NCBI GenBank assembly: GCA_016748015.1
Contig: JAAOMT010000523.1
Coordinates: forward strand, 1,552,358-1,616,357
Source: Geosiphon pyriformis
Lineage: Eukaryota; Glomeromycota; Glomeromycetes; Archaeosporales; Geosiphonaceae
DNA length: 64,000 nucleotides
Reading direction: 5' to 3'
Part shown: in pieces, positions 1 through 64,000 of the stretch
Layout: each line of letters begins with the position of its first letter
Numbering within the stretch: the first letter of the stretch is position 1
The notes under the pieces: model-generated
What the model saw: only the letters and a program-made list of their open reading frames with translations
Database searches by the model: none
Told to the model about the DNA's origin: nothing
Made by a program: the position numbers and the translations under genes

Positions 1-750
1 AATAAAATTTTTATAATTAGATATTTTAATAATAATCTATAATAATTAAATATAATATTATTTTTACTTTATTCATTATTCTTGATTATTAATTTAACAT
101 AATTTTTAATTCAAATGTTAATCTGGTTTTTAACCAAACTATAATTTAGTTGTTAACTTAAATATTTGCCCTTTTATTAATTATATAAACAAAAAAAATC
201 TTGTATTTTTTAAAAATAAAATTTATTAAATAAATAACTGTTAAAAATAATTAAATTTTTTTTTGAAAAGATCAAATAAATGGATTTTAAAACTATCATA
301 ATATTTTAACTATTTACACATTCAATTTGTTACTTTATTAAGAGTTTTTTAATTAAATTCATATTGCTTTTAGTTTTTTTTCCTGTTATTTATTAGTGTA
401 TTACTTTAATTTACAATAATATAACTTAAATTCAAAATAGATTATAAATATTTATTTTATAAAAAAATTATTTTATGATAAGTTCTTTAAAACTTTAATA
501 TGAAAAACAAAACCTAATTATAATTCTAAAATTAAGTTTATTAAAATAATTATAATCAATCTTTAATTATTTAAAACTAAGATTAAAATAGCAGTATTAA
601 ATTAAAGTTTCATATAAATTAACAAATTTTTTAAATTAAAAAATTGATTTAGTTTATGATTTGTAAATTTTTATTTTAATTAATCAAAAAAATCGGGTTA
701 AAATAATAAACATAAAAGTGATAAAACATATTTAAACCATATTTATTTAA
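1..750. other. AT-rich stretch, no gene seen
   Basis: Very A+T-rich sequence with homopolymer runs and no sustained reading frame on either strand. I see no RNA gene or clear repeat structure in it. Confidence 0.6.
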
Positions 751-779
751 AAAAATGGCAATTAAACAATATCTCATTA

Positions 780-1450
780 AGTTATATTTATATTTTGTTA
801 ATTTGATGTTCTCCATTTTTTTCCATCGCTTCATTAATTCAACTATAAAAATTGCCCCAATTCTTCACAATTTTTTGGTTTTCGCTTTTCTTTATTTTTT
901 TAACGATGCTCTAAAGATATTTGATAAGATTAAGGTCAGGGCTATTAGAAGGGCAAAGGATAATTTTGTGAATATGATTTTCAATAAAGTTCTAAGCACC
1001 GCGGTTAGGATGCTTAGGATCATTGTCATGCTGAAACAGAAGAGAATCTTCTTTATTTTTACGCTAAACGCACCCTATGAAAGAAGTTTGTATCTACTCT
1101 TCGGTATTGTATTGGACGAATTGGTCTTGCAGCTTCAGATTATACTTGAAGGGCTAAAAATGGTCCGTTTCCAATCATTTAAATGACAAATCACGCATAA
1201 AACGTGATTTCGTTGGATCGAGGTAAGCATAGGAGTTTTACATTTATATCCATGTTCGGGCAAATTTCTTTGTTTGTGTCAAACATTATCCCTTTGTGCT
1301 TTCCATCTCCATTTTCGAATGGTATAATAAGTTATACTCAAGGTATCTTCGTATCTAGCAGCCTTTTGCACTCACTGTTCCCAAAAATGTAACGTAGCTT
1401 CTTTTTGGGTGCACAAATTTCTTCCCGCATTTAAAGATATGATCTGGCGT
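780..1450 (-). mobile_element. Tc1/mariner transposase relic
   Basis: Read on the minus strand, this holds a decayed Tc1/mariner transposase. Around 1040-900 the frame gives the DNDPKHPN block followed about 25 residues later by SPDLNLIKYL, matching the second catalytic region of Tc1 enzymes (QxDNDPKH ... SPDLNPIEHLW). Near 1330-1290 the frame reads TIRKWRWKAQR, which fits the helix-turn-helix end of the N-terminal DNA-binding part. Stop codons and frame changes interrupt it throughout, so it is not functional. The open frame on the plus strand (755-1186) is only a shadow. The same family recurs at 38.5-39.3 kb, where the DNA around the RKWR block is almost identical. Confidence 0.7.
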
Positions 1451-1642
1451 AAAACTTGTAAAAGTTAATTTTGCCATTTTTGTATATCGTATTTGAGTAA
1501 AAATTAAAATTGAAGAAGCCAAAATGTTGTGAAACTATTTTATTCAAAACCTTGTATATAAAATCAAGTTTTATTTTACTCCCACTTTCAATGGATGACA
1601 CTTTAACAGTTTATTAAATCTCTATTTTTAATTCAAATAATA

Positions 1643-1650
1643 TATAAAAG
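1643..1650 (+). promoter_or_regulatory. TATA box of P450-1
   Basis: TATAAAAG lies about 43 bases before the start codon of P450-1. The same octamer precedes P450-2 and both minus-strand P450 copies, followed by a shared ATGCAAATTTTA leader, which supports a conserved core promoter. Confidence 0.55.
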
Positions 1651-1693
1651 AACAGCGATACAGTTTTTTAGATGCAAATTTTAGCTTTTAAAG

Positions 1694-3618
1694 ATGGCTA
1701 TTCTTATTGATACTCTCTTCTTATCTGTGTTCTTACTATCTATTGTTTGGGTATGGCATTTCTATCAAAAAAAAAATTCTCAACAAAGGCCAAAGGGAAC
1801 TCTGGAAATCCCAGGGCCAACTCCATTACCTATCATCGGTAATATGCATCAACTTGGGAAATTAATGCATCCTAATTTAGCGAAAATGTCACAAAAATAT
1901 GGACCCCTATTTAAAGTTCATGTTGGAGCACTCACTTGGATTGTAGTTACTGATCACGAAATCGCTAGAGATCTTCTTGTTAAAAGAGGAGCGAATTATT
2001 CGGGTAGGCCGGTAAGATTAATCAAAATGGATAGTGAATTTAAATTTATTTATATTTTTCAAATTCATATAATTTTGATATTTAATTCAGGGATTTGGTG
2101 TTTTAACTGAGGTGATTTACAAAAAGAATAAAAGTGTAGCGCATGCACCGGTAAGGTTAAAATTATAAAAATAATTAATCATTAGCTAAATTTCCAAGTT
2201 TATCGATAACGCTATCACAAAATTTTTAAAGAATAATCACTGGTGGAAAACTATGCATTTAATCGAAGTTAAACACTTACGGCAAAACGTTGTTGACACG
2301 GTTTATTCTCCAATAATTTCTGAAGAAACAAAAAAATTCCTTTTGCATCAATATTCAAACTCTCAGGGTGTTATAGCCGTGAATCCAGCACCGGATATTC
2401 GCACTGCATTTACAAAAATATTAGCTACAATTGTCTTTGGTCGATCAGCCCTGGATTCAGAAATGATAATGAAATATAATCATTTTATATATACATTAAC
2501 TAAATTTACCGGTATCAAAGGAAATCTATTGAATGTTTTTCCTTGGCTCCAAAATTTTGGACTCAAAAGATTATTCACAGCAGAAGCAATCAATATTCGC
2601 GCCATGCTTGAAGAAATTAATGAGGAATTTATAAACCGAGTCAGAAAAAGATTACTTGTTCATGGAGAAGATAGTGAGAACTGTTTGATTGCCAACATTA
2701 TGAAATCCGTTACAGTTGATCCTAACTTTATCGCTGATCCAGCCACACATCAATTTGAGAAAGATCAAGATGGAAAGTATATTTTTGATCGATATGATCT
2801 CACGACTATTTGTAACGATATGATGAGTGGTGGGACTAAAACTACTGCTGGCAGTTTGGTATGGCTATATGTACTTTTAGCAAAATTTCCAAAAGTACAG
2901 AAAAAGATTCAAGATGAATTAGATTTAGTGGTTGGCAAAGGAAAACTTTATAACATGGAGCATAAACAGGATTTACATTACTTACAAGCAACAATAAAAG
3001 AAAGTTTACGTTTCAGGTTGGTAATTCATATTTTTTGTATTGCAATCATTTAGTGAAATTACTTTATGTTTCTAGTTTCAAATTATTTCAGGCCCCCGAT
3101 ACGATTTCTCATACCTCATGGTAATACGGAAGATGATATCTATCGTGGATATCATATCCCGGCGAAATCTACTATCATTTTTAACATCTTTTCCATGAAT
3201 ATGGATCCATTATTATACGAGAATCCTGAAGTTTTCTCTCCGGAAAGGTTTTTAGATGAAAAGGGGCACTTTAAAAATTTAGATGAGCGTTGTGATCCTT
3301 GGGCATGTTTTTATTCCCTCAGTCGAACGTTGATTGATATTATTTTAAAAAATCTAATATATTAAATTTTAGGTATTTGGACGTGGTCGTCGATCCTGTG
3401 CTGGATCGGACTTAGCCTATCATAACTTATTTACTTTTGCTAGTTATGCTATGTCAATGTTCACCCTTCAATTAGAAAAAGATCCCATAACTGGAAAACC
3501 TATCGACCTTGATATCGACACGCAATTGGGAAGTGATTTTGATTGCAAACCATTAGATTATAAATTGATCTTTGAGCCAAGAGAGGGGGTCGATATGCTT
3601 TCGGCATTGAAACTTTGA
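1694..3618 (+). CDS. Cytochrome P450 (P450-1), five exons, one with a GC donor
   Basis: Haem-thiolate monooxygenase of the ER-anchored class. Exons inferred from frame and splice signals: 1694-2011, 2091-2150, 2232-3016, 3092-3302, 3373-3618, giving 539 residues. Visible motifs: N-terminal membrane anchor (residues 1-24), proline hinge PGPTPLP, the I-helix region GGTKTT, ExxR (ESLR), PERF, and the haem loop FGRGRRSCAG holding the Cys ligand. Exon lengths equal those of P450-2, which supports the model. Two oddities: the fourth intron starts GCATGT where P450-2 has GTAAGT, and the C-helix WxxxR ends in His (WKTMH). If the GC donor fails, translation stops before the haem loop. The I-helix acid is Lys. 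The substrate cannot be told from sequence. It may be a weakening paralogue. Confidence 0.85.
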
Positions 3619-4423
3619 ATTTTTGACAATTAAATATAATAATTATTTATTTATTGCAAAAATAATTTATTTAAGAAACATCTATTTAGTAAAAATATCA
3701 AAAAACCAGTACATTTTGTTAATAAAATTGTAGGTATTCCAATATTTTTCTTTTTTATTTTAATAAAAGCTGCATGTTTATTATATATTTTCAAAGAGTG
3801 TTTTGCAGTTTAAAATTATCTAACTAGTAAACATAATTATAGTACTTTGGATTTTTGTAAAATTGAATTATTTTATTAAATGGGTTATGTTACATAAAAT
3901 ATTTATTGAAAGGATGTATTCTTGGTAAAAATAGATGTGTTATGATTAATTTCCCGATATATCAAAAATGATTATTATTTACCACATGATATAATGCTTC
4001 TTGAATTTCATACATTTTTAATAGTATTACAAAATTTTAACTTTGTTACATCTTCCAACATTAAGAACAGCTGCCAGCAATTACATGTATTTACATTTAT
4101 TATTTGATATACCTAAATATTTTTTGTGTTATATATTCCTGTCTAGTTCGTACATGATTTAATATTTTGAAAATTTTTAAAACAATGAAATTTGTAACAA
4201 AAATTTAATGGATATTCAAAATTTCTATAATTGATGATGAGTAAAAATGCCCGGGATAAAAAAGAGCGGGAATGTAAAATGATTAGTTGTTATGAATATT
4301 TCTATTAGAAAATTTTTTGAACGTTATCAGAGAAAACTTTGGGTTATGGGTTTTGAGTTTAAATATGTAAAAGGAAAATATATAGAACAAATTATTATGC
4401 AAGAATCTGTCGAAAACGATTAA
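3619..4423. other. Intergenic, no gene seen
   Basis: AT-rich spacer between the converging P450-1 and the receptor-like gene. I see no frame, RNA gene or repeat that I can support. Confidence 0.5.
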
Positions 4424-6792
4424 TCACTGAAAGTGAGCAAGTTGTGGAGACGTTAATCCGGCAATCACATGCCAATCTTCAGGTTCGGAATGTGGTACTT
4501 GTGTTTCTTCATGTAAAGTATCCAATTCAACTTTATAATATTCGTTTCCCGAATCAAGTTCGTACGAGATTGACGAAGACTCCAATTCGAAATCAGACAT
4601 TCCCAACCAATCTTCTGGCCAAGCTTCACTGTTCACTTTTCTTAATGAATCCTTCGATTGAAATGGGCTTTGAGGGTTATTTTGATCTGACACCGAAACT
4701 AAACCTTGTGATAGCAATTGATCTTGTACTATTTCTTGGCGCTGGAAATCAGAAAATGAGTGCCCTTGAGTTTGATCAGTCACGAAATCGAGGGGGATAC
4801 TCTGATACAACGGCTGGGCTGATTCAAATTCGGGGTTCAAAGACTGACTTGGCTTTTTAAGGATCTCGGAATGTTGCATTTCAATAACCGTGCTTGCCCT
4901 ACAAGGTGATAATGGTTCTGTCTTATTTTCTTGAAATTCGATACTTTCATCATCATTTTTTGGTCCTTTCTCAGTCGAATTCATCGCACTATGATACGAG
5001 ATCAAGGATGGAAGAATGGTCAATTTTGATTTTTGACGTCGAAGATGGGTTTTTGACGTAATTGTTGCTGTTTCGTCATCATACATTGAGTCAAAGTTAC
5101 TTGTTGAGGTCAAGTTTCCGTTTGGTCTTTGTTCAATTTTTTTATTTCTGAGAAAAGGTGAGTTTGAAATTAAACAACTGATTGGGAAAATTTTGAGTTT
5201 TAAAATATGATTTTTGAACTAAAAGTATTTACCGTATGCTCACAACTGCAACAACGATAGTAATGCATATTGGCATGAACAAACAGGACGATGTGAAAAG
5301 AATATTACTCAGTCCAGGCTGTTTGGATAATATTTTAACCTAAAAAAGAGTAGAAAATAAAATAAAACAAGAAGAAATATCAGTGAATGATTAAAGATTG
5401 ACAACCAAAACTTTTGTAGACCTTACCCTTGAGGCGCCAAAAATAATCGAATATATAATATAATATATAAATGCAACGAACACAATATACAATGTTTTTC
5501 GAATCTAAAAATCAAAAAAATGTGGAATTATATCATGTGAAATCAATTGGCAGATGAAGGAAATTTCATGAAACCTACCTTGTGCAATCCAGATTCCATA
5601 TTATTAAGTCGTACACGAGTGATGTTATTACTTGCACGAGCAAACTCAATATGAAAGCGTAACATATTACATATTTCACGACCGAAATAAAATACACCCA
5701 ATGCCCCAAAAGTGTGCCATACGCTAGGGGAAAAATTAGATTTGACACAAGGACAAAATATGATTGGTGCAAATAAAAAATTGATGATCGTCATTGCGGG
5801 AGCACGGTCATTCAATTTCACATTCTGTACTCTCAATATTTCTTACCTCGATAACATGTAATGTGCGCCTATTAGAAGGTCAGATAATGCTATTTGGCCA
5901 TTATCTCGAAAATACCCGCTTCCCGCTGTGACCGGCCAAATGAACATTGGTGCAGCGATTGTAACCATAAATAAATATCGATCTGCTAATCGGCTATTTG
6001 GTTGCCATCGTCGAGTTTTTGAGTTCAGGTGACTACCGATTTGAAGGTAAGTGCCAACAGCGAACCAAGCAAGTCCTGAAAATTGAAAATGTGAGAACTG
6101 GGAAAATAGTTCAAATAGGAAAATTGAAGAATTTGGTATACCTATTGTGCCAAATGTTTCGGGCTACATTAAAAAATTTTTGGAAAAAGAAATGAACAGG
6201 CAAAAAATCTCAGAATTTTAAAATTCAATCACAACATTTTAGATGGTTACAAAAACTTACGAATTCCTGTAAGACTTGAACCATTGAAAATTAAAGTTAG
6301 TATTTATCGAACATCAGTTTCAAAGATAAAGGAGCAGAATATTAGATACACATACTTTCACGAAATAGATACCGGTCGCGAAATAAATCCGCCCACAAGA
6401 TTCCAATGAACCCCATCCGCCCTGAATTTTTCATTTTTCGTTTAATATCTTAATTTTTCTTGTCGATTACGAAATTTCCCAAAAGTGTACATTAAACTCA
6501 CCTAACATCCATAATACTTCAAAAACTAAAAATGCTTCGATAGGATTTGGTCTCAACCACCCAGTCCCAGGCGTTTTAGGGGCCATTAACTTACATTTCT
6601 GAATTCGCATTCGATAATATAGTAAAACACCACAAGCCAAAGTTAATAATAATAGTAAAATGAATGAAGATTCGTAAATTATGAGGTAGACATCTCCTAA
6701 GTCGCAATTGAGCGTCACTCGCCAATCGCAAAATGAATTGTTTTGATAAACGAAGACCATGTTATCGTAATTTATGGTGGTAAATAATGGAG

Positions 6793-6834
<42 letters not shown>

Positions 6835-6898
6835 GTGAGGGTATTGATGATACTGTTGTCGTTGGGTCTATGATGGTCAAATTATTATTTTCGTCCAT
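4424..6898 (-). CDS. Seven-transmembrane receptor-like protein, multi-exon
   Basis: Multi-pass membrane protein of unknown ligand. Exons (minus): 6898-6502, 6421-6356, a possible 6-base microexon 6266-6261, 6075-5847, 5723-5579, 5504-5427, 5339-5233, 5147-4424; all phases agree and give about 583 residues. The N-terminus is Ser/Thr-rich with a run of 14 Ser, then two Cys before the first membrane helix. I count seven hydrophobic segments, the last two being in the exons at 5.5 and 5.3 kb, then a hydrophilic, Ser-rich tail of about 240 residues. This is a GPCR-like layout, but I recognise no named family. Exon 5 could start at 5831 instead, adding 36 residues with another hydrophobic stretch, but only if a 15-base intron is allowed; otherwise an in-frame TAA precedes it. 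Confidence 0.6.
6261..6266 (-). other. Candidate 6-base microexon GAATTC
   Basis: On the minus strand GAATTC is preceded by a TACTAAC branch-site match and TTACAG acceptor, and followed by a GTAAGT donor. Six bases keep the frame, so the protein reads through with or without it (adding Ile-Arg). Confidence 0.35.
6795..6834. repeat. (GAT)n microsatellite coding poly-Ser
   Basis: About thirteen GAT units; on the minus strand they encode most of a 14-Ser run in the extracellular N-terminus of the receptor-like protein. Confidence 0.85.
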
Positions 6899-9061
6899 TT
6901 CTTTTTCCCGAGATATGGTTTAAAGACATAAAAAAAGTTTTAGTGAATGCACAAACATTTATTGATTGGAACTATCAATTATTTAAGGAGAAATGAATTT
7001 TTTGATCCAGCAAGAAAAAAAATGTAAAATTGAAAAAAAATCGACAATAATAAATTCAAATCATAAATATTTTTCAAAATCCTCAGGTTGAATAGTTTAG
7101 ATCATTAAAGAAAGAAATAAAGATATCCAGTAAAATTTTCAATAACTTTTATTGGTATTTTTATATGAGAAAATCAAGCTGAAAATATGCATATTGAATT
7201 GAAGGGTCAACAAATATGTGTCTAAATTTATGCGATGCAAGCGGTTTACGTGATTTTGACTTTTATTTTCGTCAGTTATGGCGATTTAAAATTTTAAAGC
7301 ACTGGCAGAAAAAGTAAAAGATAAAAGCCCAAAAGAAAAACAAATACCGTATTATTTCTTCAAGTGAGCAGAAAAAACCAGATGAAAATAACGAGGAAAT
7401 ATGGAAATATTTGGAGGGAAAGGAAAGGAAAGGAAAGGAAAGAATCTATCGTGTCCACCAGAAGAAATCTCTAATTAGAATTTAGATAAATAAAACCTTT
7501 GAATTAGCAGAGGTTTATATTTATAATTTTTCAATCACTGTAAACCTTTTATATAAACTGACTTGAGCTATTGTTCATTCTTAAGATTTCGTAAAAATTA
7601 CCTTGCAGATATGCTAGATGTATCACCCTGGTACTCGAAAAGTAATTAAAAAATTATCCTTTTTTAGAAATTTTCGAGACAAATCTTGTATCACGGGGAT
7701 AATATATTTAAAAGGAGTTAGTGTTACTTTCAAATGACTACTAAATAACATTTAGGATAAACCACGTTACTCAAAATTAATATTATTTCTTTAAAGGTAC
7801 ATTTCTTAATTCCTGACACGTTGAAAAAATAATAATATATATATATATATTTTTCTCTTTTTTTTTTCCTTTTTTTTTTTTCAATAAAATACTTTTAAAT
7901 TATTAATTTGGGCTCTTTTCCTCAATGGGAACGTGTTATACAGTTTTGACAAATGCTTGAATAAGGAAATATTGATCCAGGAAAAATTCATAATATTTTA
8001 TTGTGGAATTTTGAGGATATATTATTTATTGATGGGTATATATTTAATTCAACAATATTTCCCATAATCAAATTATTTTTAACGAATTTCAAATAAAATA
8101 CACTTGAAGTTAAAATAAATTTTGCATTAGTTAAAGTTTGCTTGATCATTTGTTAACTGAGATGACAATTTGCCAGGGTATTGAATTGTGAATGCACGAG
8201 AAATTTAAGATGTGTAACATTTTATTCATTAAAAGATTTAAAAGCCTAACCCAAACAAAATTTGGAAAATTTTTAAAAAAAACATTAGCTTCGTCGCATA
8301 ATAAAATTTGAAAAGTTAACCAATGAGATTCAATACAGATTTCAACCTTTAAATTTTGCCTCAAAATTTATACTTTTGAAAAAGTTCTGAAAGTGTAAGA
8401 ATTGTTTTAATAAATTTTCTCACGAATCTTCAAATGCGTTATTGGAAGAACTTTTACAAAAATAATCAAGATGAATTTTTAGTAAGAAAATGGTTTTGAT
8501 ATTCCAGGCTTAGAAATTTCTACGAGATAAAGAAAACCCTGTGAAAATTTTTAAAGGAACCTTGAATTTAGAGCTCATGTTTGTAATTTTTACACTAGAA
8601 CTCCACAAAGTTTTATGTTATTTAATATTTGCGGACTTCATTTTTTCATTTTGCAAGACAGACTTTGCCTTATTCAAAATACTGATCTTTTGTACTTTAG
8701 AAATTTTAAAAATATATGCTAAAGACACATGAGAAAAAGAGTAATTCATCGTTAAACTAAAAAGTTTAAGTTGTTAATTTTTTTTGACTGGATTGATAAA
8801 GTAGTATATATTGAATAGCTTAAAGGGCCTAAAATAGTGTGGTCCATAATTATTTTACAATTATAAATAACGTTTTTTTTTAATCAAAGAAATTTATATC
8901 ATATGATATCCTGATTAAATAAAGATTTTGAAGAAAATCCCAACAAACATGATTACGTTCTCTAATTATATTTTCTTCTTATCATATAAATAGAATCTTG
9001 TGCAAGGCTAAAAAATTTGATCGAGTATACACTACGACGCAAGTTAATTTTAATTTCAAAA
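6899..9061. other. Intergenic, simple repeats only
   Basis: No supportable gene in about 2.1 kb. It holds a short (AGGAA)n run at 7416-7442, a short (TA)n at about 7837-7850 and a pyrimidine-rich stretch after it. The open frames at 8146-8364 (-) and 8541-8732 (+) show no recognisable motif and AT-driven composition. Confidence 0.5.
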
Positions 9062-10514
9062 ATGAAAAATTGTAATGGTCTTCAATCAAGGATCAAACTC
9101 ATCTTTCTTATTAGCTTTTTATGCTTTTGCTTTTCATATTTTCAATATATTCAAATCGTAAACGTTTCAAGGCTATCATGGAATATATGGAGTTCGGATT
9201 ATAAGAAAACTTCCCAAACTAAAGTTTCTATTCACTGGACTTCTCCTCAAAATGGCACTTTGTTAAGACAGGCAAATAATTTTGTTTGATTCAAGCAAAA
9301 ATTATCATTTTGTGAAAGTCCTTTAAATCTGAATTAATACTTCAAAAAAATTAAACTTATAAAAAGGTTAAAAAACGGCCAGAACACAAACGGAAAGACG
9401 AAGATATAAATGAACCTCAGATATTTAAAAACATTGATATGTTGAAGAAATTTCGTAAATATGCAAACTACGCTAATAAGGCTTATTGTGAGGATACTCA
9501 CCAATTCCCAGAAGTTATTTATGGTATCAAAAAATTTTGAATTTTTTGATAAAATTTTAAGATTAACATGCGAAGTTTATTTTGTATAGGGAATGCCAAA
9601 ATTGTCGATAATGAGATAATTTTCTTTATGCGAACTTTTGAAATGGCGAAATATCGTGAGATTTTTCACTATGCTCACGATAAAAGAAAGGTGACACTTT
9701 ATCCAGGTAAATTGAGCTTTTAATTGTAATTCTTTTGAGAATATTTTTATTAGTATGCTATATTTCTCTAATTTCTTCAAGGTTATGGGATCTCAACATA
9801 TTCCGAAAGGATCAAAGTGGATGAACAATATTGGCAAATTTACAAAGAGCGAGTTGCAAAAACACTTATTGAGTATCTCATAAATATTATAAATGAAAAT
9901 AAATTAAACTATCTTGTTATCACTGCACATCGATTAGCAGGAGGTAAGGTTAAAATTTTTTATTATTTGAATAGTGAAGTATTTTTAATATTTTTGGAAT
10001 TTTACCTTCGAGAAGTCTACGCCATATTTGTAGCATTAGACCTCAAAAAATTTGCCAGGTTCAGGCGCCTCCGAATAATAGTCTACACATGGGGTTCGCC
10101 ACGTATCGGGAATCTAGCTTTCGCCCGACATGTCAATCGAATATTGGTAACATACAGGTTTACCCTAAGAGATGATCAGATTTCACGATATCCCATCATC
10201 TCAGATGGCCAACGTCCAATCTCTTATATGCATTATCAAACTGAATATTGGACAACAAAGAATTGCGACTGTCAAAGTTGGAATCTTTATCGGTGTTTAG
10301 GAAGGTTACGAGCAAGTAGTTTTTATGAAGAAAATGAGGCAAGACAAAATTTTCTTTTGGTGATATTTTGGTTTTTTATGCTTTGCAACTTCTTGAAATT
10401 TCTGTTTCGTTTAAGCTATGCAATAAAGGAGAGGAACATAATCATAAGCATACATATACCTATGAGGGACCATATATGGGAGTCTACTTTGGAAACTGTT
10501 CATCTCAAAAATGA
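9062..10514 (+). CDS. Lipase-like secreted protein L1 lacking catalytic Ser and His
   Basis: Class 3 (Rhizomucor-type) lipase fold protein, probably without hydrolase activity. Exons: 9062-9271 (or 9283), 9367-9523, 9590-9706, 9782-9943, 10016-10338, 10416-10514; about 355 residues with consistent phases. The N-terminus has a hydrophobic signal/anchor (IFLISFLCFCFSYF). Later come FRKYANYANKAYC, the nucleophile elbow AHRLAGG (normally GHSLGG, so Ser is Arg), YTWGSPRIGN, the acid site RDDQISRYP, CDC, and the end THTYEGPYMGVYF-like block where the catalytic His aligns with Glu. The oxyanion FRG is also lost. The last intron starts GCAAGA, a GC-AG intron. Same strand as L2. Role unknown; the intact frame argues for selection. 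The plus-strand frame running on past 10338 is intron read-through. Confidence 0.75.
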
Positions 10515-10601
10515 ACATACATGTATAAATAAAACTCCTCCACTCTAATAATCATGTTATAAACCCAACAGAAATTTGAGATTTCAATGGTTAGGGATAG
10601 A

Positions 10602-10657
10602 TTTAGTGTGATGGTAAATCGTTTAAAATTCACAGTTTAATTAGCCATCACACTAAA
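10602..10657. repeat. Perfect 13-bp inverted repeat downstream of L1
   Basis: TTTAGTGTGATGG at 10602-10614 is repeated in inverted form at 10645-10657 with a 30-base spacer. It lies about 90 bases after the L1 stop and could form a stem in the 3' region, or be the ends of a tiny deleted element. Confidence 0.7.
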
Positions 10658-13600
10658 GCGTCATGGAATAAGATGTAAGTTGAAAAGATGTTTGTTATAT
10701 TTTCTTGACAATTGAACCAAACTTATTCTTTGATTTTAGAATTAATGGCTTTTGATTTTAAATAATGTTGTTAAAAAGTTTTATTTAAAATACACTAATT
10801 TGAATGTTCCCCTAACCTTTTTTAAATTTTAAGACTTTTTTTTAAAAAAAATTTGAATTCAAAAAATAAAAAGCTACTTTTCTATTTATTTGGTTTAAAT
10901 GTATTTAATTTCTTTTAAGCTAAGCATTTTGAAATTAATACTCAATGAAAAAATTTTGAATTATGAATTTTTTGCCATACTTTGAGGAATTTTGTATGAA
11001 CAAAAAATTCATTATCGTTTTCAGATTAAAATTTATATTTAAATTTCTAATTTTCTTTGTAGACAGAATTGAGATAGTTTTACATTAATTGTAAATTATT
11101 TGTTTTATTATTAATCAATTTTGAAAATGAATGGAGTTGAATAAATGGTTGATATCTATTTTCACTTTTCGTTTATAAACTATAATTCTGCAACAAATGA
11201 TAGTTTAACAATTTGTGATGTTAAAAAGTTTTTTTTTTAAAAAAATGTTTTATTTCATTTAAAAAGAAAGAACAATTTTATAAAGAAAAAACAACTAATC
11301 AGAAAATTTAATTTCAAATACCAAAAGAATTTTTTTTTGGAGATTGAGCATCTTTTTTTGAATTAAATTGACATTTAAGATGGGTTTATTTGCTAGGAAG
11401 TAGGTTTAAAATTTTTTTTGTTAAGATGAGAACAATTTTTTTCATTATAGTTGAAGTATTGAATCGTAAAATTTTCAGGTTTCTCCCTTTTAAGATTCGT
11501 TACTATAATCGCTATATTTGTCATGATATTGAGTTATGACCGAGTGGGTTTAAGGAACCAAATCAAGATCTTAAATATTCAATTGATTAAGCTCATAGCG
11601 AGACTGATTATAGGAATAATTTGATCATGCTAATTGCCTATACATTTTTTTATTATTGTAATCTTCTCCTTAAAATTTTCACCTTAAAGGTGATATGTAA
11701 ACATGGTTTTTTAGCGTTGGAAAAAGAATTTAAAAAAATAAATATTCAATACCTCCTCGGAATTAACATATTTTTATATATTCGGCTGTTTTTAGAATTT
11801 TTAAAGCATTTCCTGTAGAAGAGTTGACTTTCACCGAAAAGTAACTGTAATAGAATTAGTATATTTACCTAAAGGTAAGAAGTCGAAAAAAATTGAGAAT
11901 ATAAATACAGTTTGTGCAATTTGTGCAATTTATCAAATTATCTATTATATTTAGACAACTCTTTATAGATCCAATCGTGATTTGGACATTATAAATTTTA
12001 AAACTCTATAATGAGATTAATACTATTACTTCCACAATGAATTAAAAATAATATTCTCTCCTGTTGCTACTGTTTCTAATCCAATCTAACTAATTGTAAG
12101 ATATTGTCCGAGCATAGGTCACAACGATTCCTTTTTTTCTTTCATATTCCCTTGCCCCTTGAACTATTATTGTTTAACTATGAATAATCTCAGTAGCTAT
12201 ATTAACCAAAGATATTAAAGGAGTTTTTTATTGTCTTTTTTGCCTAAAAGAGTAATTCAAACAGATCTGTGAATAAGAGTTTCTTAAATGCGTTAAGCTG
12301 ATTCAAAAAAAAAATTGATTTATATTTATTACAAATTACAATAAGAAACTAAAAAATAATCAATGAATAATGTTAAATAATAAACTAAAAATGCTATTTT
12401 TACAAATAATAATAATCATAATAATAATAAAATAATTATTTTTCAAAGTGAAATATTTTTAATCCTAATTAATTATTTGAATATAATGTTTAAATGTTAC
12501 ATAATTGAAATATAATATAAATATATTAATTGCAATTCATAAGATATATTTGTGTGTTACATTATCATTTTTAATTTTAAAGTTTTATAATATCAAGAAA
12601 TGGGAAAATATTTTGAATGAGAAGGATTAATCAATTTCACAAAAAATTTTATAGATTTTTCAAGCTATTTTTTATAATGCAATCGATACAAAAATAGATG
12701 GGTAATTTCAATTATTTGTATACTTTCTTTGATGAATTAAAAATTCAAATTGGTCCAGTCAATATTTTGATAATACCGAGACTAAAAAATGTTAACTTTC
12801 TTTCGAAGAATTAGATATCTTGTACAATCAATATTTATATCTTGTATCATTCAGGAATGTACGTGAGATCTTTTTTTTTCGGAAATTTTTTAAGTTGTTA
12901 AATACATTTACTTTGTTAAATCTGGAACCCTTTAAAATTAATCTTTGAATGATATGAAAAAAAAAACCATTTAAAAACTGTAAATTGTTTCGTTTTAAAA
13001 GTTTAATATCCAGATCCATTCCTCAAAGTAAAATATGAAAATATTAAACGTAAAAATTAATTTATTTAAAGTAAAAAAAAGTAACATTTGGAATATTTTA
13101 TAAAGAATCATTTTATTCAGCTTTCATTTAGGTGGAAACACTCTTCAAAATTGCATTTTCGATCTTGTTAATTAACAAAAAAATCATTGATAAATATTTA
13201 TTAATTTAAAAGAAAATCATTTTAAATCAAAACTCATTAAACATTTCTTTCCTTTGGAAAAAATCTTCGATCTTGTTAATTTACAAAATAATTTTTAAAT
13301 AATTTTCGATCGATGACCAATACACCCTATGACTTTTGTTATAGAGCTGCCAATAAATTGTTTATCAAAGACATAAAAGTTATTAAACGCAAAGGCTCTT
13401 GATTTTAGTTGCCAAGTATTACAGATCTTTCCAAAATTATCTTAAGAAATAAATTTCTCACAGCTTTGGATCTTGGGAGATCCCCGGAAAAAAAGTACGA
13501 AACTTAATTAATTGCGTGAGGATTTTGATCCAAGTTCTGTTCAAAAAATATACTAGGGAAAAAACAAACATTCAGTCACTTAATACATAAATATTAATGT

Positions 13601-13679
13601 TGGATAGGTTAAAATTTGGCCATGGAAATTGAAAATATTGAAAAGTCACACACCTTTTTCGATCATTTAGTCAAGAATT
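10658..13679. other. Intergenic AT-rich spacer, no gene seen
   Basis: About 3 kb between L1 and L2 without a supportable frame. I see only homopolymers, short ATA/ATT tracts near 12400, and a direct repeat of about 14 bases (CGATCTTGTTAATT) at roughly 13160 and 13267. Confidence 0.5.
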
Positions 13680-15045
13680 ATGCTTTTTAACGTTGTTTTT
13701 GTCTTGTTCTTGTTAAAAAATTTATTACCTGTATCCAAGAAATTTAATGAAGCTGAAAATGTTGACATGATTCGAAAATATTCAATTTTGGAAACAAAAG
13801 AAGATGTTAATTTGACAAAACAGGAGATGCCAAGAATGAAAAGATTTTCTCAACATTTTAATATTGGAAACCAGCAAAATCAAATCTCGGCTCGTTCAAA
13901 AATAAATGTTCCGGTTGCCCCACAATTGAGTATGCACAAGTCTTCAATTAGAAGATATAGTAAATATGCTCAATACGCAAATCATGCTTATTGTTCTAAG
14001 GAGCTTGTAAATTTTTCAAGTTTAGTCTCAGGTAAAAGCTCATAGAATTCAATTCGATTAAATTAATCTTTTTATCAGATCGAAATCCTATTGGACATGA
14101 AAGAATTAGGGATCGTTTTGTCTTTTTTTACATTAAAATTTAGGTCAGATCGAAATGTCTTCTACCGAAGTCCTTATGTACTTCAAAGCACCAGAAATAA
14201 TTGGATCTAAGGAATGGACAATAAACCGTCAAAATACATTAGAAATTTATCCAGCTGTGATGTTTGGACCATTGAAAAATAAAATTAAAGTAGATTCAAG
14301 CTTCTATAAAATTTATTTGGAAGCAGCAGGTAACATAAGAAATTATTTCGAAAAAACATTTAGAAAACTGCCATCTTCTCAAAGATTTAGATTTACTGGA
14401 CATCGACTAGGTGGTGGTATGGAAACTTTATTTCACACTTAAAAAAGTTTTATAGATATTTCTCTCTCAATTTAAAAAATAACTATTTTTATTTTACTAG
14501 TAATAGCAATCTTTGCAGCCCTTGAAATTCAGAGGGGATATTTATCTAGAATAATTGCTGTTTATACTTTTGGTTCACCGCGTTTTGGTAATCGCGAATT
14601 TTCTCAGTATGTTCAGACCTTAAAACATCTTAATGTATATCGGTTTACTCTTCTCGACGATCAAGTTCCACGTTTTCCACGCTTAAAACATTCTTATCAG
14701 CAAGTTGAGACAGAATATTGGATCAAATCAAATTGTGATTGCCCTTTAAAACAATTTCCCTATGAGATCTATGAATGTAAGGGTCATCTTAATGAAGAAA
14801 GTCCGGTAAGTCAATTTTTGGAATTAATTTGAACTTATTCCTAATTTCTCGAGAACTCAATTAAAAATTAATGATTTTTTCAGTATTGTCTAAATTCACA
14901 AATAGATCATATTGACCCGAATTTTACGCACGATGGACCCTATATAAACGTTATCTTTAAAGATTGCACAGAACATAAGTTGCCAGAAGTAGAATTAAAT
15001 CAGTGTGAAATTCGTCATATAAATCCAAAAATGGATTGTCTTTGA
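13680..15045 (+). CDS. Lipase-like secreted protein L2 lacking catalytic Ser and His
   Basis: Paralogue of L1. Exons 13680-14031, 14144-14416, 14501-14805, 14884-15045; all phases agree, 363 residues. It opens with a signal peptide (MLFNVVFVLFLLKN...), then a polar linker, the YSKYAQYANHAYC block, and the core. The nucleophile elbow reads TGHRLGGG after splicing, with Arg (CGA) in place of Ser. YTFGSPRFGN and the acid site LDDQVPRFP follow, then CDC and an end block THDGPYINV in which Asp aligns with the catalytic His. It has one intron fewer than L1 in the middle of the domain. The C-terminus is longer and adds Cys residues. Probably secreted; substrate or partner unknown. Confidence 0.78.
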
Positions 15046-16317
15046 TGTCAAACCTTTCGTTCTGTTATTAGTAAACAACTTTGATCATTGACAAATAAGG
15101 ACATTTCTTTTGGGGCTTTGTTAAAATATTAAAATTACAAAACATTATTTTAAAAAAGATGAAATTTTTGAGTGACATCAATGATATTAACCGTTGGATT
15201 GAAAGCGACCAAATGAACTTTTTCTAGGTGGAGATTCAGAATGTTTTAAAGCCCATTCACGGTGATTTTATAATATGAAATTCAAGTTTTAATGATTCTT
15301 GAAAAATAATTTGGGTCAAATTTTGAGTTTTTAGCTAAAAGACGGTTTTTCATAAGCAACAATGAATTATTTTCACAACCACTTTTTTCTCGTTGTTTCG
15401 AAAAGAGTTTTTTTTTAGAAATTGTACGTGTACATGAGAATTTCTCGAAAATTCTAAATCAAAATAAAAAATATTTCAAAAAAGAATTGAAATAATGAAG
15501 CAAAAAAATTATTTTAACATTATTAAGCATTAAATAATTTATTAAATAGAAATTAATTTAATTAAAAAATATTTTATGCAATCCAATTTTGAAGAAATGA
15601 AATATTTATCATGATTTATCCCTTTAAGTCCCACGATAAGTGGCTTTTAGGTATGATCCACCAAAAACAGTGTTTTGGTTGCTTTTAAATTAAAAATTGC
15701 AACTTATTATTCAGCTAATTAATTTTCTTCATTTTAAATTGACTAGACAATAAATTGTTTGAGTATTTAAAAAAAGTTCAAAAGTCAAATTTGAAAAAAT
15801 AGCAAAACTTTAATAAGAATTAGTTTGTTATTGTTTTTTAATAAATTCATTATTATTTCTTGAAATTTATTTATTTATTTATTTTATAGCAATGTATTCT
15901 CATCAGAAATTGTCTTTAATAAATTAATTTTAAACAAGGAGAAAATATTTCTTGAAAAAAAAATCAAGTTAATTATTCAGTCTCACGAATAAAAGAAAAA
16001 GTGTTATATTTTATTAAAACCCACAGGTTCCTTAAAAATAATATTATTCTTTTCTTCATCAAAACTAAATAAAGACAAAAAAATTTATAAATTCACAGGG
16101 AATATAAGATCTTTCGAGACTTTTACATCCCTTCAAATGATTTCCAAGGCGCAAACACTTTTATGACGGCTTAATATTGGATCTCTGCTTGTCTTTTATC
16201 CTGTAAAGATTTGAGTAAAGTTTTAGTTTAACTTCAAAGTAATTAAGTATTATTTTGTTCAAATAAAGTTTGATTTCTAACTTTTTTTCAGAGTTCATAT
16301 ATAAATCTATTCTTTTG
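15046..16317. other. Intergenic between L2 and L3
   Basis: AT-rich spacer between converging genes, with a short TTTA repeat near 15868. No gene seen. Confidence 0.5.
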
Positions 16318-17759
16318 CTATTCCCAAATTTCATTGCACTCCCTAAATCTAATCCCAAAATAAGGACCTCGACTTGAATATCCTTGTTTCAGATTTTGAA
16401 TTTCTTCGAATGAATCAGGGAGCCCATATTTATTAATACAATGCTATTTAAATAATAAATTAATATTTTAAAAATTTTTAAAAAATATTGCTCTTTGAGA
16501 CTTTATTTAAGAGCTTACCTCACTCTCTATGTAGAATTGATTTGCATTCCCATCTATCAAATGATCACACTGCCAAACATCATATTTTTCTAATTCGGGA
16601 CAATCACACTTTAATTCCAACCAGATTTCAGTTTTCGAATGAGTAAATCCAAGATTTTGTGGTGGTAATCTCGGTATGGGGTCATCCATTAAAGTGATTC
16701 GATACATGCCGTTTAATGCTCGATGAACATATCTTGCAAATCTCGCATCCCCAATTCTTGGAGATCCATAGGTGAATAAAAATATCCTTTTTTGTGTAAA
16801 ACTTTTTCGCAATTCCAGGGCTGTTAAAATTGCAAAGACTGCAAATAATATTAATGTATTAATCAAAAATTTTAAGCAAAGGGATTTAATTTCGAGAAAA
16901 AGAGTATACCAACCTCCAGCCATGTTGTAACCTGTAATTTGTAAAACTTTATTCCCAGCAAAAACATTAAACAAGATATTTGTCAAATATTCAATAATTT
17001 TTTTGGATGCACTTGAAAATAGTGTCCAAAAAGTTTTATGCAGTGATATTATTTTTTTTTTACTGGAAATGGGATCCTGGTTTTGTGTAGCAGTGAAATT
17101 TGACTTCTTAGAATGTCACCAGTTTAACTGAAAATTTTTGAAAAAGTTCCTTACCATTACGGAATAATCAACAAATGTATTTAAATCGGGAGCTAGTAAA
17201 TCCTGAGATTGGAGAGTTTCCGAAACTCCCAAGTAAAATATAATTTCGTTATCAAAAATTTCTGCTTTTCCTTTTTAAAAAATAATTCAAAATTTTTTTT
17301 TTGATATTTTCTTCAATTAATTCCAGAAATTTATTTTAGCTAAAAAAAATTTGAACTATTACCCCAAACATCATCTGAAAATCGAATTAATCCTTGTTCC
17401 TCGCTAATACAATAAGGCTTATTCGCGTACTTGGCATAATTTTGAAAACCTGATTGGATAACTAAATTTTCTATTTTTATTGGGATATCGCCAGATTGAT
17501 TGTCTGAACGAGGACTAAAAATTGCTTTTTTATTAGTGAAGTTGCCGGCTTTTTGAAATATTATTAATGAAAAAGTTAAATTTGAATTTTGCGGGCTGAT
17601 TACTGAAATATTATTATTTACATTTGAGCTTTTTAAAAAATATAATAATAAAATGGTAGATTTCAAAAATAAAGACGTAAAAACTAAAAAAAAGCTCGAG
17701 ACACAATATTGGCTCATCAATATTTTGTTAATTTTTATCGAAATGTTGAAAATTTGCAT
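16318..17759 (-). CDS. Lipase-like secreted protein L3 lacking catalytic Ser and His
   Basis: Third member of the family, on the opposite strand and converging with L2. Exons (minus): 17759-17363, 17270-17155, 17076-16914, 16838-16519, 16443-16318; 373 residues, or 359 from the second Met at 17717, which starts directly before the hydrophobic signal segment and is my preferred start. Motifs: YAKYANKPYC, the oxyanion region IIFYLGVSET (FRG lost), elbow TGYNMAGG with Asn in place of Ser, YGSPRIGD, acid site MDDPIPRLPP, KCDC, and the last block SSRGPYFGI with Arg at the His position. Intron positions around the elbow and before the last exon match the other members, which supports the model. This copy differs from the other three in having Asn, not Arg, at the nucleophile site. 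Confidence 0.75.
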
Positions 17760-19363
17760 TTTTTATAATTATTTTAAAGTGTCACAATTTTACGGGTTAA
17801 AATACCTGATACCGGAAGTATTTTTATCAAACATCGGAATACCTAGCTCATGGAAAACAGATACAGTGTATACCAATAATATAAATATTATCATAAATAA
17901 TAAGTAAACCAAGATCTATACAATAAAAAGTATAGATTGTCAATTGAATCGGCGAGATCAGGTCACAATTATCATCACGTTATTAGGATTTTCTGGAATG
18001 GCACTTTTTGCAACGAAATGTAACTATACATTAATAAAAAAACAAAATTTTACAAATACAATGTCGTCTAGTTTGTCAAAATTTCTTAAACTTGAACCGG
18101 TTCAATTTCTTGCCTTCGTGTTTTCAAAGATGACAGAGTTCAATAAAAGCAAGGAAGAACACAGGACGTATAAAAAATGTCTTGAAGTCCCAATCGGCGA
18201 AAACTTGACATGAATTCAAATATAAAACGTAAGTATGAACTGCCAATGTTTTGTTCTTTTCTGCAGAAGCTATATAAAGTGCACATAGAATTTTGCTGTT
18301 GCATTATCTTTAGAAGCACTAGTCATGCACGTGTTTAGCATGGTATTAAATTGAGAGGTCTTGAATAATAGTGGCACTCTCTTTCTGGACGTAAAAACTT
18401 TTTCAAGTCTTAATGTAAGCACTATTTTATAAACTGATAGTACCATTGGTTAAATATTCATTTTTTTATATTATTTTATTGTTTAAGAGATTAGATTAAG
18501 AAATATTGCAGAGGGAAGGCATTTAATTCATTAAAAAAATGTTTATATAAATTAATAAAAGAATTAGAAAACTTTTTAGTAAGTTATATTGTTTATAAAT
18601 TTTACTGTATGCTAATTGGTATATAAATACCTTTTTTAAAAAAATAGTTTGTTTGCTTATTTTTTGGTCAATTCTTATAATTTATCAATATAAAGAAATA
18701 AATTTTATTTTTTGGATGTTTTCACAAAGTGTAGTCCAACAACTATCTACGCACATGTACCAAGAAATATTACATAGTAGATGTAGCTCACGCGCTTTCT
18801 ACGTGTGACCAGCCACCTTTATTATTTTGTGAGTATTTTTTAGAATAAAATAACATTTGAATATTTTTTATAATGAGATATTAATCTAGTTTAATTAATA
18901 TTTTTTGCTTAAAAATATTTTTTCTATAAATTAACTTTGTTTCTAATTGTTTTTATTTCCATATTTTTAAAATTTAAAAAATATACATATTACTAAGTGC
19001 TATAATAATTATAAAGAGAACCTTGTTTTTTTAAGGTTTTGACATAATGTAAATTCGTCGCATTATTAATTTTTTTGTAAAAAAATTAAACATATAAATT
19101 TTATTTTTATTTATTTCGGTGTTTACAAAAGTTTTTAACTTAATGCATTTGAAACCAAAGAAAAGATTACAAAAATGTTGAAATTTTTTTTTAAGCTATT
19201 CAAATTTCAACTTGTAATAGCATGTATTAATTAAAAATATTCAAAATCATGTTTAAAAAAACAAATCATTAGAAATATTTTGTTTTTAAAACTGATTTCA
19301 TAAAAAAATTCCCTTGTCAGGTTAAACAAACTACAACTAAAATCTAAAATCTTGCATCGTAAA
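17760..19363. other. Intergenic, no gene I can support
   Basis: Upstream region of L3 and AT-rich spacer. A less AT-rich open frame at 17944-18213 (+, 89 codons, hydrophobic near its start) is not recognised and has no supporting splice or family evidence. A TATAAA lies near 18274 without an obvious gene after it. Confidence 0.4.
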
Positions 19364-20020
19364 CCTTGGCTCAAAAATCAATTTATAATCTAAAGGTTTA
19401 CAATCAAAATCATGTCCGCATAATGTATCGATATCAAGGTCTATGGGCTTTCCAGTTATGGGATCTTTTTCTAATCGGAGGGTGAACATTGACATAGTGT
19501 AACTAACAAAAGTAAATAAGTTATGATAGGCTAGGTTCATTCCAGGACAGGATCGACGACCACGCCCAAAGATCTAAAATTTAATATTAAAGTTTTAAAA
19601 ATGATATCAAATAATATTTAGTTAAAAGAATATAAAAACCTACTCAAAAATCATGATGCTCATCTAAACTATTCAGGTGCCCCTTCTCATCTAAAAACCT
19701 TTCCGGATAGAAAACTTCAGGATTCTCATATAACAATGGATTCATATTGATAGAAAAGATATTCAACAGTGATGATAGATTTCGCCGGGATGTGGTATCC
19801 ACGATAGATATCATCTTCCCTACAACAATGAGGTATGAGAATTTGTATTGAGGGCCTGAAATAATTCGAAACTAGAAACATAGGTTATCTCACTAAACGA
19901 TTCCAATACAAAAAATTCCAATTACCAACATGAAACGTAAACTATCTTTTATTGTCGCTTGTAAATAATGTAAATCCTGTTTATGCTCCATCTTATACAA
20001 TTTTCCTTTGCCAACCACTA
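19364..20020 (-). pseudogene. P450-3: truncated 3'-end copy of a P450
   Basis: The minus strand carries only the last part of a P450: the end of exon 3, exon 4 and exon 5. It is almost identical to 57.1-57.75 kb, introns included, so the copy is recent. It is broken in three ways. Homology ends abruptly near 20020, before the I-helix and all upstream exons. In exon 4 the Trp codon before the donor is TGA, giving a stop. A one-base insertion in the same exon (GTTGAATATC against GTTAACATC) shifts the frame. The haem loop FGRGRRSCPG survives in the exon 5 remnant, and the C-terminus runs into unrelated sequence at 19363. Confidence 0.85.
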
Positions 20021-21038
20021 AGACACAGTATGTATAGTTTCTTTAATTAACGAGTCTGTACCTAAAGACTTAGAAATGGTGCTGCCAGTTTCTTCATTAA
20101 TAATTATATGAAAAGAAATGATGAATTTTGGTGAATATGTTATTTTATATATATATCCAAAAAAGTATTGAAAACCTGCTTAAGAATTAAACTTGTTGAA
20201 AAATTCCAAAGATATACACATTAATTAAATCATGTTCTTTGAAAGCTTTTTTTATCTTTCAGCAATGTCTTGACAAATAATAAAAATAATATTTATATTC
20301 GAATAGTCTTTTACTAATAGCAAAATTTGCATAAGTGTAACAATGATACTGTGTAAAAAAATTCGTCTCAAAAGAACCAATCGAAGTTTATTTAATAAAT
20401 GAATAACCAAATGAATTCATTTAATTTTATGACTACCAATGTTTTTCTTTTAGATTTGAAAGAAGTTACAAAAAGTTATCAACAATCAAATTAAAGATTT
20501 GCAAAGTAAACTTTAAAAAAAGTAATTTTTTAAAATCCCGAAAATAATAAAAGGGAGCTATGATATCGTCATACTCACAATAAATCGAGATTTGAAATTA
20601 TCAAGGTTTCAATGTTAAATAAAAAAGGAAAAAAATAATTTTTTGCTCTTTAAGATTTTGTAACAATCAAAAATCAGGAGCGCATATAAACAGTTACACT
20701 TGAAAAAAAAGAATTTTTAATTTCTCATTTAGCTTTGATGCTGACTTTTGTTTGGCTTCTTGTAGTTAGTTACATACTGTAATTTTTTTAAACTAATACT
20801 CTTCAGTTTTTAAATTCTAATACTGCTTAAAATTAATTTTGTTTTAGGTTTAGAAAGTTCCTTAGTAAAAACTATGCAGAAGCAAAAATGTTATGAAACC
20901 ATTGAATTCGAACTTTGTATACAGTATTAATGAAGAAGAGCTAGTTTTAATTCGTATTCTCAAAATAAAAAACTTGAAAATTTAAAGTTAGAGTTTAACC
21001 AAGTACTCTACATTTTTCGAATTTCAATTCAATTAGTT
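20021..21038. other. Intergenic, upstream of P450-2
   Basis: AT-rich DNA between the truncated P450-3 and P450-2; nothing recognised. Confidence 0.5.
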
Positions 21039-21046
21039 TATAAAAG
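21039..21046 (+). promoter_or_regulatory. TATA box of P450-2
   Basis: TATAAAAG about 70 bases upstream of the start codon, followed by the ATGCAAATTTTA leader shared with the other P450 copies. Confidence 0.55.
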
Positions 21047-21115
21047 AAAATAAAGGCCGTTTTCGGAATGCAAATTTTACTCTTCAAAAATTAAACCCTA
21101 GTAGTAACCCTTAAG

Positions 21116-23073
21116 ATGGCTATTCTTGTTAATACTCTCTTATTACCTGTGCTCTTATTAACTATTTTTTGGTTATGGAATTTCTTTCAAAAAAAAGTTT
21201 TCCAACAAAGACCAAAGGGAACTTTAGAAATCCCAGGCCCAATTCCATTACCTATCATCGGTAATATGCATCAACTTGGTACAATAATGTATCCTAATAT
21301 AACGAAAATGTCAAAAAAATATGGCCCACTATTTAAAGTTAATATTGGAGCACTCACTTGGATTGTAGTTACTGACCGCGAAATTGCCAAAGATCTTCTT
21401 GTTGACAGAGGAACGAATTATTCGAGCAGACCAGTAAGATTAATCAAGATAAATAAATGAATTTAAAATTTAAACATATCATTCAAAATTATATAATTTT
21501 AATATTTTATTTAGGGGTTTGGCCTTTTAACTGAGGTTATTTTGAAAAAGAACAAAAGTGTGGCACATGCACCGGTAAGGATAAACTTATAAAATAATTT
21601 AAACTATCAGCTAAATTTCCAGCTATGAAAAAATAATATCAATAATGCTTGAATAAATTTTCTAAAGAATAATAATTGGTGGAAAACTATGCGTTCAATC
21701 GAAGCTCAAGAACTACGGCAACCCGTTATTGACACGGTCTATTCCGCAATGATTTCAGAAGAAGTAAAAAAATTCCTTTTGGATCAATATTCGAACTCTC
21801 TGGGTTTTATAGCCGTGAATCCAGCACCGGACATTCGAACTGCTTTTACAACAATATTAGCTATAATTGTCTTTGGTCGGACAGCTTTAGATTCAGATAT
21901 TATAAGAAAATATATTCTCCTTATAGATGCATTCTGGAAATTTTCCAATATCAAAGGAAGTCTATTAAATGTTTTTCCGTGGCTTCAATATTTTGGATTA
22001 AGAAAATTCTTAGCAGCAGAAGCTACCAATATTCGTGCTGAAGCTGAAGAAATTAATGAGAAACTTATAAACCGAGTCAAAGAAAGATTACTTGCTCATG
22101 GAGAGGATAGTGAGAACTGTTTGATTGCCAACGTTATAAAATCCGTTACAGTTGATCCTAACTTTATTGCCGACTCAACCACACATCAATTTGAGAAAGA
22201 TCAAGATGGAAAGTATATTTTTGATCGATATGATCTCATGACTGTTTGTATCGACATGATGGTTGGTGGTACTAGAACTACTATTAGCAGTTTAATATGG
22301 CTATATGCCCTTTTAGCAAAATTTCCTAGTGTACAAAAAAAGATTCAAGATGAATTAAATTTGGTAGTTGGCAAAGGAAAATTTTACAACATGGATCATA
22401 AGCAGCATTTACATTATTTACATGCAACTATAAAAGAAAGTTTACGTTTCAGGTTTGTAATTGGAATTTTTTGTATTGCAATCGTTAAATGGATTTTGTT
22501 TAGTAGCATTAGTATATATTTTTAATTTTAAATTATTTTAGGAACTCGCTACGATTCCTCCTACCTCATGGTAGTATTGAAGAAGATATATATCGTGGAT
22601 ACCACATCCCGGCAAAATCTACCATTCTTATTAGCACCTTTTCCATCAATATGGATCCATTGTTATATGAAAATCCTGAGAATTTCTGTCCGGAAAGATT
22701 TTTAGATGAGAAGGGACATTTAAAAAATTCAGACGAGTATCGTGAGAATTGGGTAAGTTTCTAATTCTCTTAGCCGAACGTTGTATTATTTTTTAAGGTC
22801 TAATATTTAAACATTATTAAATTTTAGATCTTTGGGCGTGGTCGTCGATCCTGTCCTGGAATGAACCTAGCCTATCATGAATTATTTACTTTTGCTAGTT
22901 ATACTATGTCAATGTTCACCCTTCAATTAGAAAAAGATCCCATAACTGGAAAGTCTATCGATCTTGATATCAATGCAGTATGCGGAAATGACCTTGATTG
23001 TAAACCTTTAGATTATAAATTGATTTTTAAGCCAAGGGAGGAGGTTGATGTGCTTTCGGCACTGAATTTTTGA
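21116..23073 (+). CDS. Cytochrome P450 (P450-2), five exons, intact
   Basis: ER-anchored haem-thiolate monooxygenase, the best-preserved copy on the plus strand. Exons 21116-21433, 21515-21574, 21668-22452, 22542-22752, 22828-23073; each length equals that of the matching P450-1 exon and the total is 539 residues. Motifs: membrane anchor (residues 1-25), PGPIPLPIIGN hinge, C-helix WKTMR, I-helix GGTRTT, ESLR (ExxR), PERF, and haem loop FGRGRRSCPG. All splice borders are GT-AG. In the I-helix motif (usually AGx(D/E)T) the acidic residue is Arg, a feature that differs from Lys in P450-1 and Thr in the minus-strand copies. Substrate unknown. Confidence 0.9.
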
Positions 23074-24540
23074 ATATTTGTTCGAATGCAAAATTTCGAT
23101 TTAAGTTTTTATTTAACGAAAAAGGGATTAATTTTACAAAATATATCATTTTTAATAATCAAATGTTTCTAATTATTTCTTTTTAATAGATATTTATTAT
23201 GGCCTTTTCCTTTGCTTTATTGTATGTTCTTTTCCGTAAACTTGAATTTTGAGTAATTTGATGATTTCACCAACTGACAGAATTTGGACTAAGAACAAAA
23301 ACAAACAAGATTCACAATAGATAAAGTAGAATTAATTGGAAAGATAATTAACTGGAAGAATAGTTAATAATCCTGTTGAAAAAGATGGTTGAAAATCACA
23401 ATTAGTAAAAGATGATTTAGATTATGTTCACTGTATCTTTTAAAAATTTTATATCCTTCTCTGCGTTATATATATATATATATATATATATTACATATTA
23501 CTATTACTTTAACTCGTAGTGTGATCATTTTTTTAAAAAAAAAGACATAATAATAAGTGGTATATATTTCACAAAAAAATATTTTATGTCTAATTTATTT
23601 TTGGAAATGGTTTTGTTTGTGCAGTCTTTATTAATTTTGATGTTTGTACACTTTTTAAATGGTACTTTTTAACAAAAAATGTAAGTAAGATTGGTCAAGA
23701 TTTTATTAAACATATAATTATAATTTACAGAGTTAATAGCATTTTTTTCAAGATGTAAAAATAAAAAGCTCAGTAATCTAATAGCAATTTTTGGGATGTG
23801 ACAAAAAATTATGCATCTTCAAAGTAACTTCACCGGAAGTCAATTTTAATAGTTTTTTAATTTTTTCTTTTGTAATGGCAGACATGATGAATTACAAAAT
23901 AAGAAAAATTGCGTATTCATCTGTGTAAAAATAAAGAATGCAAAGTTTATTGCATGCATTGTGGATCCTTTATCAAAAATGAAGAAATTGTGTCAACAAA
24001 TAAACGAAAATTTAAGCGAATAACTTGTTTAAATGTGTAACTACCTAAAAGTCTATGAAAATTATTTGAACCGGAAAAACTTTAGCCTTGACGAGTATTT
24101 GTTGACTTTTAAAGAATTTCGGCGTTTGAACACATTTTTATTGATGCATGAATAGGCAGACTCTAAAATAATGAGAATTTTGAAGAGTAATAATGTTTAT
24201 ACTAAAAAATAGTGAGATAATTGAAGCTTCTCAAAAGGTAAAAAAAAATATAAAAATGGATAGTTCAACATATCTTTTAAATGAGAGATCGTTGTCTCTT
24301 CCTTTTAAACAATCTATTTCCTTTGAGATATAATTTGGGACGGGAAATTCCATCACCCAAGAGGAGCTAAAAATAGAGATATTCTTTAATCTGGAAAGGG
24401 AAACATTGTATTATCTCAATGCCTTGGTAGAAATCCTTATTTTTGAATTATAGACATAATCACAATATCAAATAGTGTTGATCGTTCCGTACCTCGGTAA
24501 ATCAAGAACTTCCTTTTGGAGAATGTCACGACATCTGGTT
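23074..24540. other. Intergenic, one (TA)n run
   Basis: No supportable gene. Holds an uninterrupted (TA)n microsatellite at about 23467-23491. Confidence 0.5.
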
Positions 24541-25290
24541 CAGATGGGAGATGTCAATGAGAGATGTCGCGTGGCTCTTGCGAAAATTGATAACGCGAAC
24601 ATCGGCTGGTTCCATATTCTTGCTTGTTTAATAGCAGGAATTTGGGATTTTTTACTGATGCATGCAATTAATATTGTTTCAGCCATGATTGGTTATGTAT
24701 ACTTTGCTCATGAAAATAATGTTGATTATTGTTGGAGCCTTGTACTTGCCATCGGAGCAGTTACTGCTATGATTGCTCTTTACTTTCGTCTTACAATCCC
24801 GGAATCACCTCGTTATGTCATGAATGTCGAAAAAAACATTGAACAGGCAACTCATAATGTCGATCAAGTTTTAAATAATTCTTATAATCCCGGAAATACG
24901 AATTATATTTCAGCGGTTGAACAGATTCATGGGTTCAAAGATTTTTGTGACCATTTCAGTAAATGGGAAAATAGTTTCGATATTTTAATTACTGCTAAAC
25001 TACGATTTGATTTGAATCACTCGCAAGTTTTTTCAAAACTTTGGTCCAAATACAACAACATTTATAATACCTGGCGAAGTTTTTCCAACCAGATATCGTT
25101 CCACATGACATGGGATCTCAGCTGCTTCCGGAAAACTGAGTGCAATGGTCACTCAAATTTGGTTTTCACAACTTAAAGATATCTGTGGTTCAAGCTCATT
25201 TGTACCTTATTTATTGCAAATCTTTGCATTGTTCATGTTCATCGAATTACTGGTTACTACCCTAATACCTGAAACCAAGGGAAGAATTTT
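24541..25290 (+). pseudogene. PHO84-type phosphate:H+ symporter relic
   Basis: Fragments of a major-facilitator phosphate transporter of the PHO84 class, which imports inorganic phosphate with protons at the plasma membrane. The first part reads IDNANIGWFHILACLIAG, typical of the start of the first helix; it then jumps to SAMIGYVYF and on to IGAVTAMIALYFRLTIPESPRY, so helices between are missing. After FKDFCDHFSKWEN most of the second half is gone. The late [11 protein letters not shown] block is in another frame, has a TGA directly after RST, and continues HGISAASGKL...QLKDICG...IPETKG. Internal deletions, a frame change and an in-frame stop together make this a clear pseudogene. Family identity is secure. 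Confidence 0.85.
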
Positions 25291-27585
25291 CGTAAATTTC
25301 TATTATTTAAATTATCGATTGTCTTTGGCATGTACTGAGTACATTGTCCAAATTCAGACGAGAAAGAACATTTCCGGCTTTCTAACTCAGTATTCCATTG
25401 AAACTCCAAAAATTTCCAAGTCTTTGATAGGCTCCTAATGTTTAATTATTCGTTTTATTTAATTACTTTACTTATATTAAGAGCGACTGAGATATAAAGA
25501 GAGATTTAGAGATAAAACTATTGATACATGATAATTTTTACGAGAGAGAGAGAGATTAGAAAAGAGATTACATATCATTAATAGTTTTTTTTTAATTTAG
25601 TCTTTAGAGTAGTGAGAAATAACAGAGATAGCGAAATTGAGCTCAGGAGAATTCGAAGAGAGGTAGAAGTAGAGACGAAATCTTTGCTGGCTGAGATTTT
25701 GGAACCAATATATCATAAACAGATTAAAAGACAGCATTAGGCACTGAATGTAATTTGAAAATTCTTTGAGAGAGAGAAATTTTTGAATTATTTTTAGAGT
25801 ACTAGTTGGATTTTGATTTATTTCTTCGTCTTTTTTTCAATTTTTTTCTTTATAAATAATAAATGTTACCAAAAATCAATTATTTTCATTATTATTATTA
25901 TTTTTGCTGTTGTTAAAATGAAATTTATTTTATAAATCTTAACAAACTAGAATAAAGTTCCTATGCTCTTTATCTAAGATTCATATTCATTAAAAATAGA
26001 ATTTTCAGGATTAAAATAGTTCTCGAACCAACCAAAATCTCAATTATAATTTGGATGATAAAAACAAAATGTAAAGAAAGTTAATTTTGAAAGAAAATAT
26101 GATTTGGTGCGTAATGCTTTGAAATTTGATTTTTTTAAAGCATTTAAAAAAAATTTCGAAACAATCGATATTATATTTCCTGAAAATTAGGATTTCATGA
26201 TTTAAAATTATGAAAAAACTTAATTAGGCCTAGCCAAAAAATATGACATTTAATACTATAGATAACAGGTTAAATAAATTCTATAATACCAAATACGTGT
26301 ATTTGGTTTTATAGAATTAAAATATTTTCCCGGAAAACCTCGCTTCGAGATTTTTCATCAGGTCCATAAAATTGAACAAAAATTGAGCAATTTCTAAAAT
26401 ATTAATTTCAAAATATTCTTTGGTTCCAAATTATTTATTTTATATTTTATCGAAAAAGCAAGGAATTTACGTGATTCTGAAAATGTTTTCCATACATAAA
26501 GCTTAAATATTCTAAGCCATTTCATATAGCTCTTTCAATTCATGATCTTTTTATTTCAATTAGATGTATACATTCAAACCTAACATACATATTCAAATAT
26601 TTTTAGAAGTGAATTGGCAGACCTAAATATCTGGTTATAGACCTTAAAAAATATTTACAGTTTGCAATAAAAGAATAATACCTTAAGAAAGTTTTAAGAA
26701 ATATTCGTTCATTATCTAAGAATTGTAGGGTCAAAAGTTGACAAAGGGTTTTCCCCAAAATTTCTTAAAACTCAAAGAATCATTTGCTGGCACTTATTCA
26801 ATAAGTAATTAAAATTGATTCAAATATTCTGATATCCATCAAAACAGATGGTTGTTTGTTTCATTTTTCTGAAGTTTTCTACAATTTTTGTGATCATTGC
26901 TATACCTCTTTCCTTTGGCCTTTTAACAATGCTACTCCAATTATTGACAATAATTGCAACCATATTTATTGACAATTAAGCGACCATATATATTGCGATA
27001 TAAAATACTTTCCAAATTTTACTCAAATACTAACAGAGATATTCACTATCTTGATCACATGAAGAAATGTTTCATAAAGTATATTTATATTTGGCAGCCC
27101 GGACGCAAATACCCACGTGATTTTGGTCTACCAATTGCTGAAATATTATAAACAGGGTTACACTAATAAAGATCCCGATCCCACATAGGTTACTATTTTA
27201 GGCATAGAATGAGCTTTTGTCTTAAGGCGTCATTATCATTTCGGATATCAAATATATTTTCCTTCATGAAACCAGAATCAAACACTAATACGGGCCCTTC
27301 TTTTAAAAATTTGGTTCACAATTGATTGATTGAATGAATGAATGAATGAATGAATATGTCCATATCTAATTAAAATGTACTATCAAATGCTTAGATTATG
27401 AGTTTAAAGATAATAATGCACTTAGATAAGCTTTAAAATTAAATATTCGAAAAAAAACATAAAATCCCAAGTCTAAAATAAAATTATTGAAAACAGCTAA
27501 AAAAATTTTGAAATTTTATTTTCCAGTGGAATATACATAAAGAAAGATCATTCAGAAAAGAAACAAAAACTAAATAATATCAATA

Positions 27586-27625
<40 letters not shown>

Positions 27626-28463
27626 AAATAAGATCAAAAAACATGTATATACTTATATTTAAATTGCATTAGGATCTATACATAAGCTGGAGAAAAAGAA
27701 AAGCATAAACAAAAAGCCATTTTTATTTCTTATAGCTATAAATACAAGTAATTTAAAATTTTACAAAAATGTTAAGAAATTATCAATATATTAATTTAAG
27801 CTCACGTTACTTTTAATAATATAGACTAGAATTTTAACAAACTAATTCATAATTAGTATTTTTCGAAAATTTTTCTAGTTTAAATTACACATATATTAAA
27901 AAACCTTTGGTTAAAAATACCATCTTAAAATTTGTTGTTTTTCGCTCATTCGGTTCCAATATGTTTGTTTTAAGCTCTCATCTTTATTTAATTATTACCG
28001 TAAATTGATGCTTGATGTATACGAGTATTTTTAAAATCCATTTTCGTACCTCGAGTTACGGACTCTGTATTGATGGGGAGTATATTCCGTGAGTTGTGTC
28101 CAAAAAACTACTAGAATTTTTATTTTTATATCAGGCTATTCCCCCACTATATAGGCTACAACTCTTTGAATTATAATATGTGGAGTACCCGGTCATGAAT
28201 CAAATTTTTAGATCTAGAAATTAATAAAGGATATAAATCATAAGAAGGTCTAGAAGTCAGCAATCTATGGTATTTATTTATTTATTTATTTTTTATTTAC
28301 TTTCATTGATTATAGATTCAAATATTACTTCATGCATATCAACTAATCTTTATCCGACCTTAAGAGAAATTAAAAACATCAAGGATACAAATATATATAG
28401 TATTTAAGTTAACGAAACTTTTGGAAACCCTTTTAAACCGTTTCAATGATTGAAATCTGAGAA
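25291..28463. other. Intergenic, simple repeats, no gene seen
   Basis: About 3.2 kb without a supportable gene. Simple repeats: a GAGA-rich tract near 25540, (TGAA)n at 27321-27355 and (TTA)n at about 27587-27624. The 65-codon frame at 26954 shows nothing recognisable. Confidence 0.5.
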
Positions 28464-30094
28464 ATGAAACCAAGTTTTTATTCGAAAAAATATTTTACCA
28501 TTGTTCTACCATATCATAATCTTATACAACGAACACAAATTTCGTTTAGATTTTTAAATCTTTTTTTGAAAAAATCCATCGTACTTGTACTTTTGCTGCT
28601 TTTTTGGACTTATATTATAAAGAAAATTGATAATAATAATTTGGAGAGATGGCAACAATTTCTAGGGAAGGAATCCAAAAGTGATAAAGAGGTTGACGAT
28701 TTAAGAAGTCGAGACTTGGATCGAAAGATTCGAATTGTATCATCAAAAAATTATTCCATGACAAGAGAATTAAAATTCTCGGCCCATGACAGAATCAAAC
28801 AAAATTATTTGGACTCAAAGAAAATAAACACTAGAGGTATTAATTAAATTTAAAATAGATAAAGATTCATTTTGAAATTAATTCACTGTTACTACTATTA
28901 TTATTATTATTATTATTATTAACTCTTTGTGTTTTTAACAGCTATATTGGAAATTAGTGAAAAACCTATAAGAATCACCGAACCTTTAATCTTGGCGCAA
29001 TTCACTAGAATTGCAATCGTTACAAACAAAGCCTTTTGTGAAGCAAAATCAATGTTGGCTTTTGAAAATGGAATTAGAAGTAAACTTTTTGAAATTTTTT
29101 TGAAACATTATTATTTCGCTACCTATAAAAATGGTATAATAACTCTTTAAAATTTCAGTGCAGGTGGAAATAACGAAAGATGAGTTCATATTTTATTTTG
29201 GCGTCAATCAGGATAGTAGCATTACATTATGGGGTATTAATCGACCGAAAAAACTTTCTATATATCCCGATATCAGGTATATTTTTCCAGATTTTTGAAA
29301 AATATGGATACTTCTCCTTAAATGCTAATAAATTGTTTCTTAACAATTATTTATCAAGTCAAAGAGAAGATAAGTTTAGATTAAAAGTTGACAAAATTTT
29401 TTGGAATGCTTGGTTAAAAATAAAGGATAAAGTTAAAGCATTTGTGGTTCAGACTATGGGGAATGACAGAAAACGATCGATAATTTTCACGGGACATCGA
29501 TTTGCTGGAGGTTTGAATTAATTTTCATTATTGATATCTTTTATTTTTTTGAAAAGGAATATTCTAAAATTGTGAATCTCTCAAATTCTCTAAAAACTAT
29601 TCAAAAGTATATGCGATTTTCACAGCATTGCAAATCAAAAGAAAAAAATGGTCAAGAAAAGTTTTTGCATATACATGGGGTACACCACGTTTTGGTGAAA
29701 TCAATTTTTCAAGACATGTGGATAACATTTTATTTGCTTACCGGTTTACCTTACTGGACGATCAATATCCAAGAGAACCATCACACCATTTAGGCTATAA
29801 CCATCATCAAATTGAATATTGGATAAAATCGGAATGTGATTGTGACAAGCATGACGTTTATCAATGTCTTGCTTTGCCGTACAATCCTAATTATTATGAA
29901 AATAGTGTGCGTATTTTTTATTTTTTTTCAAAAGATTATTATTATTATTATTATTATTATTGGAACTCGTCTATTTTTTTTCAAATAATATTGCTTTCTC
30001 ATTTTAGCTGTGCAACAATGCTCAAGTCATTCACAGCCCAGATTATACATATAATGGTCCTTATTTTGGAATATATTTTGGACAAGAATGTTAG
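28464..30094 (+). CDS. Lipase-like protein L4 lacking catalytic Ser and His
   Basis: Fourth family member. Exons 28464-28836, 28942-29079, 29159-29276, 29359-29510, 29608-29906, 30008-30094; phases agree and give 388 residues. The N-terminus has a cytosolic-type basic stretch and then a strong hydrophobic helix (SIVLVLLLLFWTYII, about residues 38-53), so it is a signal anchor or late signal peptide. Core motifs: TNKAFC, FIFYFGVNQD at the oxyanion loop, elbow TGHRFAGG (Ser replaced by Arg), YTWGTPRFGE, acid site LDDQYPREP, CDCD, and the end TYNGPYFGIYF with Asn at the His position. The donor of intron 5 is GTGCGT and that intron has a (TTA)n tract. Frames continuing beyond 29906 are intron read-through. 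Confidence 0.76.
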
Positions 30095-32785
30095 GAATTT
30101 CAAATATCAATGTGAGTGGGAGGGTTTTATTTACTTTAAAGTGAAATGAACACCAAAAATTTATTGCAGTTAGATTCGAACTTAGATTTTATCCAAATTC
30201 TTAATTTAATTCGTTTAAGCTTTGTATCGACCCTGAATTTCTTCTGTCATGCTGAATGCGGATAGCTGTTCATTGATGATCCTTTGATTATGCAGTTAGA
30301 TAAAACGAGTTTTTTTGTAAAACTTTTTTAGATAGGAAACTTCTTTAATGAAAAAAGTCCAGTTAAAGATTGAAACAGTTTAATGTCACTTTTCCCCTTT
30401 TTCTTCCCCTTAAAAATGGAATTATTTATAATGAGGGTGAATCAAGTTGGATCAGATGTTGAAATTTTATGAAGGGGTGAGAGAGAGGGTATTTAAGTTG
30501 GACGAGTTGTTTGCAATATGAAAGCTTTCAAAGATGTTTGCCTTAGTGAAGGGTATTTTGATATGGCGGTATTAATCAAGAATTAACGTTAGTTCAAATT
30601 GATAATTTACCGGATGAGTCGATGAATCGATGAATCGATGAATCGGAATTAATATTATTTGACTTTAGTAATTTAAATTTCACGCTTAACTATTTGTAGC
30701 GATTGAATATAAAAAATGTTTTTGACTTTGACATATATTGTTGAAGAAAGCTTTTTTTTAATGATCAAAAAATAATCTCGCTATCGAACATAATGACATA
30801 ATAAATTTTTAAGGTTTTTAAAGTTTTTTCATAAATATGAGATTTTTTTTAACAACGAAGGCGTTCCCTTCCCTTATTATTAAAGTCTTTTTAAATAGGA
30901 TCAATTTCCATCTAATTTCAAAATACAATTATTTTTTGATTTCTATCATTCAAATAAATCTTTAGCAATATGAAATTTTTTTTTTTATTGAAAAGGGTTA
31001 AATCAATAATAAGGCTAATTTTAATACTCAAAAAGAAGACAATTATAAATTTTTGGGATAAAAAAACTAACGCTAATATTTTTCATAAATAATCTTACAG
31101 GGAACCTATTAATTTGCTCATGTTCATGAAGCACATTAGTTTTATCACATTTATGATCGTTTTAATAATGATTTTGAAATAAATAAACTCAATTTTAAAT
31201 TTGTCCAAGTTTTATTTTTATATAGTGACATGTGGTTTTGTGCTATAAAGATGAAAAGATTTTTTACTTAATCTTATCAACAATTAAAAATATTATCAAG
31301 ATTAATAACTTAATTTTTTTCTTTAAATTGTTTTTAATGTTTATATTTTTTACTTTCATCTTTTTAAAAGTTGTAAATAATTTAAATTATTTTTGTTTTA
31401 GAATTTTCTTATATTGTATAATTAACAATTGCATAATAACTTGCATGTATTTATAAATATATGAATCATATTAATATATTTGATATTAATATAAACAACA
31501 ATTATTTTGGTATCAAAAACAAATTTTTTTAATCTGATTATTAATTTGATTAATGAATTAATTATTAACTTAATCATTAATTTTAAATAATATTCCAAAA
31601 ATAACTAAAAAAATAATATATAATAGCAATTTGTAAATCACTTTTTTTTTTAAAAAAAGTTTTAAAATAAATGAAATAATATTTTGATTGTAAAATTTGC
31701 TAATTAAAAAAATAAAATCAAAGTATTTCAAATAATTAAAAGTCTCATTTAGAATTGAATCTTTTTTTTTTATTATTTTTTGTTCTTTACTTTTTAATAT
31801 ATGTATCACTTGATTTCTTTTTATAACTTTTATATATTTAAATTTAGATTTTTTATTTGCAGTTTTTCCTAAATAATATCTTTTATACGGTTTTTTTTTT
31901 TTCAAAACGTTTCACGTGGTTCCTTTTTTTATTTTTTTTTACAACAGAATGACAATATAAATCGATAAAGAAAAAACTTGAAAGTAAAATTCACATTTTT
32001 CCTTGTTACCTCATTGATTAGATTTTTACAATTGAAATATAAGATTTTAAAGTTTAATAAAAAATGAATTCCTGTGTGAGCTATTTTAATTTTTAATCTG
32101 CGTCTTTAAAGATTTCTTCATTATGCAAAAAACCTAAATAAAGCTACTTAAATTAAATAAAACCAAAAGACATATATTGTGCATCAATATCTAAAAATAG
32201 CAATTGCTTTAAATATTTGGGCCGAGTTTGTCAATGAAAAACCAAAATTTTGTGCTTTTCCTTTGCTGGCTAAAAAGAGAGTACAAATAAATTTATTTTA
32301 TAGTAATCAAAAGGCTGAAAACAGACTTAAATAAGTAAACTCATTTTTGTCATGACCATATGTTGTGTATTCAAAGCATAATACATTCGCTATATACCAC
32401 AACACCAACGATCAACAAATAATAAACATCACAAATATGATTGAAATTTAAAATCTTTCCCCGCCTAAACTTAATTAGTTACTTATAAAAGGCAACCCCC
32501 CAAGCAATTACATATTGTTTCTTTTTTTCATTTAACATAATTCCTTCTTGGTTTGAGACCTTTTTTGCCTCCCATTTAAAAAAAAACGTTATTACTAAAT
32601 ACCGAAGCTTTGATTTCAAATTTGCTAGCTTTAAATCTTATTCTTTAAATACTAGTTGTAATCAAGAAAATTTTCTCATCACTTCTTACTTGAATTGTTC
32701 CCTTGAAAAATTGTTTTTGGTTTGCAAATATATTAACAACCTTTAAAGAAACGTCATCATTTAAATTCGTTTACTACAGAAAACT
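30095..32785. other. Intergenic, AT-rich, no gene seen
   Basis: No supportable gene in about 2.7 kb. A GATGAATC octamer is repeated in tandem at about 30612-30645. From 31200 to 31950 the DNA is extremely A+T-rich; its open frames are low-complexity. Confidence 0.5.
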
Positions 32786-34363
32786 ATGTATTTCACACAG
32801 ATAAATCATGCAAGATCAAGCTCTTGCTCTGAAGAAATAGATGATAATGATCACGAATTCAATTCAGCTTTAAGAAATCTGTCTTCAAACACAAAATCAG
32901 TGTTCGCATTGCATCAGAACTCACAAATTTCTTTGCAAAAATTAACTCCAGAAATCCTTGAATCAATATTCATTCACTTGCCTTCGCCTCAACCTCTTGC
33001 TTCTGTATGTCGTCTATTTCACGTAATCGTTACATTTTCAAAGAGTTTTAAACGTCGATGGCTTCGTCATTGGCTGCATCCAAAATTGCCAAGAGCATTT
33101 ATGCCAAGTTACTCCGATTTGTGCAAAGCTATTGAAACGAAGACTCCCTTTCATATCCTCATTGAGATTGTCAGTCTACGAAAACTTGGTCACTTAGAAC
33201 TGACCTCAACACATGGAGGGAGCGTGAATAAATTGGTTGATGTTTCTTTTCAACATCCAAAACGTCACCTTCTATTACCATTTTTAATTGAAAAAGGGTT
33301 GAAACTCGATCGGTATATCAGCGAAAATGCGACACATGATTTTAAATTAACTGAGGGTGGAGTTGAAGTTGAGAAACGAATGCAAAAGGATTACTTCACG
33401 GCGATAATTTTCGCGAGACAAAAATCAATTACATTTTATAATCAATTGCTGGCTTCGAAAACTTTCTTTACCGACACAGATCTTGCCTTTGCTATAGTAC
33501 TGCATCAAAGATTTGATGTAGCCGATGCTCTTTCTCTTCACTTACAACATACAATCGATGTTTTGGAAGAAAGTGTCGATCGACAATACACCAATGGGAT
33601 CGCTTGGGCATTTACTCGGGGTGTCGGTGATGCTCAAAAACAAAATCCGCTTTATTTTCGAATTTGTATTGAGAAAGCAGATGTCATAGCGGCTCGAAAA
33701 CTAATCGAGAACGGAGCTCTCATTAATATTTCACCCTCGGCTCAACAGAATGATTCTGCCCTTTTCGGATCAACCAGCTTTCTTGAATTTACTATTCAAT
33801 GCTATTTTGCGTATTACAAAGAAGAACAAAATAGAGAAGCTAGAAAAAGTTTAATCAAATTATTGCTTGAATTTGGAGCCGATCCAAACGCTGATGATGG
33901 AAGACCATTAGCATTAACCGTCACAAATCATAATTGGGAGTTGACACAATTGTTATTAAATTCCGGAGCAGATCCTAGATGTGGTGGTCAAATTGCTTTA
34001 AAAATTGCCACCGACCTCGGATATAAAGATATAGCAAAAGCTCTTTATCAGATCACAAAAGGTGATAGTATTCATTTTGGGCATAATCGAAGTTGTAGTA
34101 GCGGTAGCCTTATTTTCTCTGGACATCATGAAGTAGTTCCAGAAAATCGAAGCCGTAGTAGCGGTAACCTTATTTTCGCTGGACTTCATGAAGTAATTCC
34201 AGAAGAAAATAACGTGCCCTCAAAATCGGTATCCGGTAAAATTTCTAAAGCTATACGTAGAATGACTCTGACACTTGATAAAATACCGATTCCCGGCAGA
34301 CGCCATAGCGAATCTAGCGTTCCAAAAAAAAAAGAGCCGACTGAGCATTTTGCCAACAGATGA
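32786..34363 (+). CDS. F-box and ankyrin-repeat protein, single exon
   Basis: A 525-residue intronless protein. Residues about 52-92 (LTPEILESIFIHLP...) form an F-box-like motif, which binds Skp1 in SCF ubiquitin ligases. After a helical middle region come ankyrin-like repeats at about 350-420 (LLLEFGADPNA..., LLLNSGADPRC...), likely the substrate-binding part. At 34084-34203 an exact-length 60-base tandem duplication gives two 20-residue units beginning NRSCSSG and NRSRSSG. The C-terminus is basic and Ser-rich. The role as a substrate receptor is inferred from domain order; the target is unknown. Codon use is less AT-biased than the flanks, as expected of a real gene. Confidence 0.85.
   Translation: MYFTQINHARSSSCSEEIDDNDHEFNSALRNLSSNTKSVFALHQNSQISLQKLTPEILESIFIHLPSPQPLASVCRLFHVIVTFSKSFKRRWLRHWLHPKLPRAFMPSYSDLCKAIETKTPFHILIEIVSLRKLGHLELTSTHGGSVNKLVDVSFQHPKRHLLLPFLIEKGLKLDRYISENATHDFKLTEGGVEVEKRMQKDYFTAIIFARQKSITFYNQLLASKTFFTDTDLAFAIVLHQRFDVADALSLHLQHTIDVLEESVDRQYTNGIAWAFTRGVGDAQKQNPLYFRICIEKADVIAARKLIENGALINISPSAQQNDSALFGSTSFLEFTIQCYFAYYKEEQNREARKSLIKLLLEFGADPNADDGRPLALTVTNHNWELTQLLLNSGADPRCGGQIALKIATDLGYKDIAKALYQITKGDSIHFGHNRSCSSGSLIFSGHHEVVPENRSRSSGNLIFAGLHEVIPEENNVPSKSVSGKISKAIRRMTLTLDKIPIPGRRHSESSVPKKKEPTEHFANR
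34084..34203 (+). repeat. 60-bp tandem duplication within the F-box/ankyrin gene
   Basis: Two adjacent 60-base units differing at about nine positions, in frame, coding two copies of a 20-residue Ser-rich motif ending in HEVxPE. Confidence 0.85.
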
Positions 34364-35130
34364 TCATATTAGAGATGAGAAAACCATTTATAAAAGGCAA
34401 AATTCATATAATGTTTAAACTTTGTAAATTTTTTAAGATTTTCTGATTAACAAAGTCAAGGGCCTATTGATTCACAATTTTTGCCACTCACAACTGGCGA
34501 TGATTTCACAATTGACTTGGGTAATTAGAGCTTTTTTTTTGTTTAGCCTTGGATTACTTGACTGGAGTTTGATTTCGCAGAATCGAAGTACGGCAACTCC
34601 CGAAATTAATGTCTGTATTTGGAAATTAAGCCTCAAACTTTGATGTAATAAATTTTTAATATATGTGACAAATAATTGTCACATGGCGTGATATGTCACG
34701 ATTTTTTGTTTATGATATTAACCTTTTTAGGTTTTTATTGTTTTTGTAAATTGAAAAGTTAACGCGATGTATTGATTTGATAATTAGTGGTAAATTTTAA
34801 AATAATGTTATTTCATTCATAAAAAATCAAAATTTTCAACCGAATTTATAAATATAATTATTTTAATAAAAATGTGACTTATATACATTATTTCGAAATT
34901 TCGAAAGTTTTTTAAGTGGTGTTTTTAAAATTAAACCTTAAAAAACCATAAATTTAAAAGAACAATAAAAACTATTGAAATTAAAAAATATTTCTTTAAT
35001 CAGCTTATTATAAATTAATGCTAAATTTTTTGATTATTAAGACAGTTGATTATCCCAGTTTTCCAAACTCGTCAAAAATTTTTTCTGATTACTCATTTTT
35101 GATGATGGAACTGCAAAAAGCAAATCCAAA
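34364..35130. other. Intergenic, no gene seen
   Basis: AT-rich spacer ahead of the duplicated segment; nothing recognised. Confidence 0.5.
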
Positions 35131-35286
35131 TAGATCTGCAGAAATGTTAAAGGAACCTTTTTCTTAACAGGTTGCTATATTATTCTTGTGCTCGTTGTGG
35201 TTTAAATTTGCTTTAATCCCACCAGTTTTCTTATTTGATTATGGTCAAAGCCCTCTAGCTTTTTTTTATCCTAGCAAATTTTAACG

Positions 35287-35766
35287 ATGGGTTTTTGGGA
35301 AGTAGTGAAGTTCGGTGGCAGAGTAGTAATAGTAGGAACAGCAGGGGCAGTAATCGTTTCCACTGGGGGATTGGCTGCTCCTATAATCGGTGTTGGCGTT
35401 TATGCGGGCGGCAAAGCAGTTAAAAAAATAGGAGAAAAATGTGATTGTGGATTTATTGAAGAAGTTGGGGATTTCGTTGAAGACGTGGGTCTCGATGGTC
35501 TAACTGGTGGGTTACTCAATGCTGGAACCCAAACGGCGGTCAGGCTAACAGCACGGGGGATTGCTCGTCATGGTCGTAGAATAATTAAAGGTGCCAAACT
35601 TTTAATCAAGATTGGTCAAACAATAAAGATAGGAAGCAAAGTGTATAGAGTTTGTAACGATAATTTAGACGAAATTGAACGCGTGGTTAGATATTATCAC
35701 GGTCATCACAAAGGTGAGGGAAGAAGCTATGACAGTGATTGTCCCATCTGCCAAAAAGATATCTAA
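35287..35766 (+). CDS. Glycine-rich small protein A with CPxC tail
   Basis: A 159-residue protein of no family I can name. The first 45 residues are hydrophobic and rich in Gly and Ala with small-xxx-small spacing (GTAGAVIVSTGGLAAPIIGV), resembling a glycine-zipper membrane segment. A CDC motif follows, then an acidic EEVGDFVEDVGLDGLTGG stretch, a basic region (RGIARHGRRIIKGAK), and a His/Cys-rich end (HGHHKGEG ... CPIC). The tail could bind metal. No signal peptide of the usual type. It faces the P450 on the other strand. A close paralogue at 55119 lacks the His/Cys tail because of a 22-base deletion, which suggests this copy shows the older form. Function unknown. Confidence 0.7.
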   Translation: MGFWEVVKFGGRVVIVGTAGAVIVSTGGLAAPIIGVGVYAGGKAVKKIGEKCDCGFIEEVGDFVEDVGLDGLTGGLLNAGTQTAVRLTARGIARHGRRIIKGAKLLIKIGQTIKIGSKVYRVCNDNLDEIERVVRYYHGHHKGEGRSYDSDCPICQKDI

Positions 35767-35920
35767 AAATTTTTTATGGTAAGACTTTACTTCATGCTTA
35801 AAAGATACAGAAATTATTCGGCCCTCGTTTTCTTTCTACTTTTGAATGCATTTTTTTTAAAATTTTTTCTATTTCTCTACTTGGAATAGGTGTTTATATT
35901 ATCCAAATTAATTTTTTTAT

Positions 35921-36778
35921 CTAGATGATATCGATGGTTAACTAACTCAGCGGTTAGGACACTACGTTTTTTTAGATACAAAAAATAATCGTATTATTGC
36001 TAGTGTGAACAGATAAAAAAATCTGATGACAATAATTCATAAAAGCACCCCCCAATATCAGAACATTTGAAAAGCTAAAGATTTAAAGGAATTGAGCCAG
36101 TAATCGTTTAGAGAATTAAAAGGAACAGAAAGAACTTAAAATATTAGAATTAACAAGACGCCAATTTATCCTGGGGAAATCTTAGCCGAAAGCAAGATAT
36201 CACTCCTGATATATCTTATCGTCTTGGATTATTTTTTGATTAATGGGAGGCAGAAGCGTTATGAATTGGATTGCTGAAAAGATAAGAAAGAAAAAACAAT
36301 AAGAAATCAAGTATTGCCATTTCAGCAAATTAAGGCTTCTTTACGAACTAGAGAAGGAGTTTAGAAAAACCAACCTAAAATAAGTAATCAAACAAAGAAA
36401 CTTCCCACTCGCAAAAACTCTGTTTTTTGCTGGTCTAAAAACGAATAAAATATATTATTATAAAATATATATATCTGATAATTTATAGATAAAAGGCAAA
36501 AAGAAAAGAAAAGAGCATAAAAAAGGGTAGGAAAAACTAGGGGTGAATTTTTATTTATAATTAGTAAATTATGTGCTTCCCATTTTCACTTATAAAAAGT
36601 CGTCACTAGAAATGGTCCTCATTTAAATTAAAATTTCTCCCAAGAACCTTCTAAAATTACGGGTTCATTACTCTGCTAAATCTTTGTGAGTCTAATTAAC
36701 TTTCAAAGACATGATCGGTATGTTATTTAATGTATTGATTTGTAACGATTTAAAGCCAGAATCTATTATTTCTATTAT
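35921..36778. other. Intergenic DNA of the near-identical tract, with tRNA-like A box
   Basis: No protein gene seen. At about 35933-35960 the sequence TAACTCAGCGGTTAGGAC resembles a tRNA A box, but I find no B box or full cloverleaf after it. The same sequence is at 56195-56222. Confidence 0.4.
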
Positions 36779-36811
36779 TGATGAAAATACTTTGGATTGA
36801 AAAACAAATAT

Positions 36812-38193
36812 TCAAACTTTCAATGTCGAAAGCACATCGACCCCCTGCCTTGGCTCAAAAATCAATTTATAATCTAAAGGTTTACAATCAANNNNNNNNN
36901 NNNNNNNNNNNNNNNNNNNNNNNNNNNNNNNNNNNNNNNNNNNNNNNNNNNNNNNNNNNNNNNNNNNNNNNNNNNNNNNNNNNNNNNNNNNNNNNNNNNN
37001 NNNNNNNNNNNNNNNNNNNNNNNNNNNNNNNNNNNNNNNNNNNNNNNNNNNNNNNNNNNNNNNNNNNNNNNNNNNNNNNNNNNNNNNNNNNNNNNNNNNN
37101 NNNNNNNNNNNNNNNNNNNNNNNNNNNNNNNNNNNNNNNNNNNNNNNNNNNNNNNNNNNNNNNNNNNNNNNNNNNNNNNNNNNNNNNNNNNNNNNNNNNN
37201 NNNNNNNNNNNNNNNNNNNNNNNNNNNNNNNNNNNNNNNNNNTTTATAAGTTCCTCATTAATTTCTTCAGCCATGGCGCGAATATTGGTTGCTTCTGATG
37301 TGAAGAATTTTCTGAGTCCAAAACTTTGGAGCCACGGAAAAACATTCAATAGACTTCCTTTGATATTAACAAACTTGAGAATTACATCTAAACAGAGAGA
37401 ATATTTCCTTATAATATCTGAATCTGAAGCTGTCCGACCAAAGACAATTGTAGCTAATATTGTTGTAAATGCAGTTCGAATGTCCGGTGCTGGATTCACA
37501 GCAATAATGCCCTGAGAGTTCAAATATTGATGCAAAAGGAATTTTTTTGTTTCTTCAGAAATTATTGGGGAATAGACCGTGTCAATAACGTTTTGCCGTA
37601 GTTCTTGAACCTCGATTGAACGCATAGTTTTCCACCAATTGTTATTCTTTAGAAAATTTATGCAAATTTTGTCGATATTAGTTACTCAAACTTTGAAATT
37701 TAGCTAATAATTAATCATTTTGTAAATATAGCCTTACCGATGCAAATGCCACACTTTTATCATTTTTCGCAATCACCTCACTGAGAAGGCCATGCCCCTT
37801 AATTTAATATCAAAATTGAATTATTTTGAACGATAGACCTAAATTTAATTCACCATCTCTTTTGATTAATCTTACAGGCCTATCCGAATAATTCGCTCCT
37901 CTGTTAACAAGAAGATCTTGAGCGATTTGGTGGTCACTGATCACAATCCAAGTGAGTGCTCCAATATTAACTTTAAATAATGGACCATGTTTCTTTGACA
38001 TTTTCGATAAATTGGGATACATTATTGTACCAAGTTGATGCATATTACCGATGATAGGTATTGGAGTTGGGCCTGGGATTTCCAATGTTCCCTTTGGTCT
38101 TTGTTGGGAAACTTTTTTTTGAAAGATATGCCATAACCAAAGAATAGGTAATAAGAGCATAGATAATAAGAGAGTATTGACAAGAATAGCCAT
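36812..38193 (-). CDS. Cytochrome P450 (P450-4), interrupted by an assembly gap
   Basis: Minus-strand P450 in copy A. Visible exons: exon 1 38193-37876, exon 2 37797-37738, the first part of exon 3 37646-37243, then the N gap, then the last 80 bases of exon 5 (36891-36812). The start is taken at the Met of MAILVNTLL, as in the other copies; an in-frame Met four codons earlier (38205) is possible. Where visible it matches P450-5 except for one change (Met for Val in the membrane anchor). The I-helix, ExxR and haem loop all fall in the gap, so activity cannot be judged. The true gene should be longer than the gap allows. Confidence 0.8.
36892..37242. other. Assembly gap (351 N)
   Basis: Run of N. 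By comparison with copy B, 899 bases (57154-58052) should lie here, so the gap is either under-sized or hides a deletion of about 548 bases. Confidence 0.98.
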
Positions 38194-38258
38194 CTTAAAG
38201 CTCATTAATATCTAGTTTTGAACGCTAAAATTTGCATTTCGAAAACCGTATTCGTGTT

Positions 38259-38266
38259 CTTTTATA
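38259..38266 (-). promoter_or_regulatory. TATA box of P450-4
   Basis: TATAAAAG on the minus strand about 65 bases before the start codon, with the shared ATGCAAATTTTA leader after it. Confidence 0.5.
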
Positions 38267-38469
38267 ATCAATTGAACTGATAATGTATCTTCATTTGAAA
38301 GTACTCTTTTTATTTTTTTATTTGAAAAAGAATGCAATTTTTAACCTGAAATTATAGATATACAAATTTGAAATTTGTGTTCTAATTAACTTACGAAAAA
38401 GCTGGATAATAGCACTATCAAATGCGAGAAAGAATTCACGCTTAATGTCTCCATCTATATTACAATTTT

Positions 38470-39370
38470 TCGAAAAAGGAGCGTCAAAACTGCTAAAACA
38501 CAGTCTCTGACGAAAATACTATTGATAATAATTAATATAATATTCGAAAATGGAGATGCAAAGCACAAAGGGGAAAATAGTTTGCATAAAAATCCAACAG
38601 CTAATGCTTTTCGTGCAATTGGTCAGTATATTTAAAGAGCTTTTAATCTCTACAGAAGTGGGAACAGAAGTCTTTCGCGCATCAATTTTAAAGACATACC
38701 ACCTAATATGGATATAAATATGAACCCTCTTAGTACACTTCATCGAAAAAATTCGCGTTTTCATGCATGTTCTCATTTTCCTACAATTTTTTTATCTTGA
38801 GCTAACAAAGAATCTTTAAAAGAAAATCATTAGTACATTGCTCATAATAGCTCGAAGTCAAGATTTATAAGGTAGTTCGAGGAAAAATGATAAGGAAATT
38901 TGATTGCATGTTAATGCAATGAGTCCAAATCTGTCTGTAAACTATCATTTTATTTTTAAATTGCCGCCAAAAATTCTATTGGGTTTTGAATGAAAACATT
39001 ATTTGTACCAAAGAAATAAAAAATCAACCAAACATTTCTATTGAGACTCTCTATATAAAGCTAAAAATTTAGAAGGACGCCAATAACAAAAGAAAGGTGA
39101 GGTCTGTATCTTGGAGGTTTTATGCTTATTGCTGACCATAAAAAAGTCCTTAATACCAACTAGAAGATGTTGTTTTTTCTGATGAGACGACAATGGCTAA
39201 AAGGAAAGATACCAACTCGTAGTATATTAAGATATTTGCAGAGAAGATTTTGCATAAAAGAAAAAACATTTCTCTTTTGTTTTATCGACATAATAATCAA
39301 TGAATTTTATGTTAATATTCTTCAAGAACACAAAACCAAAATTCTTAGAATTCTTAGAATTCTTAGAAGT
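38470..39370 (+). mobile_element. Second Tc1/mariner relic, same family as at 0.8-1.4 kb
   Basis: Near 38545 the sequence ATTCGAAAATGGAGATG and the following AAAGCACAAAGGG match the minus-strand relic at 1.3 kb almost base for base; here they read IRKWRCKAQR. At about 39168-39195 one frame gives EDVVFSDETTM, the first catalytic Asp region of Tc1 transposases (VIFSDESxF). Stops and frame changes occur throughout. It ends near a triple AGAATTCTT repeat (39341-39368). Non-functional. Confidence 0.65.
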
Positions 39371-42300
39371 AAGCGGCAGTTCCAGTAAAATAATGACTCC
39401 AAACACATTAATTGTGTTGCTAAAAGCCTTTCTTAAAGAAAAATTTTCTAAAATTATTGAGTAACCAAAGCTAAATTACATGAAAACCTTTGGGAATTGT
39501 TAAGCCTAATGTAGAAAAGTGAACGCAAAAAATATAGCAGAGTTATAATAGAGGAATCAACTAAATAATATATCAAGATCGATGACGAGGAAATGTTTAG
39601 TTTATATTCAGAATGAGGGTGGAAATAATTGAATATTGAAACTATCTTCATAAAATTACAGAATTCAAGTTTTTGAATTATATATTTTTGTTCTATTTAA
39701 TGGAACAGTTGTTGAGGAACTGGTTATCAGACAATTATCCTTATTTTTTGAACTACCCTGTAGATTTTGGCTTCAAACATAAGAAGTTCAACCCGAAAAA
39801 ATCTCCTAATAAAAAAATTTTTGCTTTATCCCTTTCATATGCGGTTTTTCATGTAGATATTGCACTTGATGTTCAAAACGTTTTCGCCGACACAACTTAG
39901 TTTCTCTATCTTTGTAACTGAAGAAAGTGGCAAAGTTTTTCCAATTGATTCGATTGAATTATATTTTTCAAAAAACTATCTTTTTTTTACGATATTAAAC
40001 AAGATTTATTTTTGGCAATTGAAATGGCAAGTTTTTTACTTTGTGATTCACATATAGAAATTATGGTCTGAAAATTTAAAAGAAAGAAAAAATTAAGAGA
40101 AAAAATAAGAAATTTATAAAAAATACATTCCACTATATAAGTTTGAACATCTAAGATTTCAAATCGAAAAGGATTTTATGCAGGTTAAACAACCTGTAAA
40201 TTTTATGAAAGATAAGAGTTTGACAGAAATTTATTGTTCGATCGTCGATTTTGCTTATCCAAATTGTTTGGCAGATTTAAAACAAGTCCGGTAACTTTCA
40301 AATTAAAAAAGAAATATTTTGAAGATCTCGAAATACTAAGGTTTATGTAAGGAAACAAAATTTCAAATGCGAAATTGCGATTGAAACTAAGAAGGTTTTA
40401 TCAGTCTTTAATTGAGTAAAATTAAACAATTATTCATTAATTACACCTGTTGAAATGAGTAGGTAACTTATATATATATTTTTGAACTCGAAATGATGAA
40501 ATGAGCGAGACTTTTCGAAGTTTGAAATTTAAATATTTATTATGATTAGGTGTTAAACTCTTGTAGAATTTCAAAAACAATCGTCGCATGAAATCTGGAT
40601 CGGGTAGATTCACTTAAAGAGCATCGTTTTGAGGGCCAAGATCTTTTGGGGAAATTAAAAGTTTTCCATGTCAAATGACACATTTTCATTTGCTCAATCA
40701 AGTAAAATTATCAGCAAAAATTTGAAAAAAACTTGTCGGTACCTTTTTCATTAAGTTTAAAATTTTAAACAAGAGGTAAGCAAAATAAATTGTTTTAAAA
40801 GCTATTTACACTATCCTCGAAATAACCGCTAAGTCGAAATTAAGATTTCATTGATGGAATAAAACTTAAAAGCTAATTTTTAAGTTGTATTTGACATATT
40901 CATGTCATCTGGTTCGAAAAATGTTATCGTAGATTTTCGTTTTAGTGAAAATGTATCAGAATTAATCCTTTCCAAAAAGTATTAATTATCACACTTTCCG
41001 CTAGGGAATAGATTTCTACTGCATAAAGGAATAAACATCTCAAGGAACAAAATTTCTTCGGTTTTCGTATATCCCTAAAAAGTCGAAAATTTGGAATCTT
41101 TTATTTTCTATTAGAGGTTAAAACGGTTAACTCTCAACAAAAGTTTATCTTTCGAGTGAGTTAACGAAGATTCAAAAAATTAATACTTTTTTGAAGTGAC
41201 ATTTTTTAAAATTAGTTGAAAGTGCTAATCTGCAAAAATCCTATTAATTGGATTAGATTCATATTATAACTATAATTCTCTAGATTTTTTGAATAATAAC
41301 CATAGTTTGAAAAACAAAAGATTGCTACTAAATTGAAACTTTTATAAGCATCTTGGCGATTTTCAATCAAAAAATGTTAGTTTTCATTAGGATATAAGAC
41401 AGGCCATTTTTTTAAATTTGGATATATGCCCATTGTTTTTACTCTGAAAAATATGGAAAGTACAATTAAGATTTTTTTAAAAACACCATTTCGAAAAAAC
41501 CAAAGTTGAAGAAATTTTACCGGTGCGATGAGCTCGATTCGCAAAATATGAAAATTTCCGAGACGAAATAATAATTCTTATTTAGTGACCAAGGCTCTAA
41601 ACAAATTGAAGTTTATTGACTGAGAATTTATTCGTATGATAATTGGTGATAATGACAAGTTTTTCGATTCAATTTTTATAAGATACATCGTTTCTTTAAT
41701 GGTTTTTGAAGTTGAGAAATTCCCGGGATAAAGTATTTGAGAAAGGGTATTTGAAATAATATTTACAGGATACTGATGCGAAATAAGAATTGAATTAAAA
41801 CGATTCCATTTTATGGAAAAGAACCAAGTTGAAAAAATAAAAGTCCAAGACTAAGAATAACGAAAATTTTGTCCCGTGAAAACATTTCCACTTTAGAGTT
41901 TTTCATAAAAAGTGTTTGCTAAAGCTCAAATTAACTCTTAATAAATTTTAATTTTTTAATTCAGATTTACGAACTTGTACAAAATTCATTGACTGAATAA
42001 GGAGTCGAAAAATAATTTGAGTGTATCGAGAAATCAAGTTTAAAAAATTTTGTGCTTTGAGATTTCCAAATTATTTGTTTACTGCAGTGATGAATAAATG
42101 ATTGTATTCGCCTTATTTACATTTTTTTTCTATATTCTAAATTTTCTAAACAATCTAAATTATCAATTTTCATGTAAAAATTATACTAGGTTATGAATTA
42201 ATGTTTTTGCGAAATTTAAAAATTAATTTCTCAACTTGGTGTTAAAAGGCTGTAAAAAAACAAGGGCCTTATTTTAATTTTAGGAAAAAAATCAAGTTTT

Positions 42301-42833
42301 AATTAAAACTTTTATTGCTTAATCAATATATGAGATAAAATTCTTTTAAAAATTTTAGAGTCAAAGATAAGAATTTTTTCGAACATTTTTATTATTGTTT
42401 AATAATAATTTTTATTGTAGATTTATCTTACATATCAAAAAAATGGAAAAGAAAATTTCTATATCAACTTTGTACATGATAATCTAAAGAAAAAGGCTTC
42501 AATTGATTTTAACTATATATATATCAAAAGGAAAATGGTCATTTTGATTTAAAAGTTTCCAAGATAGAGCTATAAGTTTTTAAACTAAGGAATTGAAATA
42601 TAAACAAAAATATAGAATATATTTACAGAGAAAGGAAAAATTCAAGGTGACATAATATTTTCATTTTTTTAATGAATAGTTGGTAATCTAGGACGTCTAG
42701 ATAAGTTAGCCGACGAAATGGTAATCTGCAAATTAAGAGAAACTAGAAAGAAATTGCCAATTTTTTGAATAATATACGTTAATTTCATAACTTGATAAAA
42801 AGCGTTTATTTGATTCATTGATATTTTTACCTC
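39371..42833. other. Long intergenic stretch, no gene I can support
   Basis: About 3.4 kb. Slightly less AT-rich than other spacers and rich in TTCGAAA-like words, but I find no sustained frame with recognisable motifs. Frames at 39673-39900 and near 40200 were read and not identified. Confidence 0.45.
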
Positions 42834-44097
42834 TTACTTAAAAATAGATTTTCCCCATATCTGAATAAAAAATGTCCAGTATTTTAATTTTTTTTTTGGT
42901 TGGTTGCAACCAAGAAGTTCGTAAAGGTGCAGTTGATACCGAAATCCTAAATTCGGACTTTAAAGGGAAATTAAAGTAGGAAAAAGATTTATTTTAAAAA
43001 TCAATTCAAAAAAGTGGATTGAAAAGAGATTATACCAAACGACCGATCTTTTGGAAAGAACAAATTTTAGAGCCTGTTCAAAATTTAACAATTGTGATTT
43101 CATCAAATACGCAATCATTACTGAAGCACTTCGCGAAATCCCTGCTTGACTAATAATAATAATAATAATAATTCATATTGATATTCAAGTTTTTAATCTC
43201 AAGAGATTTTCACAAAGTGCCTACCCACCAATGAATTAAGACGTTTCCTTTTTCGCTCGCCAACGCTTTCTCAATGAACCGACTACATGAATCGAAATGT
43301 TCGATGAGATTTTGGTTTTGATGATCTCGTGCTGGTATGAATTTATATATGTACTCCTAAGTAAATTAATTTTAAAGCTTTATATTACACTCTGAGATTG
43401 TCAAATATCAATCCAAAAAATATTGTTTTTGAAACTTTCATACCTTTGGAAACGCTGGCCTTAAACCTTCGGCAATCGTAAGAATATGAGTGATATTATG
43501 TTCCTCTAACCAATCCCTATCAGTTGCAGCGAGACGACTACCGAAAATTAATTTTCATTAGTTTCGTCTGTTATTGGCCATTGACATTTATTATAAACTT
43601 TGAAACGTATAAATTTTTCACAAACAACTAATAAGTCTCAGTTTATGACAAAATATAGCCGCTTACCTTCCGAGATATACTCTCGGGATAATCAAACTTC
43701 CATATAATCTTGATAAATAATTTTTTTGTGATTCATTCATTCCTCGTCCTTCCACAATGTCTACCGCTATACCCTCGTCTCTATGCCATTGAGTTAACTC
43801 TTTCCATGAAATTGGAGCATCTAATGATAAATGCGAATATCTATCATATTTTCGTCCTTGCTTTGAGTGTCGTTTTTGGAGTTTTCTATGTGTGTCGGGT
43901 TCTTTGTAACGAAATGTAGATGATAACAAGGGAGTTAAAAATAAAAGTTGATCAGAAGGGGTTAGATTCAACGGGGGATCTATTATAGGAGGCTTTTCTG
44001 CGTAATATTCAAGGGCAGGGATTATTTCGATTCGTGGGGTTATGATTTGTGTTATTGAATTTTCATTAAGGATATTTGTTTGAGTGGATTCAATCAT
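42834..44097 (-). CDS. Dual-specificity protein phosphatase, five exons
   Basis: Cysteine-based phosphatase of the VH1/DUSP type, which removes phosphate from Tyr and Ser/Thr of target proteins such as MAP kinases. Exons (minus): 44097-43667, 43537-43444, 43356-43229, 43149-43036, 42957-42834; all phases agree, 296 residues. The active site spans an intron: CAT TG at the end of exon 3 joins T at the start of exon 4 to give IHCQAGISRSAS, the HCxxGxxRS loop with Cys and Arg present. The general acid is the Asp of PARDHQNQN. Before the domain are about 130 residues of low-complexity, Pro/Ile-rich sequence, probably for docking or regulation. The end reads PNLGFRYQLHLYE, typical of the family. 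Cytosolic or nuclear by lack of signal. Confidence 0.88.
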
Positions 44098-46105
44098 TTC
44101 TATAATTTTTTGATAGTCTATTAGAAAATTAACTTTGAATAAGATTTTTTTTATTTAAACTTTTCTCTTATTTTGTCAAATGACCTAAAGGAAACATCTC
44201 TCGTTGTTTTTTGAAACAGAACACGTTTAATATTTATATCAACTTTTAAGAAAAACCAGCCAATTTGTAACGCTTAAGAAATAGCCGTTACAGTAGTTGC
44301 ATTGCATAGAGAAACTTGCGGGTATTACTTTGTAACAAGATTTAGGAGGTTTAACTTCAAAATAAGTAATATTTGATGATTTTTTAATTTTAATGATGAT
44401 AGTGATCAATGTATGCTATGATGATATGTAACACTTCTAGTAATACAAATGCTGTGACCCAACTGCCTAATAATGTATTAGCATAAATTTTTAACATCTC
44501 TTTATCTCCCAAATACAGATAGTAAAAACCTGGAAAAATTTTAGGAGTGAGACCAAAATCTCCTTTTCATTACGGATGAAACTTTTTGTTTCTTTAAAGC
44601 TTTTAAAATTCGAATGACCTAAATGTTTCAGGTTTTTTCAAATTTTTTTTACACATTTGAGCTATAAAAAAGGAAAAAAAATATGTCATTTACACGTGTA
44701 CAATAAGAGATTAGATTATTGTCGTTCATATGAGGTAATTGTGTATGTAAAATAAAAATAAATTCCGACATTTTTTAATTTGGGAAATGAAAAAATAAAA
44801 TTGTAAAGAATAAAATTTTTATTCACTAGCGGTAAAAAAAAAAAAAAAAAAAATTCTTTAATTTCTAATGATTTTGTTAAAACAAAAGAGTACTTTTCAA
44901 TTTATCTAATTATGGGATAGCGATTATTTTCCGTTTAAATAATTAGAGATTCATACTTAAAAAAAAAATTAGGGTATGATCAATTGGTATGATGATGCCA
45001 ATATATTGTAAAGATTAGGCATCTAAAAAGATTAATAAAAAAACATGATTAACGGTATTTAGTTTTCTCATTGTTCACTTTAAATACTTCATGTATGCTT
45101 CGAAATGTTACTGTATACATGTACAATGGTAAGCTAATTATGCATTTCTGAAGTTTTTTGCATGAAGAGAATTTTTTTTTACATTCATGGACATTATTTT
45201 TCTACTAACTATAGCTGGGGTAATATCTTTATATTGAAAAATTTACAAATCATCTCATTGATGAAATATCTTAAAAAGACTTGAGATTAAAAAATGAAAA
45301 TCTTCAACGTTTTCAGTTTTATAAAACGAATATTTTCTAGACTAAATGCTTTTCTTTTTTTTTTGAATAAACAATTCTTTGTCTTTAGAAAATATTAACC
45401 GACGGCGGTAAATTTTTTAGTAAGTTCTCAGAATTGGTAATACAGTCAGGAAAACTTTGGATTGGTACTTTAAAAATTACAAATTGAAACAACACGAAAT
45501 TAAAACACAAAAGTTAATAAATGTACATATAAACCCATCTTTAAATATTTAAAATTTTTTCGGGAAACAAGATTGTCAGTTGCTGCCCATGTTTTCTCAG
45601 TACTCTTGGAGCATTCCGTTTTCTTTAACCAGCTTGTTTTTGATGAGACGTTCATAGATGATCATCTATAAAAAAATCTCCTTCCCTTGATAACAAGGAA
45701 AATGCAAAAACTTCAAAAGCTAAATTTCTGAATGAAAGATTTAAATTTTATATTGTTGTAAGCTATAAAAAATTTCTCCACCTTTTTAACTTATCTAGTA
45801 CTTGTGGACGGGATTGGTATAATTCCTGAGAAATCAGCAAAAATTTCATGTGCACTATTTGGAAAACAAAAATTAAAAAGACCCATTAAAATCTCTGGTT
45901 TTGGATGAGCACTTTGGTCGCCGAATATTATATTGGCTCTCAGTACTCTCCCAAAAATCGCTTGAAAAATTGGAAATTTTAGACAGCATATTTTCATGAT
46001 CTTTTGGCAGCCTTTGGAAAATTGCAAAATTTGAAACATCTTTGATTTTGGTTTTTGTGAAATTCTTCACCAATAAGAAATAAAAAAAAATGATTAAAAG
46101 TTTTC
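44098..46105. other. Intergenic, no gene clearly supported
   Basis: AT-rich spacer with a run of about 20 A at 44833. Between 45790 and 46100 there are short frames with Leu-rich spacing (SLEKLEIL) on the plus strand that could be an old repeat protein, but nothing firm. Confidence 0.4.
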
Positions 46106-46515
46106 ATGAGCTGGAAATACTTTTTGATAATTGGCACAAAATCATCAAAATTAGCTAGCGTAATTCCGTGTTACTCATCAGCAACTCTTGAGAGTTTTCG
46201 TTCTCTAAACTTTACAATGGTTGAAGACTCTTCAAATCAAAATTGCCAAAACGCTTTCAGAACATATGCAGAATATACTCAAGTTGCATTTATAACGCCT
46301 TACTAAGGACCAGGTCTTTGAAATTTTAGGCAGTTATACTTTTTTAAAATATTTTTCTTTCAAAATCAATCATGTTCCAAGTGAACAGAAAGAAATTGCC
46401 AATAACACTCAAGAATTTAATTATGGGAAATGACCTCAATTTATTTTTTGATATTGCAATTTTTAGAGGAGTTTCTCGAAATCATAAAGTTCAGGTTACA
46501 ATTAGAAAGTGAGGG
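46106..46515 (+). pseudogene. Possible broken fifth lipase-like gene
   Basis: At 46106-46306 the frame ends with FRTYAEYTQVAF, resembling the FRKYANYANKAYC block of L1. About 190 bases on, after a TTTTTAG, a frame reads DIAIFRGVSRNHKV, resembling the oxyanion region of L3 (EIIFYLGVSET) but retaining the FRG of active lipases. The aligning Cys is missing in the first block, there is a stop after each piece, and no nucleophile elbow follows in the next kilobase. I read it as a truncated relic. An alternative is remains of a Leu-rich protein. Confidence 0.38.
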
Positions 46516-47645
46516 AGATTTTGAATTAATAAGTTAATTTCATTCTCAAAGTTTTCATCGATGTCAATAATATATCATTTTTTACGATTTTAGATAGATA
46601 GATACTAAACTCTTTTCAAGTCATGCGTAACGCTTTTGCTGAAAGAGAGTTTTATTTGGTAAGAAGGTGAAAGGGTATAAGAATTTTATTTGCAGTAAGT
46701 GAAAAGTAATATATTGGCAAATCACCATGTCAGAATTAAGTCAATTAGGAGAGTTTATTACAAATTCCTGACTTTTTAAAACGTACAGACTGGTTACACG
46801 ATTTCTCCAAAATTCGAAATATGTGCATAAATGGGTCGTTAAATAGTTCTTGGTAAAAACGAATGTTATGCGGTAAAAATTCTCAAGAAAGAAAGGTGTG
46901 TCTGCAGCGCACTATTTTACGGGGTCAGCTACTTTGTGTTAAAAATTAGTGATTATTTAAAAAGAATAATAGTGGTCAAAAATCTATTGTTGACAAACGT
47001 TCTGAAATTTCATTTAAAAATTCAAATTCTTGTGTCCCCACTAATACTTTAATAGAAAAACAATATGAAATATTATATATAATGAATAAGAAACCAATGA
47101 TTAATGAAGTAAACCGAATCAAAAACGGTTAAACTGGGCTAAAACCTACAAGCATTGGGTTAGTGACGTGTTCTTTGGACAGAGGAATCCTTATTCGTGT
47201 GGAAAATTTAGTATATATCTTAATCTATCATGTATTAGCTGACAAGATTTGAATCATTTTGATTCATAACCCTTCACGTGAGACTGGTGAAGCAAAATGA
47301 TTATGATTTGCTGAGAAAAGAAATATTTCAAAAAGATAACGCTCTAACTCATAAAGAAGTTATAAAAAGAAAGGGTTATAAGAACGTTTTTAATAATAAT
47401 AAAGTATAGTGAAAAATTTACTTTTATTCCATATCATATTTTATCTTTAAGAAAATCGTTTTGTACTTACATTTTATTCAATATAAAAATCCTTTTTTTC
47501 TTTTTTTTTTTCATGAAATATGCAAACTATTTTTTGTTAATTCCAAATTTTATTTATACCCTCGAAATATCAATAAATTTACAACTTAAAAAGTTTTTGA
47601 ATTTGAATAATTCACTACCTTTAAAAAATATATGTATTTTATATA
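46516..47645. other. Intergenic, no gene seen
   Basis: No supportable frame between the lipase-like relic and the 3D-domain gene. Confidence 0.45.
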
Positions 47646-48419
47646 TTATCCTTTTAAAAACTTTTTAGGTTTTGGCAAACCGAAAGTATAATCTAAGAGA
47701 TCACAATTTTTTCCTTCGAAAACATCAATTTTTGTTATACTTTTTTGCTTATCTAATTCACCATAATATTTCTCCAAGTAAACGAAAAAATCTAAATGAT
47801 ATCCTTTAAATCCATACCCTTCGTCCCCCACAATCAAACACCCATTATGCTCTTTCCCATTTGGGGGGATTTCAAGCCCATCAATTTGTGGTACATAAAT
47901 TTTTGTTCCAGCTTTTATATCATTGACTGCTGTACTGGTGAATGGATTCAACGCGTTTGCGCTTGATGATATTCCATAGGGATATTTTTCTGGGCTCACC
48001 ACCTCAAAGCAGGAGAATCTATTCCCACACTTACAGCCACTAATGTTTATGAGTTTTCCAGATCGGCTATAACCACTTCCTTCTGTCCTAATAACTTTAG
48101 CGAAAGGTGTAGTTACTCTTATGATTGGTTTTTTGTCACAGGTTCGAAGCATTGTTTTTTTTGCGGATTTGAATTTAGGATCGGATTCGAATGCAAGCCA
48201 ATAGTAGGTAAATTTAGCGTCCTTTTTTAACAGTTTCCCAATGCCTCTGGATTCTAAAGACCGAGTCAGATTCCTTTCAGAGTTTAATTCATTTTGGTTT
48301 ATTATTTTTTGATCCCCAAAACCCAGCCACTTAATTGCAAGGGTTGGTTTCACAAAACTAATGTGATTATTTACAGGAATGAGAAGCAAAAATAATGCAT
48401 AGAAAGTATAAAAAGTCAT
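47646..48419 (-). CDS. Secreted 3D-domain (double-psi barrel) protein
   Basis: Intronless, 257 residues. A hydrophobic signal peptide (FYALFLLLIPV) opens it. The core, about residues 75-235, reads TYYWLAFESDP..., then SGKLINISGCKCG, NPFTSTAVNDIKAGTKIYVPQIDGL and GDEGYGFKGYHLDFF. The last block matches the 3D domain of bacterial MltA/YuiC-type lytic transglycosylases and their fungal secreted relatives, where Asp residues line the glycan site; here the DExG and LDF acids are present. In fungi such proteins are secreted and their substrate is not settled; action on bacterial peptidoglycan or on the fungus's own wall are both possible. Several Cys suggest disulphides. Domain call is good; activity is inference. 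Confidence 0.75.
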   Translation of the reverse strand: MTFYTFYALFLLLIPVNNHISFVKPTLAIKWLGFGDQKIINQNELNSERNLTRSLESRGIGKLLKKDAKFTYYWLAFESDPKFKSAKKTMLRTCDKKPIIRVTTPFAKVIRTEGSGYSRSGKLINISGCKCGNRFSCFEVVSPEKYPYGISSSANALNPFTSTAVNDIKAGTKIYVPQIDGLEIPPNGKEHNGCLIVGDEGYGFKGYHLDFFVYLEKYYGELDKQKSITKIDVFEGKNCDLLDYTFGLPKPKKFLKG

Positions 48420-50523
48420 TTAGAACAAATTTTAACGATAAATTTCTTTTTTGAAGTCTGTGAATTGAAACTACAAGCTTTTTGAGAACGTTCCAATTTC
48501 AGACGCGTATTTTATAAGAGAGCGACTTACACCTAAAGATTAGCAAAATATAAAATTACTCTACATTTCTCTGATGCAAATGAATAAAATTATTGATTGA
48601 TGATATCTTTGATGATGATGATTATTTGTTATTTGTGTTTTTTATGAAACTAGAGTAAAAATTCGAATATATTGATTATCACTCACAAATAGAGCGTCGG
48701 GGTAAAACGTTGAAATTCAAGGAATTATTATGAGCTTCACATCGATCAAAAATGAAAGTTTTCGAATCTGAATTAAAGATGAGTACGAAATTGAAAAGGA
48801 TTAAATTGATATCTTTCAATATGAATCGTACGAGTAATTTTCATTTTACTAGCGGGATATGAGAACGAAACACTAAAGGGATTTGTTTTAAAAATTATCT
48901 GATAAATCAGCGCTTTGATGATAATTTTAACCAGTTTCGATCTCTCTTTAACTTCCTATTTTTTGTTATGCCACCAAATTCTCGATAATCGGATGCGATT
49001 TCATGTACCTCATTATTCGATGGATAAAAAAAATATCATTGCATAAAGCGTTGATTTACATACCTCTCTAAAATAGATTTTTTTTTCAGAGGGATCGGAC
49101 TTATTGTCGGAAAAACTTTTTAGGTTAGCGAAAGTGTCATCTAAGGTGAGTCATTTTTAAAAAGAAATTTTTAGTGAAAGAAATGCTTTCAAAAACATTT
49201 CAAAAAACAAAACAAAAGCGGAATTCATTTATTTTAATTTTTTGACTAAAAGTGAGACTTTTAAAAAAGTATGCTTTATTATTTTTTTAATATCACTATA
49301 CCTAAATTAATTATTATTATTATATAAAGATATATTACTTTATTAAAGATGTTAAATTTACAAAAATGAAATTACCAATAAAATATTATTATATGTAAAA
49401 AAAATTTTAATATTCAATATCAAGAAATTTTATAATTAACAGTGAAAAAAATTTTGTTCAAGAAAAATAATAAATTTTTTAATCTTTTCTTATTTTATCA
49501 ATTTATTATTGTGTGAAATATATAAAAAAAGATGTTCAATAAAATAATTCAACATTATTTTTTTTCACATCATGTTCTATAAAATTTATTTAGAGATTAA
49601 TTATTCGTCAAAAAAGTTTTCTTGTTTTATTAATCTTTCAAATTTTAATATATTTATTTATTCATTACAATTATTATATTTTATCTTATCATAAAATAAA
49701 ATTAATTTTATCTTGTATTTTCTAATTTTTATATAATATTAAAAATGATTATCTTTTTATGTTTTAAAATTTGTTTTGTTTTCAAACTTGATTCAAAGGT
49801 TTTGAGCTTTATAGTTTTATGCTTTACATTATCAGACTCAATAGTTTCAGAATTAGATAAAATAAAACTACTTAAGATTCCGATTAATTTCTTGCATAAT
49901 TAAACAATTATCAAGTTATTATTATTATTATTTTTAATGAAAATAAAATGTGAATAGGTTTTTTTGAATTTTATTTGTTTCATTTGACGATTCAAAATTT
50001 GTACAACAAATAAAACCCGCGATTTAACGTTTTAGCTTGAATTTTGATAAATATTTTTTTGAATGAAAATTTTAGTATTATAGTTTATGAATTAACTTCA
50101 TTTTTCGCACAATCTAAAGCTTGGCATTTTTGAGATGTTAAATTTAGCTAAGAGCTATTAATAAAAAGGTTTATATTATAAATAAATTTTATAATATAAA
50201 ACCTACTTTCCATTAATCCTACTCTCTCATTTTCAATTTCGAACCCTCTTTGCTTCTTATAACGATTCTCGCTTTCACAATTTATTATTTAAGAAAGCCA
50301 AAGAATAATTTGGTTAGTATCGAGTGGAAGGTTAAACGTCAGATTTGTTCTTCTTTTCTAATGTTTAAGTATTATTAAAATATTTTTAAATAAAGGATGA
50401 ACCACCCCTTGTACCTTTTAAATATTCCTTTATCGGACATATCGGAATAATTTTTGAAAAGATGCCGGGAAAAGGTTTATAATCAATCATTAAAGTTTAT
50501 ATCAGATAAGATTAGATTTTCCA

Positions 50524-50592
<69 letters not shown>

Positions 50593-50880
50593 CGTTCAAT
50601 TTATTTTACCTTTAGTCCTTTTTTTAGTATAGAGATATATACAACATTTTTACTAATACGGTAAAGTTTATACTGTCCCTGGAAAAGACTTCGTATATGA
50701 AATCATGAAAAATAAAAATCCAGACATTTTAAAAGCCTTTGATATGATATGTTTTCAATTTAAATAGGAATTTAAAAAATCCCTAAATGTAGAGTGGGTT
50801 AAGGAGATGAGAGAGCAGGGAAATAAATACAATCAACCGGTGGATAGTTGAAATTTTTTTCTTACTAATTTGTTTAATTA
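48420..50880. other. Intergenic, long (ATT)n microsatellite
   Basis: No gene seen in about 2.4 kb. 49.26-50.2 kb is extremely A+T-rich. An uninterrupted (ATT)n run of about 22 units lies at 50525-50592. Confidence 0.55.
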
Positions 50881-52500
50881 TTCTATATTTGAACAGTTGT
50901 ACCTTATACAAACTATGTTAGACAATGATTTTATGGGCGAAGAAGAAAACATTGATGGCCGTAATGCAATTAGAGGTAGGTAAATCTTTTATTATTAAAA
51001 CACTTTATTTATTAATTTTTACATGTAATATGGTTTTGAATCTATTTAAACTATATAGCCGAGACTACTTATTAAAATGAGTTATTACAGGAGCAAGAAG
51101 AAATTGCAAAATAATTTGGATCTAATGGATTTTCCACAGTTGCTTAACTAGGAATCGATGCGATATTATGAGGATTTTCCAAGTAGTTTTTAACTTTTCT
51201 TTTCTCATTTGACTATTTTTATGTAACCTTTTTTCCTGTTGTCTAGTTAGAATACCAAAAGTCAATATTTCTTCGTCAATAATTACGCTTTCAAATGTAT
51301 ATCAAATTCTCCCAGATAAAGTCCTATGAAGCAGTCCGAATATTTTTTCATTTATCATCAATTTACTACTAAACTTGAATAATTTTTTTATGGAGTTCAT
51401 AGAAGGAACAGTATTATTTGAGCTTTTAAATATCGCTGAGAGTAGAGAACTTCAAGGCTCTAACACGACTGAATTTGAACCTCTTAGATATCTCAATAAA
51501 GGAGTAACAATTGCTCATCTGGACTTGGCCGAAACACTTGTCCTGCTCGCTCCTTTGCAATGCTTCAAGCCAAAGAGCCTCCTTTCAATGATTATTCGCA
51601 ATTATAAAGTTAGTTTTGTAGATGTTTATAAACCAAAAAAACTTTTAAAAGCTGATCCAAGTCCCGAGTGTTAACCAATTTGAACATGCTTCCTTGTTTT
51701 AGATTTGATTACTAATAGTTATTATTCGTAAATCTTTGGAATTTTATCATGATTTTATTAGCTTTACTGAACGATTTTTGCAGTAATTGGTGTATGTGAT
51801 GTTTTTTCGTGTATATTATACACTCATTAACCTATTTTCATTCTATAGGGTTATCTGGAATTTTGTCCTGAGCATTTTTTTTACATGGAAATTGAAAGTT
51901 AGTTGGTATAGTAAAATTTAAACTTATTTGCAATTAAATTGTTTAAATTTTTATATTACATTTGATTACTCGATTCAAGGGTGGAATAAAATACAATGAG
52001 AATTTAAGTATTTTATTTTACTTTATAAAATTGTAAATATGAAAATATAATTTAACAGTAATTATTATTATTATTAATTTTAATATAGTTTATGTAGTTC
52101 AAGTGTGTTTTATAACTTTTTCGCTTTGTGATTTATCAATATCATTCACTATATCAGCTCTAGATTCCCATTTTTATGTTCTTCTTTTATATGTTGGGCT
52201 AAATTTTTGACTTTTTGTTATATTTTAATTTTTCTCATTATTATAATATATTTTCTGTATAGTGGAGCTTTATTTAAAAGATGGTTTTCAGACGATCTCT
52301 ACCCGTTAAGAATATAAATTAGAATATGATGCAAGCGTCTATTCTCAGAACATTCTAGCATTTCAGATTTCTTTAAATTATCTTTATTTATTAGCGAGAC
52401 GAACTCTTCACCCATAGAAAATATTCAAAGTTTGACAATAATATCTACTCTTCTCCCTTCTCTATCTCTGAGTTCATTTGTATTGCTTGAAAATCATGTG
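50881..52500. other. Unresolved region with a 99-codon frame
   Basis: A frame of 99 codons at 51375-51674 (+) and a short one near 50900 ending at a GTAGGTAAA donor-like site could belong to the decayed Sel1 gene downstream, whose relatives in these fungi often have N-terminal kinase domains. I see no kinase motif, so I make no functional call. Confidence 0.25.
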
Positions 52501-52509
52501 TTCAACTTC

Positions 52510-53220
52510 ATCAATTAAGAACGCAACTTCCCCCCTCGACTAGCTTGAAGGAGCATTGATTGTCATCAAACAAAATTCGGCTATTTTTCCAGCTAGTGAG
52601 TATTCAAAAGTTGCTAATCTGGTGAAAAAATATCTTGAGCGCAATCAGAAAAGGCTTGAAGACTTTTTCAATTATTTGAAAAGTAAAAGTTCAAAGTGTT
52701 CGATAAAATATATTTTGCTCGGCTTTTTTTTAAAACATGGGATTGAAACTAAACCTAATCTCACAAAAGCATTTCTGGAATTTGAGAAAGCAGCGAATGC
52801 AAAGGATTATTTTGGATAATTCTTCTTAGAGCATTGTTATGACAATTGCAATTGGTACCTCACAAGATCAAGGAAAAGCATTTGAACTCTTCAAAAGCAG
52901 TAGAGGCGGGACATTTTGAGGCACAATCCAACCTTGCAGTTTGTTATACTGATGGATTGGGAGCAACCAAGAATGAGGAAAAAGCATTTGAAATTCTTTC
53001 AAAAGCAGCAGAGGCAGGAGATATAATGGCACAAATTACTCTTGCGCTAATGGATTAGGAACAACAAAAAATGAGGAAAAAGCATTTGAACTCTGTTTAA
53101 TAGCAGCAGAGGCGGGAAATACAAAGGCGCAAAACAATTTTGGATGTTGCTATTAGGAACAACAAAAAATCTGGCAAAAGCATTTGAACTATATTTAAAA
53201 GTAGAGATAAAAATGTACTA
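52510..53220 (+). pseudogene. Decayed Sel1-repeat gene
   Basis: Sel1 (SLR) repeats are 36-44-residue helical units used as adaptor scaffolds. Here the frame gives LTKAFLEFEKAANAKDYFG, then in a shifted frame AGHFEAQSNLAVCYTDG followed by KNEEKAFEILSKAAEAGD, then AAEAGNTKAQNNFGCCY in yet another frame, and a last KAFELYLK. About five repeat units can be traced. At least two frame changes and several stops separate them, so no continuous product is possible. It ends in AT-rich DNA at about 53220. Upstream residues (LVKKYLERNQKRLEDFF) fit the linker seen before Sel1 arrays. Confidence 0.75.
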
Positions 53221-54939
53221 TTGCGTCATGGACTTGGTTATCAATTTTTTTAATTATTTTGTCATTACTTTTTTTTCGGCTAATTATTTTTTTAATTACA
53301 TCATTATTTTACTCCTTTATTGAATTTTTTTATTTAATAATTACTATAAATTTTTGTACTTACATTATAAATCACAATATATTTAATATTATTTTTACAT
53401 TATATTATAATTTTTCATTTATCTTTATTTTTAAATAAAACTTTCACATTATAATAATATTTATAACTGTTATTTTTCAAATTTGTTGTTATTAAGTTCT
53501 AAAATTATATTTATACATAAACTTGAACTATAAAAAAAAAGATATATTTTAAATAGAAATATTAATTTTTTTTAATAAATATTTAATTATACAAACTTAT
53601 TATTTATAAACATAAATTCTATATAACATGATAGCCATTAACAAAATATTATATATCACAATATTTTTTTTTCACATTTAAAAAAGTATGAAACCATAAT
53701 TGCTTAATAATAATACTTTATAAGAATAGTTTTCTATAAAGGTTTTAATTATGCAATTATTAAAATAATAAAGAATATTGATTTTTATTATTATTTAAGA
53801 TTATGCAAATATAAATATAGTTTAAAATAAGCTAATGAATAAATTGGTTTAATATTACACATTGTAAATATTTCTTTTTAAAATTTGGATTCAATTTAAA
53901 ATGAGCCATATTTTCATATATTTATTCTAAAATAAAACAGAAAGATTAAACCTAATTTCAGTTTAAAAAAAATCAAGAATGCGGTATTTTTGTATGTTTT
54001 AATAAAAAAATATTATCATAATAATTTGAAAAATTTATAATTAATTATTAAAAACAAAATATATTAAGACATTAATACTGTTATGGATTCGAATAACACA
54101 CTAATAGATAGCAAAAGAAAACAAAATATGATATAATGAAAAAACAATTAAAGAAAAATTCAACTTAATAACCAAATCAAATTTGTAAAAATTTAATTTA
54201 TGAGATCAGTTTTATAAATATCTTAGTTGTTATTCTTTTAAAAAAATAACAAGAAAATTTAAAAGTTGAGGAATAATCTATATTATTAATAAAAAATAAC
54301 ACAACTGTTATCATTATATGCTTTATATTAACACACTTATAATTTAATATGTTTTTATAACAGCTAACAATATATAAATTAAGAAAGAAAAAGAAAAAAA
54401 TAAGAATTATGATGATAAGTAGATTTAAAAATGTAGAAATATGCATTTGATTAATAAATTTTTTTAATGGTTTTAAGCATATTATATCATAACTTCAATA
54501 ATAAATGTAATGTTAATTAATAAAGTAAAATAAAACTTGCAAACAAAAAATCTAATTTTAAAATATTTAACACCAATTCTTATAATATTAATATTAAAAT
54601 AATCATTGCTTAAAAGACTTAAAATTTAAATTACAGGTTTTAGACATACTAAATAGTCTATTGTCTAATTTTGTGTATGATCTTATTTTGGATCATAATA
54701 ATTTTTATTACAGCTGATACTTGGGTAATTATCCATCTTCGGTTAACAAGAGCTATTATTGTTCTTTTTCAAAGCTAAATCAAATGGTATAAGTATATTG
54801 TGTTTGCTAGAGAAAAAAGTCAGTAACTAGGAAAAGTCGAGGAGAGATAAGGAACCAAGAGAAAAGTCTTTAATAATAATTAAGCAAAAAGCATTCTTAA
54901 ACAAGACGGAAATAAGCGAAGATTTTATCAACTTTCCGC
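53221..54939. other. AT desert, no gene seen
   Basis: About 1.7 kb of extremely A+T-rich sequence. By analogy with the LINE at 59.4-62 kb it may hide a mutated repeat, but I could not recognise one. Confidence 0.45.
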
Positions 54940-55118
54940 AGAAAAGTTAAAGACACCTTTTTCTTACAGGTTTGTTTCTTATGAAATAAAGTAAGTTTGC
55001 TATATTATTCTTGTGCTCGTTGTGTTTTAAATTTGTTTTAATCCCACCAGTTTTCTTATTTGGTTATAGTCAAAGCCCTCTAGCAATCTTTTTATCCTAG
55101 CAAATTTTAACGATAACG

Positions 55119-55604
55119 ATGGGCTTTTGGGGTGGAGTTTGGGAAGTAGTGAAGTTCGGTGGCAGAGTAGTAGTAGTAGGAACAGCAGGGGCAGTAATCG
55201 TTTCCACTGGGGGATTGGCTGCTCCTATAATCGGTGTTGGCGTTTATGCGGGCGGCAAAGCAGTTAAAAAAGTAGGAGAAAAATGTGATTGTAAATTTAT
55301 TGAAGAGGTTGGGGATTTCGTTGAAGACGTGGGTCTCGATGGTCTAACTGGTGGAATATTCAATCTTGGAACCCAAACAGCAGGCAAACTAGCAGCACGG
55401 GAAATTGCTCGTCATGGTCGTAGAATGACTAACGGTGCCAAACTTTTAATCAAGATTGGTCAAACAATAAAGATAGGAAGCAAGGTGTATAAAGTTTGTA
55501 ACAATAATTTAGAAGAGATTGAATTCATCACAAAGGCGAGGGAAGAAGCTATGACAGTGATTGTCCCATCTGCCAAAAAATTATCTAAAAAATTTTTATG
55601 GTAA
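55119..55604 (+). CDS. Glycine-rich small protein B, altered tail
   Basis: Paralogue of the gene at 35287, 161 residues. The N-terminus begins MGFWGGVWEVVKFGG, with four residues more than copy A, and the Gly/Ala-rich hydrophobic part and CDC motif are kept. Near the end a 22-base net deletion between ATTGAA and CATCACAAAGG changes the frame, so the His/Cys tail of copy A (HHKGEG...CPIC) is replaced by an unrelated Lys-rich end (KAREEAMTVIVPSAKKLSKK). The CPIC codons are still in the DNA in another frame. It may be a functional variant or a gene starting to decay; the rest of the frame is well kept. Confidence 0.65.
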   Translation: MGFWGGVWEVVKFGGRVVVVGTAGAVIVSTGGLAAPIIGVGVYAGGKAVKKVGEKCDCKFIEEVGDFVEDVGLDGLTGGIFNLGTQTAGKLAAREIARHGRRMTNGAKLLIKIGQTIKIGSKVYKVCNNNLEEIEFITKAREEAMTVIVPSAKKLSKKFLW

Positions 55605-55741
55605 GACTTTATTTCATGCTTAAAAGATACAGAAATTATTCGGCCCTTTTCTCTCTCCTTTTAAATGCTTTTTTTTTAATTTTTTCTATTTCTCTACTTG
55701 GAATAGATGTTTATATTATCCAATTTGTTTTTTTATCTAGA

Positions 55742-56182
55742 ATTATTACAGTATTAGAAAATTATTACTGCAGAATTCAAATAAAGTGTTTTTTCTAAAA
55801 ACTTATGAAAGAAAAAGCTATTTCCTTGCTTTGTTCTCGTCTCTTTTATTTCTTTCAAACTCCATAAAAAACAATAATTAAAACAATAATTACTCCTGCC
55901 AATAAAACGAAATCGAATAAAATTTGTGAAACAGCTGCCACAAATAAGGAAATGGTAGGTTTGATTATTTTCTCACTTAAACTTTTTGAAAATTAGTTCA
56001 TATATATTTCATACGACAAAATAGAAATCAAACAATAAACGTTATTATTGTTCCAAACGGTTTAGATTTTTTAAATCAGGTTAAGCAGTTAACAGAATTA
56101 CCCAAATGCTGGAGGTAACAAGAAAGCAAGTATTGGTAGGAATTGCAAACTTCGCAGTCATATTGATATTTTGTCCCCTTGT
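55742..56182. other. Copy-B-specific 446-base segment
   Basis: Absent from copy A, where sequences equivalent to its two edges are joined at a single TCTAGA. No frame or repeat recognised inside. Confidence 0.75.
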
Positions 56183-57073
56183 CTAGATGATATCGATGGT
56201 TAACTAACTCAGCGGTTAGGACACTACGTTTTTCTAGATACAAAAAATAATCGTATTATTGCTAGTGTGAACAGATAAAAAAATCTGATGACAATAATTC
56301 ATAAAAGCACCCCCCAATATCAGAACATTTGAAAAGCTAAAGATTTAAAGGAATTGAGCCAGTAATCGTTTAGAGAATTAAAAGGAACAGAAAGAACTTA
56401 AAATATTAGAATTAACAAGACGCCAATTTATCCTGGGGAAATCTTAGCCGAAAGCAAGATATCACTCCTGATATATCTTATCGTCTTGGATTATTTTTTG
56501 ATTAATGGGAGGCAGAAGCGTTATGAATTGGATTGCTGAAAAGATAAGAAAGAAAAAACAATAAGAAATCAAGTATTGCCATTTCAGCAAATTAAGGCTT
56601 CTTTACGAACTAGAGAAGGAGTTTAGAAAAACCAACCTAAAATAAGTAATCAAACAAAGAAACTTCCCACTCGCAAAAACTCTGTTTTTTGCTGGTCTAA
56701 AAACGAATAAAATATATTATTATAAAATATATATATCTGATAATTTATAGATAAAAGGCAAAAAGAAAAGAAAAGAGCATAAAAAAGGGTAGGAAAAACT
56801 AGGGGTGAATTTTTATTTATAATTAGTAAATTATGTGCTTCCCATTTTCACTTATAAAAAGTCGTCACTAGAAATGGTCCTCATTTAAATTAAAATTTCT
56901 CCCAAGAACCTTCTAAAATTACGGGTTCATTACTCTGCTAAATCTTTGTGAGTCTAATTAACTTTCAAAGACATGATCGGTATGTTATTTAATGTATTGA
57001 TTTGTAACGATTTAAAGCCAGAATCTATTATTTCTATTATTGATGAAAATACTTTGGATTGAAAAACAAATAT
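56183..57073. other. Intergenic DNA of the near-identical tract
   Basis: Same as 35921-36811 with one substitution noticed near 56235. Carries the same tRNA-A-box-like sequence at 56195-56222; no gene seen. Confidence 0.55.
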
Positions 57074-59003
57074 TCAAACTTTCAATGTCGAAAGCACATC
57101 GACCCCCTGCCTTGGCTCAAAAATCAATTTATAATCTAAAGGTTTACAATCAAAATCATGTCCGCATAATGTATCGATATCAAGGTCGATGGGCTTTCCA
57201 GTTATGGGATCTTTTTCTAATCGGAGGGTGAACATTGACATAGTGTAACTAACAAAAGTAAATAAGTTATGATAGGCTAGGTTCATTCCAGGACAGGATC
57301 GACGACCACGTCCAAAAATCTAAAATTTAATATTAAAGTTTTAAAAATGATATCAAATAATATTTAGTTAAAAGAATATAAAAACCTACCCAAAAATCAC
57401 GATGCTCATCTAAACTTTTCAGGTGCCCCTTCTCATCTAAAAACCTTTCCGGACAGAAAACTTCAGGATTCTCATATAACAATGGATTCATATTGATGGA
57501 AAAGATGTTAACAGTGATGATAGATTTCGCCGGGATGTGGTATCCACGATAGATATCCTCTTCAATACTACCATGAGGTAGGAGTAGTCCCAAAGGCCTA
57601 TAATAATTGAAACTAGAAACATAAAGTAATCTCACGAGACAATTGCGTTACAAAAAATTCTTATTACCAACCTGAAACGTAAACTTTCTTTTATTGTTGC
57701 TTGTAAATAATGTAAATCCTGTTTATGCTCCATCTTATAAAATTTTCCTTTGCCAACCACGAAGTCTAATTCATCTTGAATTTTTTTCTGTACTCTTGGA
57801 AACTTTGTCAAAAGTGCATATAGCCATATCAAACTGCTAACAGTACTTGTGATGCCACCAAGCATTATATCCGCACAAATAGTCGTGAGATCATATCTAT
57901 CAAAAATATACTTTCCATCTCGATTTTTCTCAAATTGATGTGTGGCTGGATCAGCAATAAAGTTAGGATCAACTATAACGGATTTCATAACGTTAGCAAT
58001 CAAACAGTTCTCACTATCTTCTCCATGAACAAGTAATCTTTTTTTGACTCGGTTTATAAGTTCCTCATTAATTTCTTCAGCCATGGCGCGAATATTGGTT
58101 GCTTCTGATGTGAAGAATTTTCTGAGTCCAAAACTTTGGAGCCACGGAAAAACATTCAATAGACTTCCTTTGATATTAACAAACTTGAGAATTACATCTA
58201 AACAGAGAGAATATTTCCTTATAATATCTGAATCTGAAGCTGTCCGACCAAAGACAATTGTAGCTAATATTGTTGTAAATGCAGTTCGAATGTCCGGTGC
58301 TGGATTCACAGCAATAATGCCCTGAGAGTTCAAATATTGATGCAAAAGGAATTTTTTTGTTTCTTCAGAAATTATTGGGGAATAGACCGTGTCAATAACG
58401 TTTTGCCGTAGTTCTTGAACCTCGATTGAACGCATAGTTTTCCACCAATTGTTATTCTTTAGAAAATTTATGCAAATTTTGTCGATATTAGTTACTCAAA
58501 CTTTGAAATTTAGCTAATAATTAATCATTTTGTAAATATAGCCTTACCGATGCAAATGCCACACTTTTATCATTTTTCGCAATCACCTCACTGAGAAGGC
58601 CATGCCCCTTAATTTAATATCAAAATTGAATTATTTTGAACGATAGACCTAAATTTAATTCACCATCTCTTTTGATTAATCTTACAGGCCTATCCGAATA
58701 ATTCGCTCCTCTGTTAACAAGAAGATCTTGAGCGATTTGGTGGTCACTGATCACAATCCAAGTGAGTGCTCCAATATTAACTTTAAATAATGGACCATGT
58801 TTCTTTGACATTTTCGATAAATTGGGATACATTATTGTACCAAGTTGATGCATATTACCGATGATAGGTATTGGAGTTGGGCCTGGGATTTCCAATGTTC
58901 CCTTTGGTCTTTGTTGGGAAACTTTTTTTTGAAAGATATGCCATAACCAAAGAATAGGTAATAAGAGCACAGATAATAAGAGAGTATTGACAAGAATAGC
59001 CAT
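57074..59003 (-). CDS. Cytochrome P450 (P450-5), five exons, intact
   Basis: Complete minus-strand P450 of copy B. Exons: 59003-58686, 58607-58548, 58456-57672, 57597-57390, 57319-57074; 538 residues, one codon fewer in exon 4 than P450-1 and -2. The start is the Met of MAILVNTLL; an upstream in-frame Met at 59015 would add MSFK. Motifs: membrane anchor, PGPTPIPIIGN, C-helix WKTMR, I-helix GGITST (Thr where most P450s have Asp or Glu, and Ser for the conserved Thr or shifted by one), ESLR, PERF and FGRGRRSCPG. All introns are GT-AG. It is the apparent source or recipient of the near-identical tract with P450-4, and its 3' end matches the truncated P450-3. Confidence 0.9.
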
Positions 59004-59068
59004 CTTAAAGCTCATTAATATCTAGTTTTGAACGCTAAAATTTGCATTTCGAAAACCGTATTCGTGTT

Positions 59069-59076
59069 CTTTTATA
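59069..59076 (-). promoter_or_regulatory. TATA box of P450-5
   Basis: TATAAAAG on the minus strand about 65 bases upstream of the start, inside the tract shared with P450-4. Confidence 0.5.
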
Positions 59077-59379
59077 ATCAATTGAACTGATAATGTATCT
59101 TCATTGAAAGTACTCTTTTTATATTTTCATCAGAAAAAGATAAAAATTAAACTAGCCGTTATCAATTAAATAATGTAATTTTCAACCTGTGATTATATTT
59201 CAAAAATATAATAAGTTGCAGCTTGACTATTGTTTGCTCAAATTGTATTATTGACAAATGTGCCAATAGCAAAAAAAATATTAGACTGACTTAACTCTTA
59301 ACACAATCTATCTTAATTACAAACTTAGAATTAATTCTATATTCATATATTTTCTTTTGCTTTTTGACTTTATACAAAA

Positions 59380-62016
59380 AAGAGTTATAAAAAATGCACT
59401 AGAAAAGAGAAAAAACACTTTATTTTGATCCAATCTATTATGTACAAGATATCTATTTGTCAAACCAAAATCAGTTATAATTTAATTAACTCAATTATTG
59501 TAAATGCCACCAAAAAACCTAATAAATCTGTTACATATTTTAATCCAAATTAAATTATTTATTAAGTATGTTCAGTCTACTAAATCATATGTTTTGCATA
59601 TATTCTATAAAACCAACCAAAGCTTGTGGTTTTTTTCTAGAGCATTTTTTACTACTAAACCAATTTCAAAGATCAAAAATTACATAGTTGTTTTTTTTAA
59701 AACTGAGAAATTGTCTCTATAAAAAACATTATATTTATTGTAAACCAAAGAAATTCTGTTAGATAAAATCTTAAAAAAAAATCTTCTAAACTGTTTTAAT
59801 TAATATAATAGGTCTTGTATTAGTTAAAACTTTTTTTTACTTATATAATTTAGGAATTATTAACATTTAAGATTTTTTCAAGACTAAGAAACTGATTTAT
59901 TTATCAAACATATTAAGAAAGTTTAATAAAAAACTTAAAAATAAAAAATCACAGTTTATTCAATATCTCAAAAAAACCAAAAGCTTTTTTATTTGGCAAA
60001 TTCTTCAAAAAAAGCATTGTTAGCCATATAAGCTAGAACAAATACTGTTGAAACCAAACAATCAAAACATTTTTTAAAATTTTATGTCTTTTTATCTATC
60101 TATCTATAATTAAATCTATTCTGAACTTAACTTTCTTGAACTTTAGCACCAAATTTTTATTATTTACTAAGTAATTTAAAACCATTTTACAGAAAAAATA
60201 TTCTAAAACATTCTTAATAATATGGTTTTTATTGATTTCAAAACTTTTTATTTTTTTATTAATAGTAGTATAAATTTTTACAACTTTAGTCTATTGAAAC
60301 TCAGCAAACTTAAATACATAATGTATTTTTTTAATCTTAATTAATTCAGACTTAATAGCATTAAAGTTAATATCTAATGTCAAAAAATTTAAAACATGAT
60401 ATACATATAAATTGTTAAGTAATAACTATCAGGTAATTAAAATATCTAATTTACAACTAAAATTTATATGTAAAATTTGAATAATCTTAAATACCAAAAC
60501 CTTCAACTTATAAAAATGAAACAAAATTTTGATAAAAACATTATTAAAATTCTTGTTTCAAAATTTAAAGAAAATTTTATTGGCTAAAAAACAAACAATT
60601 TTTTTAATAATATTCTATATAAAATCTAAATCAAAAATTTTTTTTAACCAACTAAAATTTTTATTATACAGCAATATTTGTTAATATAACATCTTTAAAT
60701 TGAGTTTATTTAATTGTATTAGCTTTTTTGAAGTTGTATTTCTATGGTTTTTTTAGTTTGCTTGTAAAAAATACTTAAATATTTATCTAAAATTCAAATA
60801 TTTCTTAAAACTAATATTGTCTTTAATATTATTCTTATTAAAATTACCAACCAAAATAACAAAAATACTTTTATTAAACACCTTAATTATAAATAAGTTA
60901 ATAATAGATGTCTTGTTTAAATGTTTTTTAAAAAACACATTTTTATATAGTTCTAATACCAAAATTAACTGCCTATTTTTAAACAACAAATAAATTACTA
61001 AAAGCCTATCAAGAATTTTTGTAATCTTTAAAACATGTTAAATCAAATAATTATTCATAATAATTATAATATTATTACTCATAAAACCAGTATTCAAACT
61101 AGAAATAAAAATTTTAATCTTATCAAAATTATTACAATTCAAAATTTAACACTAGAATATAGTTTTGTTTCTGTAATAATTAAGATATTATTTTATAATT
61201 TTCTATGCTAACTAATAATATTATTCTGCTTAGCAAAAATATTTATATCCTTAATAATATATATAGCAATTTTTTAAACAAGACTAATTATCAAAATTAT
61301 AAAAAAGAAAATACACTTAAAGTTAGAGTTAAATTATCAAATTTTGTTAATAAATTATTTAACTAAATTTTTAACTTTGTTATATATAATAGCACTAAAA
61401 GATTCAGTTTTATTATAGTTATACTACTAGTATACACACTCAAATTTTTTTTTATTACTACGTTACTTATATAATTTTATAATAAGAAGATTATTAACAG
61501 TTAACATTCAAAACTAGACTGAAAAACTATTGGCACAAATGTGTTTAACTTAATAAAACTGTATTCAACTTTGATAAATTACATTTCTATATTATTAATA
61601 ACTATTAGAAAAGTTTTAACTTTACTTGAAGAATTAAACTGAGAGAAAACATTAGAAAACACTTGAAAAAAATGTCTATCAACAACAAATGCCCAAAATT
61701 TGTTTTCAAAAACTATTAAATAAACAATAAAAACAAACTTCTTTGCATAAATTCGGGCCAATCTAAACTAGTTTAGAACCAAAAAAGAAGTCTTTCGTCT
61801 CTTAAACACCAATTTATTATTAACTAAACTGCAATTAAAAGAGATATGATCATATTTTTTATAAACTAAGCAAACAGCCAAAAACAAATAAAAATAACAA
61901 AAAATAACAGCTTTTATAATAAGAGCCATAGCTATAGTTTTAACCAAACTAACTTTTAAGTCAAAACACAAAGTAGTGCACCTAATACAAGAATAGGTAA
62001 TAAAGTTTGTGATCAA
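59380..62016 (-). mobile_element. LINE retrotransposon relic with dense transition mutations
   Basis: On the minus strand, conserved pieces of a LINE appear in order. At 61875-61831 a CCHC knuckle reads CLVYKKYDHISFNC with Tyr for the second Cys; RLARIYAKK follows. A linker is at 60.4-60.1 kb. Near 60010-59955 the start of the reverse transcriptase reads NLPNKKAFGFFEILNKL then TGA where Trp is expected. Then come NRISLVYNKYNVFYRDNFSVL, KNALEKNHKLWLVL, a TAG, and the catalytic motif A as NICKTYDLVD at about 59625-59575, and the motif B region as NRLDQNKVFF. Most changes from what the family shows are C to T or G to A (Asp to Asn, Gly to Glu or Asp, Pro to Phe, Trp and Gln to stop). The 3' end is lost near the P450 duplication border. 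Confidence 0.75.
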
Positions 62017-62199
62017 TTACACAGATTTTTTTATTAATAAAACCAATAAAATTTCAAAGATTATAAGTATTTGTTCTTATAAAAAGTGTATAAAGCAAAC
62101 CCTAAATTTATCCTTAGTATCTTATAATTGTTTATCAATATTAGCCTTTACTACACAGATTGCATCTTTTTTGATAAAGATAAACCATTGAAAAACTAA

Positions 62200-64000
62200 A
62201 CGTTTATTCGAAATTTACCTTCATATAAGAACATATTACGTGCTAGATGTAAATTGGTAATTGGGATCTTGTCTGTTTTCACATACAGCCACTTAGCCCC
62301 TAAAACCAAATCTAATATTATCATTATAGGCACATTTTCTAACAGACTTGCTAAATTATCACAATGTCGGAACCTTTATTCAAAACACAAAAATGAGCAG
62401 CAGTTAATGATGCTCTTTGTAAAGAAATTTGTCAATATTCCAAAAATTACTATGGCACGAAACATGATGATATTGTAGCTTACTTCAATCATAAATATCC
62501 AGAACTTCATATTTCACGTCCAACTGTCTCCAAGATAATCAAAGAGCATGCAAAGTGGTTGAATATTGAAATTGATGAAATCTCAGAAAGATCTATTCAA
62601 CACAAAAGCATTAAATTTTCATTATTAGACCAAGCTTTAAGTTATTGAGTAGAACAAGTAATGGCAGCCACTATCAAATTCAATGATCAACTAATTAAAG
62701 AGAAAGGAAAAAAATTTGCCAAACTTCTTGGTATACATGAAAATGAAATGCAATTCTCAAATGGATGGATTCAAAAATTCAAAAAACGAAACCAGTTACG
62801 TGTTTACCGATTTCATGGTGAAGCAGGAAGTGTATCAACTAAAAGTTTACCAGAAGAATGAAGAAAATTAAAAACCATTATATCCGAATTTGATCCTGCT
62901 GACATATATAATGCTGATGAAACAGGATTATTTTTTCGTATGGGACCAAATCAAACACTTACAAAATGTTAAAATGCAGGAAAAAAATTGATATATTATA
63001 CTTACCAATTGTTATCGTTATATATTATTGTTATATTAAATTAATTAGGTTTTTTATAGGATAAATCTTGGATTACAATTCTTCTTGCTACAAATTCAAC
63101 TGGATCTCACAAATTGCAACCTTTAGTAATTGGACATGCAAAAAATCCAAGATGCTTTAAAGGGATTAATAATTCCAACCTACCTGTGATTTACAAATTC
63201 AATTCCAAAGCATGGATGCACTCAGATATATGGAAAGCATGGCTCAAATATATAAATAAAGGCTTTCGAATTCAAAATCAGCATATATTACTTTTGGTTG
63301 ATAATGCAACTTCTTATCATACTCAAATTGGGAAAGATTCATTCCAATTAACCAATATTACTTTGCACTATTTTCCTTCAAATACTACATCACATCTTCA
63401 ACCAATGAATGCTGGCATTATCAAATCTTTCAAAGGCAAATATAAGCACTTATATTGTCAACATATTTTACATCAATTTGAACAAAAAATTAATATTGAA
63501 CAGTTAAGTAATATAATATATACAGGATTATTATTATTATATATTATATAATTTTATCTAATATTAATTTATTTTTTAGAAATAAATTAAACATAAAACA
63601 AGCAATTGATTATGTTGTTCAATCATGGTTTCAAGTAATATTTGTTACAATTCAAAACAGTTGACAAAAAACAGATATTCTTTTCTATAGTAAAGAATTA
63701 GAAATTCAAGAATCCGAAACATCAATTGCTATGGATATATTCAACAATTTACCATCAAATGCACAACAATTGGTCAAAAATCTCGAAGATTATACTGTAG
63801 CAGTTGATGAATTATTGGCAACTGAAAATATTCTTGATGATAATGAAATTGTAGATATAGTTTTAGCCGATGCTCAAATTGAAACCAATACAATTAATGA
63901 CTCAGAAGAAGAATTAGAAAAATCTCCACCTGCTATAATTACAATTACAGAAGCATATGAAGCATTAAAAAAGGTAATTAGATTTGAAGAGCAATTAGCA
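62200..64000 (+). mobile_element. Pogo/Tigger-type DDE transposase, damaged, runs off the window
   Basis: From an ATG at 62364 the frame gives a CENP-B-type HTH (SRPTVSKIIKEH), a second HTH (ENEMQFSNGWIQKFKKRN), the first catalytic Asp in IYNADETGLFF, then, after a probable intron near 62990-63060, DKSWITILLATN, LVDNATSYH (second Asp) and QPMNAGIIKSFK, where the third catalytic Asp is Asn. Stops in frame are TGA at 62394, 62646, 62859 and 63662 and TAA at 62970. At 62646 (SY-stop-VEQ) and 63662 (QNS-stop-QKT) relatives have Trp. A second intron lies near 63500-63580. The frame continues past the window end with an acidic tail. No terminal repeat seen; not functional. Confidence 0.8.

What the first reader, a model, noticed from the sequence alone, without database searches (positions are those of the whole stretch)
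9062..30094. Four intact class-3-lipase-like genes that all lack the nucleophile Ser and catalytic His
After splicing, L1, L2, L3 and L4 each give one unbroken frame (355, 363, about 359-373 and 388 residues). At the nucleophile elbow the family GHSLGG reads AHRLAGG, GHRLGGG, GYNMAGG and GHRFAGG. At the position of the catalytic His the residues are Glu, Asp, Arg and Asn. The acidic triad member is kept (xDDxxPR), as are an early Cys, a CDC motif and an N-terminal signal or anchor. Loss of the same two residues by different substitutions in four intact genes argues for a maintained family of secreted pseudoenzymes, perhaps lipid- or glycan-binding proteins or effectors, not decay.
Basis: partly seen in the sequence, partly recalled or inferred. 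Interest (0 to 1): 0.88.

Follow-up and report, generated by a model that had tools for sequence, protein, structure and literature searches.

The report
Four dead-lipase genes, one giant family
Four neighbouring fungal genes look like secreted fat-cutting enzymes that have lost the cutting residue; they are close kin and part of a very large family in the same genome, much of which lost it too, so they probably bind something rather than cut it.

Summary
The four genes are real: each splices to one open frame with a Lipase_3 match well over the Pfam cut-off, and the nucleophile Ser is replaced by Arg, Arg, Asn and Arg. Three corrections. (3) They are not four independent losses: with two other genes they form one clade (support 100/99).

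The larger finding lies outside the window. Four searches list Lipase_3-like matches at about 315 separate places in this genome. Of 90 gene models with a readable elbow, 24 keep Ser and 53 have Gly; Asp is kept in 90 of 90. GHGxGG elbow DNA outnumbers GHSxGG (AGY) 319 to 41 (reversed-pattern controls 21 and 3). Only 5 of 82 models carry a full canonical catalytic set. Most likely these are maintained, fast-changing, secreted or anchored non-catalytic binding proteins of a probably fatty-acid-auxotrophic, Glomeromycotina-like fungus. The ligand is untested.

The parts
9062..10514 (+). Gene L1: exons 9062-9283, 9367-9523, 9590-9706, 9782-9943, 10016-10338 (GC donor), 10416-10514; 359 aa
   Evidence: Lipase_3 48.8 bits
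9931..9933 (+). L1 nucleophile column: Arg CGA (AHRLAG-V)
10461..10463 (+). L1 catalytic-His column: Tyr TAT (TYEGPYMG)
13680..15045 (+). Gene L2: exons 13680-14031, 14144-14416, 14501-14805, 14884-15045; 363 aa
   Evidence: last exon end by arithmetic on the 363 aa; Lipase_3 79.8 bits
14404..14406 (+). L2 nucleophile column: Arg CGA (GHRLGG-V)
14929..14931 (+). L2 catalytic-His column: His CAC is KEPT (THDGPYIN)
16318..17759 (-). Gene L3: exons 17759-17363, 17270-17161 (or -17155), 17076 (or 17103)-16914, 16838-16519, 16443-16318; 371 or 382 aa
   Evidence: Lipase_3 64.4 bits on the 382 aa model
16924..16926 (-). L3 nucleophile column: Asn AAC (GYNMAG-V)
16372..16374 (-). L3 catalytic-His column: Ser AGT (SSRGPYFG)
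28464..30094 (+). Gene L4: exons 28464-28836, 28942-29079, 29159-29276, 29380-29510, 29608-29906, 30008-30094 (profile model, 381 aa by exon arithmetic; another third intron gives 401 aa)
   Evidence: Lipase_3 51.2 bits on the 401 aa model
29498..29500 (+). L4 nucleophile column: Arg CGA (GHRFAG-V)
30050..30052 (+). L4 catalytic-His column: Tyr TAT (TYNGPYFG)

Best explanation
L1-L4 belong to one Arg-elbow clade inside a very large, genome-dispersed and partly clustered family with the class-3 lipase (alpha/beta-hydrolase) fold. Shown by sequence: Ser is replaced, the oxyanion FRG[S/T] motif is gone, the Asp and the family's Cys columns are kept, and His is lost in three of four. They therefore should not work as serine esterases. 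Inferred: they are secreted or membrane-anchored binding proteins whose acyl pocket holds a lipid or another ligand without cutting it, or that bind a partner protein. The conserved core keeps the fold while variable columns diversify quickly. A few Ser-Asp-His paralogues (L004, L005, L007, L008, L010) remain as the probable real lipases. One type I fatty-acid-synthase domain model finds nothing in this genome, so lipid capture is the most natural use, but no ligand or localisation was tested.
For: Ser column: 53 Gly, 24 Ser, 7 Arg, 2 Asn, 2 Ala, 1 Cys, 1 Asp of 90. Asp in 90 of 90 with a readable elbow; Cys columns 47/50, 57/59, 56/60, 63/65, 62/65, 60/60 in Ser-less models. No Ser or His is invariant in the 7 Arg-clade models, so no alternative Ser-His pair is conserved. 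Fold: family profile matches R. miehei lipase 1tgl at 4.9e-39. Full canonical set with an oxyanion S/T in 5 of 82 models. In a quick tree rooted on four viral relatives the canonical Ser genes branch nearest the root (SH-aLRT 81-89 only). Elbow DNA in the whole genome: GHG 319, GHS (AGY) 41, GHR 9; reversed-pattern controls 21, 3, 0. FAS domain PF08354 gives no match while the C. glutamicum control rings.
Against: Most Gly-elbow models keep His as well as Asp (47 of 53), which could mean another chemistry rather than none. Ser genes also sit among Ser-less groups (11 changes on the tree), so the history is not one clean loss. The youngest Arg-clade pair has dN/dS 0.96 and the L070 pair 0.80. 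Signal or anchor rests on hydropathy only. Of the first 100 GHG sites, 52 have no listed family match within 700 bases (the match lists are capped). A second FAS model, PF18314, gave no match, but its control did not ring either, so it says nothing. No expression, localisation, ligand or structure data.
Confidence: 0.55

Rival explanations
1. The family keeps an unorthodox catalytic role: with Gly at the elbow, the Asp-His pair acts as a general base on a bound substrate or water, as in alpha/beta-hydrolase lyases and cofactor-free oxygenases (recalled). L1, L3 and L4 would then be a further dead branch.
For: Gly with His is the commonest combination: 47 of 87 models with both columns readable; Gly uses all four codons, so it looks old and kept.
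Against: The Arg clade has His in only 2 of 7 models, and the residue at the oxyanion position is scattered in Gly-type models.
Confidence: 0.2
2. Decay: a burst of duplication left many copies drifting to pseudogenes.
For: dN/dS 0.96 and 0.80 in two young pairs; strong copy-number expansion; some listed matches carry stops, part of them introns read through.
Against: 1 of 89 models has a stop; 1 of 35 conserved columns differs in the youngest pair against 67 of 165 variable ones; Asp in 90 of 90; other pairs with finite estimates show dN/dS 0.14-0.54.
Confidence: 0.12
3. Arg/Tyr switch: Arg for Ser and Tyr for His turn the esterase site into a carboxylate-holding site for free fatty acids, like the Arg-Tyr pair of fatty-acid-binding proteins (recalled).
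For: Among 87 models with both columns, Tyr at the His column occurs in 5 of 7 Arg-elbow models and 0 of 80 others; L021_1m, outside the clade in the quick tree, has Arg by another codon (AGG) and Tyr too. The Fisher p 5.7e-7 ignores kinship.
Against: The retained Asp would neutralise the Arg; L2 and L077 have Arg with His, and L3 has Asn with Ser; L021_1m is a partial model (165 aa, cut at the locus end) and its place has no starred support.
Confidence: 0.13

Closest known systems
Fungal class-3 lipases (Rhizomucor miehei lipase 1tgl, Thermomyces lanuginosus lipase 1dt3)
   Same: Fold, elbow position, catalytic Asp, early Cys and, in 1tgl, the C-terminal YFG..C region; family-profile E 4.9e-39 and 2.1e-38
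   Different: Ser replaced by Arg/Asn; oxyanion FRG[S/T] lost; His lost in L1, L3, L4; extra Cys (CDC) and a one-residue insertion before PYFG
EDS1 / PAD4 / SAG101 (plant lipase-like immune proteins)
   Same: Class-3 lipase-fold proteins used for non-enzymatic roles (recalled); family-profile matches from 3.6e-12 to 1e-5
   Different: Pfam finds no second domain after the lipase domain in L1-L4; intron-rich fungal genes with conserved Cys columns
Lipase_3 expansion in Entomophthora muscae (PMC11105155, passages seen)
   Same: Hundreds of Lipase_3 genes in one fungal genome (348 reported there)
   Different: Discussed there as enzymes that likely metabolise host tissue; the passages seen say nothing on the nucleophile
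Lipase counts in Glomeromycotina (PMC12574304, passages seen)
   Same: Mean 189 lipases per Glomeromycotina genome and no cytosolic FAS found
   Different: Counted as lipases; the passages seen do not examine the catalytic residues

Membership tests
Pfam Lipase_3 (PF01764) homologue | Score over the curated cut-off (22 bits) | tested here: met
   48.8, 79.8, 64.4, 51.2 bits
Active class-3 serine lipase | Nucleophile Ser in GHSxGG | tested here: not met
   Arg, Arg, Asn, Arg
Active class-3 serine lipase | Catalytic Asp | tested here: met
   all four; 90 of 90 models with a readable elbow
Active class-3 serine lipase | Catalytic His | tested here: not met
   Tyr, His, Ser, Tyr: met in L2 only
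Active class-3 serine lipase | Oxyanion motif FRG[S/T] (recalled; FRGS seen in 1tgl and 37cb) | tested here: not met
   L1 FMRTFE, L2 YFKAPE, L3 YLGVSE, L4 YFGVNQ
Secreted or anchored pseudoenzyme | N-terminal signal or anchor | tested here: inconclusive
   Kyte-Doolittle 19-residue peaks 1.76, 1.93, 2.02, 2.04 starting at residues 14, 1, 24, 34; no signal-peptide predictor run
Secreted or anchored pseudoenzyme | No catalytic activity | not testable with these tools
   needs an assay
EDS1 family | Lipase domain followed by an EP domain (recalled) | tested here: not met
   Only Lipase_3, plus a weak overlapping Mbeg1-like match in L2, found by Pfam in L1-L4

The most novel reading that the evidence does not exclude
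A fungus that appears unable to make its own fatty acids has turned most of a 300-plus-locus class-3 'lipase' family into a diversified repertoire of nucleophile-less extracellular binding proteins for lipid capture or host recognition; in the window's clade an Arg-Tyr replacement of Ser-His makes a carboxylate-binding site, so the esterase pocket became a fatty-acid carrier.
Probability: 0.17. Interest if true: 0.87.

Novelty: new variant of a known kind. Interest (0 to 1): 0.63.

Why it matters
Genome papers count such genes as lipases. If most class-3 'lipases' of a fatty-acid-auxotrophic symbiont cannot cut esters, those counts mislead, and a large set of candidate lipid-binding or recognition proteins has gone unexamined. 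How these fungi take up plant lipid outside the cell is an open question (recalled), and this family gives a concrete set of proteins to test. I found no paper describing a nucleophile-less class-3 lipase family in these fungi in ten full-text searches of an open-access library; I saw their listings and passages of five papers. Most papers of subscription journals are not in it.

Tried and rejected
An artefact of my splice models is unlikely, because elbow DNA patterns counted without any gene model give the same order. Cautions on those counts: the Ser pattern covers AGY codons only (24 of 24 Ser codons in the models are AGY) and may include other hydrolase families; variants such as GHGxGA, GFG, AHR and GYN are not counted; of the first 100 of 319 GHG sites 48 lie within 700 bases of a listed Lipase_3-like match, as do 25 of 41 GHS and 8 of 9 GHR sites. 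Inside fetched loci 34 of 36 GHG, 18 of 18 GHS and 5 of 5 GHR sites fall in a modelled gene, but those loci were chosen for Lipase_3 matches. Twelve of twelve viral-contig relatives keep GHS.

Limits. They came in contig order. With 8 loci and 8 this makes 80 loci, some overlapping each other or the window. Rows dropped: one duplicate protein (90 to 89); the tree used the 81 of 89 models of 200 aa or more with a readable elbow and no stop; the tree used 91 of 92. dN/dS was computed only for pairs over 42% identical in the profile rows. Ranking by PF01764 may favour canonical genes. Fold prediction was not run: the tool takes proteins that the window's DNA gives letter for letter, which spliced proteins are not. 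The PF18314 search was uninformative. Organism identity is probable only: the AML1/AML2 primer sites (recalled) lie 800 bases apart with one mismatch each in an SSU gene, and PF08354 is not found. Against it, there is a single Hint match, whereas PMC8778642 (passages) reports a huge Hint-domain expansion in Glomeromycotina.
Full report
What was checked. The window is contig C346:1552358-1616357 of a 124.7 Mb, 406-contig genome; its 2-kb bins run from 19 to 34% G+C. All four give open frames with consistent intron phases: a phase-1 intron after the early Cys region, a phase-1 intron right after the elbow, and a phase-0 intron before the last exon; L1 uses a GC donor for the last one. L3 and L4 have uncertain introns in the region between, which change the length by 11 and 20 residues and none of the conclusions.

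Elbow and His. The elbow intron splits a Val codon, so the readings are TAHRLAG-VYAIF, TGHRLGG-VIAIF, TGYNMAG-VFAIL and TGHRFAG-VYAIF. The Ser column holds Arg CGA, Arg CGA, Asn AAC, Arg CGA. A profile of 14 family members, L1-L4 among them, aligned to solved structures places R. miehei lipase H257 (numbering recalled; LDHL-SYFG) opposite the family's H in tHdGPYfG. That column is H in 70 of 88 models and reads Tyr, His, Ser, Tyr in L1-L4. L2 keeps both His and Asp and lacks Ser.

The family. PF01764 has 163 matches in the genome, with 748 first-look candidates of which 150 were scored. The listed matches of four searches fall in 315-319 separate places on 109 contigs, by the grouping distance used. 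From 80 own-genome loci, some overlapping, and the window I have 92 distinct gene models (89, 3 added). Of 90 with a readable elbow: Gly 53, Ser 24, Arg 7, Asn 2, Ala 2, Cys 1, Asp 1. Asp is kept in all 90. Six Cys columns are kept in 93-100% of Ser-less models that reach the column. One of 89 models has a stop. All 24 Ser codons are AGY, while Gly uses GGA 22, GGT 14, GGG 8, GGC 6 and one unread, so Gly is not a fresh one-step loss in many lines. A count of elbow DNA, with no gene model, gives GHGxGG 319 against a reversed-pattern control of 21, GHSxGG with AGY 41 against 3, and the Arg pattern GGNCAYCGNNTNGSNGGNG 9 against 0. Not every site is a proven family gene: 48 of the first 100 GHG sites, 25 of 41 GHS and 8 of 9 GHR sites lie beside a listed match. 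A canonical set of oxyanion S/T, Ser, Asp and His is present in 5 of 82 models, all in one clade.

Phylogeny. In a maximum-likelihood tree of 81 models, with the Ser and His columns left out, L1-L4 and two tandem genes on C204 form one clade (100/99). Ser against not-Ser needs 11 changes on that tree, and Ser genes sit among Ser-less groups. A quicker tree of 95 rows rooted on four viral relatives puts the canonical Ser genes nearest the root and adds L077 (C366) and L029 (C214) to the Arg clade (98); 42 of its 92 inner branches are under 80. Pattern matches suggest three more Arg-elbow genes at C353, C368 and C204:467838, two of them beside listed family matches. Tyr at the His column occurs in 5 of 7 Arg-elbow models and 0 of 80 others; kinship is not corrected for, though L021_1m, a partial model, reaches Arg by a different codon and sits outside the clade in that tree without starred support.

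Selection. Nei-Gojobori pairs: of 21 pairs among 7 Arg-clade models only three have dS under 1, none with a window gene: 0.47, 0.51 and, for the youngest (dS 0.15), 0.96 with a Fisher p of 0.89. The remaining 18 are near or past saturation (pS 0.68-0.76); for the 14 of them where a ratio can be computed it lies between 0.19 and 0.40. Elsewhere the seven pairs with dS under 0.7 give 0.33, 0.41, 0.48, 0.49, 0.52, 0.54 and 0.80, and a canonical Ser pair 0.14 (dS 2.40). In the youngest Arg pair 1 of 35 conserved, 2 of 42 middling and 67 of 165 variable columns differ. So the core is held and the variable columns change freely; relaxed constraint and diversifying selection on them cannot be told apart here.

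What it is. Sequence shows members of the class-3 lipase fold (family profile to 1tgl 4.9e-39, to feruloyl esterase A 1.3e-33, to EDS1-type proteins 3.6e-12 to 1e-5) without a serine nucleophile and, in the window clade, without the oxyanion motif or an alternative invariant Ser or His. The most likely function is binding, of lipid or of a partner. The fungus is probably Glomeromycotina-like: AT-rich window, a type I FAS domain (PF08354) not found while its control rings, AMF primer sites (recalled) in an SSU gene; the single Hint match does not show the expansion reported for that group (PMC8778642, passages). Passages of PMC12574304 state that Glomeromycotina lack cytosolic fatty acid synthase and carry a mean of 189 lipases. 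A role in lipid capture is inference from these facts, not shown.

Verdict.

Noticed in passing
L093 (own genome C320:1045481-1046280): SSU rRNA gene copy with C-to-T and G-to-A changes at sites I recall as universally conserved (530 loop reads GCCAGCAGCCACGG), like a CpG-deaminated rDNA pseudogene; it was the only place found with the two primer patterns at up to two mismatches.
   Followed up: partly
L003 model (own genome C301:185138-188329, elbow GHCVGG ... HHNGPYLG): One paralogue has Cys in place of the nucleophile Ser, with Asp and His kept: a possible cysteine hydrolase.
   Followed up: no
L070 (own genome C401:1479480-1485132): Two inverted copies of a Gly-elbow gene, 87% identical in protein, dN/dS 0.80.
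   Followed up: partly
window 36888-37685 (-) and 57632-58495 (-): Two frames identical over the visible part of the first, which runs into masked N; they resemble the P450 frame at 21653-22525 that Pfam confirms, and so does 2190-3053.
   Followed up: no
window 35275-35766 (+) and 55101-55604 (+): Two similar small proteins (VVKFGGRVV.VGTAGAVIV); no Pfam match for the one scanned, 35275-35766.
   Followed up: no
window 47646-48419 (-): 257 aa frame with a hydrophobic start and several Cys, no Pfam match.
   Followed up: no
window 9944-10015 (+) and 16913-16839 (-): The elbow introns of L1 and L3 are 72 and 75 bases, multiples of three without a stop in frame, so intron retention would insert 24-25 residues at the former active site.
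   Followed up: no
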